A stretch of DNA of 41,664 nucleotides from a virus, in the IMG/VR virus record IMGVR_UViG_3300040809_000794, positions 1 through 41,664 of that record; one strand, 5' to 3'. Within the stretch, counting starts at the first letter, position 1, and the number at the start of each line of letters is the position of its first letter. The notes under the pieces are model-generated. The model searched no databases. It was not told the DNA's origin and was given only the letters and a program-made list of their open reading frames with translations. Made by a program: the position numbers and the translations under genes. This document shows positions 1 through 41,664 of this stretch, piece after piece.

Positions 1-1
1 G

Positions 2-583
2 GGCGGGTTCTGGATGGACCTCTACCTCTGCGGTGCCACCAGCTATGCGGGCAGCACCTTCAGCGCAGTGCCCAGCAGCCGGATTGGGCTGACCATTGCC
101 GATGGCAGCAGCCCGCCGCTGGTTCCCGCGCAGTACGGCGGCAACGGCAGCACGGCTTATGCCGATGGTAAGTGGTACGTCTTTACTGAAGTTGCTCGTA
201 GTTTTGGGAAGCGTCTGCCGACCTATGACGAGTTCAGCGCTGCAGCGTTCGGGGCCCCCGAGCAAACTAGCCGCGGCTCTGACCCCGGCACGGTGCAGTG
301 GGAGCGGGTGAGCAAGTTCGGCCTTGCGCAGGCCACAGGCGTGCTCCACCAGTGGGGGCAGGAGACCTGCAGTGCAGGGCCGGCAACCGCATGGACGTAT
401 GGGACTGTGACGGCTGGCCGCGGCCAGGTCTATGGTCCTGAAACCCGCGCCGTCCTCCGCGGGGGCGTCTGGAACGACCCGTCCTATTCCGGTTCACGTT
501 GTGCTTACTGGGCCGGCTCTCCCTGGATCTCCGGCGACAACGTTGGGGCGCGTTTTGCGGCCGGGCACCTGGTGCTTGGCTAG
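2..583 (+). CDS. DGR variable (target) protein, C-terminal part; tail-fibre-associated C-type-lectin fold
   Basis: The frame is open from base 2, so the gene is cut by the window edge; the first internal ATG is at 14. The fragment begins GGFWMDLYLCG and ends after RAVLRGGVW...GARFAAGHLVLG, the pattern of DGR target proteins with a formylglycine-enzyme/C-type-lectin-like fold. In that family the variable residues line the ligand-binding face. The last about 45 residues are encoded by the variable repeat at 447-563. The stop codon (581-583) lies just past the repeat, and Avd, template repeat and reverse transcriptase follow, so this is the diversified receptor-binding protein. Its N-terminal part is probably the gene at 41212-41664, with some sequence missing between; that link is inferred. 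Confidence 0.88.
   Translation, partial: GGFWMDLYLCGATSYAGSTFSAVPSSRIGLTIADGSSPPLVPAQYGGNGSTAYADGKWYVFTEVARSFGKRLPTYDEFSAAAFGAPEQTSRGSDPGTVQWERVSKFGLAQATGVLHQWGQETCSAGPATAWTYGTVTAGRGQVYGPETRAVLRGGVWNDPSYSGSRCAYWAGSPWISGDNVGARFAAGHLVLG
447..563 (+). repeat. DGR variable repeat (VR)
   Basis: These 117 bases align without gaps to 1017-1133 at a constant offset of 570. There are 17 mismatches. Sixteen are at adenines of the template copy (9 A to G, 5 A to T, 2 A to C) and one is a T to G at 459. The final 21 bases (543-563) are identical in both copies and GC-rich, as expected for the initiation-of-mutagenic-homology segment. Most altered sites are the first two bases of AAC codons. Confidence 0.96.
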
Positions 584-604
584 GAGGCCCGCCAGGGCCG
601 ACCT
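582..604 (+). promoter_or_regulatory. hairpin downstream of the variable repeat
   Basis: GGCCC (586-590), loop GCCA, GGGCC (595-599), extended by AGG/CCT at 582-584 and 602-604 across a small internal loop. It lies 19 bases past the VR end. In known DGRs a GC-rich hairpin or cruciform with a 4-base loop just downstream of VR raises retrohoming efficiency; this one fits in place and loop size, though its uninterrupted stem is short. Confidence 0.55.
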
Positions 605-606
605 CT

Positions 607-1011
607 ATGACCAGCAAGCGAGCCTCTGCGGATCCCTCCAAGGAGGCTCATGGCCTCTACATGGTCGAGAAGTACGAGCGGGTGATCGACTACCTCTACC
701 CGCTCGCGCAGACGATCCCCCGCAAGCATGGCACCTTCCGAGAGCTGCTGATCCGGCAGCTCTTTCTGGTGGCCGAGCATCTCAACGACGCCATCAAGGC
801 CAACCAGCTCAGCCGTTGTTACGTGCTCGACGGCAGCCTGGGACAGCTCAGGTTGCTGCTGCGTTTCATGGTGCATCACAAGCGCAAGCTGATCACCGAA
901 CATCAGCTGGAGACCGCTCAGGCCCTGGTGGGTGAAGTGGGCTCCATGCTTGGCGGTTGGATTAAACGGCTGCAGGAACAGAAAAAAGGCGGCAAGCTAG
1001 AGCGGGCTTGA
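607..1011 (+). CDS. avd: DGR accessory variability determinant
   Basis: A 134-residue, mostly helical, basic protein. Avd proteins of DGRs are about this size, form a pentameric four-helix-bundle barrel and bind the reverse transcriptase and the template RNA to allow mutagenic cDNA synthesis. The pattern with an N-terminal EKYERVIDYLYPLAQTIPRK segment and a central helix containing RQLFLVAEHLNDAI matches the family. The ATG at 607 is preferred to the upstream TTG-type start because it falls just after the VR hairpin and the extra N-terminal stretch looks like a shadow of the target gene. The stop is 5 bases before the template repeat. Confidence 0.85.
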   Translation: MTSKRASADPSKEAHGLYMVEKYERVIDYLYPLAQTIPRKHGTFRELLIRQLFLVAEHLNDAIKANQLSRCYVLDGSLGQLRLLLRFMVHHKRKLITEHQLETAQALVGEVGSMLGGWIKRLQEQKKGGKLERA

Positions 1012-1016
1012 TGGGG

Positions 1017-1133
1017 GCGCCGTCCTCCTCGGGGGCAACTGGAACAACACGTCCAATTCCGGTTCACGTTGTGCTAACTGGAACAACACTCCCTGGAACT
1101 CCAACAACAACATTGGGGCGCGTTTTGCGGCCG
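1017..1133 (+). repeat. DGR template repeat (TR)
   Basis: Non-coding template matching VR 447-563. Read in the VR frame it carries a run of AAC/AAT codons (12 asparagine codons), the usual design that lets adenine mutagenesis reach many amino acids without stop codons. It holds 26 adenines, of which 16 differ in VR, while only 1 of the other 91 bases differs. It sits between avd and the reverse transcriptase. The region 1134-1288 between TR and RT has no gene I can support and probably forms the 3' spacer of the template RNA. Confidence 0.96.
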
Positions 1134-1288
1134 TGGCCACTGCCAAACACCACCACGCTCTGCTGTTTCTACGGGGCAGCAGGCCGGTGCCAACCAGGTG
1201 CCAGCCATCAAGTCCAGCTTCGGCGAACTCAGGGCCGAGTGGTGGCAATGGCAGGGAGTAGATCATCGAAACCTGCCGCTACCTTCTA

Positions 1289-2263
1289 ATGGGCAAGAAG
1301 TTTCGCAATCTCTACCAGCAGATCTACAGCTGGGACAACTTGCTTGCTGCCTACAGAGAAGCCAGGCGCGGCAAGAGTTATAGCAGTTCCTATCTGCGCT
1401 TCAAGGAGTATTACCTGGCCAACCTGCGCCATCTGCAGTTGCGTCTAATTGAAGGCGGTTGGCGTCCTGATCCGCAGCTGCAGTTCGACATCATCGACCC
1501 CAAGAAGCGCACGATCAGCTGCCAGAGCTTTCGTGATCGGGTGCTACACCACGCCTTGATCCAGGTGGTGGGGCCGATCCTGGACGCCGCGATGATGCCG
1601 CAGGTGTTTGCCTGCCGGGTGGGGCTGGGCACGCATCGGTGTGTCACCAGGATGCAGCAGCTGATGCGGCAGAACCCTGATGGCTGGGTGCTGCACGTGG
1701 ACTTCAGCAAGTTCTTTCCCACCATTCCCCAGGATCTACTGCTGGCCTACCTGGGCAAGAAGCTCACCTGCCGCCGCACGCTGCTGTTGATCGAGCAGGT
1801 GCTGAACGTGCAGGAGTGCGGCGTCCCCATCGGTGCGCTCACCAGCCAGACCTTCGCCAACTACTGGGGCGGCAAGCTGGATCGCTTCATTGCTGCCCGA
1901 GGCATCGGCAGCTTTGTGCGCTACATGGATGACGCTGCTGTCATCGTCCCGAGCAAGGCCCAGGGGCTGCAGCTGAAGGAGCAGATCTGCGCCTTTGTCG
2001 CCAGCGAGATGCACCAGCGCATCGGCAAGTGGAGCCTGGGCCCGGTGGAGCGCGGCCTGACCTTCTGCGGCTTCCGCATTAGGCGGAAGTTCAAGCTGGT
2101 GAAGCGTCAGTCGATGATCCGCCAGCGCAGGCGATTGAAGCTATTGCTCAAGCACGAGGATCACGAGGCCTGGCGTTGTTCGCAGATTGCCTGGATGGGG
2201 CATCTCCGCCATGGTGACGGACAGAATGGCCTTGTATCCCTCGGACTGGCAGCACCATGCTGA
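1289..2263 (+). CDS. DGR reverse transcriptase
   Basis: 324 residues. It shows the RT palm motifs: HVDFSKFF with catalytic Asp138, the domain-4 motif IGALTSQ at 181-187, and RYMDD with Asp214/Asp215. The IGxxxSQ form in place of the QGxxxSP of retroviral and group II intron RTs is diagnostic of DGR enzymes and is linked to low fidelity opposite template adenines. The protein copies the TR transcript into mutagenised cDNA that replaces VR. The ATG at 1289 follows an in-frame stop at 1259-1261 with no alternative ATG, GTG or TTG between. Its 3' end overlaps the next gene by 7 bases. Confidence 0.95.
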   Translation: MGKKFRNLYQQIYSWDNLLAAYREARRGKSYSSSYLRFKEYYLANLRHLQLRLIEGGWRPDPQLQFDIIDPKKRTISCQSFRDRVLHHALIQVVGPILDAAMMPQVFACRVGLGTHRCVTRMQQLMRQNPDGWVLHVDFSKFFPTIPQDLLLAYLGKKLTCRRTLLLIEQVLNVQECGVPIGALTSQTFANYWGGKLDRFIAARGIGSFVRYMDDAAVIVPSKAQGLQLKEQICAFVASEMHQRIGKWSLGPVERGLTFCGFRIRRKFKLVKRQSMIRQRRRLKLLLKHEDHEAWRCSQIAWMGHLRHGDGQNGLVSLGLAAPC

Positions 2264-2511
2264 TCATCAACACTCCTTCCGATCTGGTAGCCACTGAAGC
2301 TGGCGAGGAGCGGACTGCTTTCCTGAACAGCCTGCTGAACGACTACATCACATTTGACGATGCGGTCTACCCCCAGGACTACGACAGCAGCCTGCAACCC
2401 GGTGATTCTGGCTACATCGCTCCGGTGATCCGCCAGGAGTGGAACGCTGGCGCCGCAGCGCAATGGGGCTTCGCTGATCGCGCGGCGGTTGAGGCAGCAC
2501 TGGCTGCCTGA
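2257..2511 (+). CDS. small acidic protein after the DGR reverse transcriptase, function unknown
   Basis: 84 residues, acidic, beginning MLIINTPSDLVATEAGEERT, with no membrane segment or known motif that I recognise. The start overlaps the RT stop (ATGCTGA) and the stop overlaps the next start (TGATG), so it belongs to the same translation-coupled string. Its position suggests a fibre- or DGR-linked accessory, but nothing in the sequence proves this. Confidence 0.75.
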   Translation: MLIINTPSDLVATEAGEERTAFLNSLLNDYITFDDAVYPQDYDSSLQPGDSGYIAPVIRQEWNAGAAAQWGFADRAAVEAALAA

Positions 2512-2750
2512 TGGACAAGCACCTCGCCACCGCTGGTGCTGTGATCGCGGTGCTTACGGCTGTCGTGGGCACCACTATTGCCGTGGAGACACGCTATGCC
2601 AAGAGCGCTGAGGTCAAGGCTCAGCTCAGGGAGTATTACGCGAAGCAGCTCAAGCTGCGCATTTTGGAGATTGACTTGAAGGCGGACCCGACTCCGGCTG
2701 ACAGGGCTCTTCGGCAATACCTGCAGCAGGAGCTGCAGAAAGACGGATGA
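2511..2750 (+). CDS. small membrane-anchored coiled-coil protein, possible lysis accessory
   Basis: 79 residues: an N-terminal hydrophobic segment (about residues 6-25, AGAVIAVLTAVVGTTIA) followed by a charged helical region rich in Lys, Glu, Leu and Gln. One transmembrane helix plus a coiled coil recalls inner-membrane spanins or class II holins, but no decisive motif is visible. It is coupled to the previous gene by a TGATG overlap and sits in a run of three small membrane proteins, which suggests a lysis cassette. The lysin itself lies on the opposite strand at 3985-5091. Confidence 0.7.
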   Translation: MDKHLATAGAVIAVLTAVVGTTIAVETRYAKSAEVKAQLREYYAKQLKLRILEIDLKADPTPADRALRQYLQQELQKDG

Positions 2751-2804
2751 CGCGCTGGAAGCCTTCCGAGAGGCCGGTACGCTGCTTATAGATTCAGCGG
2801 CACA

Positions 2805-3032
2805 GTGCTAGAGGTTGCGTCTGTTGTCGGGGTAGCTGCAACAGGCGCCCTATGGAAGATGGCCGTTGAGCATGGCGCGATGAAGCGCGGCATGGACGCA
2901 ATACTGGATGAAGTGCGGTTGCTTAGATCAGACCTGCAGAAGGATATACATCTACTAGAGGACGACTTGCGTGATCATGAAGTGCGCATCCGCAAGCTTG
3001 AGCAAAGGCACTTGCCAGGTGTCAACGATTAA
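2805..3032 (+). CDS. small membrane/coiled-coil protein, GTG start, possible lysis accessory
   Basis: 75 residues with a hydrophobic N-terminus (EVASVVGVAATGALWKMAV) and a long charged helix (DEVRLLRSDLQKDIHLLEDD) that should form a coiled coil. In frame, the only usable start after the previous stop is the GTG at 2805. A 14-codon reading frame (2747-2791, beginning MTRWKPSERPVR) starts at the ATGA overlap with the previous gene but ends in TAG just before. This gene could be a 5'-frameshifted remnant of a longer protein, or the short peptide could couple translation. Function is unknown; spanin- or holin-like by shape only. Confidence 0.6.
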   Translation: MLEVASVVGVAATGALWKMAVEHGAMKRGMDAILDEVRLLRSDLQKDIHLLEDDLRDHEVRIRKLEQRHLPGVND

Positions 3033-3061
3033 CTAGGGTTGGTCAAGATGCCTTGTCTTTC

Positions 3062-3199
3062 ATGGATCCGACAACCGCAGCCGTCATTGCCATCATCGTG
3101 ATGGCAGGCAGTGAGATCATTGCGTTGCTGCCCATCAAGGAGAACTCCTGGGTGCAGCTAATCCTGAAGGCCCTCAAGATCATCTTCCCAAAGCACTGA
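3062..3199 (+). CDS. 45-residue single-span membrane protein of cyanophage type
   Basis: Begins MDPTTAAVIAIIVMAGSEII and ends in a basic tail (KALKIIFPKH). The hydrophobic N-terminal half followed by LLPIKENSWVQLILKALK resembles short membrane proteins I recognise from cyanophage genomes, function unknown. A holin-like or membrane-remodelling role would fit its place among lysis-type genes but is inference. The stop overlaps the possible start of the next gene. Confidence 0.7.
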   Translation: MDPTTAAVIAIIVMAGSEIIALLPIKENSWVQLILKALKIIFPKH

Positions 3200-3417
3200 A
3201 GAGCGACACGGTATGGCTCGCTCGCTTTGGTGACAGTGACTGGAGGGATCGTCTGCAGCAGGCAGCGCGTGACCACAAGTTCAACGCCACCCTCCAGCCA
3301 CGGCTGGATCGAGCCATAGAGGACTGGCATCGCACTCAGCCGCCGTCAGTCGAGCCGCCGGTCATTGATGCCGACGAATTGCGCATCCGTGCGCCATGGG
3401 CTGACGACAACCAGTAG
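3196..3417 (+). CDS. candidate 73-residue protein with a CTG start
   Basis: An open frame reading LKSDTVWLARFGDSDWRDRL... to a TAG at 3415-3417, with amino-acid use like its neighbours and ending just before a good ribosome site for the next gene. The frame is open back to the TGA at 3112-3114 but holds no ATG, GTG or TTG near its beginning. The CTG at 3196-3198 overlaps the TGA of the upstream gene as CTGA, mirroring the ATGA overlaps common in this genome. The start codon is therefore inferred; function unknown. Confidence 0.5.
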   Translation: MKSDTVWLARFGDSDWRDRLQQAARDHKFNATLQPRLDRAIEDWHRTQPPSVEPPVIDADELRIRAPWADDNQ

Positions 3418-3426
3418 GAGGCAGCC

Positions 3427-3645
3427 ATGCAGCCCTTCGTTCCAAGCACTGAGTTGCAGTTCCGAGAAGAGGCGATGCGTCGCATGCTGCAGGACTTCTT
3501 CGATGACGACGACATCGCCGGTCTGATGGACGCGGCCTTGCTGTTGAACCAGTTGTGGCATCAGCAGGCCGCGATTGCTCGGTGGCTGGCCAAGGAGGCC
3601 GCCGAGAACCTGGGCGAGGCGTGGCAGGCCAGCCGCTCTAAATGA
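3427..3645 (+). CDS. small acidic helical protein, function unknown
   Basis: 72 residues, strongly helical, with an acidic patch FFDDDD around residues 24-29. A good Shine-Dalgarno sequence (AGGAGG at 3416-3421) precedes the ATG by 5 bases, which fixes the start. It is the last gene of the plus arm; its 3' end overlaps the convergent minus-strand gene by 8 bases with no terminator visible between. No family recognised. Confidence 0.7.
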   Translation: MQPFVPSTELQFREEAMRRMLQDFFDDDDIAGLMDAALLLNQLWHQQAAIARWLAKEAAENLGEAWQASRSK

Positions 3646-3988
3646 CCGTCCTGGTCTGATGGTTGGGGTCGCTCTCGTCCAGGTGGCACTCCGGCCCGAA
3701 GCCTGTGGCTAGCAGCTCCTCGGATAGGGACGTGTCCGTTTGCGTTTCGGACGTGTCTGAAATTGTCCGTTGCTTGGCAGTATCAGCGGCTTCCAGTGAC
3801 GCCACCCAGCTGTCCAGGGCCTCTCTGGAAGTGGTCTTGGGTGGCAGCTTCAGGAAGCGCCGCAGGGCCTTGGCATCGCGGAACATTGCTGATGCCCCCT
3901 TGGCGTAGCCGATGAACCACCGGCCGCTCCAGTCCCGGCCGGTTTCAACGGTCATCAGGCCGGGCAGGTGCAGGCGTTCTCTCTTCAT
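3638..3988 (-). CDS. last gene of the minus arm, function unknown
   Basis: 116 residues beginning MKRERLHLPG, with a compact N-terminal part (TGRDWSGRWFIGYAKGASAMF) and a polar, probably disordered Ser/Thr/Glu-rich tail. The frame extends upstream, but the start at 3988 overlaps the lysin stop as ATGA, pointing to translational coupling. Position directly behind the lysin suggests a lysis or late function, not shown by any motif. Confidence 0.65.
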   Translation of the reverse strand: MKRERLHLPGLMTVETGRDWSGRWFIGYAKGASAMFRDAKALRRFLKLPPKTTSREALDSWVASLEAADTAKQRTISDTSETQTDTSLSEELLATGFGPECHLDESDPNHQTRTVI

Positions 3989-5091
3989 GGCCGGCAGGTG
4001 AGATACCAGCCGCCAGAGCCGCCAGGCATCCAACGTTGGTTCCAGTTGACCTTGCTGTAGGCCACGCCTGCCCCATTGGCCTGGCCCAGGTAGCCGCCAG
4101 TCAGTAGCCGGGCCTCCCCGTTGGGGTCGTTGTGGATCCAGACGGTCTCGGTGAAGCCGATCACCACACTCCAGTGGCCGCTGCCGCTGGGTGCCGAGAC
4201 GTGGCCCTTGTGCAGCCAGCCGACTGCCACCGGCCGGCCTGCCTTGATCTCGCGCTCCAGATCTGCCGGCACGCCATCGGTGTGGAAATCGGCCTTCAGC
4301 CCCAGAGAACGCAGGGCAGCCAGTTGAGCCTGGGCGCTGGTGGTGTCACCGAACTTGGCGCGGACGGCGTTGTAGGCGTCGTCATTGGCAGCCTTCCCCC
4401 AGAACATTGCCAACATCGCGCAGCTGGAGGAGAAGCACTCCCGGTAGCCAGTGCCGCTCTTGTTGTCGTTCTGGCTTTGCCAGGTGACGGTCAGAGGGTT
4501 GCGCAGCACGGCCTCACCAGTGGCGGGCCGGCGCTCGTCCATCAACGCGATCAAGCGGTGGCTGTAAGCGGGCAGGGTGGCGTAGCCCTGGCGCTGCAGC
4601 TCTTTGGCAGCGTCCTCTCGGTCTGTGGCGTTATTGACGCCCTTGTGCTTCTTCCAGTCCAGATACCACCGCTCTACCAGGTACTTCACCGCGTCATCGA
4701 GCGAGTTGAAGTCCACGAAGGAATCGCGGATCGTGATGGTCTGGCCGTTGACCACCTCCTGCGTCTCCTTGGTTGTGCCGGGCCCCTTCAGGCCGAAGGG
4801 GTTGTTGCGGCCGCTCATGTGCTTCCCGTGGCCTGACTCCAGGGCCCACTGGGCAGCGACCAGTTCAGGAAAGCGACTGTCGTGCTTCTTGGCCGCAGCC
4901 TCCACCCCTTCCCAGGTGTTCTCGATGTCGCCTTCGCGGCTCCAGTCGGCAACCCACTCGGCTGACTCAGTGAGCAGTGTGGGGTCTGCCTTCTTGATCT
5001 GACGCCCCAACTTGGTGATGGCGTCGATCTGATGCTCCAGGCTCTTGAAATGCTCCCAGAACTGGAGCCATCGTTCATCGGTGAATTGCAC
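3985..5091 (-). CDS. two-domain lysin: glucosaminidase-like plus C39-like peptidase
   Basis: 368 residues. Residues about 60-185 match the glucosaminidase/FlgJ-type fold (SRFPELVAAQWALESGHGKH, with Glu85 as candidate catalytic acid, then NNPFGLKG). Residues about 200-368 match a C39-like cysteine peptidase: Cys219 or Cys224 in the ECFSSSC segment, His306 in GSGHWSVVIGF and Asn321/Asp322 in HNDPNG form a plausible catalytic set. Such an enzyme would cut both glycan and peptide bonds of peptidoglycan, either as endolysin or as a virion lysin. No signal peptide or membrane anchor is seen, so release would need a holin, for which the small plus-strand membrane proteins at 2511-3199 are candidates. 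Confidence 0.8.
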   Translation of the reverse strand: MQFTDERWLQFWEHFKSLEHQIDAITKLGRQIKKADPTLLTESAEWVADWSREGDIENTWEGVEAAAKKHDSRFPELVAAQWALESGHGKHMSGRNNPFGLKGPGTTKETQEVVNGQTITIRDSFVDFNSLDDAVKYLVERWYLDWKKHKGVNNATDREDAAKELQRQGYATLPAYSHRLIALMDERRPATGEAVLRNPLTVTWQSQNDNKSGTGYRECFSSSCAMLAMFWGKAANDDAYNAVRAKFGDTTSAQAQLAALRSLGLKADFHTDGVPADLEREIKAGRPVAVGWLHKGHVSAPSGSGHWSVVIGFTETVWIHNDPNGEARLLTGGYLGQANGAGVAYSKVNWNQRWMPGGSGGWYLTCRP

Positions 5092-5132
5092 AGCGCTGAT
5101 CGCTTGCAGGACTTACCAACACTGTGTCACTT

Positions 5133-5148
5133 GTTGAATGGTGGCAAG
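5133..5148 (-). promoter_or_regulatory. dispersed TTGACACC-type motif, copy upstream of the lysin
   Basis: Minus strand CTTGCCACCATTCAAC, one mismatch from the 19367-19382 copy. It follows directly after the terminator at 5149-5170 and precedes the lysin start by 41 bases, the position expected of a promoter or operator. Confidence 0.55.
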
Positions 5149-5170
5149 AAAAAAGGGGGCCCTTGCCCCC
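5149..5170 (-). terminator. intrinsic terminator after the cyAbrB-like gene
   Basis: On the minus strand GGGGGC, loop AAGG, GCCCCC, then TTTTTT. It lies 27 bases beyond the cyAbrB-like stop codon and ends that transcript before the lysin. Confidence 0.9.
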
Positions 5171-5197
5171 GCGCGTCCTTGGCTCTCGCCCTTCAAG

Positions 5198-5611
5198 TTA
5201 GGCCGCGTCCGCCAGTGATGCCACCGGAGGCTTGGGTGCGGCCTGCGCTACATCGGCGGCGTCCTCAGCCGGCTGCAGGATCACGCAACCGTCTTCAACA
5301 ATGACCTCCACGTAGGAGCCAGGCGTCATGTTGCACTGGCTTGTGTAGGCACCGCTAACGGGCACGAGGCCTGTGGGACCAACCTTGAGTCGGTAGGTGG
5401 GCTCCTTGCCGGTCCCAGCTCCAGTACGGATAGGTGAGGTGATCATGTGTCCATTCGCTTCAGCGAGAGCCTCAAAGAACTTGGTGCGTTGCAGGCTGAT
5501 CCTGCCGCTGCGGCGGGTGTAATAGCCAGCGCCTTCAATCAGGGTGTCACGGCTGGTTCCCTCGTTTTCGTTGAGGTAGCTCAGCAGCTGCTGCCCCTTG
5601 AGTGGTGCCAT
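5198..5611 (-). CDS. cyAbrB-like transcriptional regulator
   Basis: 137 residues. The N-terminal pattern (PLKGQQLLSYLNENEGTSRD, then GAGYYTRRSGRISLQRTKFFEALAEANG) matches the conserved region of cyanobacterial cyAbrB proteins, which carry PLTGKELL and ACGYV...FTAFYEALLEAKG at the same places. The following part (TYRLKVGPTGLVPVSGAY...PGSYVEVIVEDGCVILQP) matches the family's second half. Host cyAbrBs are abundant DNA-binding regulators of carbon and nitrogen balance. It lies among late structural genes, between the gp14-like gene and the lysin. A copy of the dispersed TTGACACC-type motif sits 11 bases upstream of its ATG, and a terminator follows. No clear ribosome site precedes the start. Confidence 0.85.
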   Translation of the reverse strand: MAPLKGQQLLSYLNENEGTSRDTLIEGAGYYTRRSGRISLQRTKFFEALAEANGHMITSPIRTGAGTGKEPTYRLKVGPTGLVPVSGAYTSQCNMTPGSYVEVIVEDGCVILQPAEDAADVAQAAPKPPVASLADAA

Positions 5612-5621
5612 AACGACATTG

Positions 5622-5637
5622 GTTGAACAGTGTCAAC
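5622..5637 (-). promoter_or_regulatory. GTTGA-N6-TCAAC motif upstream of the cyAbrB-like gene
   Basis: Minus strand GTTGACACTGTTCAAC: exact inverted half-sites GTTGA and TCAAC around six bases. It fills the short gap between the gp14-like stop and the cyAbrB-like start. TTGACA could be a -35 box, but no good -10 lies at 16-17 bases. Confidence 0.6.
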
Positions 5638-5641
5638 ATTA

Positions 5642-6790
5642 TCACCTCCAGCCAAGTGTGCCATCAGATTTCGTGTAGGTGCCGAAGTCGATTGCACCCT
5701 GGATGCCGCTCAGCAGAGCATTGCCAATGATCCCTGCGGTGCTTGGCTCATACACCTTGGTGGGTGCATACTTCTCCGGCTTCAGGCCCTTGATCGGCTT
5801 CGGCGGATCAAAGATGATCGCCTTCCGGTAGGGCATCGAAGCCTCGTTGATCACGCTCTGCGTCTGGATCTGCAGCGACTTCAGCTCCCTGCCGTACTGA
5901 CGCTCGGCCAACTCAAAGCTCGGGATGGTCAACCGCTCCATCCGCATCGACTCCAGCGCGGTATCGGCTGCATACCGGGAGTTGGTGTACTTGATCTTCT
6001 CCGCCTGGTCCTGCATCGACAGCGCCATCCGCCCCATCTGCGTTGCGGTCTCGCCCTGCATCACCGTGTTGAACAGGCCCAGCTTGGCCTCCCGCGCATT
6101 GGCCCGTTGCTCCATCTCGCCCCAGGTGCGGCCGAGCTCCTGGGCCTTGTTCATCGCCAGGCGCTGAGCCGAGCCGCTGCCGCCCAGCCTGGCGCTGGCC
6201 ACTGCAGTGGTCTGACTCTGGTCGATCAGCGCAGCGATCTCCGCCATCTCCCACTGCAGGTTGTCCTTCTGCATGTCGAACGACAGGCTGCTCAACAGCT
6301 CTTGCCCCTCCCGCTCTGTCTGGTTGACCAGCTGCTGCGACTGCAGTGCCGTGTCCCGGATGCCGGCCATGTACTGCCGCACCGACTCGCCAGCCTCGGC
6401 CGCCAGGCGGTTCATCGTGTAGCCGTACTCCATGCCCACCTGCTGGGCGCGAAGGTTCTCCTCAACCACAAAGCGGTCGTAGAGGGCAGAGCTGTTGACG
6501 GCCAGGTTCTCCATGGCCGACTCGATCAGCTTCTGATTGCGCCAGTTGTAGTCGGCCTCCTTCTGCCGCTCGACGTAGCGGGCGGCTTCGATTTTGGCCT
6601 TGTCCCACATCCAGTTGGATTTCTGCTGCAGCCAGTCGATCCGCCACTCTTTCTTGGCGCGATCGAACTGGGCCTTGGCCTGCTTCTCTGCCAGGCGATT
6701 GGCTTCTCTGGCGGCACTTTGCTGCTGAGAGCCGCTGGAGATGGCAGAGCCAACCTCCAGAACGCCGCTGATGATTGCTCCAAGTGGCAT
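5642..6790 (-). CDS. internal virion protein, T7 gp14-like
   Basis: 382 residues, long charged helices rich in Ala, Gln, Glu and Arg with a short hydrophobic N-terminus (GAIISGVLEVGSAISS) and a Pro-rich segment before a Gly-rich end. Length, composition and place directly after gp12 fit gp14-like ejection proteins, which form the outer part of the trans-envelope channel during DNA entry. The assignment rests on context and architecture more than on a motif. The start overlaps the gp12 stop. The other two ejection proteins are on the opposite arm. Confidence 0.75.
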   Translation of the reverse strand: MPLGAIISGVLEVGSAISSGSQQQSAAREANRLAEKQAKAQFDRAKKEWRIDWLQQKSNWMWDKAKIEAARYVERQKEADYNWRNQKLIESAMENLAVNSSALYDRFVVEENLRAQQVGMEYGYTMNRLAAEAGESVRQYMAGIRDTALQSQQLVNQTEREGQELLSSLSFDMQKDNLQWEMAEIAALIDQSQTTAVASARLGGSGSAQRLAMNKAQELGRTWGEMEQRANAREAKLGLFNTVMQGETATQMGRMALSMQDQAEKIKYTNSRYAADTALESMRMERLTIPSFELAERQYGRELKSLQIQTQSVINEASMPYRKAIIFDPPKPIKGLKPEKYAPTKVYEPSTAGIIGNALLSGIQGAIDFGTYTKSDGTLGWR

Positions 6791-9366
6791 CAGTTTGCTC
6801 CTTTCGCACGGTTGCTATAGGCGCCTTCCCACGATGCGCCTGTGATTGTCACTGGCAGCCAGCTGGTTGATTCAACCATGATGCGACATGCAGTGTTCTC
6901 AGAGTAGATGGGAACTCTGAACCAGCCAGAGTCAAGGTGGCTGGTCTCTGTGTCGAGCCTGTTGTTTAGGACATTGGGGCGACGTGACCTGTACTCATGA
7001 ACGCTGTCAAGCTCTCTGTTAAAGCGTTTCACCCTGACTCGATACGCACCCGTGTTGTGGTGGTACGTCGTCAGATGCAGGATCTGTGTACGGCCATCCT
7101 GCTTGCCGACAATGCGCCGCCTGCCCTGGTCTCGGTCTGGCACATAGAACTTTGTGAACTCATACGTGAATTGGTACTCCTCGCCAAACGCCACCTTGGC
7201 GTTGGTGTAGTCCCCCTTGGCATCGCACACGATCTGGTTGCCAGAGGTGGCGCTGCCCAGGAGCAGCCCCTCGTTCACGTCGTTGGTGAACCGCACCACC
7301 GCTCTGGCCTGGCCCTGGATCTGGTACGGCAGGGTGAACGTCGTCCGCCTGGTGGTGGCGTCATAGCTGGCGCTCACCTGCTCGGGCCCTGAGTTGCACT
7401 CTGGGTACAGCAGCAGGCGGTCCAGGTGTACCTGCTCGCTGCCGGGCACCTCCAGCTCATCGCTCACAATCCGCACGAGCGACGTGCCATCGGCGTAGGT
7501 CAGCACCAGGTACATCTCGTTGTCCAGGAAGCCGATCCACCTCACGTCACCGTTGAAGGTGTACTTGCTCCAGCTGGCCTGTTGCTTGGAGACACCCTGC
7601 TCAGATGCACCGAATAGGTACTTGTACACATAGATCGTCTTCGTGTCGGCTGGGGTGACGCACGCCATCAGATCAATCGTTTCACCCACATCCCAGTGAG
7701 TGACAAGCCCCTCGATGTACTTCGGAATTAACGTGCAGATGTCATTGCTGCCGCCAAGATTGAGGCCAACGCGACGTTGCGTGTTCTCGGTGAAGTTGTA
7801 CTCCCGGAAGTGGGTATAGCCGAACTCCTTGGTGGCGAACAGGACCTGAGGTCCGGCCAGCTTTGGTCGCACATCAGGATTCATCTCCAGGTTGCTCAGT
7901 CGCACGATGATTGCGGTGAGCGCTGTCAACACATCCGCATCAGCAGGCTTCACCTGGAACTGTGCGTACTGGCTGAACACCAGGATCGACTCATCAAACG
8001 GCAGCAGCCAGTTCAACTCTGAGCTGATCTCTGCTGTTGCAAGAACGCTGAAGGTGTCCTTGGCCGTCAAGGCCACGCTGCTGTCCTGGAAGAAGTTGAA
8101 GATGTCATCCGTCTCGCTGAACACCACGCTCTGCCCGGCGGCGAACACATACCTCCCACGGAAGATCGTGTGGTCCTTCACTACCTTCCCAACGAACTCG
8201 GGGTTGGGCACCGTCACCAGGTCGCCAGCCGTCCTCTCGGCCCACTGCGGGAACGTGTAGGTGTAGGTCTGCCCGCCCACCGTCTGGCTCCTCTGGGCCC
8301 CGTCAGCAGGCCCTACGAAGATCACCCCGGCCGCGGCCCGGTAGATCACCAGGGGCATCGTGTTGCTGTCCAGCTTGTACTGAATGCCCGGCTGCAGGGT
8401 CTCGGCCCAGCCGCCATTGCCCATCGTGATCCCGCCGACCGTTGAGAACTTCAAGTAGCGGTCGTCAGCTGTTTGGCTTGGGTCGCTGCTGACCTTGATG
8501 ACAAAGCCATTGGTGGCGATCGTCGGCAGTTCCGCCGTGCTCGTCACCTGTTCCTTCACGATCCGGGCCAGGCTGTTGCCCCGGCCGTCGTCGATCGTCA
8601 GCGTGAAGTCGCTGTTGTCGGTCTTCCTGACGTGGACGACGTGGCGATCAATGGTCGTGGTGTAGCCCCCGACCGCATCAATCTTGGCCTTGAGCTCTGA
8701 CGCCACCGTGCTCGTGCTCAGCTGGTTGCTGGTTGCTGTCGCAGCAGGCGTGGTCACGGCCGCCAGTGCCGTCCCATCCAGCGTCAGGACGTAGGAGATG
8801 TCGTAGGCCACGCCCTGCACGAAGATCAGGGCCTCGTTGGCCGGTGCCGGGCTGGTGGCTGCGTCCATCGCCACCGTCTGTTGCCGGTTCAACAGCAGGC
8901 CCAGGGGCCCGTTGTTGATCAGCACGTACTTCTTCTGGTAGTCCCCGGCCGCGTTGTGGATGTAGCTGCTGCTGGTGGCGGTCACCACGTTGCCCGACAC
9001 GCTCAGCCCTGGGCCGTGCACGTCAACAGCTGGCGCGGTTCCGGTGATGCCAACCTCCAGCTTGGTGTTGGACCCATCGGGGTAGAGCATCATCCCGTAG
9101 CGCTCGCCCGAGACGACGTTCATCATCTGCAGGTAGAAGTCCGCCGCCGCAGTCGGCAGGAACCTCTCCACCAGGCGCATCGGGTTGCGTTTACACAGGC
9201 CCTCCACGGGACTGCTCCACCCGTTGATCTGCTCCTCGCCCTGGCCGACCAGGCGCAGGTGTGGCGGCTGCTGGCTGACACCCTGGATCAGGGAGTCAAC
9301 GCTCACTTCAACAGGCCCAGTCACCTTGCCGGATTGGGTGCGGACCAGACGGGACTTCCTGCGCAT
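6790..9366 (-). CDS. tail tubular protein B (gp12-like)
   Basis: 858 residues, slightly longer than T7 gp12 (about 794). The N-terminal segment VDSLIQGVSQQPPHLRLVGQ with a following CKRNP is the hallmark of T7-type tail nozzle proteins, and the rest is beta-rich as expected. It forms the tail nozzle below gp11. An extra N-terminal stretch of about 20 residues (RRKSRLVRTQSGKVTG) precedes the conserved start. The gene is coupled to gp11 upstream and the gp14-like gene downstream by short overlaps. Confidence 0.93.
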   Translation of the reverse strand: MRRKSRLVRTQSGKVTGPVEVSVDSLIQGVSQQPPHLRLVGQGEEQINGWSSPVEGLCKRNPMRLVERFLPTAAADFYLQMMNVVSGERYGMMLYPDGSNTKLEVGITGTAPAVDVHGPGLSVSGNVVTATSSSYIHNAAGDYQKKYVLINNGPLGLLLNRQQTVAMDAATSPAPANEALIFVQGVAYDISYVLTLDGTALAAVTTPAATATSNQLSTSTVASELKAKIDAVGGYTTTIDRHVVHVRKTDNSDFTLTIDDGRGNSLARIVKEQVTSTAELPTIATNGFVIKVSSDPSQTADDRYLKFSTVGGITMGNGGWAETLQPGIQYKLDSNTMPLVIYRAAAGVIFVGPADGAQRSQTVGGQTYTYTFPQWAERTAGDLVTVPNPEFVGKVVKDHTIFRGRYVFAAGQSVVFSETDDIFNFFQDSSVALTAKDTFSVLATAEISSELNWLLPFDESILVFSQYAQFQVKPADADVLTALTAIIVRLSNLEMNPDVRPKLAGPQVLFATKEFGYTHFREYNFTENTQRRVGLNLGGSNDICTLIPKYIEGLVTHWDVGETIDLMACVTPADTKTIYVYKYLFGASEQGVSKQQASWSKYTFNGDVRWIGFLDNEMYLVLTYADGTSLVRIVSDELEVPGSEQVHLDRLLLYPECNSGPEQVSASYDATTRRTTFTLPYQIQGQARAVVRFTNDVNEGLLLGSATSGNQIVCDAKGDYTNAKVAFGEEYQFTYEFTKFYVPDRDQGRRRIVGKQDGRTQILHLTTYHHNTGAYRVRVKRFNRELDSVHEYRSRRPNVLNNRLDTETSHLDSGWFRVPIYSENTACRIMVESTSWLPVTITGASWEGAYSNRAKGAN

Positions 9367-9989
9367 CAGTGGAACCTGAATCGTGTGCCTTCAGCTGGGA
9401 TGTAGCCAAGACCGCTGCCGATGCCACGGTCATTGCCCCAGAGCATGTTGTTGCGACCCTCGCGCTCCTCTGCCCGAATCAGCATTGTGCGGGCGTACTC
9501 CTCATCCTGCGCCGTGTAGGTGTAGATGATGTTGGAGTTGACGTACCGATCGCTGTAGATCCGCGCCGCCCTGATCGTCACGTACTGCTGCGCTGCATGG
9601 GGCATCTGCTCCCACGGCAGCAGCATCACGATCTGATCCACAATCAGCGATGCAACGTCGCTGCCAAAGTCAAACTTGCGTTGCGCTCTGTCGTAGACCC
9701 TGCTACCTCGCGCCACGTACCGGCCATCGGGGTAGCGGTTGGGCGAGAACAGAACCTGCAGGCTGTCGCTGCTGATCGGAAACTGGTTGGTGCTGTCCTT
9801 CTGCAGCTCCACGTTGTAGTCCGTGTTCCAGGACCACCCCTCGGCCTGCACGTCGCGGCTCACTTCGTGCAGCGTCCGGCGGGCCAGGGCGCTGTCGGTG
9901 ATCTCGTTCACCGTCGTGTCGCTCAGGCGGTCGATCGGCGCTTCGCCAATCACCCCGAGCAACGTGTTGATTGCTTCAAGCTCTGTCAT
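9366..9989 (-). CDS. tail tubular protein A (gp11-like)
   Basis: 207 residues. The N-terminus (ELEAINTLLGVIGEAPIDRL) and the segment EVSRDVQAEGWSWNTDYNVEL are characteristic of T7 gp11, the gatekeeper ring between portal and nozzle. Length is close to T7 gp11 (196). It follows the capsid terminator and precedes gp12 with an overlap, the conserved T7 gene order. Confidence 0.93.
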   Translation of the reverse strand: MTELEAINTLLGVIGEAPIDRLSDTTVNEITDSALARRTLHEVSRDVQAEGWSWNTDYNVELQKDSTNQFPISSDSLQVLFSPNRYPDGRYVARGSRVYDRAQRKFDFGSDVASLIVDQIVMLLPWEQMPHAAQQYVTIRAARIYSDRYVNSNIIYTYTAQDEEYARTMLIRAEEREGRNNMLWGNDRGIGSGLGYIPAEGTRFRFH

Positions 9990-10016
9990 CGCATTTCACC
10001 CTCACGATTAGCCATG

Positions 10017-10039
10017 AAAAAGGGGGCATCTCTGCCCCC
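10017..10039 (-). terminator. intrinsic terminator after the capsid gene
   Basis: Minus strand GGGGGCA, loop GAGA, TGCCCCC, TTTTT. It lies about 30 bases past the capsid stop, as the main T7 terminator does after gene 10. Confidence 0.92.
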
Positions 10040-10068
10040 ATCTTGACAGCGCTGAATTGCGAAACCAA

Positions 10069-11112
10069 TCAGGCCACAGTGTTGTGAACCTCGACCACGC
10101 ACTCAGGCCGGAGAATGCCGAAGCCGCAGGCGTACTTGGCAACCATCAAGGTGGACTGGTACATCACGTTGTAGTCGTTACCAGTCATCTGCATGGACAG
10201 GTCGCGCAGCTTCAGTACACCAGCGGCACCACGCTGGAAGGCCAGCATCTTGGTGCTGGTCATGTCCACAGAGGACAGCACTGTGTCAGAGCCAGCGAAG
10301 GTGTAACCCTGTTCGCCGGTCTTGGCAGTGACGTTGCCCTGCTTGATGTGGTTGGAGCTGTAGATGCTGAAGCCAGCCAGCTTGCTGATCTGACCGTCCT
10401 TGTAGGAACCGTTGGCGCCTTGCTGGTTGAAGTCGAAGTTCACTGCACGGCTGGATTGGATCAGCGTGTAGTAGATCTCCGGCGAGCACACCAGCACCCG
10501 GCCGTCAGAAGGAATGTCCTTCTCGTCCAGGGCCTGGGCCGCGGCAAACACCGAGGCAACCAGGTCGTCAGCGGTCGGGGTGGCCTTGTTCAGGTTGATC
10601 CGAGTGCCGGTCCGGTAGGGATCGTCAGGGCTCAGACCAGAAGGCAGGTTGGCGGTCAGGTCGCCAGAGCTGGTGCGAGCACCAAGGGTCAGCACACGAG
10701 CGAGGCGCTTGTCGTACTCACGAGCCAGGGCTTGGCCCAGCTCTTTGGAGTAGATCGAGCGGATGTCGTAGTGGTTCTTGGCTTCGTCCAGGTCGTACAG
10801 AGCGGCGTCTGCAATGAGCAGATCGTCGATCTTGATCACGACCTCGTTCTGAGCCATGTTCCCCTGGCCCTCGATCATCTTGCCGGGGGTGTGATACCGA
10901 GCCGTGAAGCGGCCGGTCACAGGGAACTGGGCGCTCTTGCCGTTCTGGATCGTCCGCTCTTGAACGAACGAGGAGAAGATGCAGTTGCGCTTGAAGGCTT
11001 GCAGCACTTCGCCGCTGAAGACCTTCAGGAATAGAGCATTGTCTTTTGCCCAAGTACCGGCGTCATTGTTAATTACACCGGCCCTGGACAGAGTTGCGTC
11101 AGGTGCAGCCAC
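10069..11112 (-). CDS. major capsid protein (gp10-like)
   Basis: 347 residues, equal to the usual T7-type length. Conserved stretches include VFSGEVLQAF, the segment SFVQERTIQNGKSAQFPVTG, IDDLLIADAALYDLDEAKNHYDIRS and ALAREYDKRLARVL, an HK97-fold shell protein. It follows scaffold and portal in the order typical of T7 relatives and has a strong terminator behind it. A 138-base leader with a hairpin separates it from the scaffold gene, suggesting its own promoter or mRNA processing for high expression. Confidence 0.95.
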   Translation of the reverse strand: MAAPDATLSRAGVINNDAGTWAKDNALFLKVFSGEVLQAFKRNCIFSSFVQERTIQNGKSAQFPVTGRFTARYHTPGKMIEGQGNMAQNEVVIKIDDLLIADAALYDLDEAKNHYDIRSIYSKELGQALAREYDKRLARVLTLGARTSSGDLTANLPSGLSPDDPYRTGTRINLNKATPTADDLVASVFAAAQALDEKDIPSDGRVLVCSPEIYYTLIQSSRAVNFDFNQQGANGSYKDGQISKLAGFSIYSSNHIKQGNVTAKTGEQGYTFAGSDTVLSSVDMTSTKMLAFQRGAAGVLKLRDLSMQMTGNDYNVMYQSTLMVAKYACGFGILRPECVVEVHNTVA

Positions 11113-11250
11113 CGTTAGCCTCCGTTGTCAGGGTGTACGTGCGATCAACGTTGAGGCATTACACCTCATCACTCCTTGCACTTGGGGTGTCGGCGTACCG
11201 GGCCCAGGGCAGAACCGTGTGTTGGATCTGCCCTTAGTTCTACATCACTG
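11113..11250 (-). promoter_or_regulatory. capsid leader region with hairpin
   Basis: A 138-base gap upstream of the capsid gene with no ORF. It holds a perfect 8-base inverted repeat AGGGCAGA (11206-11213) / TCTGCCCT (11227-11234), and on the minus strand a TTGACA in GTTGACAGTGATG. Both could belong to a promoter or an mRNA stabilising leader; neither has a proven partner element. Confidence 0.45.
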
Positions 11251-11955
11251 TCAACGTGATTGGAACACGTTGCTCACTGCAATCCGTCGCTCCACTTCCT
11301 TGATGTAAGCAGGGTCAGGATTGGGGCCGCTGTAGCGAGGGTCATTCATTGCTTCAACAACTTGCGCTTCGCTGCTGAAACCCTTCACCTCATTGCTGGG
11401 GGCGCGACCGCCTGACAGCCGCGGCTCATAGCCGTTGCTCATCATGAAGTCGTACTGCAGGCCCTTCAGCAGCGACAGGATCACCGGCTCGCTGCCCTGC
11501 GCCAGGGCAACATTGAACGCCTCCAGGCGCCCTTCCTCCAGATTGTTGGCAGCCCAAGTCGCCAGTCGCTGGTACTGCTTCTCGCCGCCAACCTGGCGGA
11601 GCACGTTCTCCCGGATTGCCTCAGCCTGCTCGCGGGTGATGTCGCTTTCGGGCTCTGGACTGTCGTCCTCGCCCTCGTCGTCATCACCTTGGTCTGCAGC
11701 CTGGCTCTCGGCCGGAGCCTCCTCAGCTGGAGCCTGGCCGTTCTTTACCCGGCTGTACTCAGCCTGCAGGCTCTGATAAGCCTGGGCCAGGTCGTCAACG
11801 CTCTGATACTTCCCGAGGATCAGCTCGCCGCCCTGGCTTTCGCCGCCGGTTGCTTCGTCGTACAGCTCGGCCCGAGCGGTCTCAACCTTGGCAGCCTCTT
11901 CAACGACAGCTGAATCAGCAAAGCTGCCGTCTTGGCCTGTGGTTACTTCTGGCAT
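11251..11955 (-). CDS. capsid assembly scaffolding protein (gp9-like)
   Basis: 234 residues, acidic, low in aromatic residues, with a Glu/Asp/Gln-rich middle (DQGDDDEGEDDSPEPESD) and helical ends. This is the usual character of T7 gp9-type scaffolds, which line the procapsid and leave before DNA packaging. Place between portal and capsid supports the call. The ATG overlaps the preceding small gene's stop as TAATG. Confidence 0.85.
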   Translation of the reverse strand: MPEVTTGQDGSFADSAVVEEAAKVETARAELYDEATGGESQGGELILGKYQSVDDLAQAYQSLQAEYSRVKNGQAPAEEAPAESQAADQGDDDEGEDDSPEPESDITREQAEAIRENVLRQVGGEKQYQRLATWAANNLEEGRLEAFNVALAQGSEPVILSLLKGLQYDFMMSNGYEPRLSGGRAPSNEVKGFSSEAQVVEAMNDPRYSGPNPDPAYIKEVERRIAVSNVFQSR

Positions 11956-12134
11956 TAGCGCACAAAGCCATCTTCAATAATCATCCCGCCCTCGCCACTG
12001 GGGTAGGGCGAGAAACGGGTGCCAGCTGGCAGCTCTGCTTTTTTTTCAGGCTGCTTGTCCGCCTGGAGTTCCACCTCCGGGCTGCCCTCCCCCTGTTGCA
12101 GGGGCACCCGGCTGCGGCGGCGCGATGAGTCCAT
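11955..12134 (-). CDS. small protein between portal and scaffold, function unknown
   Basis: 59 residues, beginning MDSSRRRSRVPLQQGEGS and ending GTRFSPYPSGEGGMIIEDGFV, largely polar and probably disordered. It overlaps the portal 3' end by 89 bases in another frame. An AAGGAG ribosome site lies 9 bases before the ATG at 12134, and its stop overlaps the scaffold start, which supports it as a real gene. It may be a head assembly accessory, by position only. Confidence 0.65.
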   Translation of the reverse strand: MDSSRRRSRVPLQQGEGSPEVELQADKQPEKKAELPAGTRFSPYPSGEGGMIIEDGFVR

Positions 12135-13656
12135 TGTCAACAGCTCCTTGTGTGAGTTGTTGCGCCAACTGTACCTGCTGTTGTTGTGCCATAGCAGCCT
12201 GCAATTCCTGTTCGGTTTTCACCAGGCCGTTGATGTCAATGCCATCCGACGCTGCATAGCGACGGATCAACTCAGATGGATTGATGTACTGCAGGAACTG
12301 CTCGGGGCCAATGCTTGCAGCGACAACCTGCAGGAAGTTGGTCAGCCGCTGCTTGTCGTTGCCGCGGCCAATGGCCTCCAATCCGGTCGTCACCTGGGGC
12401 TCCACCAGGCCCTCGGGCACAGGAGGCAGATCGCCCCGGCGTTCCATCATGTGCATCACCCGCCGAATCAACGGCAGCTGCAGCTCATTGCTGAGGATGC
12501 TGTAGACCCCGCCGAGGCCCTGCTCCAGCTGCTCAGCCATCAGGCGAATCTCCTCAGCAGTAACCCGCTCGGCGTCACGCTGCACTGCCTCGTTGGCCAG
12601 GAACGTGAAGTTGAGCCGGCGTTCAATCAACTGCATCGTCTGTAATGCAGTAGCAAAGTCATTCGCCTTCTGCACTTGCAGGAACTCAACGTCGGCTGCA
12701 TTGCCAGCAACGATCGCTCCGTTCTCTGCCCTGGCCAACACGTCAGCTCTGGTCGTCCCATTCGGGTTGACCAGGCCAATGGCCTTAGCCGCAATCAAAC
12801 TGCCTTGCACAATCGCCTTGCTCAGGCTCTCCAGGCTTTGCAGGTCTCCCAGCACGTCCTCCACCAGGCTGCGCCCATAGCTCTCACCGGCAATGCGGTG
12901 CAGCCGCAACGGGATCCAAGGGCTGGTGGCCAGCCGACTGAAGCCAGTGCTACCGGGGATCTTCTTCCCGTCGTACTCCTGGAACCACTCAACCTGGTTC
13001 CCCTCGGCCCGAGGGTCGATCGTGACGTGGGTGTACAGATCCTCCACGTCCCTGTCGTCCCCCTCTTCCGCCTTTGCTTCTGCTCCCTCGGGCAGGTGGC
13101 GGTGGGACACGTTCTCCCGGATCACGATCTCAGTGACGTTCCCCTCTGGGTCGCGGTCAACGCAGAAGGACCGCAGGCCGTACATGCGGATGGCATCCTC
13201 CCCGATGTAGAGCAAGGCGTTGCCGCCAACAAGCAAGTGCTTGATGGCTTCAAACAGGGCAGGCCTGGCTTGCAGCTGGTCCATGCGCTGCAGGATCTGT
13301 CGCTCCATGGAGGACAGGCCGACGTCAAGGTCGGTCGCTAGCTGCTCGGGGTCGGCTCCCGTTCTCTCCACGTAGCTGTCCAGCTCGCCCTTGTCGAGAA
13401 CCAGGCGGAAGAAGGGCTGGCTCGGCGGGTACAAAGCGAGGAGCAGCTTGGCGCTGAGGCTGCTTACACCACGGGCGCCGGCCCCCTGGTACAGGCCGTT
13501 GAGCTTGTTGAACTGTTGTCCTGTGTCACCGAAATGCTGATCCGATTCAGGGATCAACGTCGGGATGGTCAGGGCCGAGCAGTCGATAGCCCGGCGCAGG
13601 TACTGGCTGCGAAACAGTTCAAGATCACGCCAGCGCGATTGAGCAGTGTCCTTCAT
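12046..13656 (-). CDS. head-tail connector / portal protein (gp8-like)
   Basis: 536 residues, matching T7 gp8 (536). Family-type segments include SRWRDLELFRSQYLRRAIDCSALTIP near the N-terminus, FNKLNGLYQGAGARGVSSLSAKLLLALYPP, and RDAERVTAEEIRLMAEQLEQ in the C-terminal half. It forms the dodecameric ring for DNA packaging and tail attachment. The C-terminus is a Gly/Pro/Gln-rich tail overlapping the next gene. The start overlaps the upstream structural gene by a few bases. Confidence 0.94.
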   Translation of the reverse strand: MKDTAQSRWRDLELFRSQYLRRAIDCSALTIPTLIPESDQHFGDTGQQFNKLNGLYQGAGARGVSSLSAKLLLALYPPSQPFFRLVLDKGELDSYVERTGADPEQLATDLDVGLSSMERQILQRMDQLQARPALFEAIKHLLVGGNALLYIGEDAIRMYGLRSFCVDRDPEGNVTEIVIRENVSHRHLPEGAEAKAEEGDDRDVEDLYTHVTIDPRAEGNQVEWFQEYDGKKIPGSTGFSRLATSPWIPLRLHRIAGESYGRSLVEDVLGDLQSLESLSKAIVQGSLIAAKAIGLVNPNGTTRADVLARAENGAIVAGNAADVEFLQVQKANDFATALQTMQLIERRLNFTFLANEAVQRDAERVTAEEIRLMAEQLEQGLGGVYSILSNELQLPLIRRVMHMMERRGDLPPVPEGLVEPQVTTGLEAIGRGNDKQRLTNFLQVVAASIGPEQFLQYINPSELIRRYAASDGIDINGLVKTEQELQAAMAQQQQVQLAQQLTQGAVDNGLIAPPQPGAPATGGGQPGGGTPGGQAA

Positions 13657-14603
13657 GCGAGTTGCAGGCCGGCGAGGGGATTGGAGTTAGAGCCGATGCT
13701 GGAGGTGATCGCCAACGAGCTCAACGTGTTGTTGGCTTCTTCCCGCTGGGTCTTGCGTTGATCGCCCAGCTGCACCGATGCAGCGGTCGGCTCCAGAGCG
13801 GGGACGAAGGCGCGGCCCAGGGCGGCAGCTTGTCGTGCCTGCTCGGCATAGGCAGCTTCGGCCGCGGCCGCCTGCTGGGCCAGCATGTCCTGCGTCTGAG
13901 CAGCCTGCTGGTTCTGCATCATCATCAGGTCGTTGAGATACGCAATCTCGTTATCGGCCGCGGTCTGCGTTGCAGCGAGCTGATCGCCGAAGTCCAACTG
14001 CATCGCGTTGATCTGCTCTGCAACCTGATTGGCGTAGGCCTCCTGAGCAGCGCGGGCCTCGTCGATCTGCTGCTGGTACAGATCCTTGATGGCGTCAAAA
14101 GTGCCGTCGTTGGCGCTGCCGTCACCGGAGCTGTTGCTGCCACCACCACCGCCGCCACCACCGCCACCGCTGCCGCCCGCTGTTGCAGTGCCTCGGGGCA
14201 GGACAATTGGGTTGTAGGTGGTGGTGGCTGCTCGCTGAGTCACTCCGCCATTTGGGGTGCGACTGCTGCTGGCTGGCGTCGTGGTGGTGCTAGAGCCGTA
14301 GTAGGCCGTGCCCTTGTTGAGGCTCAGGCCGGCCAGTGGGGCCAAGGCCTGGGTGACCTGAGGCTTGGCTTGGAAGGTGCCGATCTTCTGGCCAAGTGAT
14401 CCGTAAGGGTTGGCAACGGCCTTGCTGACTCTGTTGCCGAGGTTGGAGCCGATGCCGACGCCCTTGCTGGTCGCCTTGGCAACGACTTGAGCAACAGACT
14501 TGCCGGTTGCTTTTGCAACCTTCTTTGCTTCCTTGTTGCTGAGAACAGCGCCGACATTCCTGACGGCCTGGCTGAGCTTCTTCTTTTTGTTCTTCTTACC
14601 CAT
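13653..14603 (-). CDS. virion-associated protein upstream of portal (gp7/gp7.3-like position)
   Basis: 316 residues: a lysine-rich N-terminus (MGKKNKKKKLSQAVRN), a Ser/Thr-rich region, a run of ten glycines encoded by GGT/GGC repeats at about 14139-14178, then a long Ala/Gln coiled-coil region and a C-terminus rich in Asn and Ser. Its position directly before the portal matches the T7 gp7/gp7.3 tail-assembly genes, but I see no motif that proves this. The glycine repeat could change length by slippage. Confidence 0.7.
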   Translation of the reverse strand: MGKKNKKKKLSQAVRNVGAVLSNKEAKKVAKATGKSVAQVVAKATSKGVGIGSNLGNRVSKAVANPYGSLGQKIGTFQAKPQVTQALAPLAGLSLNKGTAYYGSSTTTTPASSSRTPNGGVTQRAATTTYNPIVLPRGTATAGGSGGGGGGGGGGSNSSGDGSANDGTFDAIKDLYQQQIDEARAAQEAYANQVAEQINAMQLDFGDQLAATQTAADNEIAYLNDLMMMQNQQAAQTQDMLAQQAAAAEAAYAEQARQAAALGRAFVPALEPTAASVQLGDQRKTQREEANNTLSSLAITSSIGSNSNPLAGLQLA

Positions 14604-14778
14604 TGACGAGCCCCCTGAGGAAACGGATAACTGATCTCTGCCCTGCAGCGTACCGAATCTGGTCTAATGAGTCAGTCAATTCAGGGGTACGCTCGGGAAA
14701 CAACTGATCAAGTGCATCCAGCACTTCATCAGTAAGCTGATGTGCGATCACTCGCTTCAGTGTGTCGGGGGATTCCAT
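14596..14778 (-). CDS. small conserved cyanophage protein, function unknown
   Basis: 60 residues beginning MESPDTLKRVIAHQLTDEVL and containing AGQRSVIRFLRGLV. I recognise similar short proteins in cyanophages between exonuclease and head genes. The ATG at 14778 is preferred over an in-frame start 27 bases upstream; it overlaps the exonuclease 3' end by 22 bases. Helical; role unknown. Confidence 0.7.
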   Translation of the reverse strand: MESPDTLKRVIAHQLTDEVLDALDQLFPERTPELTDSLDQIRYAAGQRSVIRFLRGLVNG

Positions 14779-15593
14779 AGTTGAACTTGGTGGGTGTCGA
14801 AGCAATACTCATCACGCCGCAAGATCCTTACTAGCCTTGCCTGCTGCGTTGCGAACGTGGATGCGTTGTATAGATCAAGTTTCTTCTTCCTCTGTGCCTC
14901 CTCATACGTCCGAACAATCGCTTCCCAGCAATCCACAGGTCGTCCGAGGTCAAGCTTTTCGACGATCCTCTTGGCTCCGACCTCCCCAATGCCAGGACAG
15001 CCGGGGATGCCATCGGTCGAGTCGCCCTGTAGGTATTGCCGATAAGTGAATCTCTCGGAGTAATCAACCGTTGCTGTCTTGATGACTGAATCTGCTGCAT
15101 AGTCAATCGTCAGTCCCTCCTCGGGCTCAGGGTCTTTGGTTGTTGCGGTCCAGATGTGGCGCCCAGGGATCTGCAGCAGGTCCTTGTCACCGCTTGCGAT
15201 CACGTACTCCTCTCCATCCTGCAGCATCTGCGTGGCCAGGATCCCGATCAGATCATCGGCTTCAATCCTGGAGTACATGAACGCCAGGTCTTCGGTCAGC
15301 AGCTCTGAGCGCAACGGCTTGTAGCCAATCGGCTTTGGCTTGCCCTTCCTGTTGTGCTTGTACTCCGGGAAGATGTCGCGCCTAAAAGCACTGGCGTCCG
15401 TGAAGCAGTGCACAACGTCTGCCATTCGGCAGCCGTAGAACTCAACCCAGGTGGCCAGCTGGTTCCAGTAGTGCTCTCGTGCGGCAGGCAGCTCGCTGTG
15501 CCGGGTCCACACGTCTTCATCCAGCTGCACCTCTACCTCTGTGGCCGAGGTTGCCGCGAACAGCAGCATGTCAGCATCAAGCAAGATCTTCAT
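14757..15593 (-). CDS. 5'-3' exonuclease, FEN/T7 gp6 family
   Basis: 278 residues. Acidic metal ligands are visible: Asp6 (KILLDADML), Glu111/Asp113/Asp114 (IEADDLIG), Asp136/Asp138 (SGDKDLLQ), Asp191/Asp194 (GDSTDG). A helix-3-turn-helix DNA-binding motif follows (IPGCPGIGEVGAKRI). In T7, gp6 removes RNA primers and degrades host DNA. The start at 15593 (MKILLDAD) is preferred to an upstream in-frame start because the family begins there, and it overlaps the zinc-ribbon gene stop. In T7 relatives DNA polymerase precedes this gene; here only small genes do. Confidence 0.93.
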   Translation of the reverse strand: MKILLDADMLLFAATSATEVEVQLDEDVWTRHSELPAAREHYWNQLATWVEFYGCRMADVVHCFTDASAFRRDIFPEYKHNRKGKPKPIGYKPLRSELLTEDLAFMYSRIEADDLIGILATQMLQDGEEYVIASGDKDLLQIPGRHIWTATTKDPEPEEGLTIDYAADSVIKTATVDYSERFTYRQYLQGDSTDGIPGCPGIGEVGAKRIVEKLDLGRPVDCWEAIVRTYEEAQRKKKLDLYNASTFATQQARLVRILRRDEYCFDTHQVQLWNPPTH

Positions 15594-15802
15594 GCTGCCT
15601 CCACAACAGGTACGCGCCCGCGCCAAGCCACCCTGTCAATGATCTGCTCGCTGGGCTGCACGGTATAGAACCGATGCCCGCAGAACTCGCAATGTCGGCG
15701 GCGCACGATGTTTGCTTGAGCCTTGTCTCTAGCGGTTGTCACCACTTGTGTGATCAGCGCGTTGCACTCAGGGCACGGGGGCCCCTTCATGTTGATTGCC
15801 AT
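15590..15802 (-). CDS. NrdR-like zinc-ribbon protein
   Basis: 70 residues with four cysteines in two pairs (CPEC near residue 10, CEFC near 38) separated by a basic stretch IVRRRHCEFCGHRF, the layout of the NrdR N-terminal zinc ribbon without its ATP-cone domain. Host NrdR represses ribonucleotide reductase genes, but a 70-residue zinc ribbon alone could serve any DNA- or protein-binding role. Coupled to the exonuclease start. Confidence 0.7.
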   Translation of the reverse strand: MAINMKGPPCPECNALITQVVTTARDKAQANIVRRRHCEFCGHRFYTVQPSEQIIDRVAWRGRVPVVEAA

Positions 15803-15830
15803 TTCGGTTTGCGTTAGTTGATCGGACTTG

Positions 15831-16025
15831 TCAGCCCTGATAGAGCTTGTCGATGTATTGCCACACGGGATCTCCCTCGGGGACTCCCCTGTTGATCAGC
15901 CAGTCGCACAAGCTCTGGATGTCATAGAACGCAGCAGACGCGCCCTGGTAGCCAGCGACGTAAAGGTCGCTGCCATGTCCTCTGCAGATGTGCTGCACCA
16001 CCAGACGGCCCCTACCTCTTACCAT
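15831..16025 (-). CDS. small protein of the replication cluster, function unknown
   Basis: 64 residues beginning MVRGRGRLVVQHICRGHGSD and ending VWQYIDKLYQG. The ATG at 16025 overlaps the 3' end of the next upstream gene. A longer frame back to 16205 exists but its extra part overlaps a better coding frame. No family recognised. Confidence 0.6.
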   Translation of the reverse strand: MVRGRGRLVVQHICRGHGSDLYVAGYQGASAAFYDIQSLCDWLINRGVPEGDPVWQYIDKLYQG

Positions 16026-16152
16026 TGGCCGCGTCGCGGAGCCGCTCGGCGACCCCTCGAATGGCCAAAGCAACAATGTCGGTGCCTTTTTCTTTCGCCT
16101 GATCCGACCAGAGAGCCACTTCATCAGCGATGACGTGAAGGGCAGCCGCCAT
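16012..16152 (-). CDS. small helical protein of the replication cluster, function unknown
   Basis: 46 residues from the ATG at 16152 (MAAALHVIADEVALWSDQ) through IVALAIRGVAERLRDAANGK. The same frame remains open upstream; a TTG at 16191 would add LLDSRYTVGDSHR, which also looks coding, so the true start may be there. Amphipathic helices; no motif. One of several tightly packed overlapping genes occupying the place where T7 relatives have DNA polymerase. Confidence 0.55.
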   Translation of the reverse strand: MAAALHVIADEVALWSDQAKEKGTDIVALAIRGVAERLRDAANGKR

Positions 16153-16201
16153 GCGATGGCTATCGCCAACGGTGTAGCGAGAATCAAGCAACCAATAAGC
16201 A

Positions 16202-16375
16202 TCATTGCACCTCTGAGCTAAGGGGAAAGTCTCTGGCGAGATCACGGACGGATGCGATGGCGCATCCGTATCCGTTCCAGAAGGCTTCGGAATAGGTGAA
16301 GAGGATTGACTCTTTCTCATAGCGATCAGCTGTGCGATTGAAATTGGTTACTGCAGTGCGATACAGCGTGTTCAG
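16202..16375 (-). CDS. candidate 57-residue protein with CTG start
   Basis: The frame reads LNTLYRTAVTNFNRTADRY... and ends SSEVQ. An ATG exists at 16564, but using it would overlap the upstream gene by nearly 200 bases with a shadow-like sequence. The CTG at 16375-16373 overlaps the upstream TGA as CTGA, the same arrangement as the candidate at 3196. The start is therefore inferred. Function unknown. Confidence 0.45.
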   Translation of the reverse strand: MNTLYRTAVTNFNRTADRYEKESILFTYSEAFWNGYGCAIASVRDLARDFPLSSEVQ

Positions 16376-16656
16376 GCAGCTGCCTTTGACCCGGTAGAAC
16401 TTCTCCGGCGCGAGGTCGCAGCCTGGTCTGCTCGTCCAATGACAGTCACCTTCACTGGGTCCGGGTACTTCGCTTCGGCAAAGCGCTTCGCCGCAGTCTT
16501 GTTTGGAGCCTTGATCAGCTCCGTCATTGGGCGAGCTGCTTGGAATTGCACTTGGATCTTCCATAGGGGATCACGGGGGTTGTCGGAGTAGGTGATGCCA
16601 GGCTCAGAGCGAGTGCTCTTATGCTCTGGGTTGAAGGCAAACTTTTCAGATTTCAT
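16372..16656 (-). CDS. small protein after primase-helicase, function unknown
   Basis: 94 residues beginning MKSEKFAFNPEHKSTRSEPG, with a central segment WKIQVQFQAARPMTELIKAP and a basic Ser/Arg/Ala tail. The segment TELIKAPNKTAAKRFAEAKYP suggests a small alpha/beta fold. It overlaps the primase-helicase 3' end by 11 bases, so it is translated with it. No family recognised. Confidence 0.65.
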   Translation of the reverse strand: MKSEKFAFNPEHKSTRSEPGITYSDNPRDPLWKIQVQFQAARPMTELIKAPNKTAAKRFAEAKYPDPVKVTVIGRADQAATSRRRSSTGSKAAA

Positions 16657-18289
16657 GGAAGCGACAGCTGGGTAGGTAGTGCAGCTTTGACATCAAGCCC
16701 AACTCTCCCTTGACTCGGTTCTTCTTCAGCCAGCAGTAGGTGGTGTTGGCCTCAATGGTGTCGTTGCTACGCGGGTTACGTTGCAGCATCACAACAAAGT
16801 CAGGGATTTGAGCTAGGGAATGAGATCCTCGTAGTTCGGCAAGCGTGGGCTCACCCCCTTCTTCGTGCGCCGGCCCAATGCCAGAGCGCGAAAGGTGGCA
16901 GACGACCACCATGGTGAAGTTGAGCTCCACGCAGAGCGTCTTGAGGTCTTTGATGCAGCGATCAATAGCGCGCCGCTGATCAGTAGCAAGGGCAATGCCA
17001 TCTGCAAGAAGCGAGAAGTGGTCAAGAACAACAACTTTGCATTCCTCCCCGAGGACGTAATGTTTAACGGTGGCAACAAATTGGTCAAAGTCATCACTGC
17101 CAAACTTGTCCAGAAGGAAGAGGTGTTTGCCGAAGGAATCAAGAGCTTCCTTGATCTGTGAAGGATCTCGTCTGGCCCTGGCCTCCTCGTCGTCCAGGTG
17201 AAAGGCCGGGTTGAGTCCCAGCTCTTCAGAGAGCATGCGCTCCAGGCTGGTTTCGCAGCTCTCCTCCAGGCCGATGTAGGCCGTGTTGATCCCTGCTTTG
17301 CACAGGTTCAACGCGATGCTGCGGGTGAACAGCGACTTGCCGATCCCCGTGCCACCGCTGACCATGATCAGCTGGCCTGGCTTCATGCCCTCGGTCATCC
17401 GGTTCCAGCCTGCCCAGGGGTAGGGCAGGCCAAAGCGGTGCTCTGGTTTGAGCACCTTCTCCAGGAGCTCCGGGGCATGAACGATTGCGTCTGGCCGGTG
17501 GCGACGCGCGTTGTTGATGGCCTCCAGGATGGCGTTGTGGTCATCGGCCATCCACGCTTCGTTGGCGTCCTTGTAGGCAAGGGCTCCAGCGATAGCAGCA
17601 GAAGGGCCGATAAGTGCAGCCAGATCAGCAGCAGCCTTCCGACCGGGTTCGTCATTGTCCATGAACAAAACCACCCGCTTGAAACCAAGGATCCAAGCCA
17701 GTTGTTCAGTGGCTGCTTTCTTGGCGCTCTGGGCTCCATCAGGGATTGAAGCAACGACGAACTTGGTCTTGTGGCGGTGCTGATACAGGCAGTCGTAAAC
17801 CGACAACGCATCAATCTCCCCCTCCGTGAGAATGAGGGTGCCATCAGTACCAAGGTGCTGGCCAAACAGCTGCACCTTGATGCCCTTGGCCCTGCCGATC
17901 CAGGCAAACTGTTTGCTGCCGTAGCGGATGTGCTGAGCAACAGTCAGTCCGTTCTCGTCTCGGTAGTTGGCGACCTGGGCAGACTCGCCGCGGTATTTGC
18001 CGGTGGCGTAGTCGTAGAGCTTGCAAGCTCTGGCGCTGATCTTGCGCGATGGGATGCCGGGGTAGTCGCTGCAGGGGAGCAGGGACTGCTTGGCAGCAGG
18101 CTTGTCTGTCTTCGGCATGAGGCCGAGCAGAGCGCTGGCCTTCTTGTTCATCCAGGGCCTCCCGTCTGAGGTGTACCGCTGTTGGCAGACGAAGCAGTAA
18201 ACAGACCCGTCTGGGTATTCGGTTGCTCCGTCGCTGCTTTCGCATTCCGGGCCGGGGCACGGTATGTGAGTCGTGTTCCGTTGAGCCAT
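16646..18289 (-). CDS. primase-helicase, T7 gp4-like
   Basis: 547 residues, close to T7 gp4 (566). A four-cysteine zinc motif (Cys11, Cys16, Cys32, Cys35), Toprim catalytic residues (Glu156 in ILTEGEIDAL; Asp211/Asp213 in LFMDNDEPGRK), and a RecA-like helicase domain with Walker A GGTGIGKS at 312-319 and a Walker B-like VVVLDHFSLL near 410. It unwinds DNA and lays primers at the fork. T7 gp4 normally works with gp5 polymerase; no gp5 homologue is visible here, so a host polymerase may be the partner. Its 5' end overlaps endonuclease I by 142 bases. Confidence 0.95.
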   Translation of the reverse strand: MAQRNTTHIPCPGPECESSDGATEYPDGSVYCFVCQQRYTSDGRPWMNKKASALLGLMPKTDKPAAKQSLLPCSDYPGIPSRKISARACKLYDYATGKYRGESAQVANYRDENGLTVAQHIRYGSKQFAWIGRAKGIKVQLFGQHLGTDGTLILTEGEIDALSVYDCLYQHRHKTKFVVASIPDGAQSAKKAATEQLAWILGFKRVVLFMDNDEPGRKAAADLAALIGPSAAIAGALAYKDANEAWMADDHNAILEAINNARRHRPDAIVHAPELLEKVLKPEHRFGLPYPWAGWNRMTEGMKPGQLIMVSGGTGIGKSLFTRSIALNLCKAGINTAYIGLEESCETSLERMLSEELGLNPAFHLDDEEARARRDPSQIKEALDSFGKHLFLLDKFGSDDFDQFVATVKHYVLGEECKVVVLDHFSLLADGIALATDQRRAIDRCIKDLKTLCVELNFTMVVVCHLSRSGIGPAHEEGGEPTLAELRGSHSLAQIPDFVVMLQRNPRSNDTIEANTTYCWLKKNRVKGELGLMSKLHYLPSCRFHEI

Positions 18290-18678
18290 TGCGCCATGAA
18301 CTCAGGTGGGATGGGGATAGGGCACCAAGCAATGCCATGCTTGTCACACCATTGCGCGTATGTGGTCTTGCTGTTCTTGTTCAACGTCATGTTGGGACGT
18401 TGCAGAGCAACAAAGATCTTGAGGCCTGGGTTGTTGACTATCACTGCAAGGAACTTTGTGCGTTCTGCAGGTGGCCACCAGCCCTTCACCTCGACGTACA
18501 CATCACCCACCTTGAAGTCAGGGGTGTACTTGCGGTGGAGAACGTAAGGGAACTTTTCGGTCTCGTAGAGAGGGGTGAGCCCCTGAGCAAGCAGGGACTC
18601 TTCCACCTGAGTCTCCAGTTGTGATCGGTGTTCCCGGTCCTTGCGGCTCCGCAGGCGCCGGTTGTACCGATCAAGCAT
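18148..18678 (-). CDS. endonuclease I (T7 gp3-like Holliday junction resolvase)
   Basis: 176 residues from the ATG at 18678, which overlaps the SSB stop (ATGCTTGA). Catalytic residues of the PD-(D/E)xK fold are visible: Asp54 in YTPDF, then Glu63 and Lys65 in VEVKG, with an upstream Glu in the QLETQVEESL helix. The family resolves branched DNA and degrades host DNA. The C-terminal about 45 residues (from near APARNAKAATEQ) are low-complexity, extend past the T7 protein and run in another frame over the start of the primase-helicase gene. An in-frame start further upstream exists but would overlap SSB deeply. Confidence 0.9.
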   Translation of the reverse strand: MLDRYNRRLRSRKDREHRSQLETQVEESLLAQGLTPLYETEKFPYVLHRKYTPDFKVGDVYVEVKGWWPPAERTKFLAVIVNNPGLKIFVALQRPNMTLNKNSKTTYAQWCDKHGIAWCPIPIPPEFMAQWLNGTRLTYRAPARNAKAATEQPNTQTGLFTASSANSGTPQTGGPG

Positions 18679-19279
18679 CGCCAGCCAGCAGGCCAGCAAT
18701 CTCGTCAGCTTCGCTCTCCTCGGCAACCCAGCCGCCCTCGATCGGGGCCAGCTGCACTTCCTCAGGCTGCTTCAGCTCGTTGATCTGGAAGCCGATGAGC
18801 TGCATCTGCACGCCCTTGGCGGCAGTCATGTTGTACACGTAGAGGTCGTAGACGGCCTTGCCAGTGGTGCCGCCACCGATGCGGCCGATGGAGCCAGGGT
18901 TCACCAGCCGGCCAGTGGAGTCGTAGATCTTGGGGGGATCGTTGCGCTCGATCTCGCCAGTGCGGAGGGTGCGGCTGGCGTTGCGCTTCATCTTGAAGAG
19001 CAGCTCCCCATCAACCGGAACCTTCTCGCCGGTCTGCTCGTCCTTGGTCATGGACGGCTGGAAGGGCATGTTGAGCTTGCTGTTGTCCTTGGGGAAGCGC
19101 AGGTCGCGCTGTCGGGCCTCAGTCAGAGCGGTCTCGATGTTGGCGAAGATCTCTTCGCACTCCTCCTCCTTGAGGACCAGGCCGAGGTGCCACTCGGTCT
19201 TGCCGTTGTTGTCGTTGACGCGAGGAGTGGTCAGAGCGCCGAAAGCAATGCGGCCGATGGGTGTAACGAAACGGGGCAC
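18671..19279 (-). CDS. single-stranded DNA-binding protein (gp2.5-like)
   Basis: 202 residues. N-terminal VTPIGRIAFGALTTPRVNDN and the later YDLYVYNMTAAKGVQMQLIGFQI fit T7 gp2.5-type OB-fold proteins, with an acidic C-terminus (EESEADEIAGLLAGDA) as needed to contact replication partners. It sits between RNA polymerase and endonuclease I, the T7 order. A sigma70-like promoter overlapping the dispersed TTGACACC motif lies 75-100 bases upstream. Confidence 0.9.
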   Translation of the reverse strand: MPRFVTPIGRIAFGALTTPRVNDNNGKTEWHLGLVLKEEECEEIFANIETALTEARQRDLRFPKDNSKLNMPFQPSMTKDEQTGEKVPVDGELLFKMKRNASRTLRTGEIERNDPPKIYDSTGRLVNPGSIGRIGGGTTGKAVYDLYVYNMTAAKGVQMQLIGFQINELKQPEEVQLAPIEGGWVAEESEADEIAGLLAGDA

Positions 19280-19353
19280 GGTTTCTCCGTGAGGTACGTG
19301 GTGGTGCTGGGCTTACATGCGGCTGACAGCACAGCCTCAATGCCAGCTGTTTA

Positions 19354-19382
19354 ATGATAGAGCTTTGTTGAATGGTGTCAAG
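19354..19382 (-). promoter_or_regulatory. putative promoter with TTGACACC motif upstream of SSB
   Basis: Minus strand CTTGACACCATTCAAC (19382-19367) with TTGACA as -35 (19381-19376), a 16-base spacer and TATCAT as -10 (19359-19354). The RNA polymerase stop codon is embedded in the motif. This would separate SSB and downstream genes from the RNA polymerase transcript. Confidence 0.6.
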
Positions 19383-21762
19383 TAAAGAGGAAGGGGTTTT
19401 CGCCGATCGAGCCCCTGTCCAGCGTCCCAACAAGTGGCGGCGCAGGAACCTCCCGGCCCAGCACCGTTTCAACAACGCCCTGGTGCCGAGTCAGCCAGTC
19501 CACCGAATAGAAACGGTGCCACTGATCGTTCAGCTCACGTCGCATCGTCCCGACATGCTGCAGCGTGGTCCCAAAGCAGTCGTGCACCGTCGCAATCGGA
19601 TGATCAAACGCCTTCCAGTGCGCAACGAAGCGCTGCAAGAACGCTGCATCCATGCTGTGAATGAAGTCAGGCACAAGCTTCTTGCTTGACCTGGCCTTGT
19701 CTGGCTTCTGGCCTGTCGCATCCCTCACGCAGACGCTGATCGTGGTCTTGGCCAGGTCAAGCTTCACGCTGCGCTTCTCGGTTTCGCTGCACCAGGACTC
19801 CACCGCCAGACCATTCGGGGTGAACCAGTAGGGCCTGCTGCCCGCCTCGATCTGCATCGCAGCAAGGTGCCCCAGCCACTTGGCCAGGTCCTTCGCATGA
19901 GGCACCGCCTCATTGACAACATCGTTAATGGCGCTTGCCAACACGTTTGCCAACTCAACCACCCTCAGGTTGTCCTCAACCAGAAAGTCCTTCACCTCAT
20001 CACGCAGGTACTCCTTGATGCCATCGCTCAGGCTCATGTACGTCCTGCCGTAGATCACAGGCATCAGGGCCTTCTTCCACAAGGACCGCGGGATCTTGTG
20101 CTTCCTCCACCAGGCGAGGCAACGCAGCTCGCTCTCCCGCTTGTCGTCAGCCGTCAGGTTCTCGTTGAGCCACTTGATCCGGGCCTCCACCACCCGGCCC
20201 AGGCCGGTGTACAGGTCGGCTGGCTGGCTGCCCACCACGTTGGTAAACCGGGCCAGCTGGCCGTCCCCAGTCAGGCAAGCAACGTGGCCCCAGCCGCTGC
20301 AGGTCTGATCACGCCAGTGGATCGTGCCGCTGGTGTAGCCAGGGTCCTGCAGGTAGCCATGCCAGTCCCTGCAGAGCTGAACCAGGCGCCACGGTGACTT
20401 GGCCTCGATCCAATACCCCTTGTTGTCGAGCGGCTCCGCTCCGACCTTGGCCACCACGGTGCTCATGGTTTCCAGGTACTTCACCCGCTCATGCGGATCC
20501 GGGGCCGTGCCCAGGGCCTCGCCCAGGCTCCACGCGAACTGGGCTTCATGGCCTTTGATCGGCGACTGCTCCTTGAAGCTGATCAATGAGCGAATGTGGT
20601 CCGGGCCCTGTACGTTGAGCTGGCTGCCGCGGGGATACACCCGGCCGCGGTGATCCATGAAGTGGACCCAGTGCAGCTGCTCCGCCAGCTCCAGGCGCTG
20701 CAGGCTGATGGTGGCGTGCACCATGCGGGTGCGATCAACGTCTCGCCGCTTGGAGGCCTTGTAGGCAAACAGCTGCGGCCAGTAGTCAGGGTTGCCCTTC
20801 TCCTCGCTGGGCGGCTCGGCCCGACGCTGACTGGGTAGGCTGCCGATCTGATGGCCCAGGTTCCAGACGGCCTCAACCAGGGACTGCTGGGCGTGGTCGA
20901 TCTGAAAGGCCTGCTCCTGCAGGTGGTTCACGCTGTCCACCACGCAGGTCTTAGCCCGGCGGATCAACTGCGGCCAGCGCTCCCAATCCACCGTTGAGAG
21001 GCCGGTGCGGATCGTCAGGTAGCCGCCGTCATCAAACCGGGTCCAGGGCAGCGGTGCCGTCACCATCGGCATGTGGATGGGCCGGAACACGGCCGCGGCC
21101 TCCTTCCACCGGGCCAGAAAGGACCAGTAGAGACTGGTGAAGCTGACCATGCGGGCCTTCCGGTTGCGGGCCAGCACCTTGGTCTCGATGCTGATCATCT
21201 TGGTGCTCAGCGCCAGGATCTCCAGGAACAGGCCGCCCAGGGCGGTGCGTTCGGCATGGCTGAGCGGCCTGTACTCCTCGCCGCCGTGCTTGCGCAAGCG
21301 TTGAGCAACCCAACGCATGCCCAGATCACAATTGTTGGCCAGGCGAAGCCCTTCCAGGTGGTAGCTGCGCCGCCAGCGCGGATGTTGCAGGAAGAGGACG
21401 TACTCAGCTCGCTGGCCGAGGCTGGTGGCCAGCTGGTTGAAGGGACGGGTGCTGTCGTTGCTGCCGAGCACGTAGCAGAGCGACTCCAGGGCAACGTGCT
21501 CCACGGCCTTGCGGCCGGGCATCAACGCCCAAATGTGCGCTCCTGGGCCGGGAATGTGGCGAGCCTTTTCCCACTGCTTGATGACTTGATCAACGTAGAA
21601 AGTTGCCAGCCTTTGCGACAACGTGCCGGTCGCACCTTTCTCCCAGTTTCTACTTAAGGCTCGCTCTCGGCCGGTCTCTCGTTGCCAGATTTCAAGCTGC
21701 GTTTGCTCCTCCGAGGAGCCTTCAGGCGGGTGCTTGACAGCGTTTGACTGTTGATTGGTCAT
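19378..21762 (-). CDS. single-subunit DNA-dependent RNA polymerase, T7 family
   Basis: 794 residues (T7: 883). Active-site residues line up with T7: Asp485 in RDQTCSGWGH (T7 Asp537), Lys563 and Tyr571 in KKALMPVIYG (T7 Lys631 and Tyr639), and His727/Asp728 in TVHDCFGT (T7 His811/Asp812). RGRVYPRGSQLNVQGPDH is also conserved. It should transcribe the phage's middle and late genes from phage-specific promoters; the dispersed motif described below is one candidate. It lies downstream of the integrase, as in lysogeny-capable marine podoviruses. Confidence 0.96.
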   Translation of the reverse strand: MTNQQSNAVKHPPEGSSEEQTQLEIWQRETGRERALSRNWEKGATGTLSQRLATFYVDQVIKQWEKARHIPGPGAHIWALMPGRKAVEHVALESLCYVLGSNDSTRPFNQLATSLGQRAEYVLFLQHPRWRRSYHLEGLRLANNCDLGMRWVAQRLRKHGGEEYRPLSHAERTALGGLFLEILALSTKMISIETKVLARNRKARMVSFTSLYWSFLARWKEAAAVFRPIHMPMVTAPLPWTRFDDGGYLTIRTGLSTVDWERWPQLIRRAKTCVVDSVNHLQEQAFQIDHAQQSLVEAVWNLGHQIGSLPSQRRAEPPSEEKGNPDYWPQLFAYKASKRRDVDRTRMVHATISLQRLELAEQLHWVHFMDHRGRVYPRGSQLNVQGPDHIRSLISFKEQSPIKGHEAQFAWSLGEALGTAPDPHERVKYLETMSTVVAKVGAEPLDNKGYWIEAKSPWRLVQLCRDWHGYLQDPGYTSGTIHWRDQTCSGWGHVACLTGDGQLARFTNVVGSQPADLYTGLGRVVEARIKWLNENLTADDKRESELRCLAWWRKHKIPRSLWKKALMPVIYGRTYMSLSDGIKEYLRDEVKDFLVEDNLRVVELANVLASAINDVVNEAVPHAKDLAKWLGHLAAMQIEAGSRPYWFTPNGLAVESWCSETEKRSVKLDLAKTTISVCVRDATGQKPDKARSSKKLVPDFIHSMDAAFLQRFVAHWKAFDHPIATVHDCFGTTLQHVGTMRRELNDQWHRFYSVDWLTRHQGVVETVLGREVPAPPLVGTLDRGSIGENPFLFT

Positions 21763-21803
21763 TCTCAGGGATCTCAGTGGGGATCCCCCTGGTGGCCTGG
21801 GTC

Positions 21804-21819
21804 CTTGACACCACGCAAT
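21804..21819 (+). promoter_or_regulatory. degenerate TTGACACC-type motif in the att region
   Basis: CTTGACACCACGCAAT on the plus strand, opposite to local transcription; closest to the 26699-26714 copy (CTTGACACCACTCAAT, one difference). Confidence 0.4.
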
Positions 21820-21825
21820 CTTGCT

Positions 21826-21868
21826 ACGGATTATGAGTCCGCTGCATTCACCAGATTGCTAGACCCCC
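21826..21868 (-). other. half-tRNA-like sequence with CAT anticodon loop, candidate attP core
   Basis: On the minus strand the 43 bases can be laid out as the 5' half of a tRNA: GGGGGTC as acceptor strand, TA, a D-arm with GG and AA in its loop, then anticodon stem GCGGA, loop CTCATAA and stem TCCGT. The loop has the canonical C32, U33, A37 and A38. No T-arm follows, so it is not a gene. Tyrosine integrases often use anticodon stem-loops of tRNA genes as att cores, and the integrase gene ends 73 bases away. Confidence 0.55.
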
Positions 21869-21884
21869 AGAGGGTTTTCAGCCG

Positions 21885-21921
21885 CTTGGGTGCATTTTTG
21901 GGTGCTTTCAGTGCACCCAAG
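21885..21921. repeat. inverted repeat in the candidate attP region
   Basis: CTTGGGTGCA (21885-21894) and TGCACCCAAG (21912-21921), a perfect 10-base inverted repeat with a 17-base spacer that contains another TGGGTGC. No T-run follows on either strand, so integrase arm sites fit better than a terminator. Confidence 0.6.
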
Positions 21922-21930
21922 TCTCAGGTG

Positions 21931-21946
21931 CTAGACACCGTTCAAC
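21931..21946 (+). promoter_or_regulatory. dispersed TTGACACC-type motif at the integrase 3' end
   Basis: CTAGACACCGTTCAAC, two differences from the exact form. The integrase stop codon lies inside it. It points against the integrase gene, unlike the copies upstream of operons. Confidence 0.5.
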
Positions 21947-22955
21947 ATTCCACCAGGGCCTCCAGGTTGATACCGGCTGCATGGATGTAGCGCTGGGTGA
22001 CCGCCAGGCTCTTGTGGCCAGCCCATTGCTGGATGGCCGGAGCCTGCCAGCCCTTGCGGGCCAGCTCCGTGATGCAAGTGTGGCGCAGCGTGTGGATGAC
22101 CCATTCGCGGCGCGTTGTATCACCAAGTTGTAGAGCATCGCAAGCTGCATGCTTGGCGTCACTGTAGTGCAGAAGGTAGGTGCCATAGCAAGTTGGAAAC
22201 ACATCCTTAGCGCCGCGTTGTTTCATGGCCTTGAGGATGCGGACCATCTCCTCATTCAATGGCAACGTCCGGGGCATGTTGCCCTTGGTCTTTACGAACT
22301 GGATTCGCCGAGAACCCAGGTCCACACGGTCCCAGGTCAGGTCTAGGGCCTCTCCAACCCGGCAGCCCATCTGCCGCAGGAACAGCGTCAGAGCCAGCGA
22401 CAATCGCTGCTCTCGTTGCTCCAGTCGATCGAGCATCGCCGCAAACCAGTCCTCACGCAGCACCAGGTCGCGGGGCTCCGGGAGCTGCAGCGTCCGCTTC
22501 TCAGGCATCAGCGGCATGGCCTCGATCCAGCCCAGCCGGCAAGCCCGCTTGAGCATCACGCTGGCCGCGTTGAGATACTTCCTGATCGTGGTGTTGCTCA
22601 GGCCGCGGCCTCTCAGCTCCACCACCAGGTCATCAAGGGCTCGCATCGTTAGCTGCGATGGATGGGCGTCTGGCCCCAGCAGCCGGGCCAATCGGCAGGC
22701 GTTCTCCCACTGACTGGGGTCCTTGCCGGCCCAATCCAAACCTTCACAAATGTCTACAAGGTGGCCCAGCGTCTGGCCTCCCTCGGCGCTGCGGCGCCAC
22801 TCCAACCGCTGTCGCTCCTCCACCACGCCAGCCTTGGCCGCGGCCTCCCAGGCCTCAGCCTCCTCCCTGGTGGCGAAGTACCGGCTCTTGCGGCCGTCTG
22901 GCGTGGTGACACCAGCAAACCAGCGATTGCGGTCACTGCGGAATCGAACTGCCAT
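21942..22955 (-). CDS. int: tyrosine recombinase / integrase
   Basis: 337 residues. Catalytic residues are all visible: Arg199 (GCRVGEALDL), Lys224, His288 and Arg291 (HTLRHTCITEL), His314 (WAGHKSL) and Tyr323 (TQRYIH). The N-terminal part (WFAGVTTPDGRKSRYFATREEAEAW) is an arm-binding type domain, followed by a SAM-like core-binding region. It would insert the phage genome at a host att site, probably a tRNA gene. The gene overlaps the MarR-like gene upstream by 23 bases, so the two are co-expressed. Confidence 0.95.
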   Translation of the reverse strand: MAVRFRSDRNRWFAGVTTPDGRKSRYFATREEAEAWEAAAKAGVVEERQRLEWRRSAEGGQTLGHLVDICEGLDWAGKDPSQWENACRLARLLGPDAHPSQLTMRALDDLVVELRGRGLSNTTIRKYLNAASVMLKRACRLGWIEAMPLMPEKRTLQLPEPRDLVLREDWFAAMLDRLEQREQRLSLALTLFLRQMGCRVGEALDLTWDRVDLGSRRIQFVKTKGNMPRTLPLNEEMVRILKAMKQRGAKDVFPTCYGTYLLHYSDAKHAACDALQLGDTTRREWVIHTLRHTCITELARKGWQAPAIQQWAGHKSLAVTQRYIHAAGINLEALVEC

Positions 22956-23283
22956 AGGTCAAGTGCTCCAATGTTTGTACAAAGTTGCGTCCTTTTGGTG
23001 TGATGAACACCTGAAGAACTCTGTCGTCATCAGGGTTCCTGCGAGTTTCAATCCAATCAAGCTTGGCGCTTGATCTATTGTCTCGGCGCCCACTTGTGCC
23101 GAGAACGTCAACAGCGCGGGAGATGGCAGAAAGAGTCAAGTCTGTCTCGTCTGCGATCTCTGTTTGCGTCATGCCAGGCCTGGAATAGACCAAGAGGAGC
23201 AATTCCAGCTGCGAGACCCTCAGCTGAGGGTGCATGCCCCTGGCCAGCCGCAGGGCAGCCAAGAGGTCTCTGATGTTTCGCAT
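22933..23283 (-). CDS. MarR-like winged-helix regulator
   Basis: 116 residues: a helix (LLAALRLARGMHPQLRVSQLELLLLVYS), then GMTQTEIADETDLTLSAISRAVDVL as the recognition helix-turn-helix, and a wing segment with RRNPDDDRVLQVFITPKGR. This is the MarR layout, including the DxR wing motif. It overlaps the integrase gene and lies directly upstream, so it is a candidate lysis-lysogeny switch or integrase regulator. A perfect palindrome about 60 bases upstream of its start is a likely operator. Confidence 0.85.
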   Translation of the reverse strand: MRNIRDLLAALRLARGMHPQLRVSQLELLLLVYSRPGMTQTEIADETDLTLSAISRAVDVLGTSGRRDNRSSAKLDWIETRRNPDDDRVLQVFITPKGRNFVQTLEHLTYGSSIPQ

Positions 23284-23673
23284 TGCAAGGTGCTCTCACA
23301 ATGCAAGCTTAGGCGGTCAACTGCCGCCCCGCCGCGATAGTTGAGTGAAGTCAACTATAAGGTGCAAATCTGCAGCAAATAGGGATAATCCTACCTGCAG
23401 AGAATAATGAGGACGCATACTGCGCCACATCGCCCAGGGGCTGCGCCACAAGCGATTGCCGCGCTTGATGCTGAGATAAGCGTCAGTCGGGATTGAAAGA
23501 TTCACGGAGCAACGCGAAGTGTTGGGCGGTGAAGAACTGCGGGCAGCCTGCGTTGATGGCAAGCCCGCCGCAAAGCAATCCTAAAGCAATTCCGAAAGCG
23601 ACAAAACGATTATGCAGAAGATGCATTACCAGCAAAAAGCAACGTTAAGTGACAAGAATTGGGGGGGGGTAGA
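23284..23673. other. non-coding region upstream of the MarR-like gene
   Basis: 390 bases with no gene I can support. A minus-strand frame of about 60 residues (GTG at 23505 to 23317, starting NLSIPTDAYLSIKRGN) is open but has no ribosome site and covers the operator, so I leave it out. The stretch holds the hairpin GGCGG/CCGCC (23312-23328), the operator palindrome and a run of nine G at 23661-23669. Confidence 0.5.
23337..23358 (-). promoter_or_regulatory. palindromic operator candidate upstream of the MarR-like gene
   Basis: ATAGTTGA (23337-23344), six bases, TCAACTAT (23351-23358): a perfect 8-base inverted repeat. On the minus strand one arm is part of TATAGT, a good -10 box, so a bound dimer would block transcription of marR-int. 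The inner half-sites GTTGA-N6-TCAAC equal those of the dispersed motif. Confidence 0.65.
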
Positions 23674-23859
23674 TCAACGAGCGCGAGCAGTGATAACGGC
23701 ATCCAGCATCCGCTCCGCAATCTCTCTCCGCTCCCTGTAGAGCTCTGACAGGTAGCCTACTTTCAGCGAGTCGCTGCTTTCTCTGCAGTGCTGAGAGTAG
23801 ACCTGAAGCGCCAGAGTTAGAGCGCTAAACTCCTCTGGCCTGAATGCCAAAACAATCAT
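23674..23859 (-). CDS. small protein, function unknown
   Basis: 61 residues beginning MIVLAFRPEEFSALTLALQV, with a basic/acidic helical C-terminus (ELYRERREIAERMLDAVITA). Helical throughout; no motif recognised. It lies alone between the MarR operator region and the next small gene. Confidence 0.6.
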   Translation of the reverse strand: MIVLAFRPEEFSALTLALQVYSQHCRESSDSLKVGYLSELYRERREIAERMLDAVITARAR

Positions 23860-23888
23860 CAGACAATTGCAATAGGACGGGGCAAGTG

Positions 23889-23933
23889 AGGCCCCTGGAG
23901 AGGCCCGTAGGCCTCAGCAGGAGCGTCAGACTG
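23889..23933 (-). repeat. 3' untranslated repeat element, copy 1
   Basis: On the minus strand it contains GAGGCC, loop TACG, GGCCTC, flanked by GACGCTCC. It is imperfectly repeated at 25021-25064. Both copies lie at the 3' end of a minus-strand gene. No T-run follows. Confidence 0.5.
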
Positions 23934-24183
23934 CGCAGTGAAGCTGCACGCGGACAGCTGCTCGTTGTGCATGAAAGGGCAGCCGATCAACCCTCAGCTC
24001 CTGCCCTTTCTCGCAGCGCTGCTTCAACAGCTTGAACGCCACAAGGTAAGCATCAGTCGGGTGATACCCCCAGCGGCTGGCCTCATCACAAGCGGCTTCA
24101 TGGCCGCGGCCCAGGGCCCTGATCAGCTGATCCGCTGTCATCGGGCCCCAGGCTTCAGGATTGGCAGAGCGTTGAGCTTTCAT
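23926..24183 (-). CDS. small protein, function unknown
   Basis: 85 residues from the ATG at 24183 (MKAQRSANPEAWGPMTADQL), with ALGRGHEAACDEASRWGYHP and a C-terminus rich in Arg, Gln and Val. A TTG ten codons upstream keeps the frame open but starts inside the terminator of the preceding gene, so it is not preferred. No family recognised. Confidence 0.55.
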   Translation of the reverse strand: MKAQRSANPEAWGPMTADQLIRALGRGHEAACDEASRWGYHPTDAYLVAFKLLKQRCEKGQELRVDRLPFHAQRAAVRVQLHCAV

Positions 24184-24211
24184 GGCAAAAGTGCAGTGTT
24201 GACTGTTGATC

Positions 24212-24231
24212 AAAAGGGCCCCGCAGGGCCC
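24212..24231 (-). terminator. intrinsic terminator after the clamp-like gene
   Basis: Minus strand GGGCCC, loop TGCG, GGGCCC, TTTT. It begins 15 bases past the clamp-like stop codon. Confidence 0.8.
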
Positions 24232-24245
24232 TGCAGGGCATGGCC

Positions 24246-24980
24246 TCAGATGTGCAGGCCGCGGATGAGAACCGGCATCAGCAGGAGCTCAAGTTCTGGC
24301 TCGCTGCAGTGCTGACCGATGCGCGGCTCATAGCTGCAGGCCATCACAAAAGGATTGGAGGCTGCATTGCCCTGCATCCGCGTCACACCGTTGTGCGACA
24401 GCTTCTCAACCACTGCGCACCACTCTTTGAGATAGCGAGCGTTGAATCCCCAGGCCTTGCCGGGTTCGTTGCTGTAACGCTCTGGCCAGAGCTGATTCAG
24501 GTTCGGATAGGTGCCGACCTTGCCGCAGTCGGCTGCAGTGTGAACTGAGAAGTGGCCGGCAAGGTTGACCGATGAAAGCTCGCCCAGAGCTTCCTTGCGG
24601 CCACCGTGAAACACTGCGCGCATCTCATCGGTGACGGTCAGCAGCTTGCCGTAGGACACAGCTTTCTTCAGAGGCTTTGCATGCAGGAGAAGGCCTTGCT
24701 CCGGGACGCGCCAGAGCGTCGGCATGCCGTCAGGCGTGAAGCAGGGCAGCCGGTAGCGAAAGGCGCGGTGGCCGTCTGTTGATTCGATCTGCAGCACGTC
24801 ACCATCACTCCAGACGTGCACGAACTGCAGGAGTTGCTTGGCCTCATCGGTGGAGGCGAACTGCGCAGCGGCCCACACTGGCCAGTAGGGCAGGACTGCA
24901 GTGCAGCTGGGTTCGGTCTGGGCGATAACCAGAGCCTGCAGCTGTTCGGCGCTGGCGTTGATCAGATCAGTGGTTGCCAT
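24246..24980 (-). CDS. DNA polymerase III beta (sliding clamp)-like protein
   Basis: 244 residues from the ATG at 24980. Pieces match the DnaN pattern in order: DGDVLQIESTDGHRAFRYRL (as the clamp's ...TDGHRLA strand), GTYPNLNQLWPE (as GxFPDYxxxxP), WGFNARYLKEWCAVVEKL (as FNxxYLxDAL), and a C-terminal LLLMPVLI (as YLIMPVRL). It is shorter than bacterial DnaN (about 370-390), as phage clamp-like proteins often are. It may load on or mimic the host clamp to recruit host Pol III, which would fit the absence of a phage DNA polymerase. Family assignment is by eye. Confidence 0.6.
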   Translation of the reverse strand: MATTDLINASAEQLQALVIAQTEPSCTAVLPYWPVWAAAQFASTDEAKQLLQFVHVWSDGDVLQIESTDGHRAFRYRLPCFTPDGMPTLWRVPEQGLLLHAKPLKKAVSYGKLLTVTDEMRAVFHGGRKEALGELSSVNLAGHFSVHTAADCGKVGTYPNLNQLWPERYSNEPGKAWGFNARYLKEWCAVVEKLSHNGVTRMQGNAASNPFVMACSYEPRIGQHCSEPELELLLMPVLIRGLHI

Positions 24981-25020
24981 GGTTTGGGATTGCAAGGTGT
25001 GCGTTCAGGGAGCCAGGAGA

Positions 25021-25064
25021 GGCGCCCAGAGAGGCCAAGAGGGCCTCTGAGGGAGCGTCTGGGT
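25021..25064 (-). repeat. 3' untranslated repeat element, copy 2
   Basis: Minus strand AGAGGCC, CTCTT, GGCCTCT, with GACGCTCCC before it, resembling 23889-23933. A second hairpin GTTGCC/GGCAAC (25072-25087) lies between it and the preceding gene's stop. No T-run. Confidence 0.5.
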
Positions 25065-25096
25065 GTCAGTGGTTGCCTAGTGGCAACAACAGGGCA

Positions 25097-25609
25097 TCAG
25101 GAGCCGCTGCTGACGTCTGTCAGCCTTTCCAGCTGCCAAGCCAGCTCGCGAGCCATCCAGTCGCGCTCCTGGGTCTGCAGCTGCTGCACCAGGCTGTACA
25201 CGTTGGCGGTCGGTTCAATCTCGCTGGGCTCGCGGGCCTCCCAGCGGTCGCCAATGTCGAGCCAGCTCAGCAGCTCGCTGCGGTACGGATCGGGCTCGCA
25301 GCTGATCTCATCGGCCAGCTCTGTAGGCAAAGCGTTCTCATCGCCACCTAGCTCAGCTTCCTGCAGCAGCTCCAGGAGCTCGCGGGAGATGCGCTCGATC
25401 TCAGCCCAGCGCCAGTCGTTCGGCAGCTCGCCATCGTGCAGCTCGCGGGCGATCGCTTGAAACTCCTCTCGCCAGTCGCTGCAAGCCTGATCCATGCGCC
25501 AGAAGCGCGAGCCGTCATGGCTGCGCGTGTCCATCACCAAGCAGCGGCAGAAAGCCTGCACGGTCTGACGGTAAGCAGTGGTGCCGGCAGCAGTCGTCAT
25601 GGTTGTCAT
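25097..25609 (-). CDS. acidic protein, function unknown
   Basis: 170 residues, strongly acidic and Trp-rich (SRFWRMDQACSDWREEFQAI, DGELPNDWRWAEIERI). The pattern recalls hypothetical proteins of cyanobacterial mobile elements, with no function I can name. First substantial gene of the minus arm, so probably expressed early. The sequence GTTGTCATCGTTCAAC (25602-25617), two differences from the dispersed motif, spans its start codon. Confidence 0.7.
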   Translation of the reverse strand: MTTMTTAAGTTAYRQTVQAFCRCLVMDTRSHDGSRFWRMDQACSDWREEFQAIARELHDGELPNDWRWAEIERISRELLELLQEAELGGDENALPTELADEISCEPDPYRSELLSWLDIGDRWEAREPSEIEPTANVYSLVQQLQTQERDWMARELAWQLERLTDVSSGS

Positions 25610-25772
25610 CGTTCAACAGATACAAGGTGCGCATCAGGCCTCATCGCCTGATCACTCCACATTGCATCCACAGCGGACAGCTGTCAACCCTTGCCACTAA
25701 GCAACGTCCCTGCAGCTTCAACGTTGCTCCCTGCAGCAGGGCCCAGCTGGGCTCAGCACGGCCTCCGGCCTT

Positions 25773-25922
25773 TCAACGCTCACCCTCCCTCTCTCTCCAC
25801 CAGGGCCTCGCCTCCACCCAGCCTCTCCACCCAGCCATCGCCAGCGGTGGCCAGTGGAGGTGAGCGCCTCGGATGCCCTTGCCCTTAGGCGAGGGCATCA
25901 GCTCACCGCAACGTCCGGCCAT
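25773..25922 (-). CDS. possible small ORF, 49 residues
   Basis: Begins MAGRCGELMPSPKGKG; Trp/Arg/Glu-rich because of the local purine-rich composition. GGTGGGG precedes the ATG. No family; may be a by-product of skewed composition. Confidence 0.25.
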   Translation of the reverse strand: MAGRCGELMPSPKGKGIRGAHLHWPPLAMAGWRGWVEARPWWREREGER

Positions 25923-25943
25923 CCCCACCAGCGGTGCACACCC

Positions 25944-26045
25944 TCAACCGCAGTCCGCCCAACAATCCCACCCCCTCTCTCCGTCCCTTCCCTCCCTCAC
26001 CTCCACCTCAGCTCTCACCCAGCTCAATTCTTGTTGCTTACTCAT
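25944..26045 (-). CDS. possible small ORF, 33 residues
   Basis: Begins MSKQQELSWVRAEVEV; its start overlaps the stop of the 22-residue frame upstream as ATGA, a pattern used by real genes here. No known family. Confidence 0.3.
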   Translation of the reverse strand: MSKQQELSWVRAEVEVREGRDGERGWDCWADCG

Positions 26046-26110
26046 ACCCTCACCCAGTTATTCCCACACTGCTTAATCGTATCTCTTAAGCAACTTCCAA
26101 GCTGCTTCAT
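26042..26110 (-). CDS. possible 22-residue leader peptide
   Basis: MKQLGSCLRDTIKQCGNNWV and two more residues, with a strong AAGGGAG ribosome site 5 bases before the ATG and an ATGA overlap with the next small frame. Could be the first translated frame of the minus-arm early transcript. Confidence 0.35.
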   Translation of the reverse strand: MKQLGSCLRDTIKQCGNNWVRV

Positions 26111-26410
26111 CTCTGCTCCCTTGTTGGTTGTTTAATCCCTTGAACAACAACAACCTTTCGTTGTTACTTAAACACTCGGGCTTTCGTTCGCTTCGCTCCC
26201 TCTCGCCGATCGCTCTTTGCGATCGCCTCGCTCGCTCCCTACGGTCGCTCACCGCTCTCTCCCGCTCTCTCTAATCTCCGCTCCCTCGCATCTCCCTATG
26301 CCGCTCCCCTCGCCCCTTCCAACGTTGGGCCGGTGGGCGGCCGTGTGCAGATGGATCAACGGAGAAGTTGCAGGGAGCGACTAGTAGCTACTAGCTGCAT
26401 TGCACCTCTG

Positions 26411-26432
26411 GCGGATTGCTAGTCCGCTGCAT
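26411..26432. other. second anticodon-stem-loop-like, att-like site
   Basis: GCGGA, loop TTGCTAG, TCCGC, then TGCAT. Over 26412-26432 it equals 21827-21847 except at three adjacent bases (GCT here, ATG there), which are the anticodon positions. On the minus strand the loop reads CTAGCAA, again with canonical C32, U33, A37 and A38. Confidence 0.55.
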
Positions 26433-26550
26433 GCCTTGCTCTCACTGGGCTGGGTGCACACCCGGTTGCGTTCTGGAGCACCCACCCCCATGGGGGGACG
26501 TGCGTTGGTGTGTTGGGGCGTACAGCCGCTTGGGAATTAGGAGCGTGGAT

Positions 26551-26583
26551 GGGGCGTGAAGGGATCGGGGGAGTGGGGGGGGG
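26551..26583 (+). other. G-quadruplex-forming motif
   Basis: Four G-runs of at least three with short loops (CGTGAA, ATC, AGT) ending in nine consecutive G. Such motifs can form four-stranded DNA in the displaced strand. Lies next to the long hairpin at 26595. Confidence 0.55.
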
Positions 26584-26594
26584 TAGCAAAGGGG

Positions 26595-26645
26595 AAGCCC
26601 CGGCTGGTGAGTCGGGGTTGAGCGACGTGACCAACCGGGGCTTTT
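26595..26645 (+). terminator. long imperfect hairpin followed by four T
   Basis: AAGCCCCGG (26595-26603) pairs with CCGGGGCTT (26635-26643). Inside, TGGT pairs with ACCA and GTCG with CGAC around an 8-base loop. TTTT completes a terminator-like shape on the plus strand, yet no plus-strand gene precedes it, so it could end a small RNA from the divergent region or act as a structured leader or origin element. Confidence 0.5.
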
Positions 26646-26678
26646 CGTAGAGGGGGCGCTTTAAGCAGCGTAATTGCA

Positions 26679-26714
26679 GTGTCAAGCGGGTGTCAAGCAT
26701 TGAGTGGTGTCAAG
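26679..26714 (-). promoter_or_regulatory. three tandem TTGACAC boxes upstream of the minus arm
   Basis: Minus strand CTTGACAC at 26714-26707, 26697-26690 and 26686-26679. The first continues as CTTGACACCACTCAAT, a degenerate form of the dispersed motif (26699-26714). The last has TAAAGC 16 bases further on, a weak -10. They could be early promoter -35 boxes or a clustered operator. Confidence 0.5.
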
Positions 26715-26747
26715 GGGTAGGATGAGGCAGCGTTGTTGGGTTGAGGT

Positions 26748-27128
26748 ATGGGGAGGTTGCATGTGAGTGGGGATTTCAGGTGGGAGTGGGAGGAGAAGGT
26801 TGCGGGGTGGAGTGAGGGGCAGTGCAAGGCGTTTATCAAGAAGATGAGGGCGTATCCAGATGATGCGTGGACAGTGAAGGTGAGGTGGGTGTATGGGCTG
26901 GTGATGAGGAGGGCAGAGAGGGCGAGGAAGCAGGAGGGAGTGGTGACGTATTGGGAGGAGAGGGGAAGTGAGGTTGGAGAGGAGAGGGTGAGGGAAGAGA
27001 GGGGTGGTGGGAAGTGGAGTGAGCCGAGGTGGATGAGGGAGAGGGAAGCGAGGCAGAGGGAGTATGAGCAGCGTCTTGGGGAGGAGAGGCAGGAGATCGA
27101 GAACAGCTGGAGCCGGCCGCGGCGTTGA
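26748..27128 (+). CDS. first gene of the plus arm, function unknown
   Basis: 126 residues, very rich in Arg, Glu, Gly and Trp. The first half (FRWEWEEKVAGWSEGQCKAF, then WTVKVRWVYGLVMRRAERAR) looks like a real helical protein. The second half is encoded by nearly C-free, G-rich DNA and reads as Arg/Glu/Gly repeats, so composition may drive it. Its stop overlaps a TTG start of the next frame. GAGG lies just 2 bases before the ATG, a weak ribosome site. Confidence 0.5.
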   Translation: MGRLHVSGDFRWEWEEKVAGWSEGQCKAFIKKMRAYPDDAWTVKVRWVYGLVMRRAERARKQEGVVTYWEERGSEVGEERVREERGGGKWSEPRWMREREARQREYEQRLGEERQEIENSWSRPRR

Positions 27129-27472
27129 GCCAGAAGTATCGCTGTAGGTTGAACATTGCGGAGCAACAAGCAATGAGCACTGATAAGAAGACGCTGACGC
27201 AGCGTTGTGCTGAGGTGGGCCTCATGGCTGGCTTTGGGGCGCTTTTGGGTGTTGGCGTGTATGGCCTTGGTGCGTTGACGGTGGCAGAGTGGAAGCGAGG
27301 TCCTGGCGCAGGAGACAGCACTGAGCAGCTGGAAGCAGCGACGGAGCGGCACCGGCAGGCGACAAAGCTGCTGGAAGAGCTTGAGAGCAGGGGTGGGGTT
27401 GGCGGAGTGACGGAGGTGAGGCTGTGCTCTGGGAGCGACTGCAAGGAGTTCAGACGAGTTGAACTGGACTGA
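27125..27472 (+). CDS. small membrane protein, function unknown
   Basis: 115 residues from a TTG at 27125 that overlaps the previous stop (TTGA), or 99 residues from the ATG at 27173 (MSTDKKTLTQRCAEVGLMAG). A hydrophobic segment GLMAGFGALLGVGVYGLGAL forms one membrane span, followed by a coiled-coil-like region (STEQLEAATERHRQATKLLE). It precedes the terminase genes; a role in packaging is not shown by the sequence. Confidence 0.6.
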   Translation: MSQKYRCRLNIAEQQAMSTDKKTLTQRCAEVGLMAGFGALLGVGVYGLGALTVAEWKRGPGAGDSTEQLEAATERHRQATKLLEELESRGGVGGVTEVRLCSGSDCKEFRRVELD

Positions 27473-27608
27473 GCTGCTGGCTAGGGCTGGGATCCCGGAG
27501 AGTCCTGGGTATCAGGAGCTGCTGGAGAAGATCAGGGAGGAGCGGTTGCAGCAGACTGTTGACACCGTTCAACAGGGCAAGAAGAAGAGGAGGCGCAAGA
27601 AGAGGTGA
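27459..27608 (+). CDS. small basic protein before the large terminase
   Basis: 49 residues from the TTG at 27459, with AAGGAG 10 bases upstream. It reads NWTELLARAGIPESPGYQEL and ends in a run of lysine and arginine (GKKKRRRKKR). Its stop overlaps the terminase GTG as GTGA. It might bind DNA or assist packaging; the recognised small terminase subunit is elsewhere (30925-31167). The dispersed motif at 27558 lies inside it. Confidence 0.6.
   Translation: MNWTELLARAGIPESPGYQELLEKIREERLQQTVDTVQQGKKKRRRKKR
27558..27573 (+). promoter_or_regulatory. GTTGA-N6-TCAAC motif upstream of the large terminase
   Basis: GTTGACACCGTTCAAC, exact inverted half-sites, 31 bases before the terminase start and in the direction of transcription. 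It also encodes VDTVQ in the overlapping small gene. Confidence 0.6.
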
Positions 27609-29323
27609 CAACAGCAATCCCATTGGGTCAGTTCATCACGTTGTTGATGCGTGAGTTGAACATGGCGGAAGCGCCAACGCCAGTCCAACTTCAGATTTGC
27701 GACTACTTAGAAGTTGGGCCGAAGCGCAGGGTGATTGCAGCGTTTCGTGGGTGCGGCAAGTCAACGCTCAGTGCGATGTACTTGTTGTGGAAGTTGTATC
27801 ACGATCCTGATGAGAAGTGCTTGATCATCAGTGCGTCGATGTCCAGGTCGGAGGCGATGACGGCCTGGATGTTGCAGACGATCGGGAGGGTGCCGTGGTT
27901 GCGTCACATGCAGCCGGACAGCCATGACGGCAGGTACAGCCGTATCAACTTTGACGTTGGCACCTGTCGTCACATCGAACAGAGCCCGAGTGTCCGCGCT
28001 GCGGGAATCACGGGGCAGATCACGGGTAGCCGGGCTAGCACGATCCTGGTGGATGACTGCGAGACGCCACAGACGTGCTTGACACAGGTGCAACGGGAGA
28101 AGTTGCGGAACAGCTTGAACGAGTTGGAAGCGATCCTGAAGCCGGGCGAGGGCCCGGAGATCGTGTACCTGGGGACGCCACACAGCAGCACTGACAGCAT
28201 TTACTTCGCGTTGAAGCGTGAGCTGTCGTATGACATGCGGATGTGGCCGGCCAGGGTGCCAAGTGATGTCACCCCCTACATGGGGACGCTGGCGCCGTTG
28301 ATCAGCCAGCGGGTTGGCCAGGCCAATGGCCGCCCCACGGACACGCGCTTCAGTGATGAGGAGCTGCTGCAGCGGGAATTGTCCATGTCCCCCATGCAAT
28401 GGAAGCTGCAGTTTCTGTTGGATGCAACGCTTTCTGACATTGAGCGGTATCCGTTGCGTTGCGGTGACCTGATGGTGATGATGCTGGATCAGCACTTGCC
28501 GGAGGTTGTGACCTACGACAAGTCGAAATACCTAGCGCTGGATGATCTGCCGTGCGTTGGCATGGCGCATGACCCGAGGTTCTACCGGCCGGCTCAGGTG
28601 GACGGCACCATTGCAGTGGAGGAGGTGCCCACGGTCATGGCCCTGGACCCGTCCGGGGGAGGGGCTGACGAGTTCGCCTGGGCGGTGGTCAAGGCATGGG
28701 GTGGCAACTACTACCTGATGGAGTCAGGTGGCGCTCTGGGGGGCGTTGGCGAGAGCTTGTGGATGAAGCTGGCCACGTTGGCCAAGAAGCACCACGTCAA
28801 CGAGATCCTGGTGGAGACGAACTTTGGTGGCCTGGAGGTCTACTCCCAGTTGCTAAAACCCTTCCTCGTGAAGGTTGGAGCGCAGTGCCGGGTGGAACCG
28901 ATCCGGTCGAACCAGCGGAAGGAGCTGCGGATCATCGACACCCTGGCTCCGGTGCTGCAGACCCACCGGATGGTGGTTGATCGACGTGTGGTTGAGGCCG
29001 ATGGCGAGATGCTGAAGGCCGCGGCCGATGACCGCTCGGCCAGCTACAGCGTCTTCTACCAGCTCACCCGGCTGACGCATGATCGCGGCAGCTTGTTGCA
29101 CGATGACCGCTTGGATGCCTGGGCGATGTGCATCCAGTGGTTCCAGCAGCAGGCTGCACAAGACCAACGCACGCAGCAACAGGCACGCCTCCAGGAGCTC
29201 CTAGAAGCTGAGGTGGCTGACTTCCGCGGCCGTGTGCTCATGACGGCCGATCGCGCTGCCATGGGCATGTCCCTGGAGCAGGCACGCATGGCGGACGCTG
29301 GCGGCGCTCACAGCTGGATTTAG
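27605..29323 (+). CDS. terL: terminase large subunit (T7 gp19-like)
   Basis: 572 residues (T7 gp19: 586). Walker A at 48-54 (RGCGKST), Walker B near 147-153 (ILVDDCE), then the RNase H-like nuclease with Asp348 (ALDPSGGGADEFAW), Glu404 (ILVETNFGG) and a C-terminal HDDRLDAWAM. It drives DNA into the procapsid and cuts concatemers. The GTG start overlaps the upstream stop (GTGA). Confidence 0.96.
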   Translation: MTTAIPLGQFITLLMRELNMAEAPTPVQLQICDYLEVGPKRRVIAAFRGCGKSTLSAMYLLWKLYHDPDEKCLIISASMSRSEAMTAWMLQTIGRVPWLRHMQPDSHDGRYSRINFDVGTCRHIEQSPSVRAAGITGQITGSRASTILVDDCETPQTCLTQVQREKLRNSLNELEAILKPGEGPEIVYLGTPHSSTDSIYFALKRELSYDMRMWPARVPSDVTPYMGTLAPLISQRVGQANGRPTDTRFSDEELLQRELSMSPMQWKLQFLLDATLSDIERYPLRCGDLMVMMLDQHLPEVVTYDKSKYLALDDLPCVGMAHDPRFYRPAQVDGTIAVEEVPTVMALDPSGGGADEFAWAVVKAWGGNYYLMESGGALGGVGESLWMKLATLAKKHHVNEILVETNFGGLEVYSQLLKPFLVKVGAQCRVEPIRSNQRKELRIIDTLAPVLQTHRMVVDRRVVEADGEMLKAAADDRSASYSVFYQLTRLTHDRGSLLHDDRLDAWAMCIQWFQQQAAQDQRTQQQARLQELLEAEVADFRGRVLMTADRAAMGMSLEQARMADAGGAHSWI

Positions 29324-29347
29324 TTCTACACACTACGAGGTTCAACA

Positions 29348-29701
29348 ATGACTCAAGAACACCCGATCACCCCGCCGCCTGAGTTGGTAGAGGATTGGCA
29401 CGCACAACTGCGAGGCGACCCTTGCCCAGTTGAATACGCTACTGCTGCAATCACACTTATCGCCACTCAAGCCGCCCGCTGGGGCGCTGATCAGGAGCTG
29501 GAGGCGTGCGTGGGATGGTTGATCAGCAACCAAAACCCTAAGTGGGCCGCTGCACTGCAAGAAGGTCGCCGCCCAAAGCCGCCGAGCTTGAAGGAGCAGG
29601 CGCTGGAGCAACTGGATTCGTTGCACTCTGATCTGAAAGTGCACGGGCTTGGCACTAACACCGACACCATCCGCCGCGCTCTTGAATCCCTTCCTGATTA
29701 G
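29348..29701 (+). CDS. conserved cyanophage protein, function unknown
   Basis: 117 residues beginning MTQEHPITPPPELVEDWHAQ, a start I recognise from many cyanophage hypothetical proteins, with ACVGWLISNQNPKWAAALQE in the middle. The Pro-rich beginning and helical body are typical. Function unknown. Confidence 0.8.
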   Translation: MTQEHPITPPPELVEDWHAQLRGDPCPVEYATAAITLIATQAARWGADQELEACVGWLISNQNPKWAAALQEGRRPKPPSLKEQALEQLDSLHSDLKVHGLGTNTDTIRRALESLPD

Positions 29702-29715
29702 TCAACATCACTACT

Positions 29716-29820
29716 ATGCCTTACCCATCTCATTGCTGTCCCCGTTGCGGAGAAAACATTGGATGGTTAGGCCGGTTCTTCAACGTGATCTTTCCTGGCT
29801 GGCATAAATGCCCTCACTAA
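29716..29820 (+). CDS. 34-residue zinc-ribbon peptide
   Basis: MPYPSHCCPRCGENIGWLGR followed by FFNVIFPGWHKCPH. CPRC and HKCPH could bind zinc. Very short proteins of this kind with CPRCGENIGWLG are common in cyanophages. Its stop overlaps the next start (TAATG). Confidence 0.7.
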   Translation: MPYPSHCCPRCGENIGWLGRFFNVIFPGWHKCPH

Positions 29821-29900
29821 TGACTTTATTCCTGATCGGCTTTTCGTTTGGCTGTATTTACGGCTTCATCGTTAGCTTTCGCCTCGGGCAAAGACGTTAG
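29820..29900 (+). CDS. 26-residue hydrophobic peptide
   Basis: MTLFLIGFSFGCIYGFIVSF then RLGQRR: one membrane helix with a basic cytoplasmic tail. Coupled to the zinc-ribbon peptide by a TAATG overlap. Role unknown. Confidence 0.6.
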   Translation: MTLFLIGFSFGCIYGFIVSFRLGQRR

Positions 29901-29918
29901 TCCATCCCACTTCTCAAC

Positions 29919-30167
29919 ATGACTGAACTTTCACCCGCTGCTCAAGCGGTTCTTAATGCTGCCTCCGAGGTTTACTGGGATTGGGGGGATATGGTCCCCT
30001 CGGCTTCTCATACGATTGCCGCCGCCGCCCTGCGTGCTGCTGCAGGGTGCTTACAAGAATTGCCAGAATCTTCTGATTACTGCTTTTGGGCCAGCAGTCA
30101 CGAGCATGGCCTCGAACGTGGAGTCGAAAAACTCAACGCTATCGCCACCGAACTTGAAGCCCAGTAG
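29919..30167 (+). CDS. small conserved protein, function unknown
   Basis: 82 residues: MTELSPAAQAVLNAASEVYW, then AIAAALRAAAGC-like helices typical of short cyanophage proteins, ending in KLNAIATELEAQ. Helical and acidic. No ribosome site stands out. Function unknown. Confidence 0.7.
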   Translation: MTELSPAAQAVLNAASEVYWDWGDMVPSASHTIAAAALRAAAGCLQELPESSDYCFWASSHEHGLERGVEKLNAIATELEAQ

Positions 30168-30471
30168 TCCGATCAACTAAAAGCACAAAGCCCCCGGTTT
30201 CCCGAGGGCCTGCTACCGCGACAGCTACAGGCAACCTGGAGCCGTTGCTGCCGGATTGATCAGATCCAGCGAGATCACGCCGAAGCGGATCGACTCGACC
30301 ATCTTAGTCAGATTCACTGATGCCAGCAAAAAGGGGAGTCATCTCACTGACTCCCCCTGTGTTCTGTCAGTGAGAGTTCATGGCCCTCAGGCTCACTTTA
30401 ACACTGTTGGCTCACTAGCCAGCAGCTCTACGCAACTCCTAATTTGGCAGAGATTTGAAGTTGGCTTGGAG
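30168..30471. other. non-coding stretch with two hairpins
   Basis: 304 bases without a convincing gene. GCCC...GGGC at 30190-30209 is a weak hairpin after the plus-strand gene without a T-run; the strong hairpin at 30328-30356 is listed separately. An in-frame upstream extension of the next gene (TTG at 30256) reads through both and is not preferred. Confidence 0.55.
30328..30356 (-). terminator. intrinsic terminator for the minus-strand island
   Basis: GGGGAGTCA (30333-30341), loop TCTCAC, TGACTCCCC (30348-30356), a perfect 9-base stem. On the minus strand it is followed by TTTTT (30332-30328), so it ends the leftward transcript of the island 30630-31167. Confidence 0.8.
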
Positions 30472-30633
30472 ATGGCCTACGACCCGAAGTGGCGCCGTGA
30501 AGATGAGCGCCGGCTGGAGTGGCTAGACAAGCTCTACCGCCTGGATGGGCGGCACCATGCTTGCCACCCGATGAGCGGGCTCTACACAGGGCTGGCGCAG
30601 AAGTACGGCACCATGCCCTGGAAGGTGAGTTAG
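30472..30633 (+). CDS. small Trp/Arg-rich protein, function unknown
   Basis: 53 residues: MAYDPKWRREDERRLEWLDK, then LYRLDGRHHACHPMSGLYTG. The pattern is like short cyanophage proteins I have seen near structural genes. Its TAG overlaps the convergent stop of the minus-strand gene at 30630. The start is preceded by TTGGAG. Confidence 0.6.
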   Translation: MAYDPKWRREDERRLEWLDKLYRLDGRHHACHPMSGLYTGLAQKYGTMPWKVS

Positions 30634-30764
30634 CGGCCCTGTCCGCGGTATGCCTTGCGGCCGGGCTTCGGTTTGCTGCCGCGGCCACTGCCTTGCGTTG
30701 TCTTGTGATGCACCGGCTCCTTGCGGGGTACGGCCCCGGTGCCGGTCTTGGAACGGACGGCCAT
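30630..30764 (-). CDS. 44-residue basic protein
   Basis: MAVRSKTGTGAVPRKEPVHH followed by a Gly/Lys/Arg-rich tail (GSGRGSKPKPGRKAYRGQGR). Highly basic and disordered; could bind nucleic acid. Its ATG overlaps the stop of the gene upstream (TAATG). Likely conserved in cyanophages; function unknown. Confidence 0.65.
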   Translation of the reverse strand: MAVRSKTGTGAVPRKEPVHHKTTQGSGRGSKPKPGRKAYRGQGR

Positions 30765-30925
30765 TACTGAAGCGCCTCCAGCGCGTCACGAAGGTTGGCG
30801 TTGCGGAGCTGCTCTTCCTTCTCGGTCGCCAGGTGGTGGCTGGTGACGTAGCAGCAGTTGGTGAACCCGTCTTCTGTCAGGCAGACCTGGATCAGTTCAG
30901 GTTCAAGGCAGTCGATCGTGAGCAT
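30764..30925 (-). CDS. 53-residue protein, function unknown
   Basis: MLTIDCLEPELIQVCLTEDG, then FTNCCYVTSHHLATEKEEQL. Short beta-type beginning and helical end. The start overlaps the small terminase stop (TGATG) and the stop overlaps the next start, so it is coupled on both sides. Confidence 0.65.
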   Translation of the reverse strand: MLTIDCLEPELIQVCLTEDGFTNCCYVTSHHLATEKEEQLRNANLRDALEALQ

Positions 30926-31167
30926 CAGTCTGGCGTCATGGTCATGAGGCGCTCCAGCTCAGCGGCGCTGGGCAGGGCGGCGCGGATGTCCTCAAGAGGC
31001 GTTGCAGCATCAAGCGTTGCGGTGATGTTGTTGTCTTTGAGGAACTTCAATGCAAGGTTGATTCCTTCACGCACTTCGCGTGGGTCTTCTGCATTGAGCA
31101 TGTCTTTGATTCGTGCGCCAACAAGGCCGTGCAGTGCGGCCAAGAGGTCTTCCGAAGCGCGTCCCAC
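30925..31167 (-). CDS. terS: terminase small subunit (T7 gp18-like)
   Basis: 80 residues (T7 gp18: 89). The segment LALKFLKDNNITATLDAATP matches the FLKDNNI core of T7-type small terminases, with a helical N-terminus (EDLLAALHGLVGARI) and an acidic, hydrophobic end. It recognises DNA and regulates TerL during packaging. The GTG at 31167 is the start. Unusually, it is on the strand opposite terL and the ejection proteins, in a three-gene island. Confidence 0.75.
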   Translation of the reverse strand: MGRASEDLLAALHGLVGARIKDMLNAEDPREVREGINLALKFLKDNNITATLDAATPLEDIRAALPSAAELERLMTMTPD

Positions 31168-31203
31168 AGGGCTACTCTTTTATCAGCTACATCCATTAAA
31201 GCC

Positions 31204-31257
31204 ATGAAGAAAGGATCTTGTAAGGGCGGAAAAGGCGGCGGCAAGAAGGGACGCTGA
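31204..31257 (+). CDS. 17-residue Gly/Lys-rich peptide
   Basis: MKKGSCKGGKGGGKKGR. Too short for usual gene finding, but similar tiny Lys/Gly peptides precede ejection-protein genes in cyanophages as I recall them. It lies in the gap between the divergent minus island and the gp15-like gene. Confidence 0.5.
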   Translation: MKKGSCKGGKGGGKKGR

Positions 31258-31260
31258 TAG

Positions 31261-34119
31261 ATGTACAGCCGTCCATCAACAAGCACTGTTAATGCGCTGC
31301 AGCGTGTATCAATCCCCAATGCGCCTAGCATCATTGGGGATTCACGCATCACGCGCAGTGCTGATGGGCGGCTGCTCGATTTCAGAAACCCAAGCCAACT
31401 CTTAAGAAACGCTGAAGCTCGCACAGCTGAAGTCACCAACTTCATCAGCGGCATCACCAAGGTCGCCAAGCCCCTGGTGAATGACGCACTGCTGAAGCAG
31501 GCCAACACGCAGGTCGGAGAGCTCCTGGCCACTCAGGATCCGGTTCAGCTGATCCGCTCCTCCGACCCAGAGCAGCGGTCTATGGTCCGTGCTCTGAGCC
31601 CTCAGGCGAGGGACATCCTGCAAGACAAAGCTGCAGGTGCATCTTCCCGGATGTACCTGGAGATCTACCAGGCAGAGCGCACCAAGCGTTCTGCCATTCT
31701 TCAATCCCCTACGGCCACTCCAGAGGAGAAGGTCAAGGCCGAAACCGAAGCCAAGGGTATTGCCCTGGAGCGCTCTGGCCTGGCTGCTGTTGAGCCCAGC
31801 TACCTCGTCAAGTACAGCGACGGGGTGATGCAGGGCGAGGCCCAGCTCAAGGGCCTGGATTACAAAGCCACTTACAAAGCGCAGGACGAGAACGAGAAGG
31901 CCCAGTACCGCGGCGGTCTGCGCTCAGACATCCTCGATCTACGCGGCCAGCGCATGGCCGTGGTGTCGCGCCAGGGCGACGTGGGCGCCTGGGCCGCAGC
32001 GGTCAAACGGGCGATGGAGGAAGGCATCGTCAATGACAGCACGCGGTACACCCCGGCCGAGCAGGCCCAGCTGTGGGGCGAATCCATTCAGGAAGAGCTC
32101 GTGAGGCTCACGGCGTCCGACCAGTGGGACGAAGCGATCACCACAGTTGAGACCTTGCGTGGTCTGGCCGCGGCCGGCATCAAAACGCCAGCTGGCATCG
32201 ACTTCTTCGATCAGAAGCTGCAGAGCGGTGTGTCGCTGCGCTACTTGCTGGAGTCCAGGGCGGACGAGCTGGAGAAGGGCTACCGGCAGTTCCAGCAGCG
32301 CCAAGTGCTGGAGGACAACCGCGACACGATCCGTCAGGCCCTGCAGGGCGATCCGAACGCTGAGGTGGGCTTCCAGCAGGCGCTGCAGAACCCCGGTCTG
32401 ACAGCAGAGCAGATGTTGACCCTGGGGCAGACCATCACCCAGGCCACCTCTATTGGCTCACGTCCCACGCAGCAGCAGCAGTTGACGGAAGCCGAGCTGC
32501 GCTACCGGATTGCCCAGGGCGGCTTCGATCCCGACCGCATGTGGGCTGAGGTCAAGCAGGCTGGCTTGAAGCCCAGCCAGGTGTTGGGCCTAGCTGGGCA
32601 GATCACTTCTGGATCTGACGACAGCACCCGCCTGGTGGCTGGGGCTCGGCAATACCTATCGCAGGAGACGATTGCGGCTGGGGCTTACATCGCTGAGGTC
32701 AACGGCACGACTGATGCTGAAACGACTCAGACAATCACTCGTGACCTGCAGAACGCTGCGAGCCGCGCCACGGAAGAGCGCATTGCAGCGTTGCAGGCAA
32801 ATGGGGAGCAGGTGACTGTTGATCAAGCGCGGGACCTGTTCCGCAACGAACTGGAGGCCATTCGTAACACGAGGCTGAAGGAGGCCAAGGCGGGCGCTTC
32901 GGCTTACAAGGACACGCCTGATCGACGGGTGGCGCAGGAGTTGGTCGAGTTCCAGCAGAACGTGCAAGGCACCAACGGGAAGGTGGAAGTCGCCTCGTTC
33001 CCGAAGGCTGTGCGCGAAGGGTTCCAGGCAGCTTTCCCTGGTCGAGCCATGACGGTGCCGGCGTTGGAGAAGTACCTGATGAACCGGATGAATCAAATCA
33101 AGACGCCTGATGGCAAGCCGGTCTACGCCAATCCCCAGAAGACACTTCAGGACATCATCAAGCCAATCCAAAAGCGCAATTCGCCACTGGGCTCACCAAA
33201 CCCCGACAACACTTACGGCCAGCTCACCAATACGGAGCGACTGCTTGGCGTGGAAGGTGCAAGAGCGTTGAATTGGCTGCTCAACAAGGCGCGCGGTCAG
33301 TCAGAGCAGTCCACCTCGGCCAGGCCACAATCTGTTCGCAACGCTGATCAGGCCAAGCCGCAGCGCCAGGCCAACGCTCAGCCGAACATCTTCCAGTCGG
33401 CGATGAGTCTGGCTCTGCGCAGCATCGGCAACGTGGTGACCCCTCCTGCTGCTGCGGGCACGCTGGATTCGCAGCCGGAGACGATCAACCAGGAGGCCAT
33501 CGACATCCTTAACAAGGTCTGGACAAAGCGCGAGCCACTGAGCGTGCAGACGCCTCCGCTGCCCCAGTTGTCCGCGACGGCCGCAACGCAGCTGGCTCCT
33601 ATTGCTATCAGCAACGACACGCATCCATTGTTCGTTGCAATCGGCATTGCGGAAGGGACTCGCACTGCAAACGGTGGCTACACCAAGGCCTATTACGGCC
33701 ACCGCGACCCCGGCAATGGCGTCTGGAACGTCGGCACGGTCAGTGGCCAGCAGGGCGGCTCCCCGCGTTCCAGCGATCAACGATGGATGGCCAAGCTGAC
33801 GCGGCAGGCCTCATCGGTTGCTCCATTGCTGCAGCGCATGGGTGTGCGGCCTGGCACGCAGGGTTGGAATCGGTTGATGTTCAACGTGCTCGATTTGGCG
33901 GTGCAGGCCCCGGCGGCCGTGCCTGACTTCGTACGGAAGCTGCCGGCGGTGCTGAGGCAGGGGGCAACGGTTGAGGCGATCGCCAAGGCCAGGGCTGACT
34001 CCTTCTACAACCCCCGCACAGGTCGCCTGGAGGCGGCTGGGTTTGGCAATAGCTACTCCCGCTTGTTCGCTGACCAGCGCTCCAGAGCTGGCGTTTGGGA
34101 TTACCGGAGGCGCATCTGA
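31261..34119 (+). CDS. internal virion protein, gp15-like, with C-terminal muramidase-like domain
   Basis: 952 residues (T7 gp15: 747). Residues 1 to about 690 are long helical, Gln/Ala-rich repeats as in gp15. The C-terminal about 180 residues begin HPLFVAIGIAEGTRTANGGY with KAYYGHRDPGNGVWNVGTVS, a lysozyme/transglycosylase-like fold with Glu in IAEGT as candidate catalytic residue. It would be injected with the DNA, build the trans-envelope channel and cut peptidoglycan locally. In T7 the transglycosylase is on gp16, so its place here is different. The stop overlaps the next ATG (TGATG). Confidence 0.8.
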   Translation: MYSRPSTSTVNALQRVSIPNAPSIIGDSRITRSADGRLLDFRNPSQLLRNAEARTAEVTNFISGITKVAKPLVNDALLKQANTQVGELLATQDPVQLIRSSDPEQRSMVRALSPQARDILQDKAAGASSRMYLEIYQAERTKRSAILQSPTATPEEKVKAETEAKGIALERSGLAAVEPSYLVKYSDGVMQGEAQLKGLDYKATYKAQDENEKAQYRGGLRSDILDLRGQRMAVVSRQGDVGAWAAAVKRAMEEGIVNDSTRYTPAEQAQLWGESIQEELVRLTASDQWDEAITTVETLRGLAAAGIKTPAGIDFFDQKLQSGVSLRYLLESRADELEKGYRQFQQRQVLEDNRDTIRQALQGDPNAEVGFQQALQNPGLTAEQMLTLGQTITQATSIGSRPTQQQQLTEAELRYRIAQGGFDPDRMWAEVKQAGLKPSQVLGLAGQITSGSDDSTRLVAGARQYLSQETIAAGAYIAEVNGTTDAETTQTITRDLQNAASRATEERIAALQANGEQVTVDQARDLFRNELEAIRNTRLKEAKAGASAYKDTPDRRVAQELVEFQQNVQGTNGKVEVASFPKAVREGFQAAFPGRAMTVPALEKYLMNRMNQIKTPDGKPVYANPQKTLQDIIKPIQKRNSPLGSPNPDNTYGQLTNTERLLGVEGARALNWLLNKARGQSEQSTSARPQSVRNADQAKPQRQANAQPNIFQSAMSLALRSIGNVVTPPAAAGTLDSQPETINQEAIDILNKVWTKREPLSVQTPPLPQLSATAATQLAPIAISNDTHPLFVAIGIAEGTRTANGGYTKAYYGHRDPGNGVWNVGTVSGQQGGSPRSSDQRWMAKLTRQASSVAPLLQRMGVRPGTQGWNRLMFNVLDLAVQAPAAVPDFVRKLPAVLRQGATVEAIAKARADSFYNPRTGRLEAAGFGNSYSRLFADQRSRAGVWDYRRRI

Positions 34120-37100
34120 TGGTCGTCTACTTCGACCCGGCCAAGGGCATCGTTGATGACCAGGCCAGTGTTCTTGAGCAGAGCATGCCGGCGGGCCTTG
34201 ACCCGATCGGCAAGAAGAACTGGATGTTGCAGCAGCAGGCTGAAGCTGCCAGCAACATGTTCGAGCAGGGCGCTGCGCAGGGCGCCAACAAGCCGACGTT
34301 CGCGCAAGACCCCGGTCAGTTCTTTGACGAACTGGGCAACATCCTCGGCAACGCCGGTACGGGCCTGGTAACGGACTACCTGGACCTGGGCGCCGGCTTG
34401 GCTGACGTTGCGGTGCAGGCCGCCAGTGCGGCGACAGGCGGCGGGTGGAATTGGAACGAGGTCTTCAACGACAGCGACAACCCGTGGACGCAGTGGCGCC
34501 AGAACAACTTTGAGGCACAGACCAGCGCTGGTCAGCTGACGAGCAACATCGTCCGCGTTGGCACGCTGCTGCTGACCTTGCCGAAGACGGGCATCAAGGG
34601 CCTGGCGTTGCTGCCTCGGCTGGCTCAACGGGCCCCAGTAGTGGGTGGCGCCGCGGCCAAGGTGACTCGTGGTCTGGATGCGCTGGACGACACGCTGAAG
34701 GCCAGCCGCAACATTCGGCAGACCACGCAGCTGACAGAGGCGGCAAAGGGCTTCCAGAAGGGAACTGCTGCTGCCGCGGCCGCGAAGATCGGCATGGCTG
34801 ATGACTGGCTGGGGATGACCTTTCAGCAGATCAGCAAGGCCAATCAGGCGGACGATGTGACGACCTGGTGGAAGAGCGTTCGGGACAGCACCAAGGCGCT
34901 GACGCAGCTGGGGCGGGAAAAAGGCCGCATCAGGACGGTTGCCGAAGCGCTGGGCTGGGATGCGTTTGCCGCCTTCCTTGTCTACGGCGAAGGGGACTCC
35001 AGCTTCGACGAGACGTTGAACGACATGCTCGCGGAAGCGGGCCTGCCGAACATTCCATTCCTGCAGACGCGGGTGGAGGACACCGGGCTGATCCGCAAGT
35101 TGAAGCAGATGGCGGAGGGTGTGCCCACTGGTCTGCTGATCAACGGCCTGCTCGACATGAGCCGGGTGTACCGGTACAGCCAGGCGTTCGGGAAGGCGAC
35201 GGCTGAGGAAAAGGAGCAGCTGATCAAGGCCTTCAACAGCGAGGCAGATGAGATCGGCCGCGGTCTGGCACGGCTGGCGTTGCCGGCCCAGATCCAGGCT
35301 GACCCGGACATCGCTGCTCGCAGCGCCAAGGCGGCGCGGCTCGATGGCCTGCGGGCGATGGTGAACAGCGAGAAGATCGCGCAGAACTACCGGCGTGATC
35401 TTGACGTTGCTCAGCTGCTGAGCAACCAGCGCATGGCGGCCGAGGCCGGCGGTGTTCAGCTGCCTGACCGGTTGCCGACTGGCCCCTGGGATCCCACCCG
35501 CGGCCCGGCTGGCTTGTTGCCCGAGGGTCGGGTGCCGGCTGACTTCAACAGCCCGGTGCAGAACCGCCTGGCCCAGATGGAAGGTCTGGCATCGCAGCTG
35601 AACGAAGATCCTCTGTACCAGGAGTGGCTGGCCAGCCGTGCGCCAGGTGAGGCGTTCATGCCGCCCCAGGCAGGCGGCAATCCAGCGCTTGAGCAGTTCA
35701 GGCAGCAAGGCGCTATGCCGGCCGCGTCTGCGCAGGGTGGCCCGGATGATCTGATCGCCTACAAGCAGTGGCTGGAGTCACGGGCGCGGATGCCCGGAGC
35801 CGAGCTTGACCCACGGGTGCAGCAGTCCCTGCGGCGCCTGGAGGGCATCGGCGAGCTTGCGCCTATCCGTCAGCAGGCTGCAGGCGGATTGGCCAACCCA
35901 GGCGGGATTGAGCCAGTGAACGTCGTGGACCTGGGTCCCCGGCCCCCGGCTCCGACCGTCACCCCTCAGACAATCCGTAACGCCTTTGAGGCAGACATTT
36001 ACGACGCCTTCATGCGCTCCCAGGAGCTCACCTTCGTGGAGGGCTCTGATGGGGTGATGCGCTCGATGGCCGAGCTGCGGTCGGCGGTGAAAGAGCTGAT
36101 CCCCAGCACGCGGGTGGATGCGATCGAGTACATGGACTCGTTCACCCCGATGGCCAACGAGCTGGGCGTGGTGAACGCCAGCGACTCGGTGTGGATGAAC
36201 TTCATCACCAACCGTGGCCTGGCTGAGGGATGGGCGTCGATTGACCCCGACAGCATGCAGGTGCGGTTCAACCGTCGTGCAGCGGTGGAGCTCGACCGGG
36301 GCGAGACGGCGATCAAACAGGCCGAGGCGGTGGATCAGCTGAACGAGCTGAACCGATACCAGGAGTGGCTGTGGAACAAGGAGCTGGTGAACGGCAACCC
36401 ACAAATGCGGCCGGAGGTGCAGGACAACCTGGCGGCCAAGGAAGCGCGTGATGCCTACGACCAGTGGGAGGACGCGCAACGAGCGGCAGGGCCTGACCCG
36501 GCAGTGCTCGACACCGAGCGTCAGGCGGTGACGGCTGCGGTTGAAGCCGACCAGCTGGACAACGCTGAGGAGCTGCGGCTGACTGCCGCCGAGGCTCAGG
36601 CACTTACCGGTCAGATGGATGACGTGACAGCTGTGCGCGAATACCTGGGCACAACGCTTGACACCGTTCAACGTCCTGAGGTGGCCAAGGCTGAGGTCGG
36701 CCGCGGTTGGGAAGTGCTTGGCGCCGATGGCGAAGTGCTGGCCAAGACGCGGACGAAGCGCGAAGCGGAGCGCCTGGCAGATGCAGAGCTTCAGCGACTG
36801 CGTGAGGCGATGGTCAGTCGCGCAAGGCAGCTGGAAGCGGACTCGGCTGACCAGGCGATGAACATGCGGACCGGGAACCCGGTCTATGACTCTGACGTTG
36901 TTGGCAAGGTCACGCTGACCGAAACGCAGATTGAAGCTGTCAAGCGCTACAGCGAAGCGATTCGCCGCCAGCTTGATGCTGACTTCATCAAGCGCACAGG
37001 GGGCCAGGCGTTCTTCAACGTCAACGACATCAAAGGAAGCAAGCGCACCTTTGAGATGACACAGGGCGAGATGTTCGACATTGTTGATGGCATCAAGGCA

Positions 37101-37271
37101 TTGCTTGGTACTGGCGAGATCACCGGCGCAAAAGCACGGGTTCTGCGCAACATTGCCGACAAACTTGATACCAGCATGAAGTTGCTGGAACCTGAAGCCA
37201 GGGCGCAGCGCTTTGCCAACAACGTCACCGCTGACGCCAAGCGGTTCCTCGATCACGGAGATTTCTGCTGA
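34119..37271 (+). CDS. giant ejection protein, gp16-like part 1
   Basis: 1050 residues from the ATG at 34119 (MVVYFDPAKGIVDDQASVLE), chosen because it overlaps the previous stop as TGATG. Helical, Ala/Gln-rich, with a moderately hydrophobic stretch (VRVGTLLLTLPKTGIKGLALLP) and acidic C-terminal third. No enzymatic motif seen. Size and place suit an inner-core ejection protein; together with the next gene it seems to fill the role of T7 gp16 (1318 residues). A copy of the dispersed motif lies inside at 36657. Confidence 0.7.
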   Translation: MVVYFDPAKGIVDDQASVLEQSMPAGLDPIGKKNWMLQQQAEAASNMFEQGAAQGANKPTFAQDPGQFFDELGNILGNAGTGLVTDYLDLGAGLADVAVQAASAATGGGWNWNEVFNDSDNPWTQWRQNNFEAQTSAGQLTSNIVRVGTLLLTLPKTGIKGLALLPRLAQRAPVVGGAAAKVTRGLDALDDTLKASRNIRQTTQLTEAAKGFQKGTAAAAAAKIGMADDWLGMTFQQISKANQADDVTTWWKSVRDSTKALTQLGREKGRIRTVAEALGWDAFAAFLVYGEGDSSFDETLNDMLAEAGLPNIPFLQTRVEDTGLIRKLKQMAEGVPTGLLINGLLDMSRVYRYSQAFGKATAEEKEQLIKAFNSEADEIGRGLARLALPAQIQADPDIAARSAKAARLDGLRAMVNSEKIAQNYRRDLDVAQLLSNQRMAAEAGGVQLPDRLPTGPWDPTRGPAGLLPEGRVPADFNSPVQNRLAQMEGLASQLNEDPLYQEWLASRAPGEAFMPPQAGGNPALEQFRQQGAMPAASAQGGPDDLIAYKQWLESRARMPGAELDPRVQQSLRRLEGIGELAPIRQQAAGGLANPGGIEPVNVVDLGPRPPAPTVTPQTIRNAFEADIYDAFMRSQELTFVEGSDGVMRSMAELRSAVKELIPSTRVDAIEYMDSFTPMANELGVVNASDSVWMNFITNRGLAEGWASIDPDSMQVRFNRRAAVELDRGETAIKQAEAVDQLNELNRYQEWLWNKELVNGNPQMRPEVQDNLAAKEARDAYDQWEDAQRAAGPDPAVLDTERQAVTAAVEADQLDNAEELRLTAAEAQALTGQMDDVTAVREYLGTTLDTVQRPEVAKAEVGRGWEVLGADGEVLAKTRTKREAERLADAELQRLREAMVSRARQLEADSADQAMNMRTGNPVYDSDVVGKVTLTETQIEAVKRYSEAIRRQLDADFIKRTGGQAFFNVNDIKGSKRTFEMTQGEMFDIVDGIKALLGTGEITGAKARVLRNIADKLDTSMKLLEPEARAQRFANNVTADAKRFLDHGDFC
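36657..36672 (+). promoter_or_regulatory. dispersed TTGACACC-type motif inside the ejection-protein gene
   Basis: CTTGACACCGTTCAAC, one base from the exact palindromic form, in the direction of transcription and about 600 bases before the next gene. It encodes LDTVQ. Confidence 0.5.
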
Positions 37272-40081
37272 TGGCTGTCCAACACGCTTGCTCGCCCTAC
37301 GCGCCGCCGCGTCTGATTGAGCGCACTGAGGCAACGGATCAGGGCGAATGGCTTGGCCGCGCTTTTCGTGATGCCGAAGCCAGCGGGATCTACACCAAGG
37401 TCCGCGAAGGCTTTGACGCGGACTTCGCCCGGCGGGCGGTGAAGGACCTCGGCCGGATGTTGCCGATGAGCCTCGACAAGGCGGAGGAGTTCGCCATTCA
37501 ACGTGGCTGGTTGCGCCTGGACAAAAGAGCCAGCCGCAAGGCGGGCGAGCGCATCGTCAAGGCCGGTCGTCTCAGTGGCGAGGACGAGGGCTACGTCGCG
37601 GCCCTGTTCAAGGTTTACCTGGAGGGGATGGCTGGCGGCGTGAAGCAGCTGGCTGACAACTTCCTCATGAAGGTGAAGTCCGGTGAGGACGCCACGGTTG
37701 AAGGCATGCAGTTCGCCCAGCAGATGCAGGGCGTCAGCCGCTTTGGTGGCTATGTGCTCGGCTGGGATCAATCGGTTGGCCGCGGCCTGCGCCAGCAGGG
37801 CCTGATCCGCACGTCGGCAGCGGGCAGTGCCGACTTCGCCAACATGGCCAAGGCCGACCTGTTGGGCAACCCAGGCGAATACAGCGACAAGTTCAAGGCC
37901 ATCGCCGCAATGCTCAATGACCCCACCCGCGCGCAGGAGGGTGTGAGTGAGTTGATTGGCCTGGCCAAGCGGGTGCAGTTCCTGGACGATCCCCACAAGA
38001 TCAGCCGGGCCACTCTTGGCATGGAGGTGGCGGGTAACGCCTGGCAGGAGCTCTTCATCAACGGTCTGCTCAGCAGCCCTGCGACTGCTGTGACCAACGC
38101 TCTGGGCGTTGCCTGGACTGTTGCCCGGCCGTTGCTTCAGTACGGCGCTGCGCAGGGCTGGGCGATGACCGGCCTGACCGGTGCCAAGGAGGCCAGCTTG
38201 GCCGCGGCCGAGGCAACGGCTTCGCTGACGGCCATGTACTCAGCCATCAACGACGCCCTGAAGATCGGGTGGCATGCCGCCAGAACGGAGACCTCGATCT
38301 ACCAGAAAGTGTCCAAGGGCATCTCCGGTGAGGCAGCCCGCGGGCTGATGGGAGAGAAGGTGGTCAGCGATGGGGTGTACGACACGATCAACAAGGTTGG
38401 ATCGTTTGTGCGTCTGCCCTCGCGGGCGCTGCTTGGCACTGATGAGTTCGCGAAGCACCTGGCGATTCGCGGCGAGGTTGCGGCTCGGTCTGTGCGGCGT
38501 GCGGCCAGGGCTGGTGTTGACCTGACAGACAAGCAGGCGTTGCTCGACTTCGGTCGCAAGGAATTGGAGTCGGCGTTCGACCTGCAGAGCCCAGCACTCT
38601 GGGAGAAGTACAAGCTCGATTCGGTCTACAACCTGCAGAGCGGCCTGGAGGGCGCCGGCCGGACGATTGCTGAGTCGGCAGCTGAGGCCACTTTCCAGGA
38701 GGACAACGCCTTGGCCAGCGGAGTCAACCAGCTACTAGGTCGTTTCCCGGTGATGCGGCCATTCGTCCCCTTTGTGCGGACCCCGCTGAACATCCTCAAG
38801 CAAGGGGTGTGGGAAGGAACCGGGATGGCGGCGATCAGCAAGGGCATGTCCTTGGCTGGTCAGAGCGGGTTCAGCCCGACTCGAACGGTGCTGGCCATCC
38901 AGAGCGAGTTGCTGAATGACCCGGCCGAAACCTTTCGCATCGCTGGCCAGATCGCGCTGACCACCACGTTGGCGGCCTCGATCTACGGCATGGCGATGAG
39001 CGGGCAGATCACCGGTGGTGGTCCTGGCCGATGGACAGCAGGCCGGGCTGGCATGGCGGCACAGAACGCTTGGTCCGCGGCGGGGAATGTTCCCTACAGC
39101 CTGAGGGTTGGCGATCAGGCGATTCCGTTTGATCGGTTCGGGGAGCCGATGGCGATCGTGATGCGGATGTTTGCCGACCTCGGGATGTATTCGGCCTACA
39201 TGACGGCCGAGGACCAGGAGGAAGTCTTCAGCGGCATGGTGAGCATCGCGGCCAGCGGGCTGTATCAGGCGAGCTTCCTGCAGGGCATTGAGGCGTTGGT
39301 GAAGCTCGGGCAGGAGGACAGCGACTACGCCCTGGGCGCAGCCTTCCAGAACTACGCCGCAACACAGACTCCCTTTGGCGGCCTGCTGGCGTTTGTTGAT
39401 CGAGTGCAGGACCCTTACAAGGCGGCCTATCAGGGCGCGAGCTTTGCCGAGGTGCTTCGGGTGCACGAAGACACCTTCGGTACAGGCATCTTTGGCAAGT
39501 TGGCCAACCGGATTCCAGGCGCTGGCTCGGCGCCGCAGCTGGTGGATCAGCTGACAGGGAACCCGGTGCCGATCGTGCCTGGCGTTGGGCCTGGCGGATT
39601 GAACCCGTTGCAGATGGCGATCCCCTTGTTCCCTCGGAACAACCGGGGCGACGAGGTGTGGAAGGCAGTGTTCGACATCAGCGGTAGCTACATGGAGCGG
39701 CGGCCGAGCGAGGTGAAGCTGACGGCTAAAGAGCAGCAGGAGCTGAATGGGTACATGGCAAGCAGCCGTGTGAATGGCCAGACGCTGGCGCAGCGGATCT
39801 TGGCGTTGCGGCGTCGATCTGACGTGCAGCAGTACGTTGCAAATAAAGGTGCAGCTGTATCAGCAACGAAGTTTGCAATCGAAAAAGAACTGGACAGCAT
39901 CATTCGTGAGCACTACGAACAGGCCAAGATGCGGCTGTTCCAGGGTGATGTTGGCGTAATGCAAAGGCTGCGCGTTGCGGAGACACGCAACATCGCAGCC
40001 GAGATGAATCAAGTCGGAGAGGCTGATCGCCTCAACAGTGAACTTGATGCGTTGTATCAGCGTGCTCGTAGAGGCTTCTAG
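37271..40081 (+). CDS. giant ejection protein, gp16-like part 2
   Basis: 936 residues, overlapping the previous stop (TGATG). Several amphipathic or hydrophobic stretches (TNALGVAWTVARPLLQYGAA, FPVMRPFVPFVRTPLNILKQ, IALTTTLAASIYGMAMSG) suggest membrane contact. The segment FVPFVRTPLNIL recurs in large phage ejection proteins. It would cross the cell envelope with the DNA. No enzymatic motif seen. Confidence 0.75.
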   Translation: MAVQHACSPYAPPRLIERTEATDQGEWLGRAFRDAEASGIYTKVREGFDADFARRAVKDLGRMLPMSLDKAEEFAIQRGWLRLDKRASRKAGERIVKAGRLSGEDEGYVAALFKVYLEGMAGGVKQLADNFLMKVKSGEDATVEGMQFAQQMQGVSRFGGYVLGWDQSVGRGLRQQGLIRTSAAGSADFANMAKADLLGNPGEYSDKFKAIAAMLNDPTRAQEGVSELIGLAKRVQFLDDPHKISRATLGMEVAGNAWQELFINGLLSSPATAVTNALGVAWTVARPLLQYGAAQGWAMTGLTGAKEASLAAAEATASLTAMYSAINDALKIGWHAARTETSIYQKVSKGISGEAARGLMGEKVVSDGVYDTINKVGSFVRLPSRALLGTDEFAKHLAIRGEVAARSVRRAARAGVDLTDKQALLDFGRKELESAFDLQSPALWEKYKLDSVYNLQSGLEGAGRTIAESAAEATFQEDNALASGVNQLLGRFPVMRPFVPFVRTPLNILKQGVWEGTGMAAISKGMSLAGQSGFSPTRTVLAIQSELLNDPAETFRIAGQIALTTTLAASIYGMAMSGQITGGGPGRWTAGRAGMAAQNAWSAAGNVPYSLRVGDQAIPFDRFGEPMAIVMRMFADLGMYSAYMTAEDQEEVFSGMVSIAASGLYQASFLQGIEALVKLGQEDSDYALGAAFQNYAATQTPFGGLLAFVDRVQDPYKAAYQGASFAEVLRVHEDTFGTGIFGKLANRIPGAGSAPQLVDQLTGNPVPIVPGVGPGGLNPLQMAIPLFPRNNRGDEVWKAVFDISGSYMERRPSEVKLTAKEQQELNGYMASSRVNGQTLAQRILALRRRSDVQQYVANKGAAVSATKFAIEKELDSIIREHYEQAKMRLFQGDVGVMQRLRVAETRNIAAEMNQVGEADRLNSELDALYQRARRGF

Positions 40082-40111
40082 GGGTAACTTAGGAGAAAGT
40101 GTCAGCGAGCA

Positions 40112-41212
40112 ATGTCCGCACCGTCTTTCACTTACAGCGGCAATGTTTATACCGGTGCATCTGCAGGCTCTGTTGATTTCCCCCTGACATCAACAGAGGG
40201 GAATGCGATCGGCTACCTGGAGCGATCGCACATTCATGTGTACAAGAGCGCGGACCAGGGCGCCACATGGACAGAGCGGGCCCGTCCTGGCGACTGGGAC
40301 TTCGTCACCAACGGGACTGTCGCCAGGTTGACGACCGGTATCGCGACCGGCGAATGGGTGAAGGTGCAGCGCATTACGCCAAGCGACACTTCATACATCA
40401 CGTTTCAGGCTTCATCGCTGCTTACCGCTGAGCAGCTGAATGACGACACTCTTTTCAATACATACATCAACCAAGAGCGGTACGATCAAGGTGAGGAGTC
40501 AGCAGCGTTGGCGACGGCTGCCAGCAATGCCGCAGTTGCTGCCACTACTGCCGCCACCGCCGCAACTACGGCCGCCAACAACGCCAACTCCACCGCCGCG
40601 GCGGCCACAACGGCCGCGAATAACGCAACTGCAGCTGCAACGGCTGCTACAGCAGCGTCAACTGCGGCGACCACTGCTGCTTCGCAAGCGTCTACAGACG
40701 CCGCCACGGCAATTAGCACCGCCAACGCAGCCAGTACAGATGCTGCAACAGCTCTGAGCACAGCCAACGCCGCCAGCACCACGGCCAATCAGGCCGCGGC
40801 CGCAGTTTCCAATGCGGTGCTGTTCGACCTCATTGCCAACGTCGGGGCCATTCCCGCCAGCCCCAGCGACAACACCTATGTCGAAGTCGGTGACAGCACT
40901 GGTATCGAATCGTTTACGCCATTGGCAGGGCTGCCGGCAACGTTCACCGGCGATGCAGGGCTGACGGTCAGGCTGCGCTACACAACAGCAGGGTCAACCT
41001 GGAATTACCTCAGCTACTTCGCCAATGATCCAGAGACCCGTTATGAGCCGATCGGCTCTGGCGGCTCCGGTGTCACAGCAGAAAACGATCAAGCGATCGT
41101 TTCTGATTACACGCTTGCCACTGGCAAGAACGCTTCATCAGTTGGGCCTGTGTCCATTGATGCGGGCGTGACTGTCACCATTTCCGCCAACTCAACCTGG
41201 GTGATCTTCTGA
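40112..41212 (+). CDS. tail fibre protein with T7 gp17-type N-terminus
   Basis: 366 residues. The N-terminal about 125 residues (FTYSGNVYTGASAGSVDFPL...SYITFQASSLLTAEQLND) match the T7 tail-fibre domain that attaches to the tail. A stalk of Ala/Thr/Asn repeats (about residues 130-230, encoded at about 40500-40810) should form a trimeric coiled coil. The C-terminus is a small beta-rich tip. Adapter for the DGR target protein encoded next. An AGGAGA ribosome site is upstream. Stop and next start overlap as TGATGG. Confidence 0.85.
   Translation: MSAPSFTYSGNVYTGASAGSVDFPLTSTEGNAIGYLERSHIHVYKSADQGATWTERARPGDWDFVTNGTVARLTTGIATGEWVKVQRITPSDTSYITFQASSLLTAEQLNDDTLFNTYINQERYDQGEESAALATAASNAAVAATTAATAATTAANNANSTAAAATTAANNATAAATAATAASTAATTAASQASTDAATAISTANAASTDAATALSTANAASTTANQAAAAVSNAVLFDLIANVGAIPASPSDNTYVEVGDSTGIESFTPLAGLPATFTGDAGLTVRLRYTTAGSTWNYLSYFANDPETRYEPIGSGGSGVTAENDQAIVSDYTLATGKNASSVGPVSIDAGVTVTISANSTWVIF
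40168..40198 (+). repeat. 10-base perfect inverted repeat inside the fibre gene
   Basis: CTCTGTTGAT (40168-40177), 11 bases, ATCAACAGAG (40189-40198). It can form a strong hairpin 56 bases into the mRNA of the fibre gene. Confidence 0.55.
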
Positions 41213-41664
41213 TGGCTTACGGCAAACTCAAGGCCGACTCACTTGAGTCGAGCACGCAAACACTGAACGTTGATGATCTCGCCACCACGGCGGCAACGGT
41301 TGCACCGACTCGCACAGTTGCAGCTGGCACCGGCCTGACCGGCGGCGGCGACCTGAGCGCCAACCGCACGATCAGCGCGGATTTGGCCAGCCAGGCAGAA
41401 GCCGAGGCGGGCACCAGCTCCACCAAGCTGATGACGCCGCTGCGCACCGCCGAGGCGATTGCGGCCCTGGCCACCGGCGGTGCCGTGCTCTACAACCGCC
41501 GGCCGGCCCTGCATCGCGGCTCGCTGTTCTACAAGACAGCTGCGGCCACCATCAGCATCGTGGCCGGCGCTGTGTTGAACGGGCACCTGTATTCGGTGGC
41601 CACGGCGGTGACGATGCCAAGCCACAGCAGCAACACCGACTACGCCATTTGGCAGAACCCCACC
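41212..41664 (+). CDS. tail-fibre protein, N-terminal part, probably the DGR target protein
   Basis: Open to the window end: 151 residues. It begins MAYGKLKADSLESSTQTLNV, then a fibre motif (VAAGTGLTGGGDLSANRTIS; SSTKLMTPLRTAEAI) and a beta-rich part ending NTDYAIWQNPT. This kind of N-terminus precedes FGE/C-type-lectin domains in phage DGR targets. Direct joining of window end to start would put this frame out of register with the C-terminal part at base 2, so sequence is missing between. The link is inferred. Confidence 0.75.
   Translation, partial: MAYGKLKADSLESSTQTLNVDDLATTAATVAPTRTVAAGTGLTGGGDLSANRTISADLASQAEAEAGTSSTKLMTPLRTAEAIAALATGGAVLYNRRPALHRGSLFYKTAAATISIVAGAVLNGHLYSVATAVTMPSHSSNTDYAIWQNPT

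Follow-up and report, generated by a model that had tools for sequence, protein, structure and literature searches.

The window analyzed here is an entire IMG/VR virus record of 41,664 bases, classed as linear, which begins inside a gene for an Mtd-like receptor-binding protein and continues with the components of a diversity-generating retroelement (DGR). The relevant features are as follows.

2..583, plus strand: C-terminal 193 aa of an Mtd-like receptor-binding protein, 5' end cut (phrog_11262 tail protein, 2.7e-68; 42% identity to BPP-1 Mtd; PDB Mtd entry 1yu3, 1.4e-34)
447..563, plus strand: variable repeat (VR) of mtd (repeat finding and mismatch count)
586..599, plus strand: post-VR hairpin/cruciform GGCCC-GCCA-GGGCC, directly 3' of the mtd stop, in the same place as the BPP-1 hairpin
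607..1011, plus strand: avd, accessory variability determinant (Pfam PF22296, bAvd, 8e-21; PHROG "Avd protein of DGR," 4e-20; PDB 4dwl, 5.7e-29)
1017..1133, plus strand: template repeat (TR), 26 A in 117 nt (repeat finding; 80% DNA identity to the BPP-1 TR over 94 nt)
1157..1283, plus strand: DGR RNA element in the interval between TR and the reverse transcriptase gene (Rfam RF03022, Phage_DGR, 70.8 bits, full-length model)
1289..2263, plus strand: DGR reverse transcriptase (RT), 324 aa, with YMDD and IGALTSQ (phrog_1423, 6.9e-88; 38.5% identity to BPP-1 Brt; PDB 8ub7_A, 6e-68)
2257..2511, plus strand: small open reading frame (ORF) of unassigned function that closes the conserved module (phrog_30757, 4.8e-38)
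19378..21762, minus strand: T7-type single-subunit RNA polymerase (phrog_414, 1.6e-111)
21828..21868, minus strand: putative attP core of 41 nt, corresponding to the 5' half of tRNA(CAT) genes of picocyanobacteria (39-mer matches; Rfam hit to tRNA at 21778-21868)
21942..22955, minus strand: tyrosine integrase, adjoining attP (phrog_1, 6.7e-45)
41212..41664, plus strand: N-terminal part (151 aa) of this Mtd gene, open at the 3' end (phrog_11262 positions 39-134; 80% identical to the homologue in locus L012 over its residues 18-167)

After the VR, the hairpin, avd, TR, RNA element, and RT gene follow each other in the BPP-1 order. The PDB entry matched by Avd, 4dwl, is the BPP-1 protein Bbp7/Avd; the RNA element scores above the Rfam gathering threshold of 50 bits; and the Mtd crystal structures match the C-terminal part of the gene product over 192 aa at E values of about 1e-34. 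Residues R74 and I181 of the RT are invariant in its alignment with the BPP-1 enzyme, and their equivalents in bRT presumably promote adenine mutagenesis. Similarity between otherwise unlike phages stops just past the small ORF. The original prediction had described this region as a complete DGR with the BPP-1 signature, including an avd gene at 607-1011 and an RT with the IGALTSQ and YMDD motifs. Every component that was tested supports that assignment: Avd is borne out by its Pfam, PHROG, and PDB matches, and the RT belongs to the DGR clade by its matches to phrog_1423 and to bRT in PDB. The word "complete" holds for the mutagenesis machinery, all of which is present, but not for the target gene mtd, which is cut by the ends of the record.

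The rest of mtd is found at the opposite end of the window. With the complete Mtd homologue encoded in L012 as a reference, ∼72 codons (∼0.2 kb) between the two gene parts are left uncovered. Given this placement of the two parts, the record most likely represents a nearly complete, permuted genome that was broken inside mtd. In another related locus (L003:422-3295), a tail-fibre-like protein of 957 aa, in which VDSVFGRTGAVVA units recur, has the Mtd C-terminal domain at its end; the N-terminal anchor varies among phages, with the variable tip being retained.

Repeat finding recovered exactly the predicted VR/TR pair at its fixed offset of 570. The 117 ungapped nucleotides contain 17 mismatches, the same number as originally counted, with 16 of them at the 26 TR adenines and one among the remaining 91 bases (p = 4e-12 by Fisher test). 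The adenine-site changes in VR are nine A>G, five A>T, and two A>C; the sole non-adenine change is T>G. VR lies inside the open frame that runs from the first bases of the record to the stop at 583 and ends at 563, shortly before the mtd stop codon (581-583), as the 3' end of a target with the C-type-lectin fold; TR is intergenic. In DGRs of the BPP-1 type, a difference between IMH and IMH* sets the direction from TR to VR; here, the two sequences part ways after 563 and 1133, respectively, and no third TR/VR copy or further VRs were found on either strand across the whole window. Since only 1 of the 91 non-adenine sites differs between TR and VR, the conversion is recent relative to drift.

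BPP-1 requires the post-VR hairpin/cruciform for retrohoming, and the published phage hairpins have stems of 7 to 10 bp and GRNA loops (PMC3240598). The window hairpin, in contrast, has a 5-bp stem (against 8 bp in BPP-1) and the loop GCCA. A hairpin after mtd was found in all 36 cyanophage loci that were read, with a stem that is nearly always 5 bp, either GGCCC/GGGCC or, through a compensated change, GGCGC/GCGCC, and a loop of the GNNA type (GACA, GCCA, GGCA, GTCA, or GTTA). This form can be regarded as a modest variation on a known element.

The window DGR belongs to a well-known system, and machinery of this kind is already known. It shares with the mtd-avd-TR-brt element of BPP-1 the gene order, the Mtd target, Avd, the RT, a similar TR, the DGR RNA, and a hairpin after VR, but the hairpin has a shorter stem and a GNNA-type loop, and the element resides in a T7-like backbone with its own RNA polymerase and in a phage of a different host. 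It also represents the same system as the phage-class DGRs in the global survey of IMG metagenomes and genomes by Roux et al. (2021), in which adenine bias and C-type-lectin targets are described as near universal (PMC8144416); no Synechococcus phage is named in the main text of that survey, which may already list related records. DGRs of cyanobacterial chromosomes share the cyanobacterial setting but are found in cellular genomes and linked to regulatory genes (PMC7517822), whereas the one in the window is phage borne and targets the tail tip. No earlier report of a DGR in this phage group was found in the literature searched.

Variation among relatives and movement of the module

Altogether, 43 related loci were fetched, from which 34 nonredundant cyanophage TR/VR pairs were counted. 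In these pairs, 527 of the 919 TR adenines (57%) were changed, as were 2 of 1182 C, 3 of 1046 G (0.2 to 0.3% for C and G), and 18 of 757 T. Three pairs of near-identical loci have identical TR and RT sequences: VR differs at 8 sites between L020 and L021, at 4 sites between L027 and L029, and at 7 sites between L028 and L030, where VR is partly covered. All 19 of these differences fall at TR adenines. The proposed check, that VR should vary at adenine-linked sites while TR stays constant, was run on contigs and passed for the close relatives. The claim that the element has been active in this lineage thereby stands for the close relatives, with their VR-only variation; the single TR/VR pair of the window shows past activity alone. 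These comparisons support an element that is active in the clade of the window (the RTs of the relatives are 81 to 85% identical), the window record itself being one snapshot.

In the relative L033 (3731-3847), TR lacks 19 of the 31 adenines present in the nearest TR (L038) and shows merely 6 other differences, and the RT and Avd frames are intact. This template seems to have been mutagenized itself or converted from a VR.

Among 14 longer relatives, the module is found both in contigs with a T7-like RNA polymerase, capsid, or terminase and in contigs without any of these, some of which are fragments. The L020 contig has a GC content of 59%, a tape-measure gene, and a capsid of a different family. 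It comes from the same metagenome as the unlike L021 contig (IMGVR_UViG_3300049043_000184, 45% GC), and the sole stretch that the two have in common is a 3,006-bp mtd-DGR segment (L020:2227-5232 and L021:1-3005) with 99.6% identity, which stops 17 nt past the stop codon of the small ORF. This could represent either a recent transfer or a chimeric contig, the latter because the L021 contig ends within the common stretch. Another contig, IMGVR_UViG_3300020179_000036 (58,560 bases), contains the same DGR locus twice (L005 and L006), 40,118 bases apart, which suggests an assembly that runs ∼1.5 times round a 40-kb genome.

The Synechococcus phages S-CBS1 and S-CBS3 share with the window the C-terminal half of Mtd (56 to 69% identical), the hairpin, and the small ORF. 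Unlike the window, they have no avd or TR and have lost most of the RT, a deletion of ∼1.5 kb relative to L031, with ∼40 codons of the RT C terminus left. The scars, each with mtd, the hairpin, and this RT remnant, are located as follows.

L045:4560-4740: deletion scar in S-CBS3
L046:3570-3760: deletion scar in S-CBS1

These sequences show that unlike cyanophages gain, swap, and lose the mtd-DGR module.

Phage backbone and host

The backbone genes of the window encode the single-subunit RNA polymerase, a Gp10-like capsid, portal, nozzle, primase-helicase, exonuclease, terminase, internal virion protein, and the integrase. An RNA polymerase of the T7 type together with capsid, portal, tail, and terminase genes of that type supports the predicted T7-like character of the phage, as a podovirus of the Autographiviridae type. 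The nearest named relative of this backbone is MedDCM-OCT-S39-C11, an uncultured Krakvirus. Its terminase (72%), portal (68%), capsid (76%), RNA polymerase (42%), and integrase (40%) resemble those of the window, but at the position of the mtd-DGR module it has a 5.7-kb "putative lectin" gene, and its annotated genes do not include an RT.

The 41-nt block downstream of the integrase gene is kept in five relatives, in which its flanks are variable. In the GTDB collection of 84,980 species, 30 contigs contain an exact copy of a 39-mer from this putative attP core, all 30 of them picocyanobacterial, with Cyanobium, Synechococcus, and Vulcanococcus represented besides other cyanobacterial records. 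ARAGORN calls a tRNA(CAT) gene at the 39-mer in 16 of these contigs, and the other 14 sequences are nearly identical. In the window itself, ARAGORN reported no tRNA, the truncated one being seen only by a permissive Rfam scan. These matches lend support to the predicted cyanophage nature of the record and constitute good indirect evidence that the host is picocyanobacterial, probably a small freshwater or estuarine cyanobacterium, and that the phage would be able to integrate. The 61% GC of the window would fit Cyanobium-type hosts. A search with exact RT peptides of 84,980 bacterial and archaeal genomes returned no RT relatives and, hence, no prophage copy. In seven related loci (L054-L059 and L061), the attP spot is occupied by an apparent 5' half of tRNA-Leu(UAA), identified by eye, from which a change of tRNA target within this group of integrases seems to have taken place.

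Proposed mechanism and alternative explanations

The locus has all its parts in the BPP-1 order and shows the adenine bias, and in close relatives VR alone continues to vary. It is almost certainly a working BPP-1-type DGR, carried by a T7-like, temperate-capable phage of picocyanobacteria of the Cyanobium/Synechococcus type. The RNA and cDNA steps, the retrohoming, and the consequences for adsorption can be expected, by analogy with BPP-1, to be as follows. The avd-TR-RT region would be transcribed, and Avd and RT would copy TR into cDNA, using the RNA just 3' of TR, with RT misreading about half of the template adenines. The cDNA would then replace VR at the 3' end of mtd, aided by the hairpin at 586-599, and TR would be retained. 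The altered residues fall in the C-type-lectin tip of Mtd, which would give a phage population with many receptor-binding variants. Such variation may let the phage track changes of the cyanobacterial surface.

Three other explanations deserve consideration. The mismatches between TR and VR could be viewed as an effect of chance or composition in two diverged duplicates, for which nothing speaks except the moderately A-rich TR. This reading has a negligible probability and is already refuted by the Fisher test on the window pair, the recurrence of the adenine bias in 33 further cyanophage pairs, and silent-site drift between relatives that is mostly C/T and A/G. It is far less extreme, though still very improbable, that the DGR is decayed or dormant, with VR carrying the products of old mutagenesis that are now fixed. 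One TR/VR snapshot cannot date the changes, and the family has examples of DGR loss, S-CBS1 and S-CBS3 having mtd next to a mere RT remnant. However, all components of the window element are intact, the near absence of non-adenine differences places the conversion recently relative to drift, and near-identical relatives differ at VR adenine sites alone.

About equally unlikely, by the slightest degree less so, is a noncyanobacterial host whose phage merely acquired the mtd-DGR module from a cyanophage. Exchange of the module among phages of unlike kinds is clear, and the host of the Krakvirus with the nearest structural genes is not known. Against this stands the attP core, which lies at least 17 kb from the DGR and whose 39-mer occurs in picocyanobacterial contigs only, and a GC content that would fit Cyanobium-type hosts. 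The working DGR in a picocyanobacterial phage is preferred. With it, T7-like phages of an abundant, culturable host group are seen to carry an active tropism-changing DGR, and S-CBS1 and S-CBS3, which retain the target and have the machine deleted, form together with the window a natural comparison with and without the DGR.

T-to-G changes in BPP-1-type DGRs

The single non-adenine change in the window, T>G at position 459, belongs to a wider pattern. In a set of 112 TR/VR pairs from the BPP-1-type clade, cyanophage and BPP-1-like (L002-L044, L086-L127, and L268-L337), T was changed at 65 of 2548 sites, with 56 of these changes being T>G; C and G together had 21 changes in 7,424 sites. T>G was seen at only 2 of 1205 sites in the gut-phage DGR clade (p = 9e-8 against 56 of 2548 in the BPP-1-type clade) and at 4 of 535 sites in Faecalibacterium-type DGRs. 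In a survey of 948 DGRs, by contrast, C was reported as the usual product of T changes, and a figure of 0 to 0.5% non-adenine changes was quoted for BPP-1 (PMC6642488). According to a recent in vivo study of BPP-1, dC is the chief misinsertion opposite A, and the 3' neighbour has a strong influence (PMC12875486).

Two sources of the T>G changes were rejected. TR polymorphism is not the main cause: at 54 of the 56 sites, T is also present in the most closely related other TR, so that VR is the changed copy. Neutral drift does not account for them either, as silent differences in the RT genes of relatives comprise 116 C/T versus 10 G/T, with C/T and A/G dominating, whereas silent T changes from TR to VR produced G 12 times, C 4 times, and A 2 times. 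T>G is also scarce before G, occurring at 2 of 874 such sites and at 54 of 1669 sites otherwise, although T before G is often located within conserved codons, which bears on this scarcity. Selection may contribute, because TR positions 9, 41, and 96 (0-based) carry 35 of the 56 events, all of them amino-acid changing.

The chances seem evenly divided as to whether the RTs of the BPP-1 type have a second, weaker channel, with dC inserted opposite ∼2% of template U, mainly where the 3' neighbour is not G, as a property of this RT clade that is near absent in the gut-phage DGR clade. If it is indeed an RT property, this signature would refine the adenine-only rule of DGR mutagenesis. A clade-restricted, rarer T-to-G change in BPP-1-type DGRs is possibly new.

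At the AT dinucleotides in TR positions 8-9 and 95-96 (0-based), T>G is accompanied by A>C in 9 of 11 cases. Slippage was rejected as the source of these AT-to-CG double changes, as no template dinucleotide fits. They create mostly Arg codons and may reflect selected or retained Arg codons or a coupled error.

Follow-up and report, generated by a model that had tools for sequence, protein, structure and literature searches.

A temperate Krakvirus-like phage without a DNA polymerase gene probably relies on a host enzyme for genome synthesis

The replisome of phage T7 is the textbook minimal replisome, and the gene of its family A DNA polymerase, gp5, is in use as a marker for T7-like phages. 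The expectation that T7 relatives normally carry gp5 is generally true but not universal. Polymerase-less T7-like phages are already known among the MPP-C cyanopodoviruses (PMC9860041). These phages (the P-SCSP1 group and P-SCSP2) infect Prochlorococcus and keep gp4 and gp6, and isolated members grow although they have no polymerase gene (PMC9860041), which shows supply of the enzyme by the host to be workable. S-SRP02 and its relatives (MW822601; PMC8790148; AP013548) have a temperate-type T7-like layout with an integrase and likewise no gp5, but they also lack gp4 and carry RusA in place of endonuclease I. The gene annotated as 'DNA polymerase I' in S-SRP02 encodes a gp6-like exonuclease. 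Polymerase loss was known before in one related marine group; here we show it for a separate group around Krakvirus S39C11 (uncultured phage MedDCM-OCT-S39-C11, AP013549). The record of AP013549 does not remark on the absence of a polymerase, and our search of the literature yielded no paper about this genus.

We studied the 41,664-nucleotide virus record IMGVR_UViG_3300040809_000794, referred to below as the window. The sequence covers nearly the whole genome of a T7-like virus whose hosts are aquatic bacteria, probably freshwater cyanobacteria. Two traits of the Autographiviridae are present, namely a single-subunit RNA polymerase and T7-type portal, capsid, tail tube and terminase genes in T7 order, while the third, a gp5-type DNA polymerase in the replication module, is missing. 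The block that holds the terminase and internal virion genes has the opposite orientation to that in T7. The same layout is found in AP013549, where these genes also sit on the opposite strand. The two genomes share the integrase, RNA polymerase, SSB, endonuclease I, primase and exonuclease as well as the lack of gp5, with identities of 53% for gp4 and 71% for the large terminase subunit (terL). Unlike the window, AP013549 is marine and carries neither a clamp gene nor a DGR reverse transcriptase. MPP-C genomes are shorter (37.3–37.9 kb vs ~41.9 kb). The coordinates of the relevant features are collected below.

Features of the window relevant to replication and classification (positions in the 41,664-nucleotide stretch)
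Feature	Coordinates	Strand	Basis or remark
Portal (head-tail connector)	12046..13656	-	Pfam Head-tail_con 4.5e-84
gp6-type 5'-3' exonuclease, 278 aa	14757..15593	-	Pfam 5_3_exonuc_N/5_3_exonuc; PHROG 107
Primase-to-exonuclease interval (gp5 site in T7 relatives)	15590..16656	-	small ORFs of 94, 120, 124 and 70 aa
NrdR-like zinc ribbon	15590..15802	-	small ORF within the above interval; Pfam
T7 gp4-type primase-helicase, 547 aa	16646..18289	-	Pfam Helic-prim_T7_N, Toprim_2, DnaB_C
Endonuclease I (gp3)	18148..18726	-	Pfam Phage_endo_I 1.6e-21
gp2.5-type SSB	18671..19279	-	PHROG 112; tails compared
Single-subunit RNA polymerase	19378..21762	-	Pfam RNA_pol 5.9e-46; PHROG 414 1.6e-111
Tyrosine integrase (temperate potential)	21942..22955	-	Pfam Phage_integrase 4.3e-24
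MarR-like regulator, upstream of integrase	22933..23283	-	Pfam MarR among homologues in alignment; conserved in relatives
Beta-clamp-like protein, 249 aa	24246..24995	-	PHROG 947; corresponds to bacterial DnaN domains II-III
Terminase large subunit, T7-type	27605..29323	+	Pfam Terminase-T7_RNaseH-like 1.6e-30

In a tree of portal, capsid, tube B and terL, the window groups with AP013549 in a 9-row clade (SH-aLRT 100), which lies outside MPP-C, with the krak-like phages. Monophyly of all polymerase-less phages was rejected (p-AU 0.011). We therefore read the window phage as a temperate T7-like member of a Krakvirus-like clade that has lost gp5. As this second polymerase-less clade is apart from MPP-C and integrase-capable, the loss is recurrent, and polymerase-based surveys miss such T7-like phages. 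A scan of genome contigs for the host gave only one relative (51%), on a contig of a planctomycete MAG that may be a contaminant.

The replication module itself has the T7 order that had been read from the sequence: RNA polymerase, SSB, endonuclease I, primase-helicase and exonuclease follow one another on the minus strand, then the portal. Alignment of the window gp4 with 14 homologues showed that its zinc-binding cysteines, Toprim and Walker motifs are all kept. The window gp6 is a homologue of the 5' nuclease domain of Pol I and has no polymerase domain; its NCBIfam PolA match is confined to the N-terminal nuclease domain of PolA. Purifying selection acts on gp4, gp6 and the clamp-like gene (omega 0.13–0.32; dN/dS of the window gp4 against relatives, 0.15–0.23), which indicates that the module is in use.

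The absence of a DNA polymerase, the core of the original prediction, is real. Family A, B and C profiles (DNA_pol_A, DNA_pol_B, DNA_pol3_alpha) match none of the six frames of the window. Additionally, Pfam scans covering all ORFs above ~300 aa plus 41 ORFs that are smaller or antisense revealed no family of DNA polymerases; apart from the single-subunit RNA polymerase and the DGR reverse transcriptase, Pfam recognised no polymerase at all. The same family A search gave a match in 5 out of 5 T7-like phages used as positive controls (S-TIP37, S-SRP01, T7, Pasto and HTVC119P). As predicted, only small genes (70–124 aa, by the ORF list and Pfam) lie between the primase-helicase and the exonuclease. 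This interval measures 1.0 kb in the window and 0–1.5 kb across all polymerase-less records, as opposed to 1.8–4.2 kb in polymerase-bearing phages. The nearest relatives show the same absence: family A is missing from 20 related records and from a syntenic 41.4-kb relative (G052), and wherever the interval is covered in relatives (0.2–1.5 kb), it is without gp5.

How, then, is the genome synthesised? We consider it very probable that the window phage relies on a host DNA polymerase. The phage's own gp4-type helicase-primase would open and prime the fork, its gp2.5-type SSB would cover single-stranded DNA, and DNA processing would be left to its gp6 exonuclease and endonuclease I, while synthesis itself would fall to the host enzyme, with the Pol III holoenzyme more likely than Pol I. 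The earlier proposal of host Pol III thus stands as far as a host polymerase is concerned; its rationale, the clamp, is weak, and sequence does not discriminate between use of Pol III and use of Pol I.

Host Pol I is the strongest competitor. As a family A relative of gp5, it could take the place of gp5 behind gp4, with the phage gp6 acting as its 5' nuclease; the retention of gp6, homologous to precisely that domain of Pol I, fits such an arrangement, which has also been proposed for MPP-C (PMC9860041). However, the lost tips of gp4 and gp2.5 speak against a simple like-for-like swap, and further-reduced relatives, which have dropped gp4 and possess host-SSB-like tips and clamps, point to the host replisome. 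We therefore regard Pol I as rather unlikely, though ahead of the remaining alternatives.

The C-terminal tips deserve a closer look. The window SSB ends in ...EADEIAGLLAGDA, without the terminal Phe of polymerase-bearing T7-like phages, and this residue is missing throughout the window clade. By the rule of our script, an acidic or polar tip ending in F occurs in 35 of 36 polymerase-plus records, one of which (L317) has an odd tail that hardly counts. Among S-SRP02-like phages, which lack both gp4 and gp5, 32 out of 33 carry a (D/E)-rich xPF tip (EEIPF-type), unlike the window SSB but like the bacterial SSB-Ct DDDIPF, which binds Pol III chi, DnaG and PriA (PMC5872125). Since the host-like tip is missing from the window SSB, Pol III would have to be recruited in some other way.

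The window gp4 ends in ...CRFHEI (stop codon checked) and lacks the acidic tail with a final Phe that T7 gp4 has. The Phe tail is missing from the whole window clade except G018, where a non-acidic AAF closes gp4. These comparisons show that the gp5-docking tips of both SSB and gp4 have been lost in the window phage. The gp4 tail is not a strict marker of gp5: it persists in AP546, AP547 and G028 although these have no polymerase, while HTVC119P and HTVC200P have a polymerase but no such tail. In general, the SSB tip appears to track replisome content, with few independent changes behind the pattern. Exceptions are MPP-C, which keeps DF or EF tips unlike the window SSB, and L303–L305, which combine a polymerase with an LPF tip. 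Only 1–2 independent changes (pairs) underlie the association of SSB tip and polymerase, so no significance can be claimed for it.

The clamp-like gene, predicted at 24246–24980, is indeed present, but its ORF starts from a TTG at 24995; position 24980 is an inner ATG. Judged by its sequence, its product is probably a remote two-domain relative of beta clamps. Bacterial DnaN is a three-domain subunit of ~370 aa; the similarity of the window protein to it is weak and colinear at the profile level and covers domains II–III only. The TDGHR motif and a C-terminal LLMPV (MP motif) are as in DnaN. All profile scores fall far short of the curated cut-offs: a PDB profile search returned mostly beta clamps (best E 3.9e-4), hhalign against DnaN gave E 7e-6 (probability 84), and NCBIfam dnaN was the best match for the clamp homologues (best E 3.9e-7; window copy 0.063). 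An AlphaFold model built from 5 sequences only had a pLDDT of 32.

Among nine near-complete genomes of the clade, all of them without gp5, only the window and G015 carry the clamp. The window copy is 72% identical to that of a phage whose terL, RNA polymerase and portal are only 28–44% identical, and homologues are shared with S-SRP02-like phages. The clamp is thus an accessory in the window clade that has moved horizontally, and being so patchy, it cannot be what made gp5 dispensable; we rejected it as the cause of gp5 loss. Perhaps it is an optional helper acquired by some members, a putative phage clamp for the host polymerase. The beta-clamp-binding pentapeptide QL(S/D)LF was found in none of the window's replication proteins.

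It is possible, though we put forward this broader reading tentatively, that aquatic T7-like phages have taken the autonomous T7 replisome apart step by step and switched to that of the host. Gp5 would have been lost first (window clade, AP546/AP547), followed by gp4 (S-SRP02-like phages). In the course of the switch, the gp2.5-type SSB would have exchanged the Phe tip that docks gp5 and gp4 for one copied from bacterial SSB-Ct (EEIPF/DDMPF), and the phages would also have gained a mobile, two-domain beta clamp. The window clade, with its tipless SSB, would be an intermediate. Direct and cheap tests of host polymerase capture follow from how SSB tips and clamps are distributed.

A phage-encoded polymerase that has diverged beyond recognition is improbable. 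Proteins of 952 aa (31261–34119) and 1058 aa (34095–37271) have no significant family match in profile scans and would be the candidates. Both, however, lie with the genes for tail fibres and the internal virion protein, in a place conserved in relatives, the equivalent site in AP013549 has a LysM protein annotation, and neither shows any sign of palm motifs.

Still less credible is a second role as genome replicase for either of the two template-dependent polymerases present, the RNA polymerase and the DGR reverse transcriptase. T7 Tyr639 selects ribonucleotides; alignment showed that the catalytic Asp, Lys and Tyr positions of the window RNA polymerase are conserved, including the Tyr639 equivalent, and the reverse transcriptase is missing from most polymerase-less relatives.

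An equally slight chance attaches to an assembly artefact. The contig is linear and has no end repeats, and a polymerase in an unsequenced gap had been considered; there is no run of N in the window, and the 'gap' is a contig break. G052 spans the junction and shows that only ~220 bp are missing between the window ends, all inside one DGR target gene, which excludes a polymerase there. The resulting length of ~41.9 kb agrees with relatives of 41.9 kb, and AP013549, declared a complete genome, shows the same absence. Additionally, the window phage carries a tRNA-like segment.

The prediction that the window carries no polymerase frame was borne out: six-frame profile searches of its 41,664 bases (0 N) gave no match to DNA_pol_A, DNA_pol_B or DNA_pol3_alpha. 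Nor did Pfam reveal a DNA polymerase in the large ORFs or in a further 41, of which three are long antisense ORFs. The family A search picked up gp5, the T7 family A polymerase, in S-TIP37, S-SRP01, T7, Pasto and HTVC119P, even though the gene is split in the first two, which indicates that the search is sensitive enough. Relatives share the absence, as none of 20 (among them AP013549, Krakvirus S39C11) yielded a family A match in the same search, and neither did the syntenic relative G052. Family B had no match in 18 polymerase-less records.

The rest of the module is as originally described. SSB (gp2.5), endonuclease I, primase-helicase (gp4) and exonuclease (gp6) follow the T7 order on the minus strand, and the ORF list places only small ORFs between the last two; terminase, internal virion and fibre genes occupy the plus strand. 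Every polymerase-less record in which the primase-to-exonuclease interval is covered has 0-1.5 kb there, as against 1.8-4.2 kb in 12 polymerase-bearing phages, one circular record being left out as not measurable. dN/dS values of ~0.15-0.23 for the primase, ~0.27-0.32 for the exonuclease and ~0.13 for the clamp reveal purifying selection, which argues that the remaining module is in use.

Features of the window
Feature	Position	Strand	Remark
Integrase	22955-21942	-	T7-type module
tRNA-like part	~21825-21870	-	integrase/RNAP spacer
Single-subunit RNAP	21762-19378	-	T7-type module
gp2.5-type SSB	19279-18671	-	T7-type module
Endonuclease I	18726-18148	-	T7-type module
Primase-helicase	18289-16646	-	T7-type module
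NrdR-like zinc-ribbon protein	15590-15802		adjoins exonuclease
Exonuclease	15593-14757	-	T7-type module
Portal	13656-12046	-	then scaffold, capsid, tail tubes on same strand
Clamp-like gene	24246-24995		domains II-III
DGR cassette	41212-41664 and 2-2263		target gene split across contig ends
Variable repeat	~447-566		DGR
bAvd-like accessory gene	499-1011		DGR
Template repeat	~1017-1137		DGR
Reverse transcriptase	1289-2263		DGR

A polymerase gene in the missing segment is excluded. Both window ends fall within the same gene, which a diversity-generating retroelement (DGR) targets. In G052 (L178; 41,441 bp), which is syntenic from end to end and laid out in the same way, the last bases of the window align up to 4448 and the first from 4669, so ~220 bp are absent and the window is a nearly complete genome. 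The implied full length of ~41.9 kb matches G005 (41,906), G010 (41,897) and AP013549 (41,987); the contig ends of G005 and G010 overlap by 25 and 24 bp. The gap is too small to hide a polymerase.

A phylogeny built from portal, capsid, tube B and terminase groups the window and Krakvirus S39C11 in a clade of nine rows. A single clade of all polymerase-less rows was rejected (p-AU 0.011), whereas one uniting krak-like and S-SRP02-like rows was not (p-AU 0.567); thus, there were two or more losses of gp5, or a more complex history. The S-SRP02-like phages (L102, L104, L132, L144, L145, L148) differ in that gp4 is missing along with gp5 and a RusA resolvase replaces endonuclease I. Their replication modules contain zinc-ribbon genes similar to that of the window. 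The 18 MPP-C cyanopodoviruses that Cai et al. isolated have no DNA polymerase, and the authors propose that Pol I or Pol III of the host, or else a highly divergent polymerase, does the work (PMC9860041). In its accessible part, the article does not discuss the window's clade. A search covering part of the literature found no paper naming the genus Krakvirus.

For the window, the phage helicase-primase and SSB would most likely act with a host polymerase, more likely Pol III than Pol I. The original prediction tied this to the clamp-like gene, which is probably a remote beta-clamp relative but fails as an explanation of the missing gp5 in this clade. It is carried by the window and G015 and missing from seven clade relatives (AP013549, G005, G010, G012, G013, G018, G052). 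Its 72% identity to the G023 clamp, compared with 28-44% for terL, RNAP and portal, points to horizontal movement, and a 16-kb contig in which no T7-like genes were detected (G030, L121) encodes a clamp homologue (52%) alongside a ~605-aa family A polymerase. The clamp is frequent in phages that have neither gp4 nor gp5.

In bacteria, the SSB-Ct tip DDDIPF is a binding site for Pol III chi, DnaG and PriA (PMC5872125). Among T7-like records, many of them near-copies, SSB tips were of the acidic/polar-F class under the script's rule in 35/36 having gp5 and gp4 (one of the 35, L317, has an odd tail and should not count as a real case), lacked the terminal F in 36/40 with gp4 but no gp5, and ended in PF after acidic residues in 32/33 with neither. 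Exceptions are MPP-C (EF/DF), L303-L305 (polymerase with LPF), and G028 and AP547 (gp4 with PF). In the SSB-core tree the association rests on 1-2 independent changes; it is a lead, not statistical proof. The gp2.5-type SSBs of phages lacking gp4 and gp5 (L261-L297 and others) have D/E-rich xPF tips, like bacterial SSB.

The tree in the S-SRP02 paper was built on a 246-aa "DNA polymerase I" (PMC8790148). This product (22389-23129 in S-SRP02, L145), like the one so labelled in AP013546 (L149, 20750-21481), is a gp6-like 5'-3' exonuclease without a polymerase domain; the mislabelling stems from the similarity of gp6 to PolA in its 5' nuclease domain. Neither DNA_pol_A nor a DnaB_C helicase was found in S-SRP02.

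Mismatches between the DGR repeats lie nearly all at template A. The reverse transcriptase is 89.5% identical to that of G043, from the S-SRP02-like lineage, compared with 26-47% for other G043 genes, so the cassette moves across lineages. Clamp and reverse transcriptase in common with S-SRP02-like phages, together with the host of S-SRP02, a freshwater Synechococcus, suggest that the window's host may be a freshwater picocyanobacterium.

The tRNA-like part, which resembles a portion of a CAT-anticodon tRNA and is kept in several relatives, is likely attP. In the RNAP, the window's clade and S-SRP02-like phages have Gln-Thr directly after the catalytic Asp (DQT), a possible shared marker of these lineages; polymerase-bearing phages and MPP-C have DGS/DAT/DGT-type residues there.
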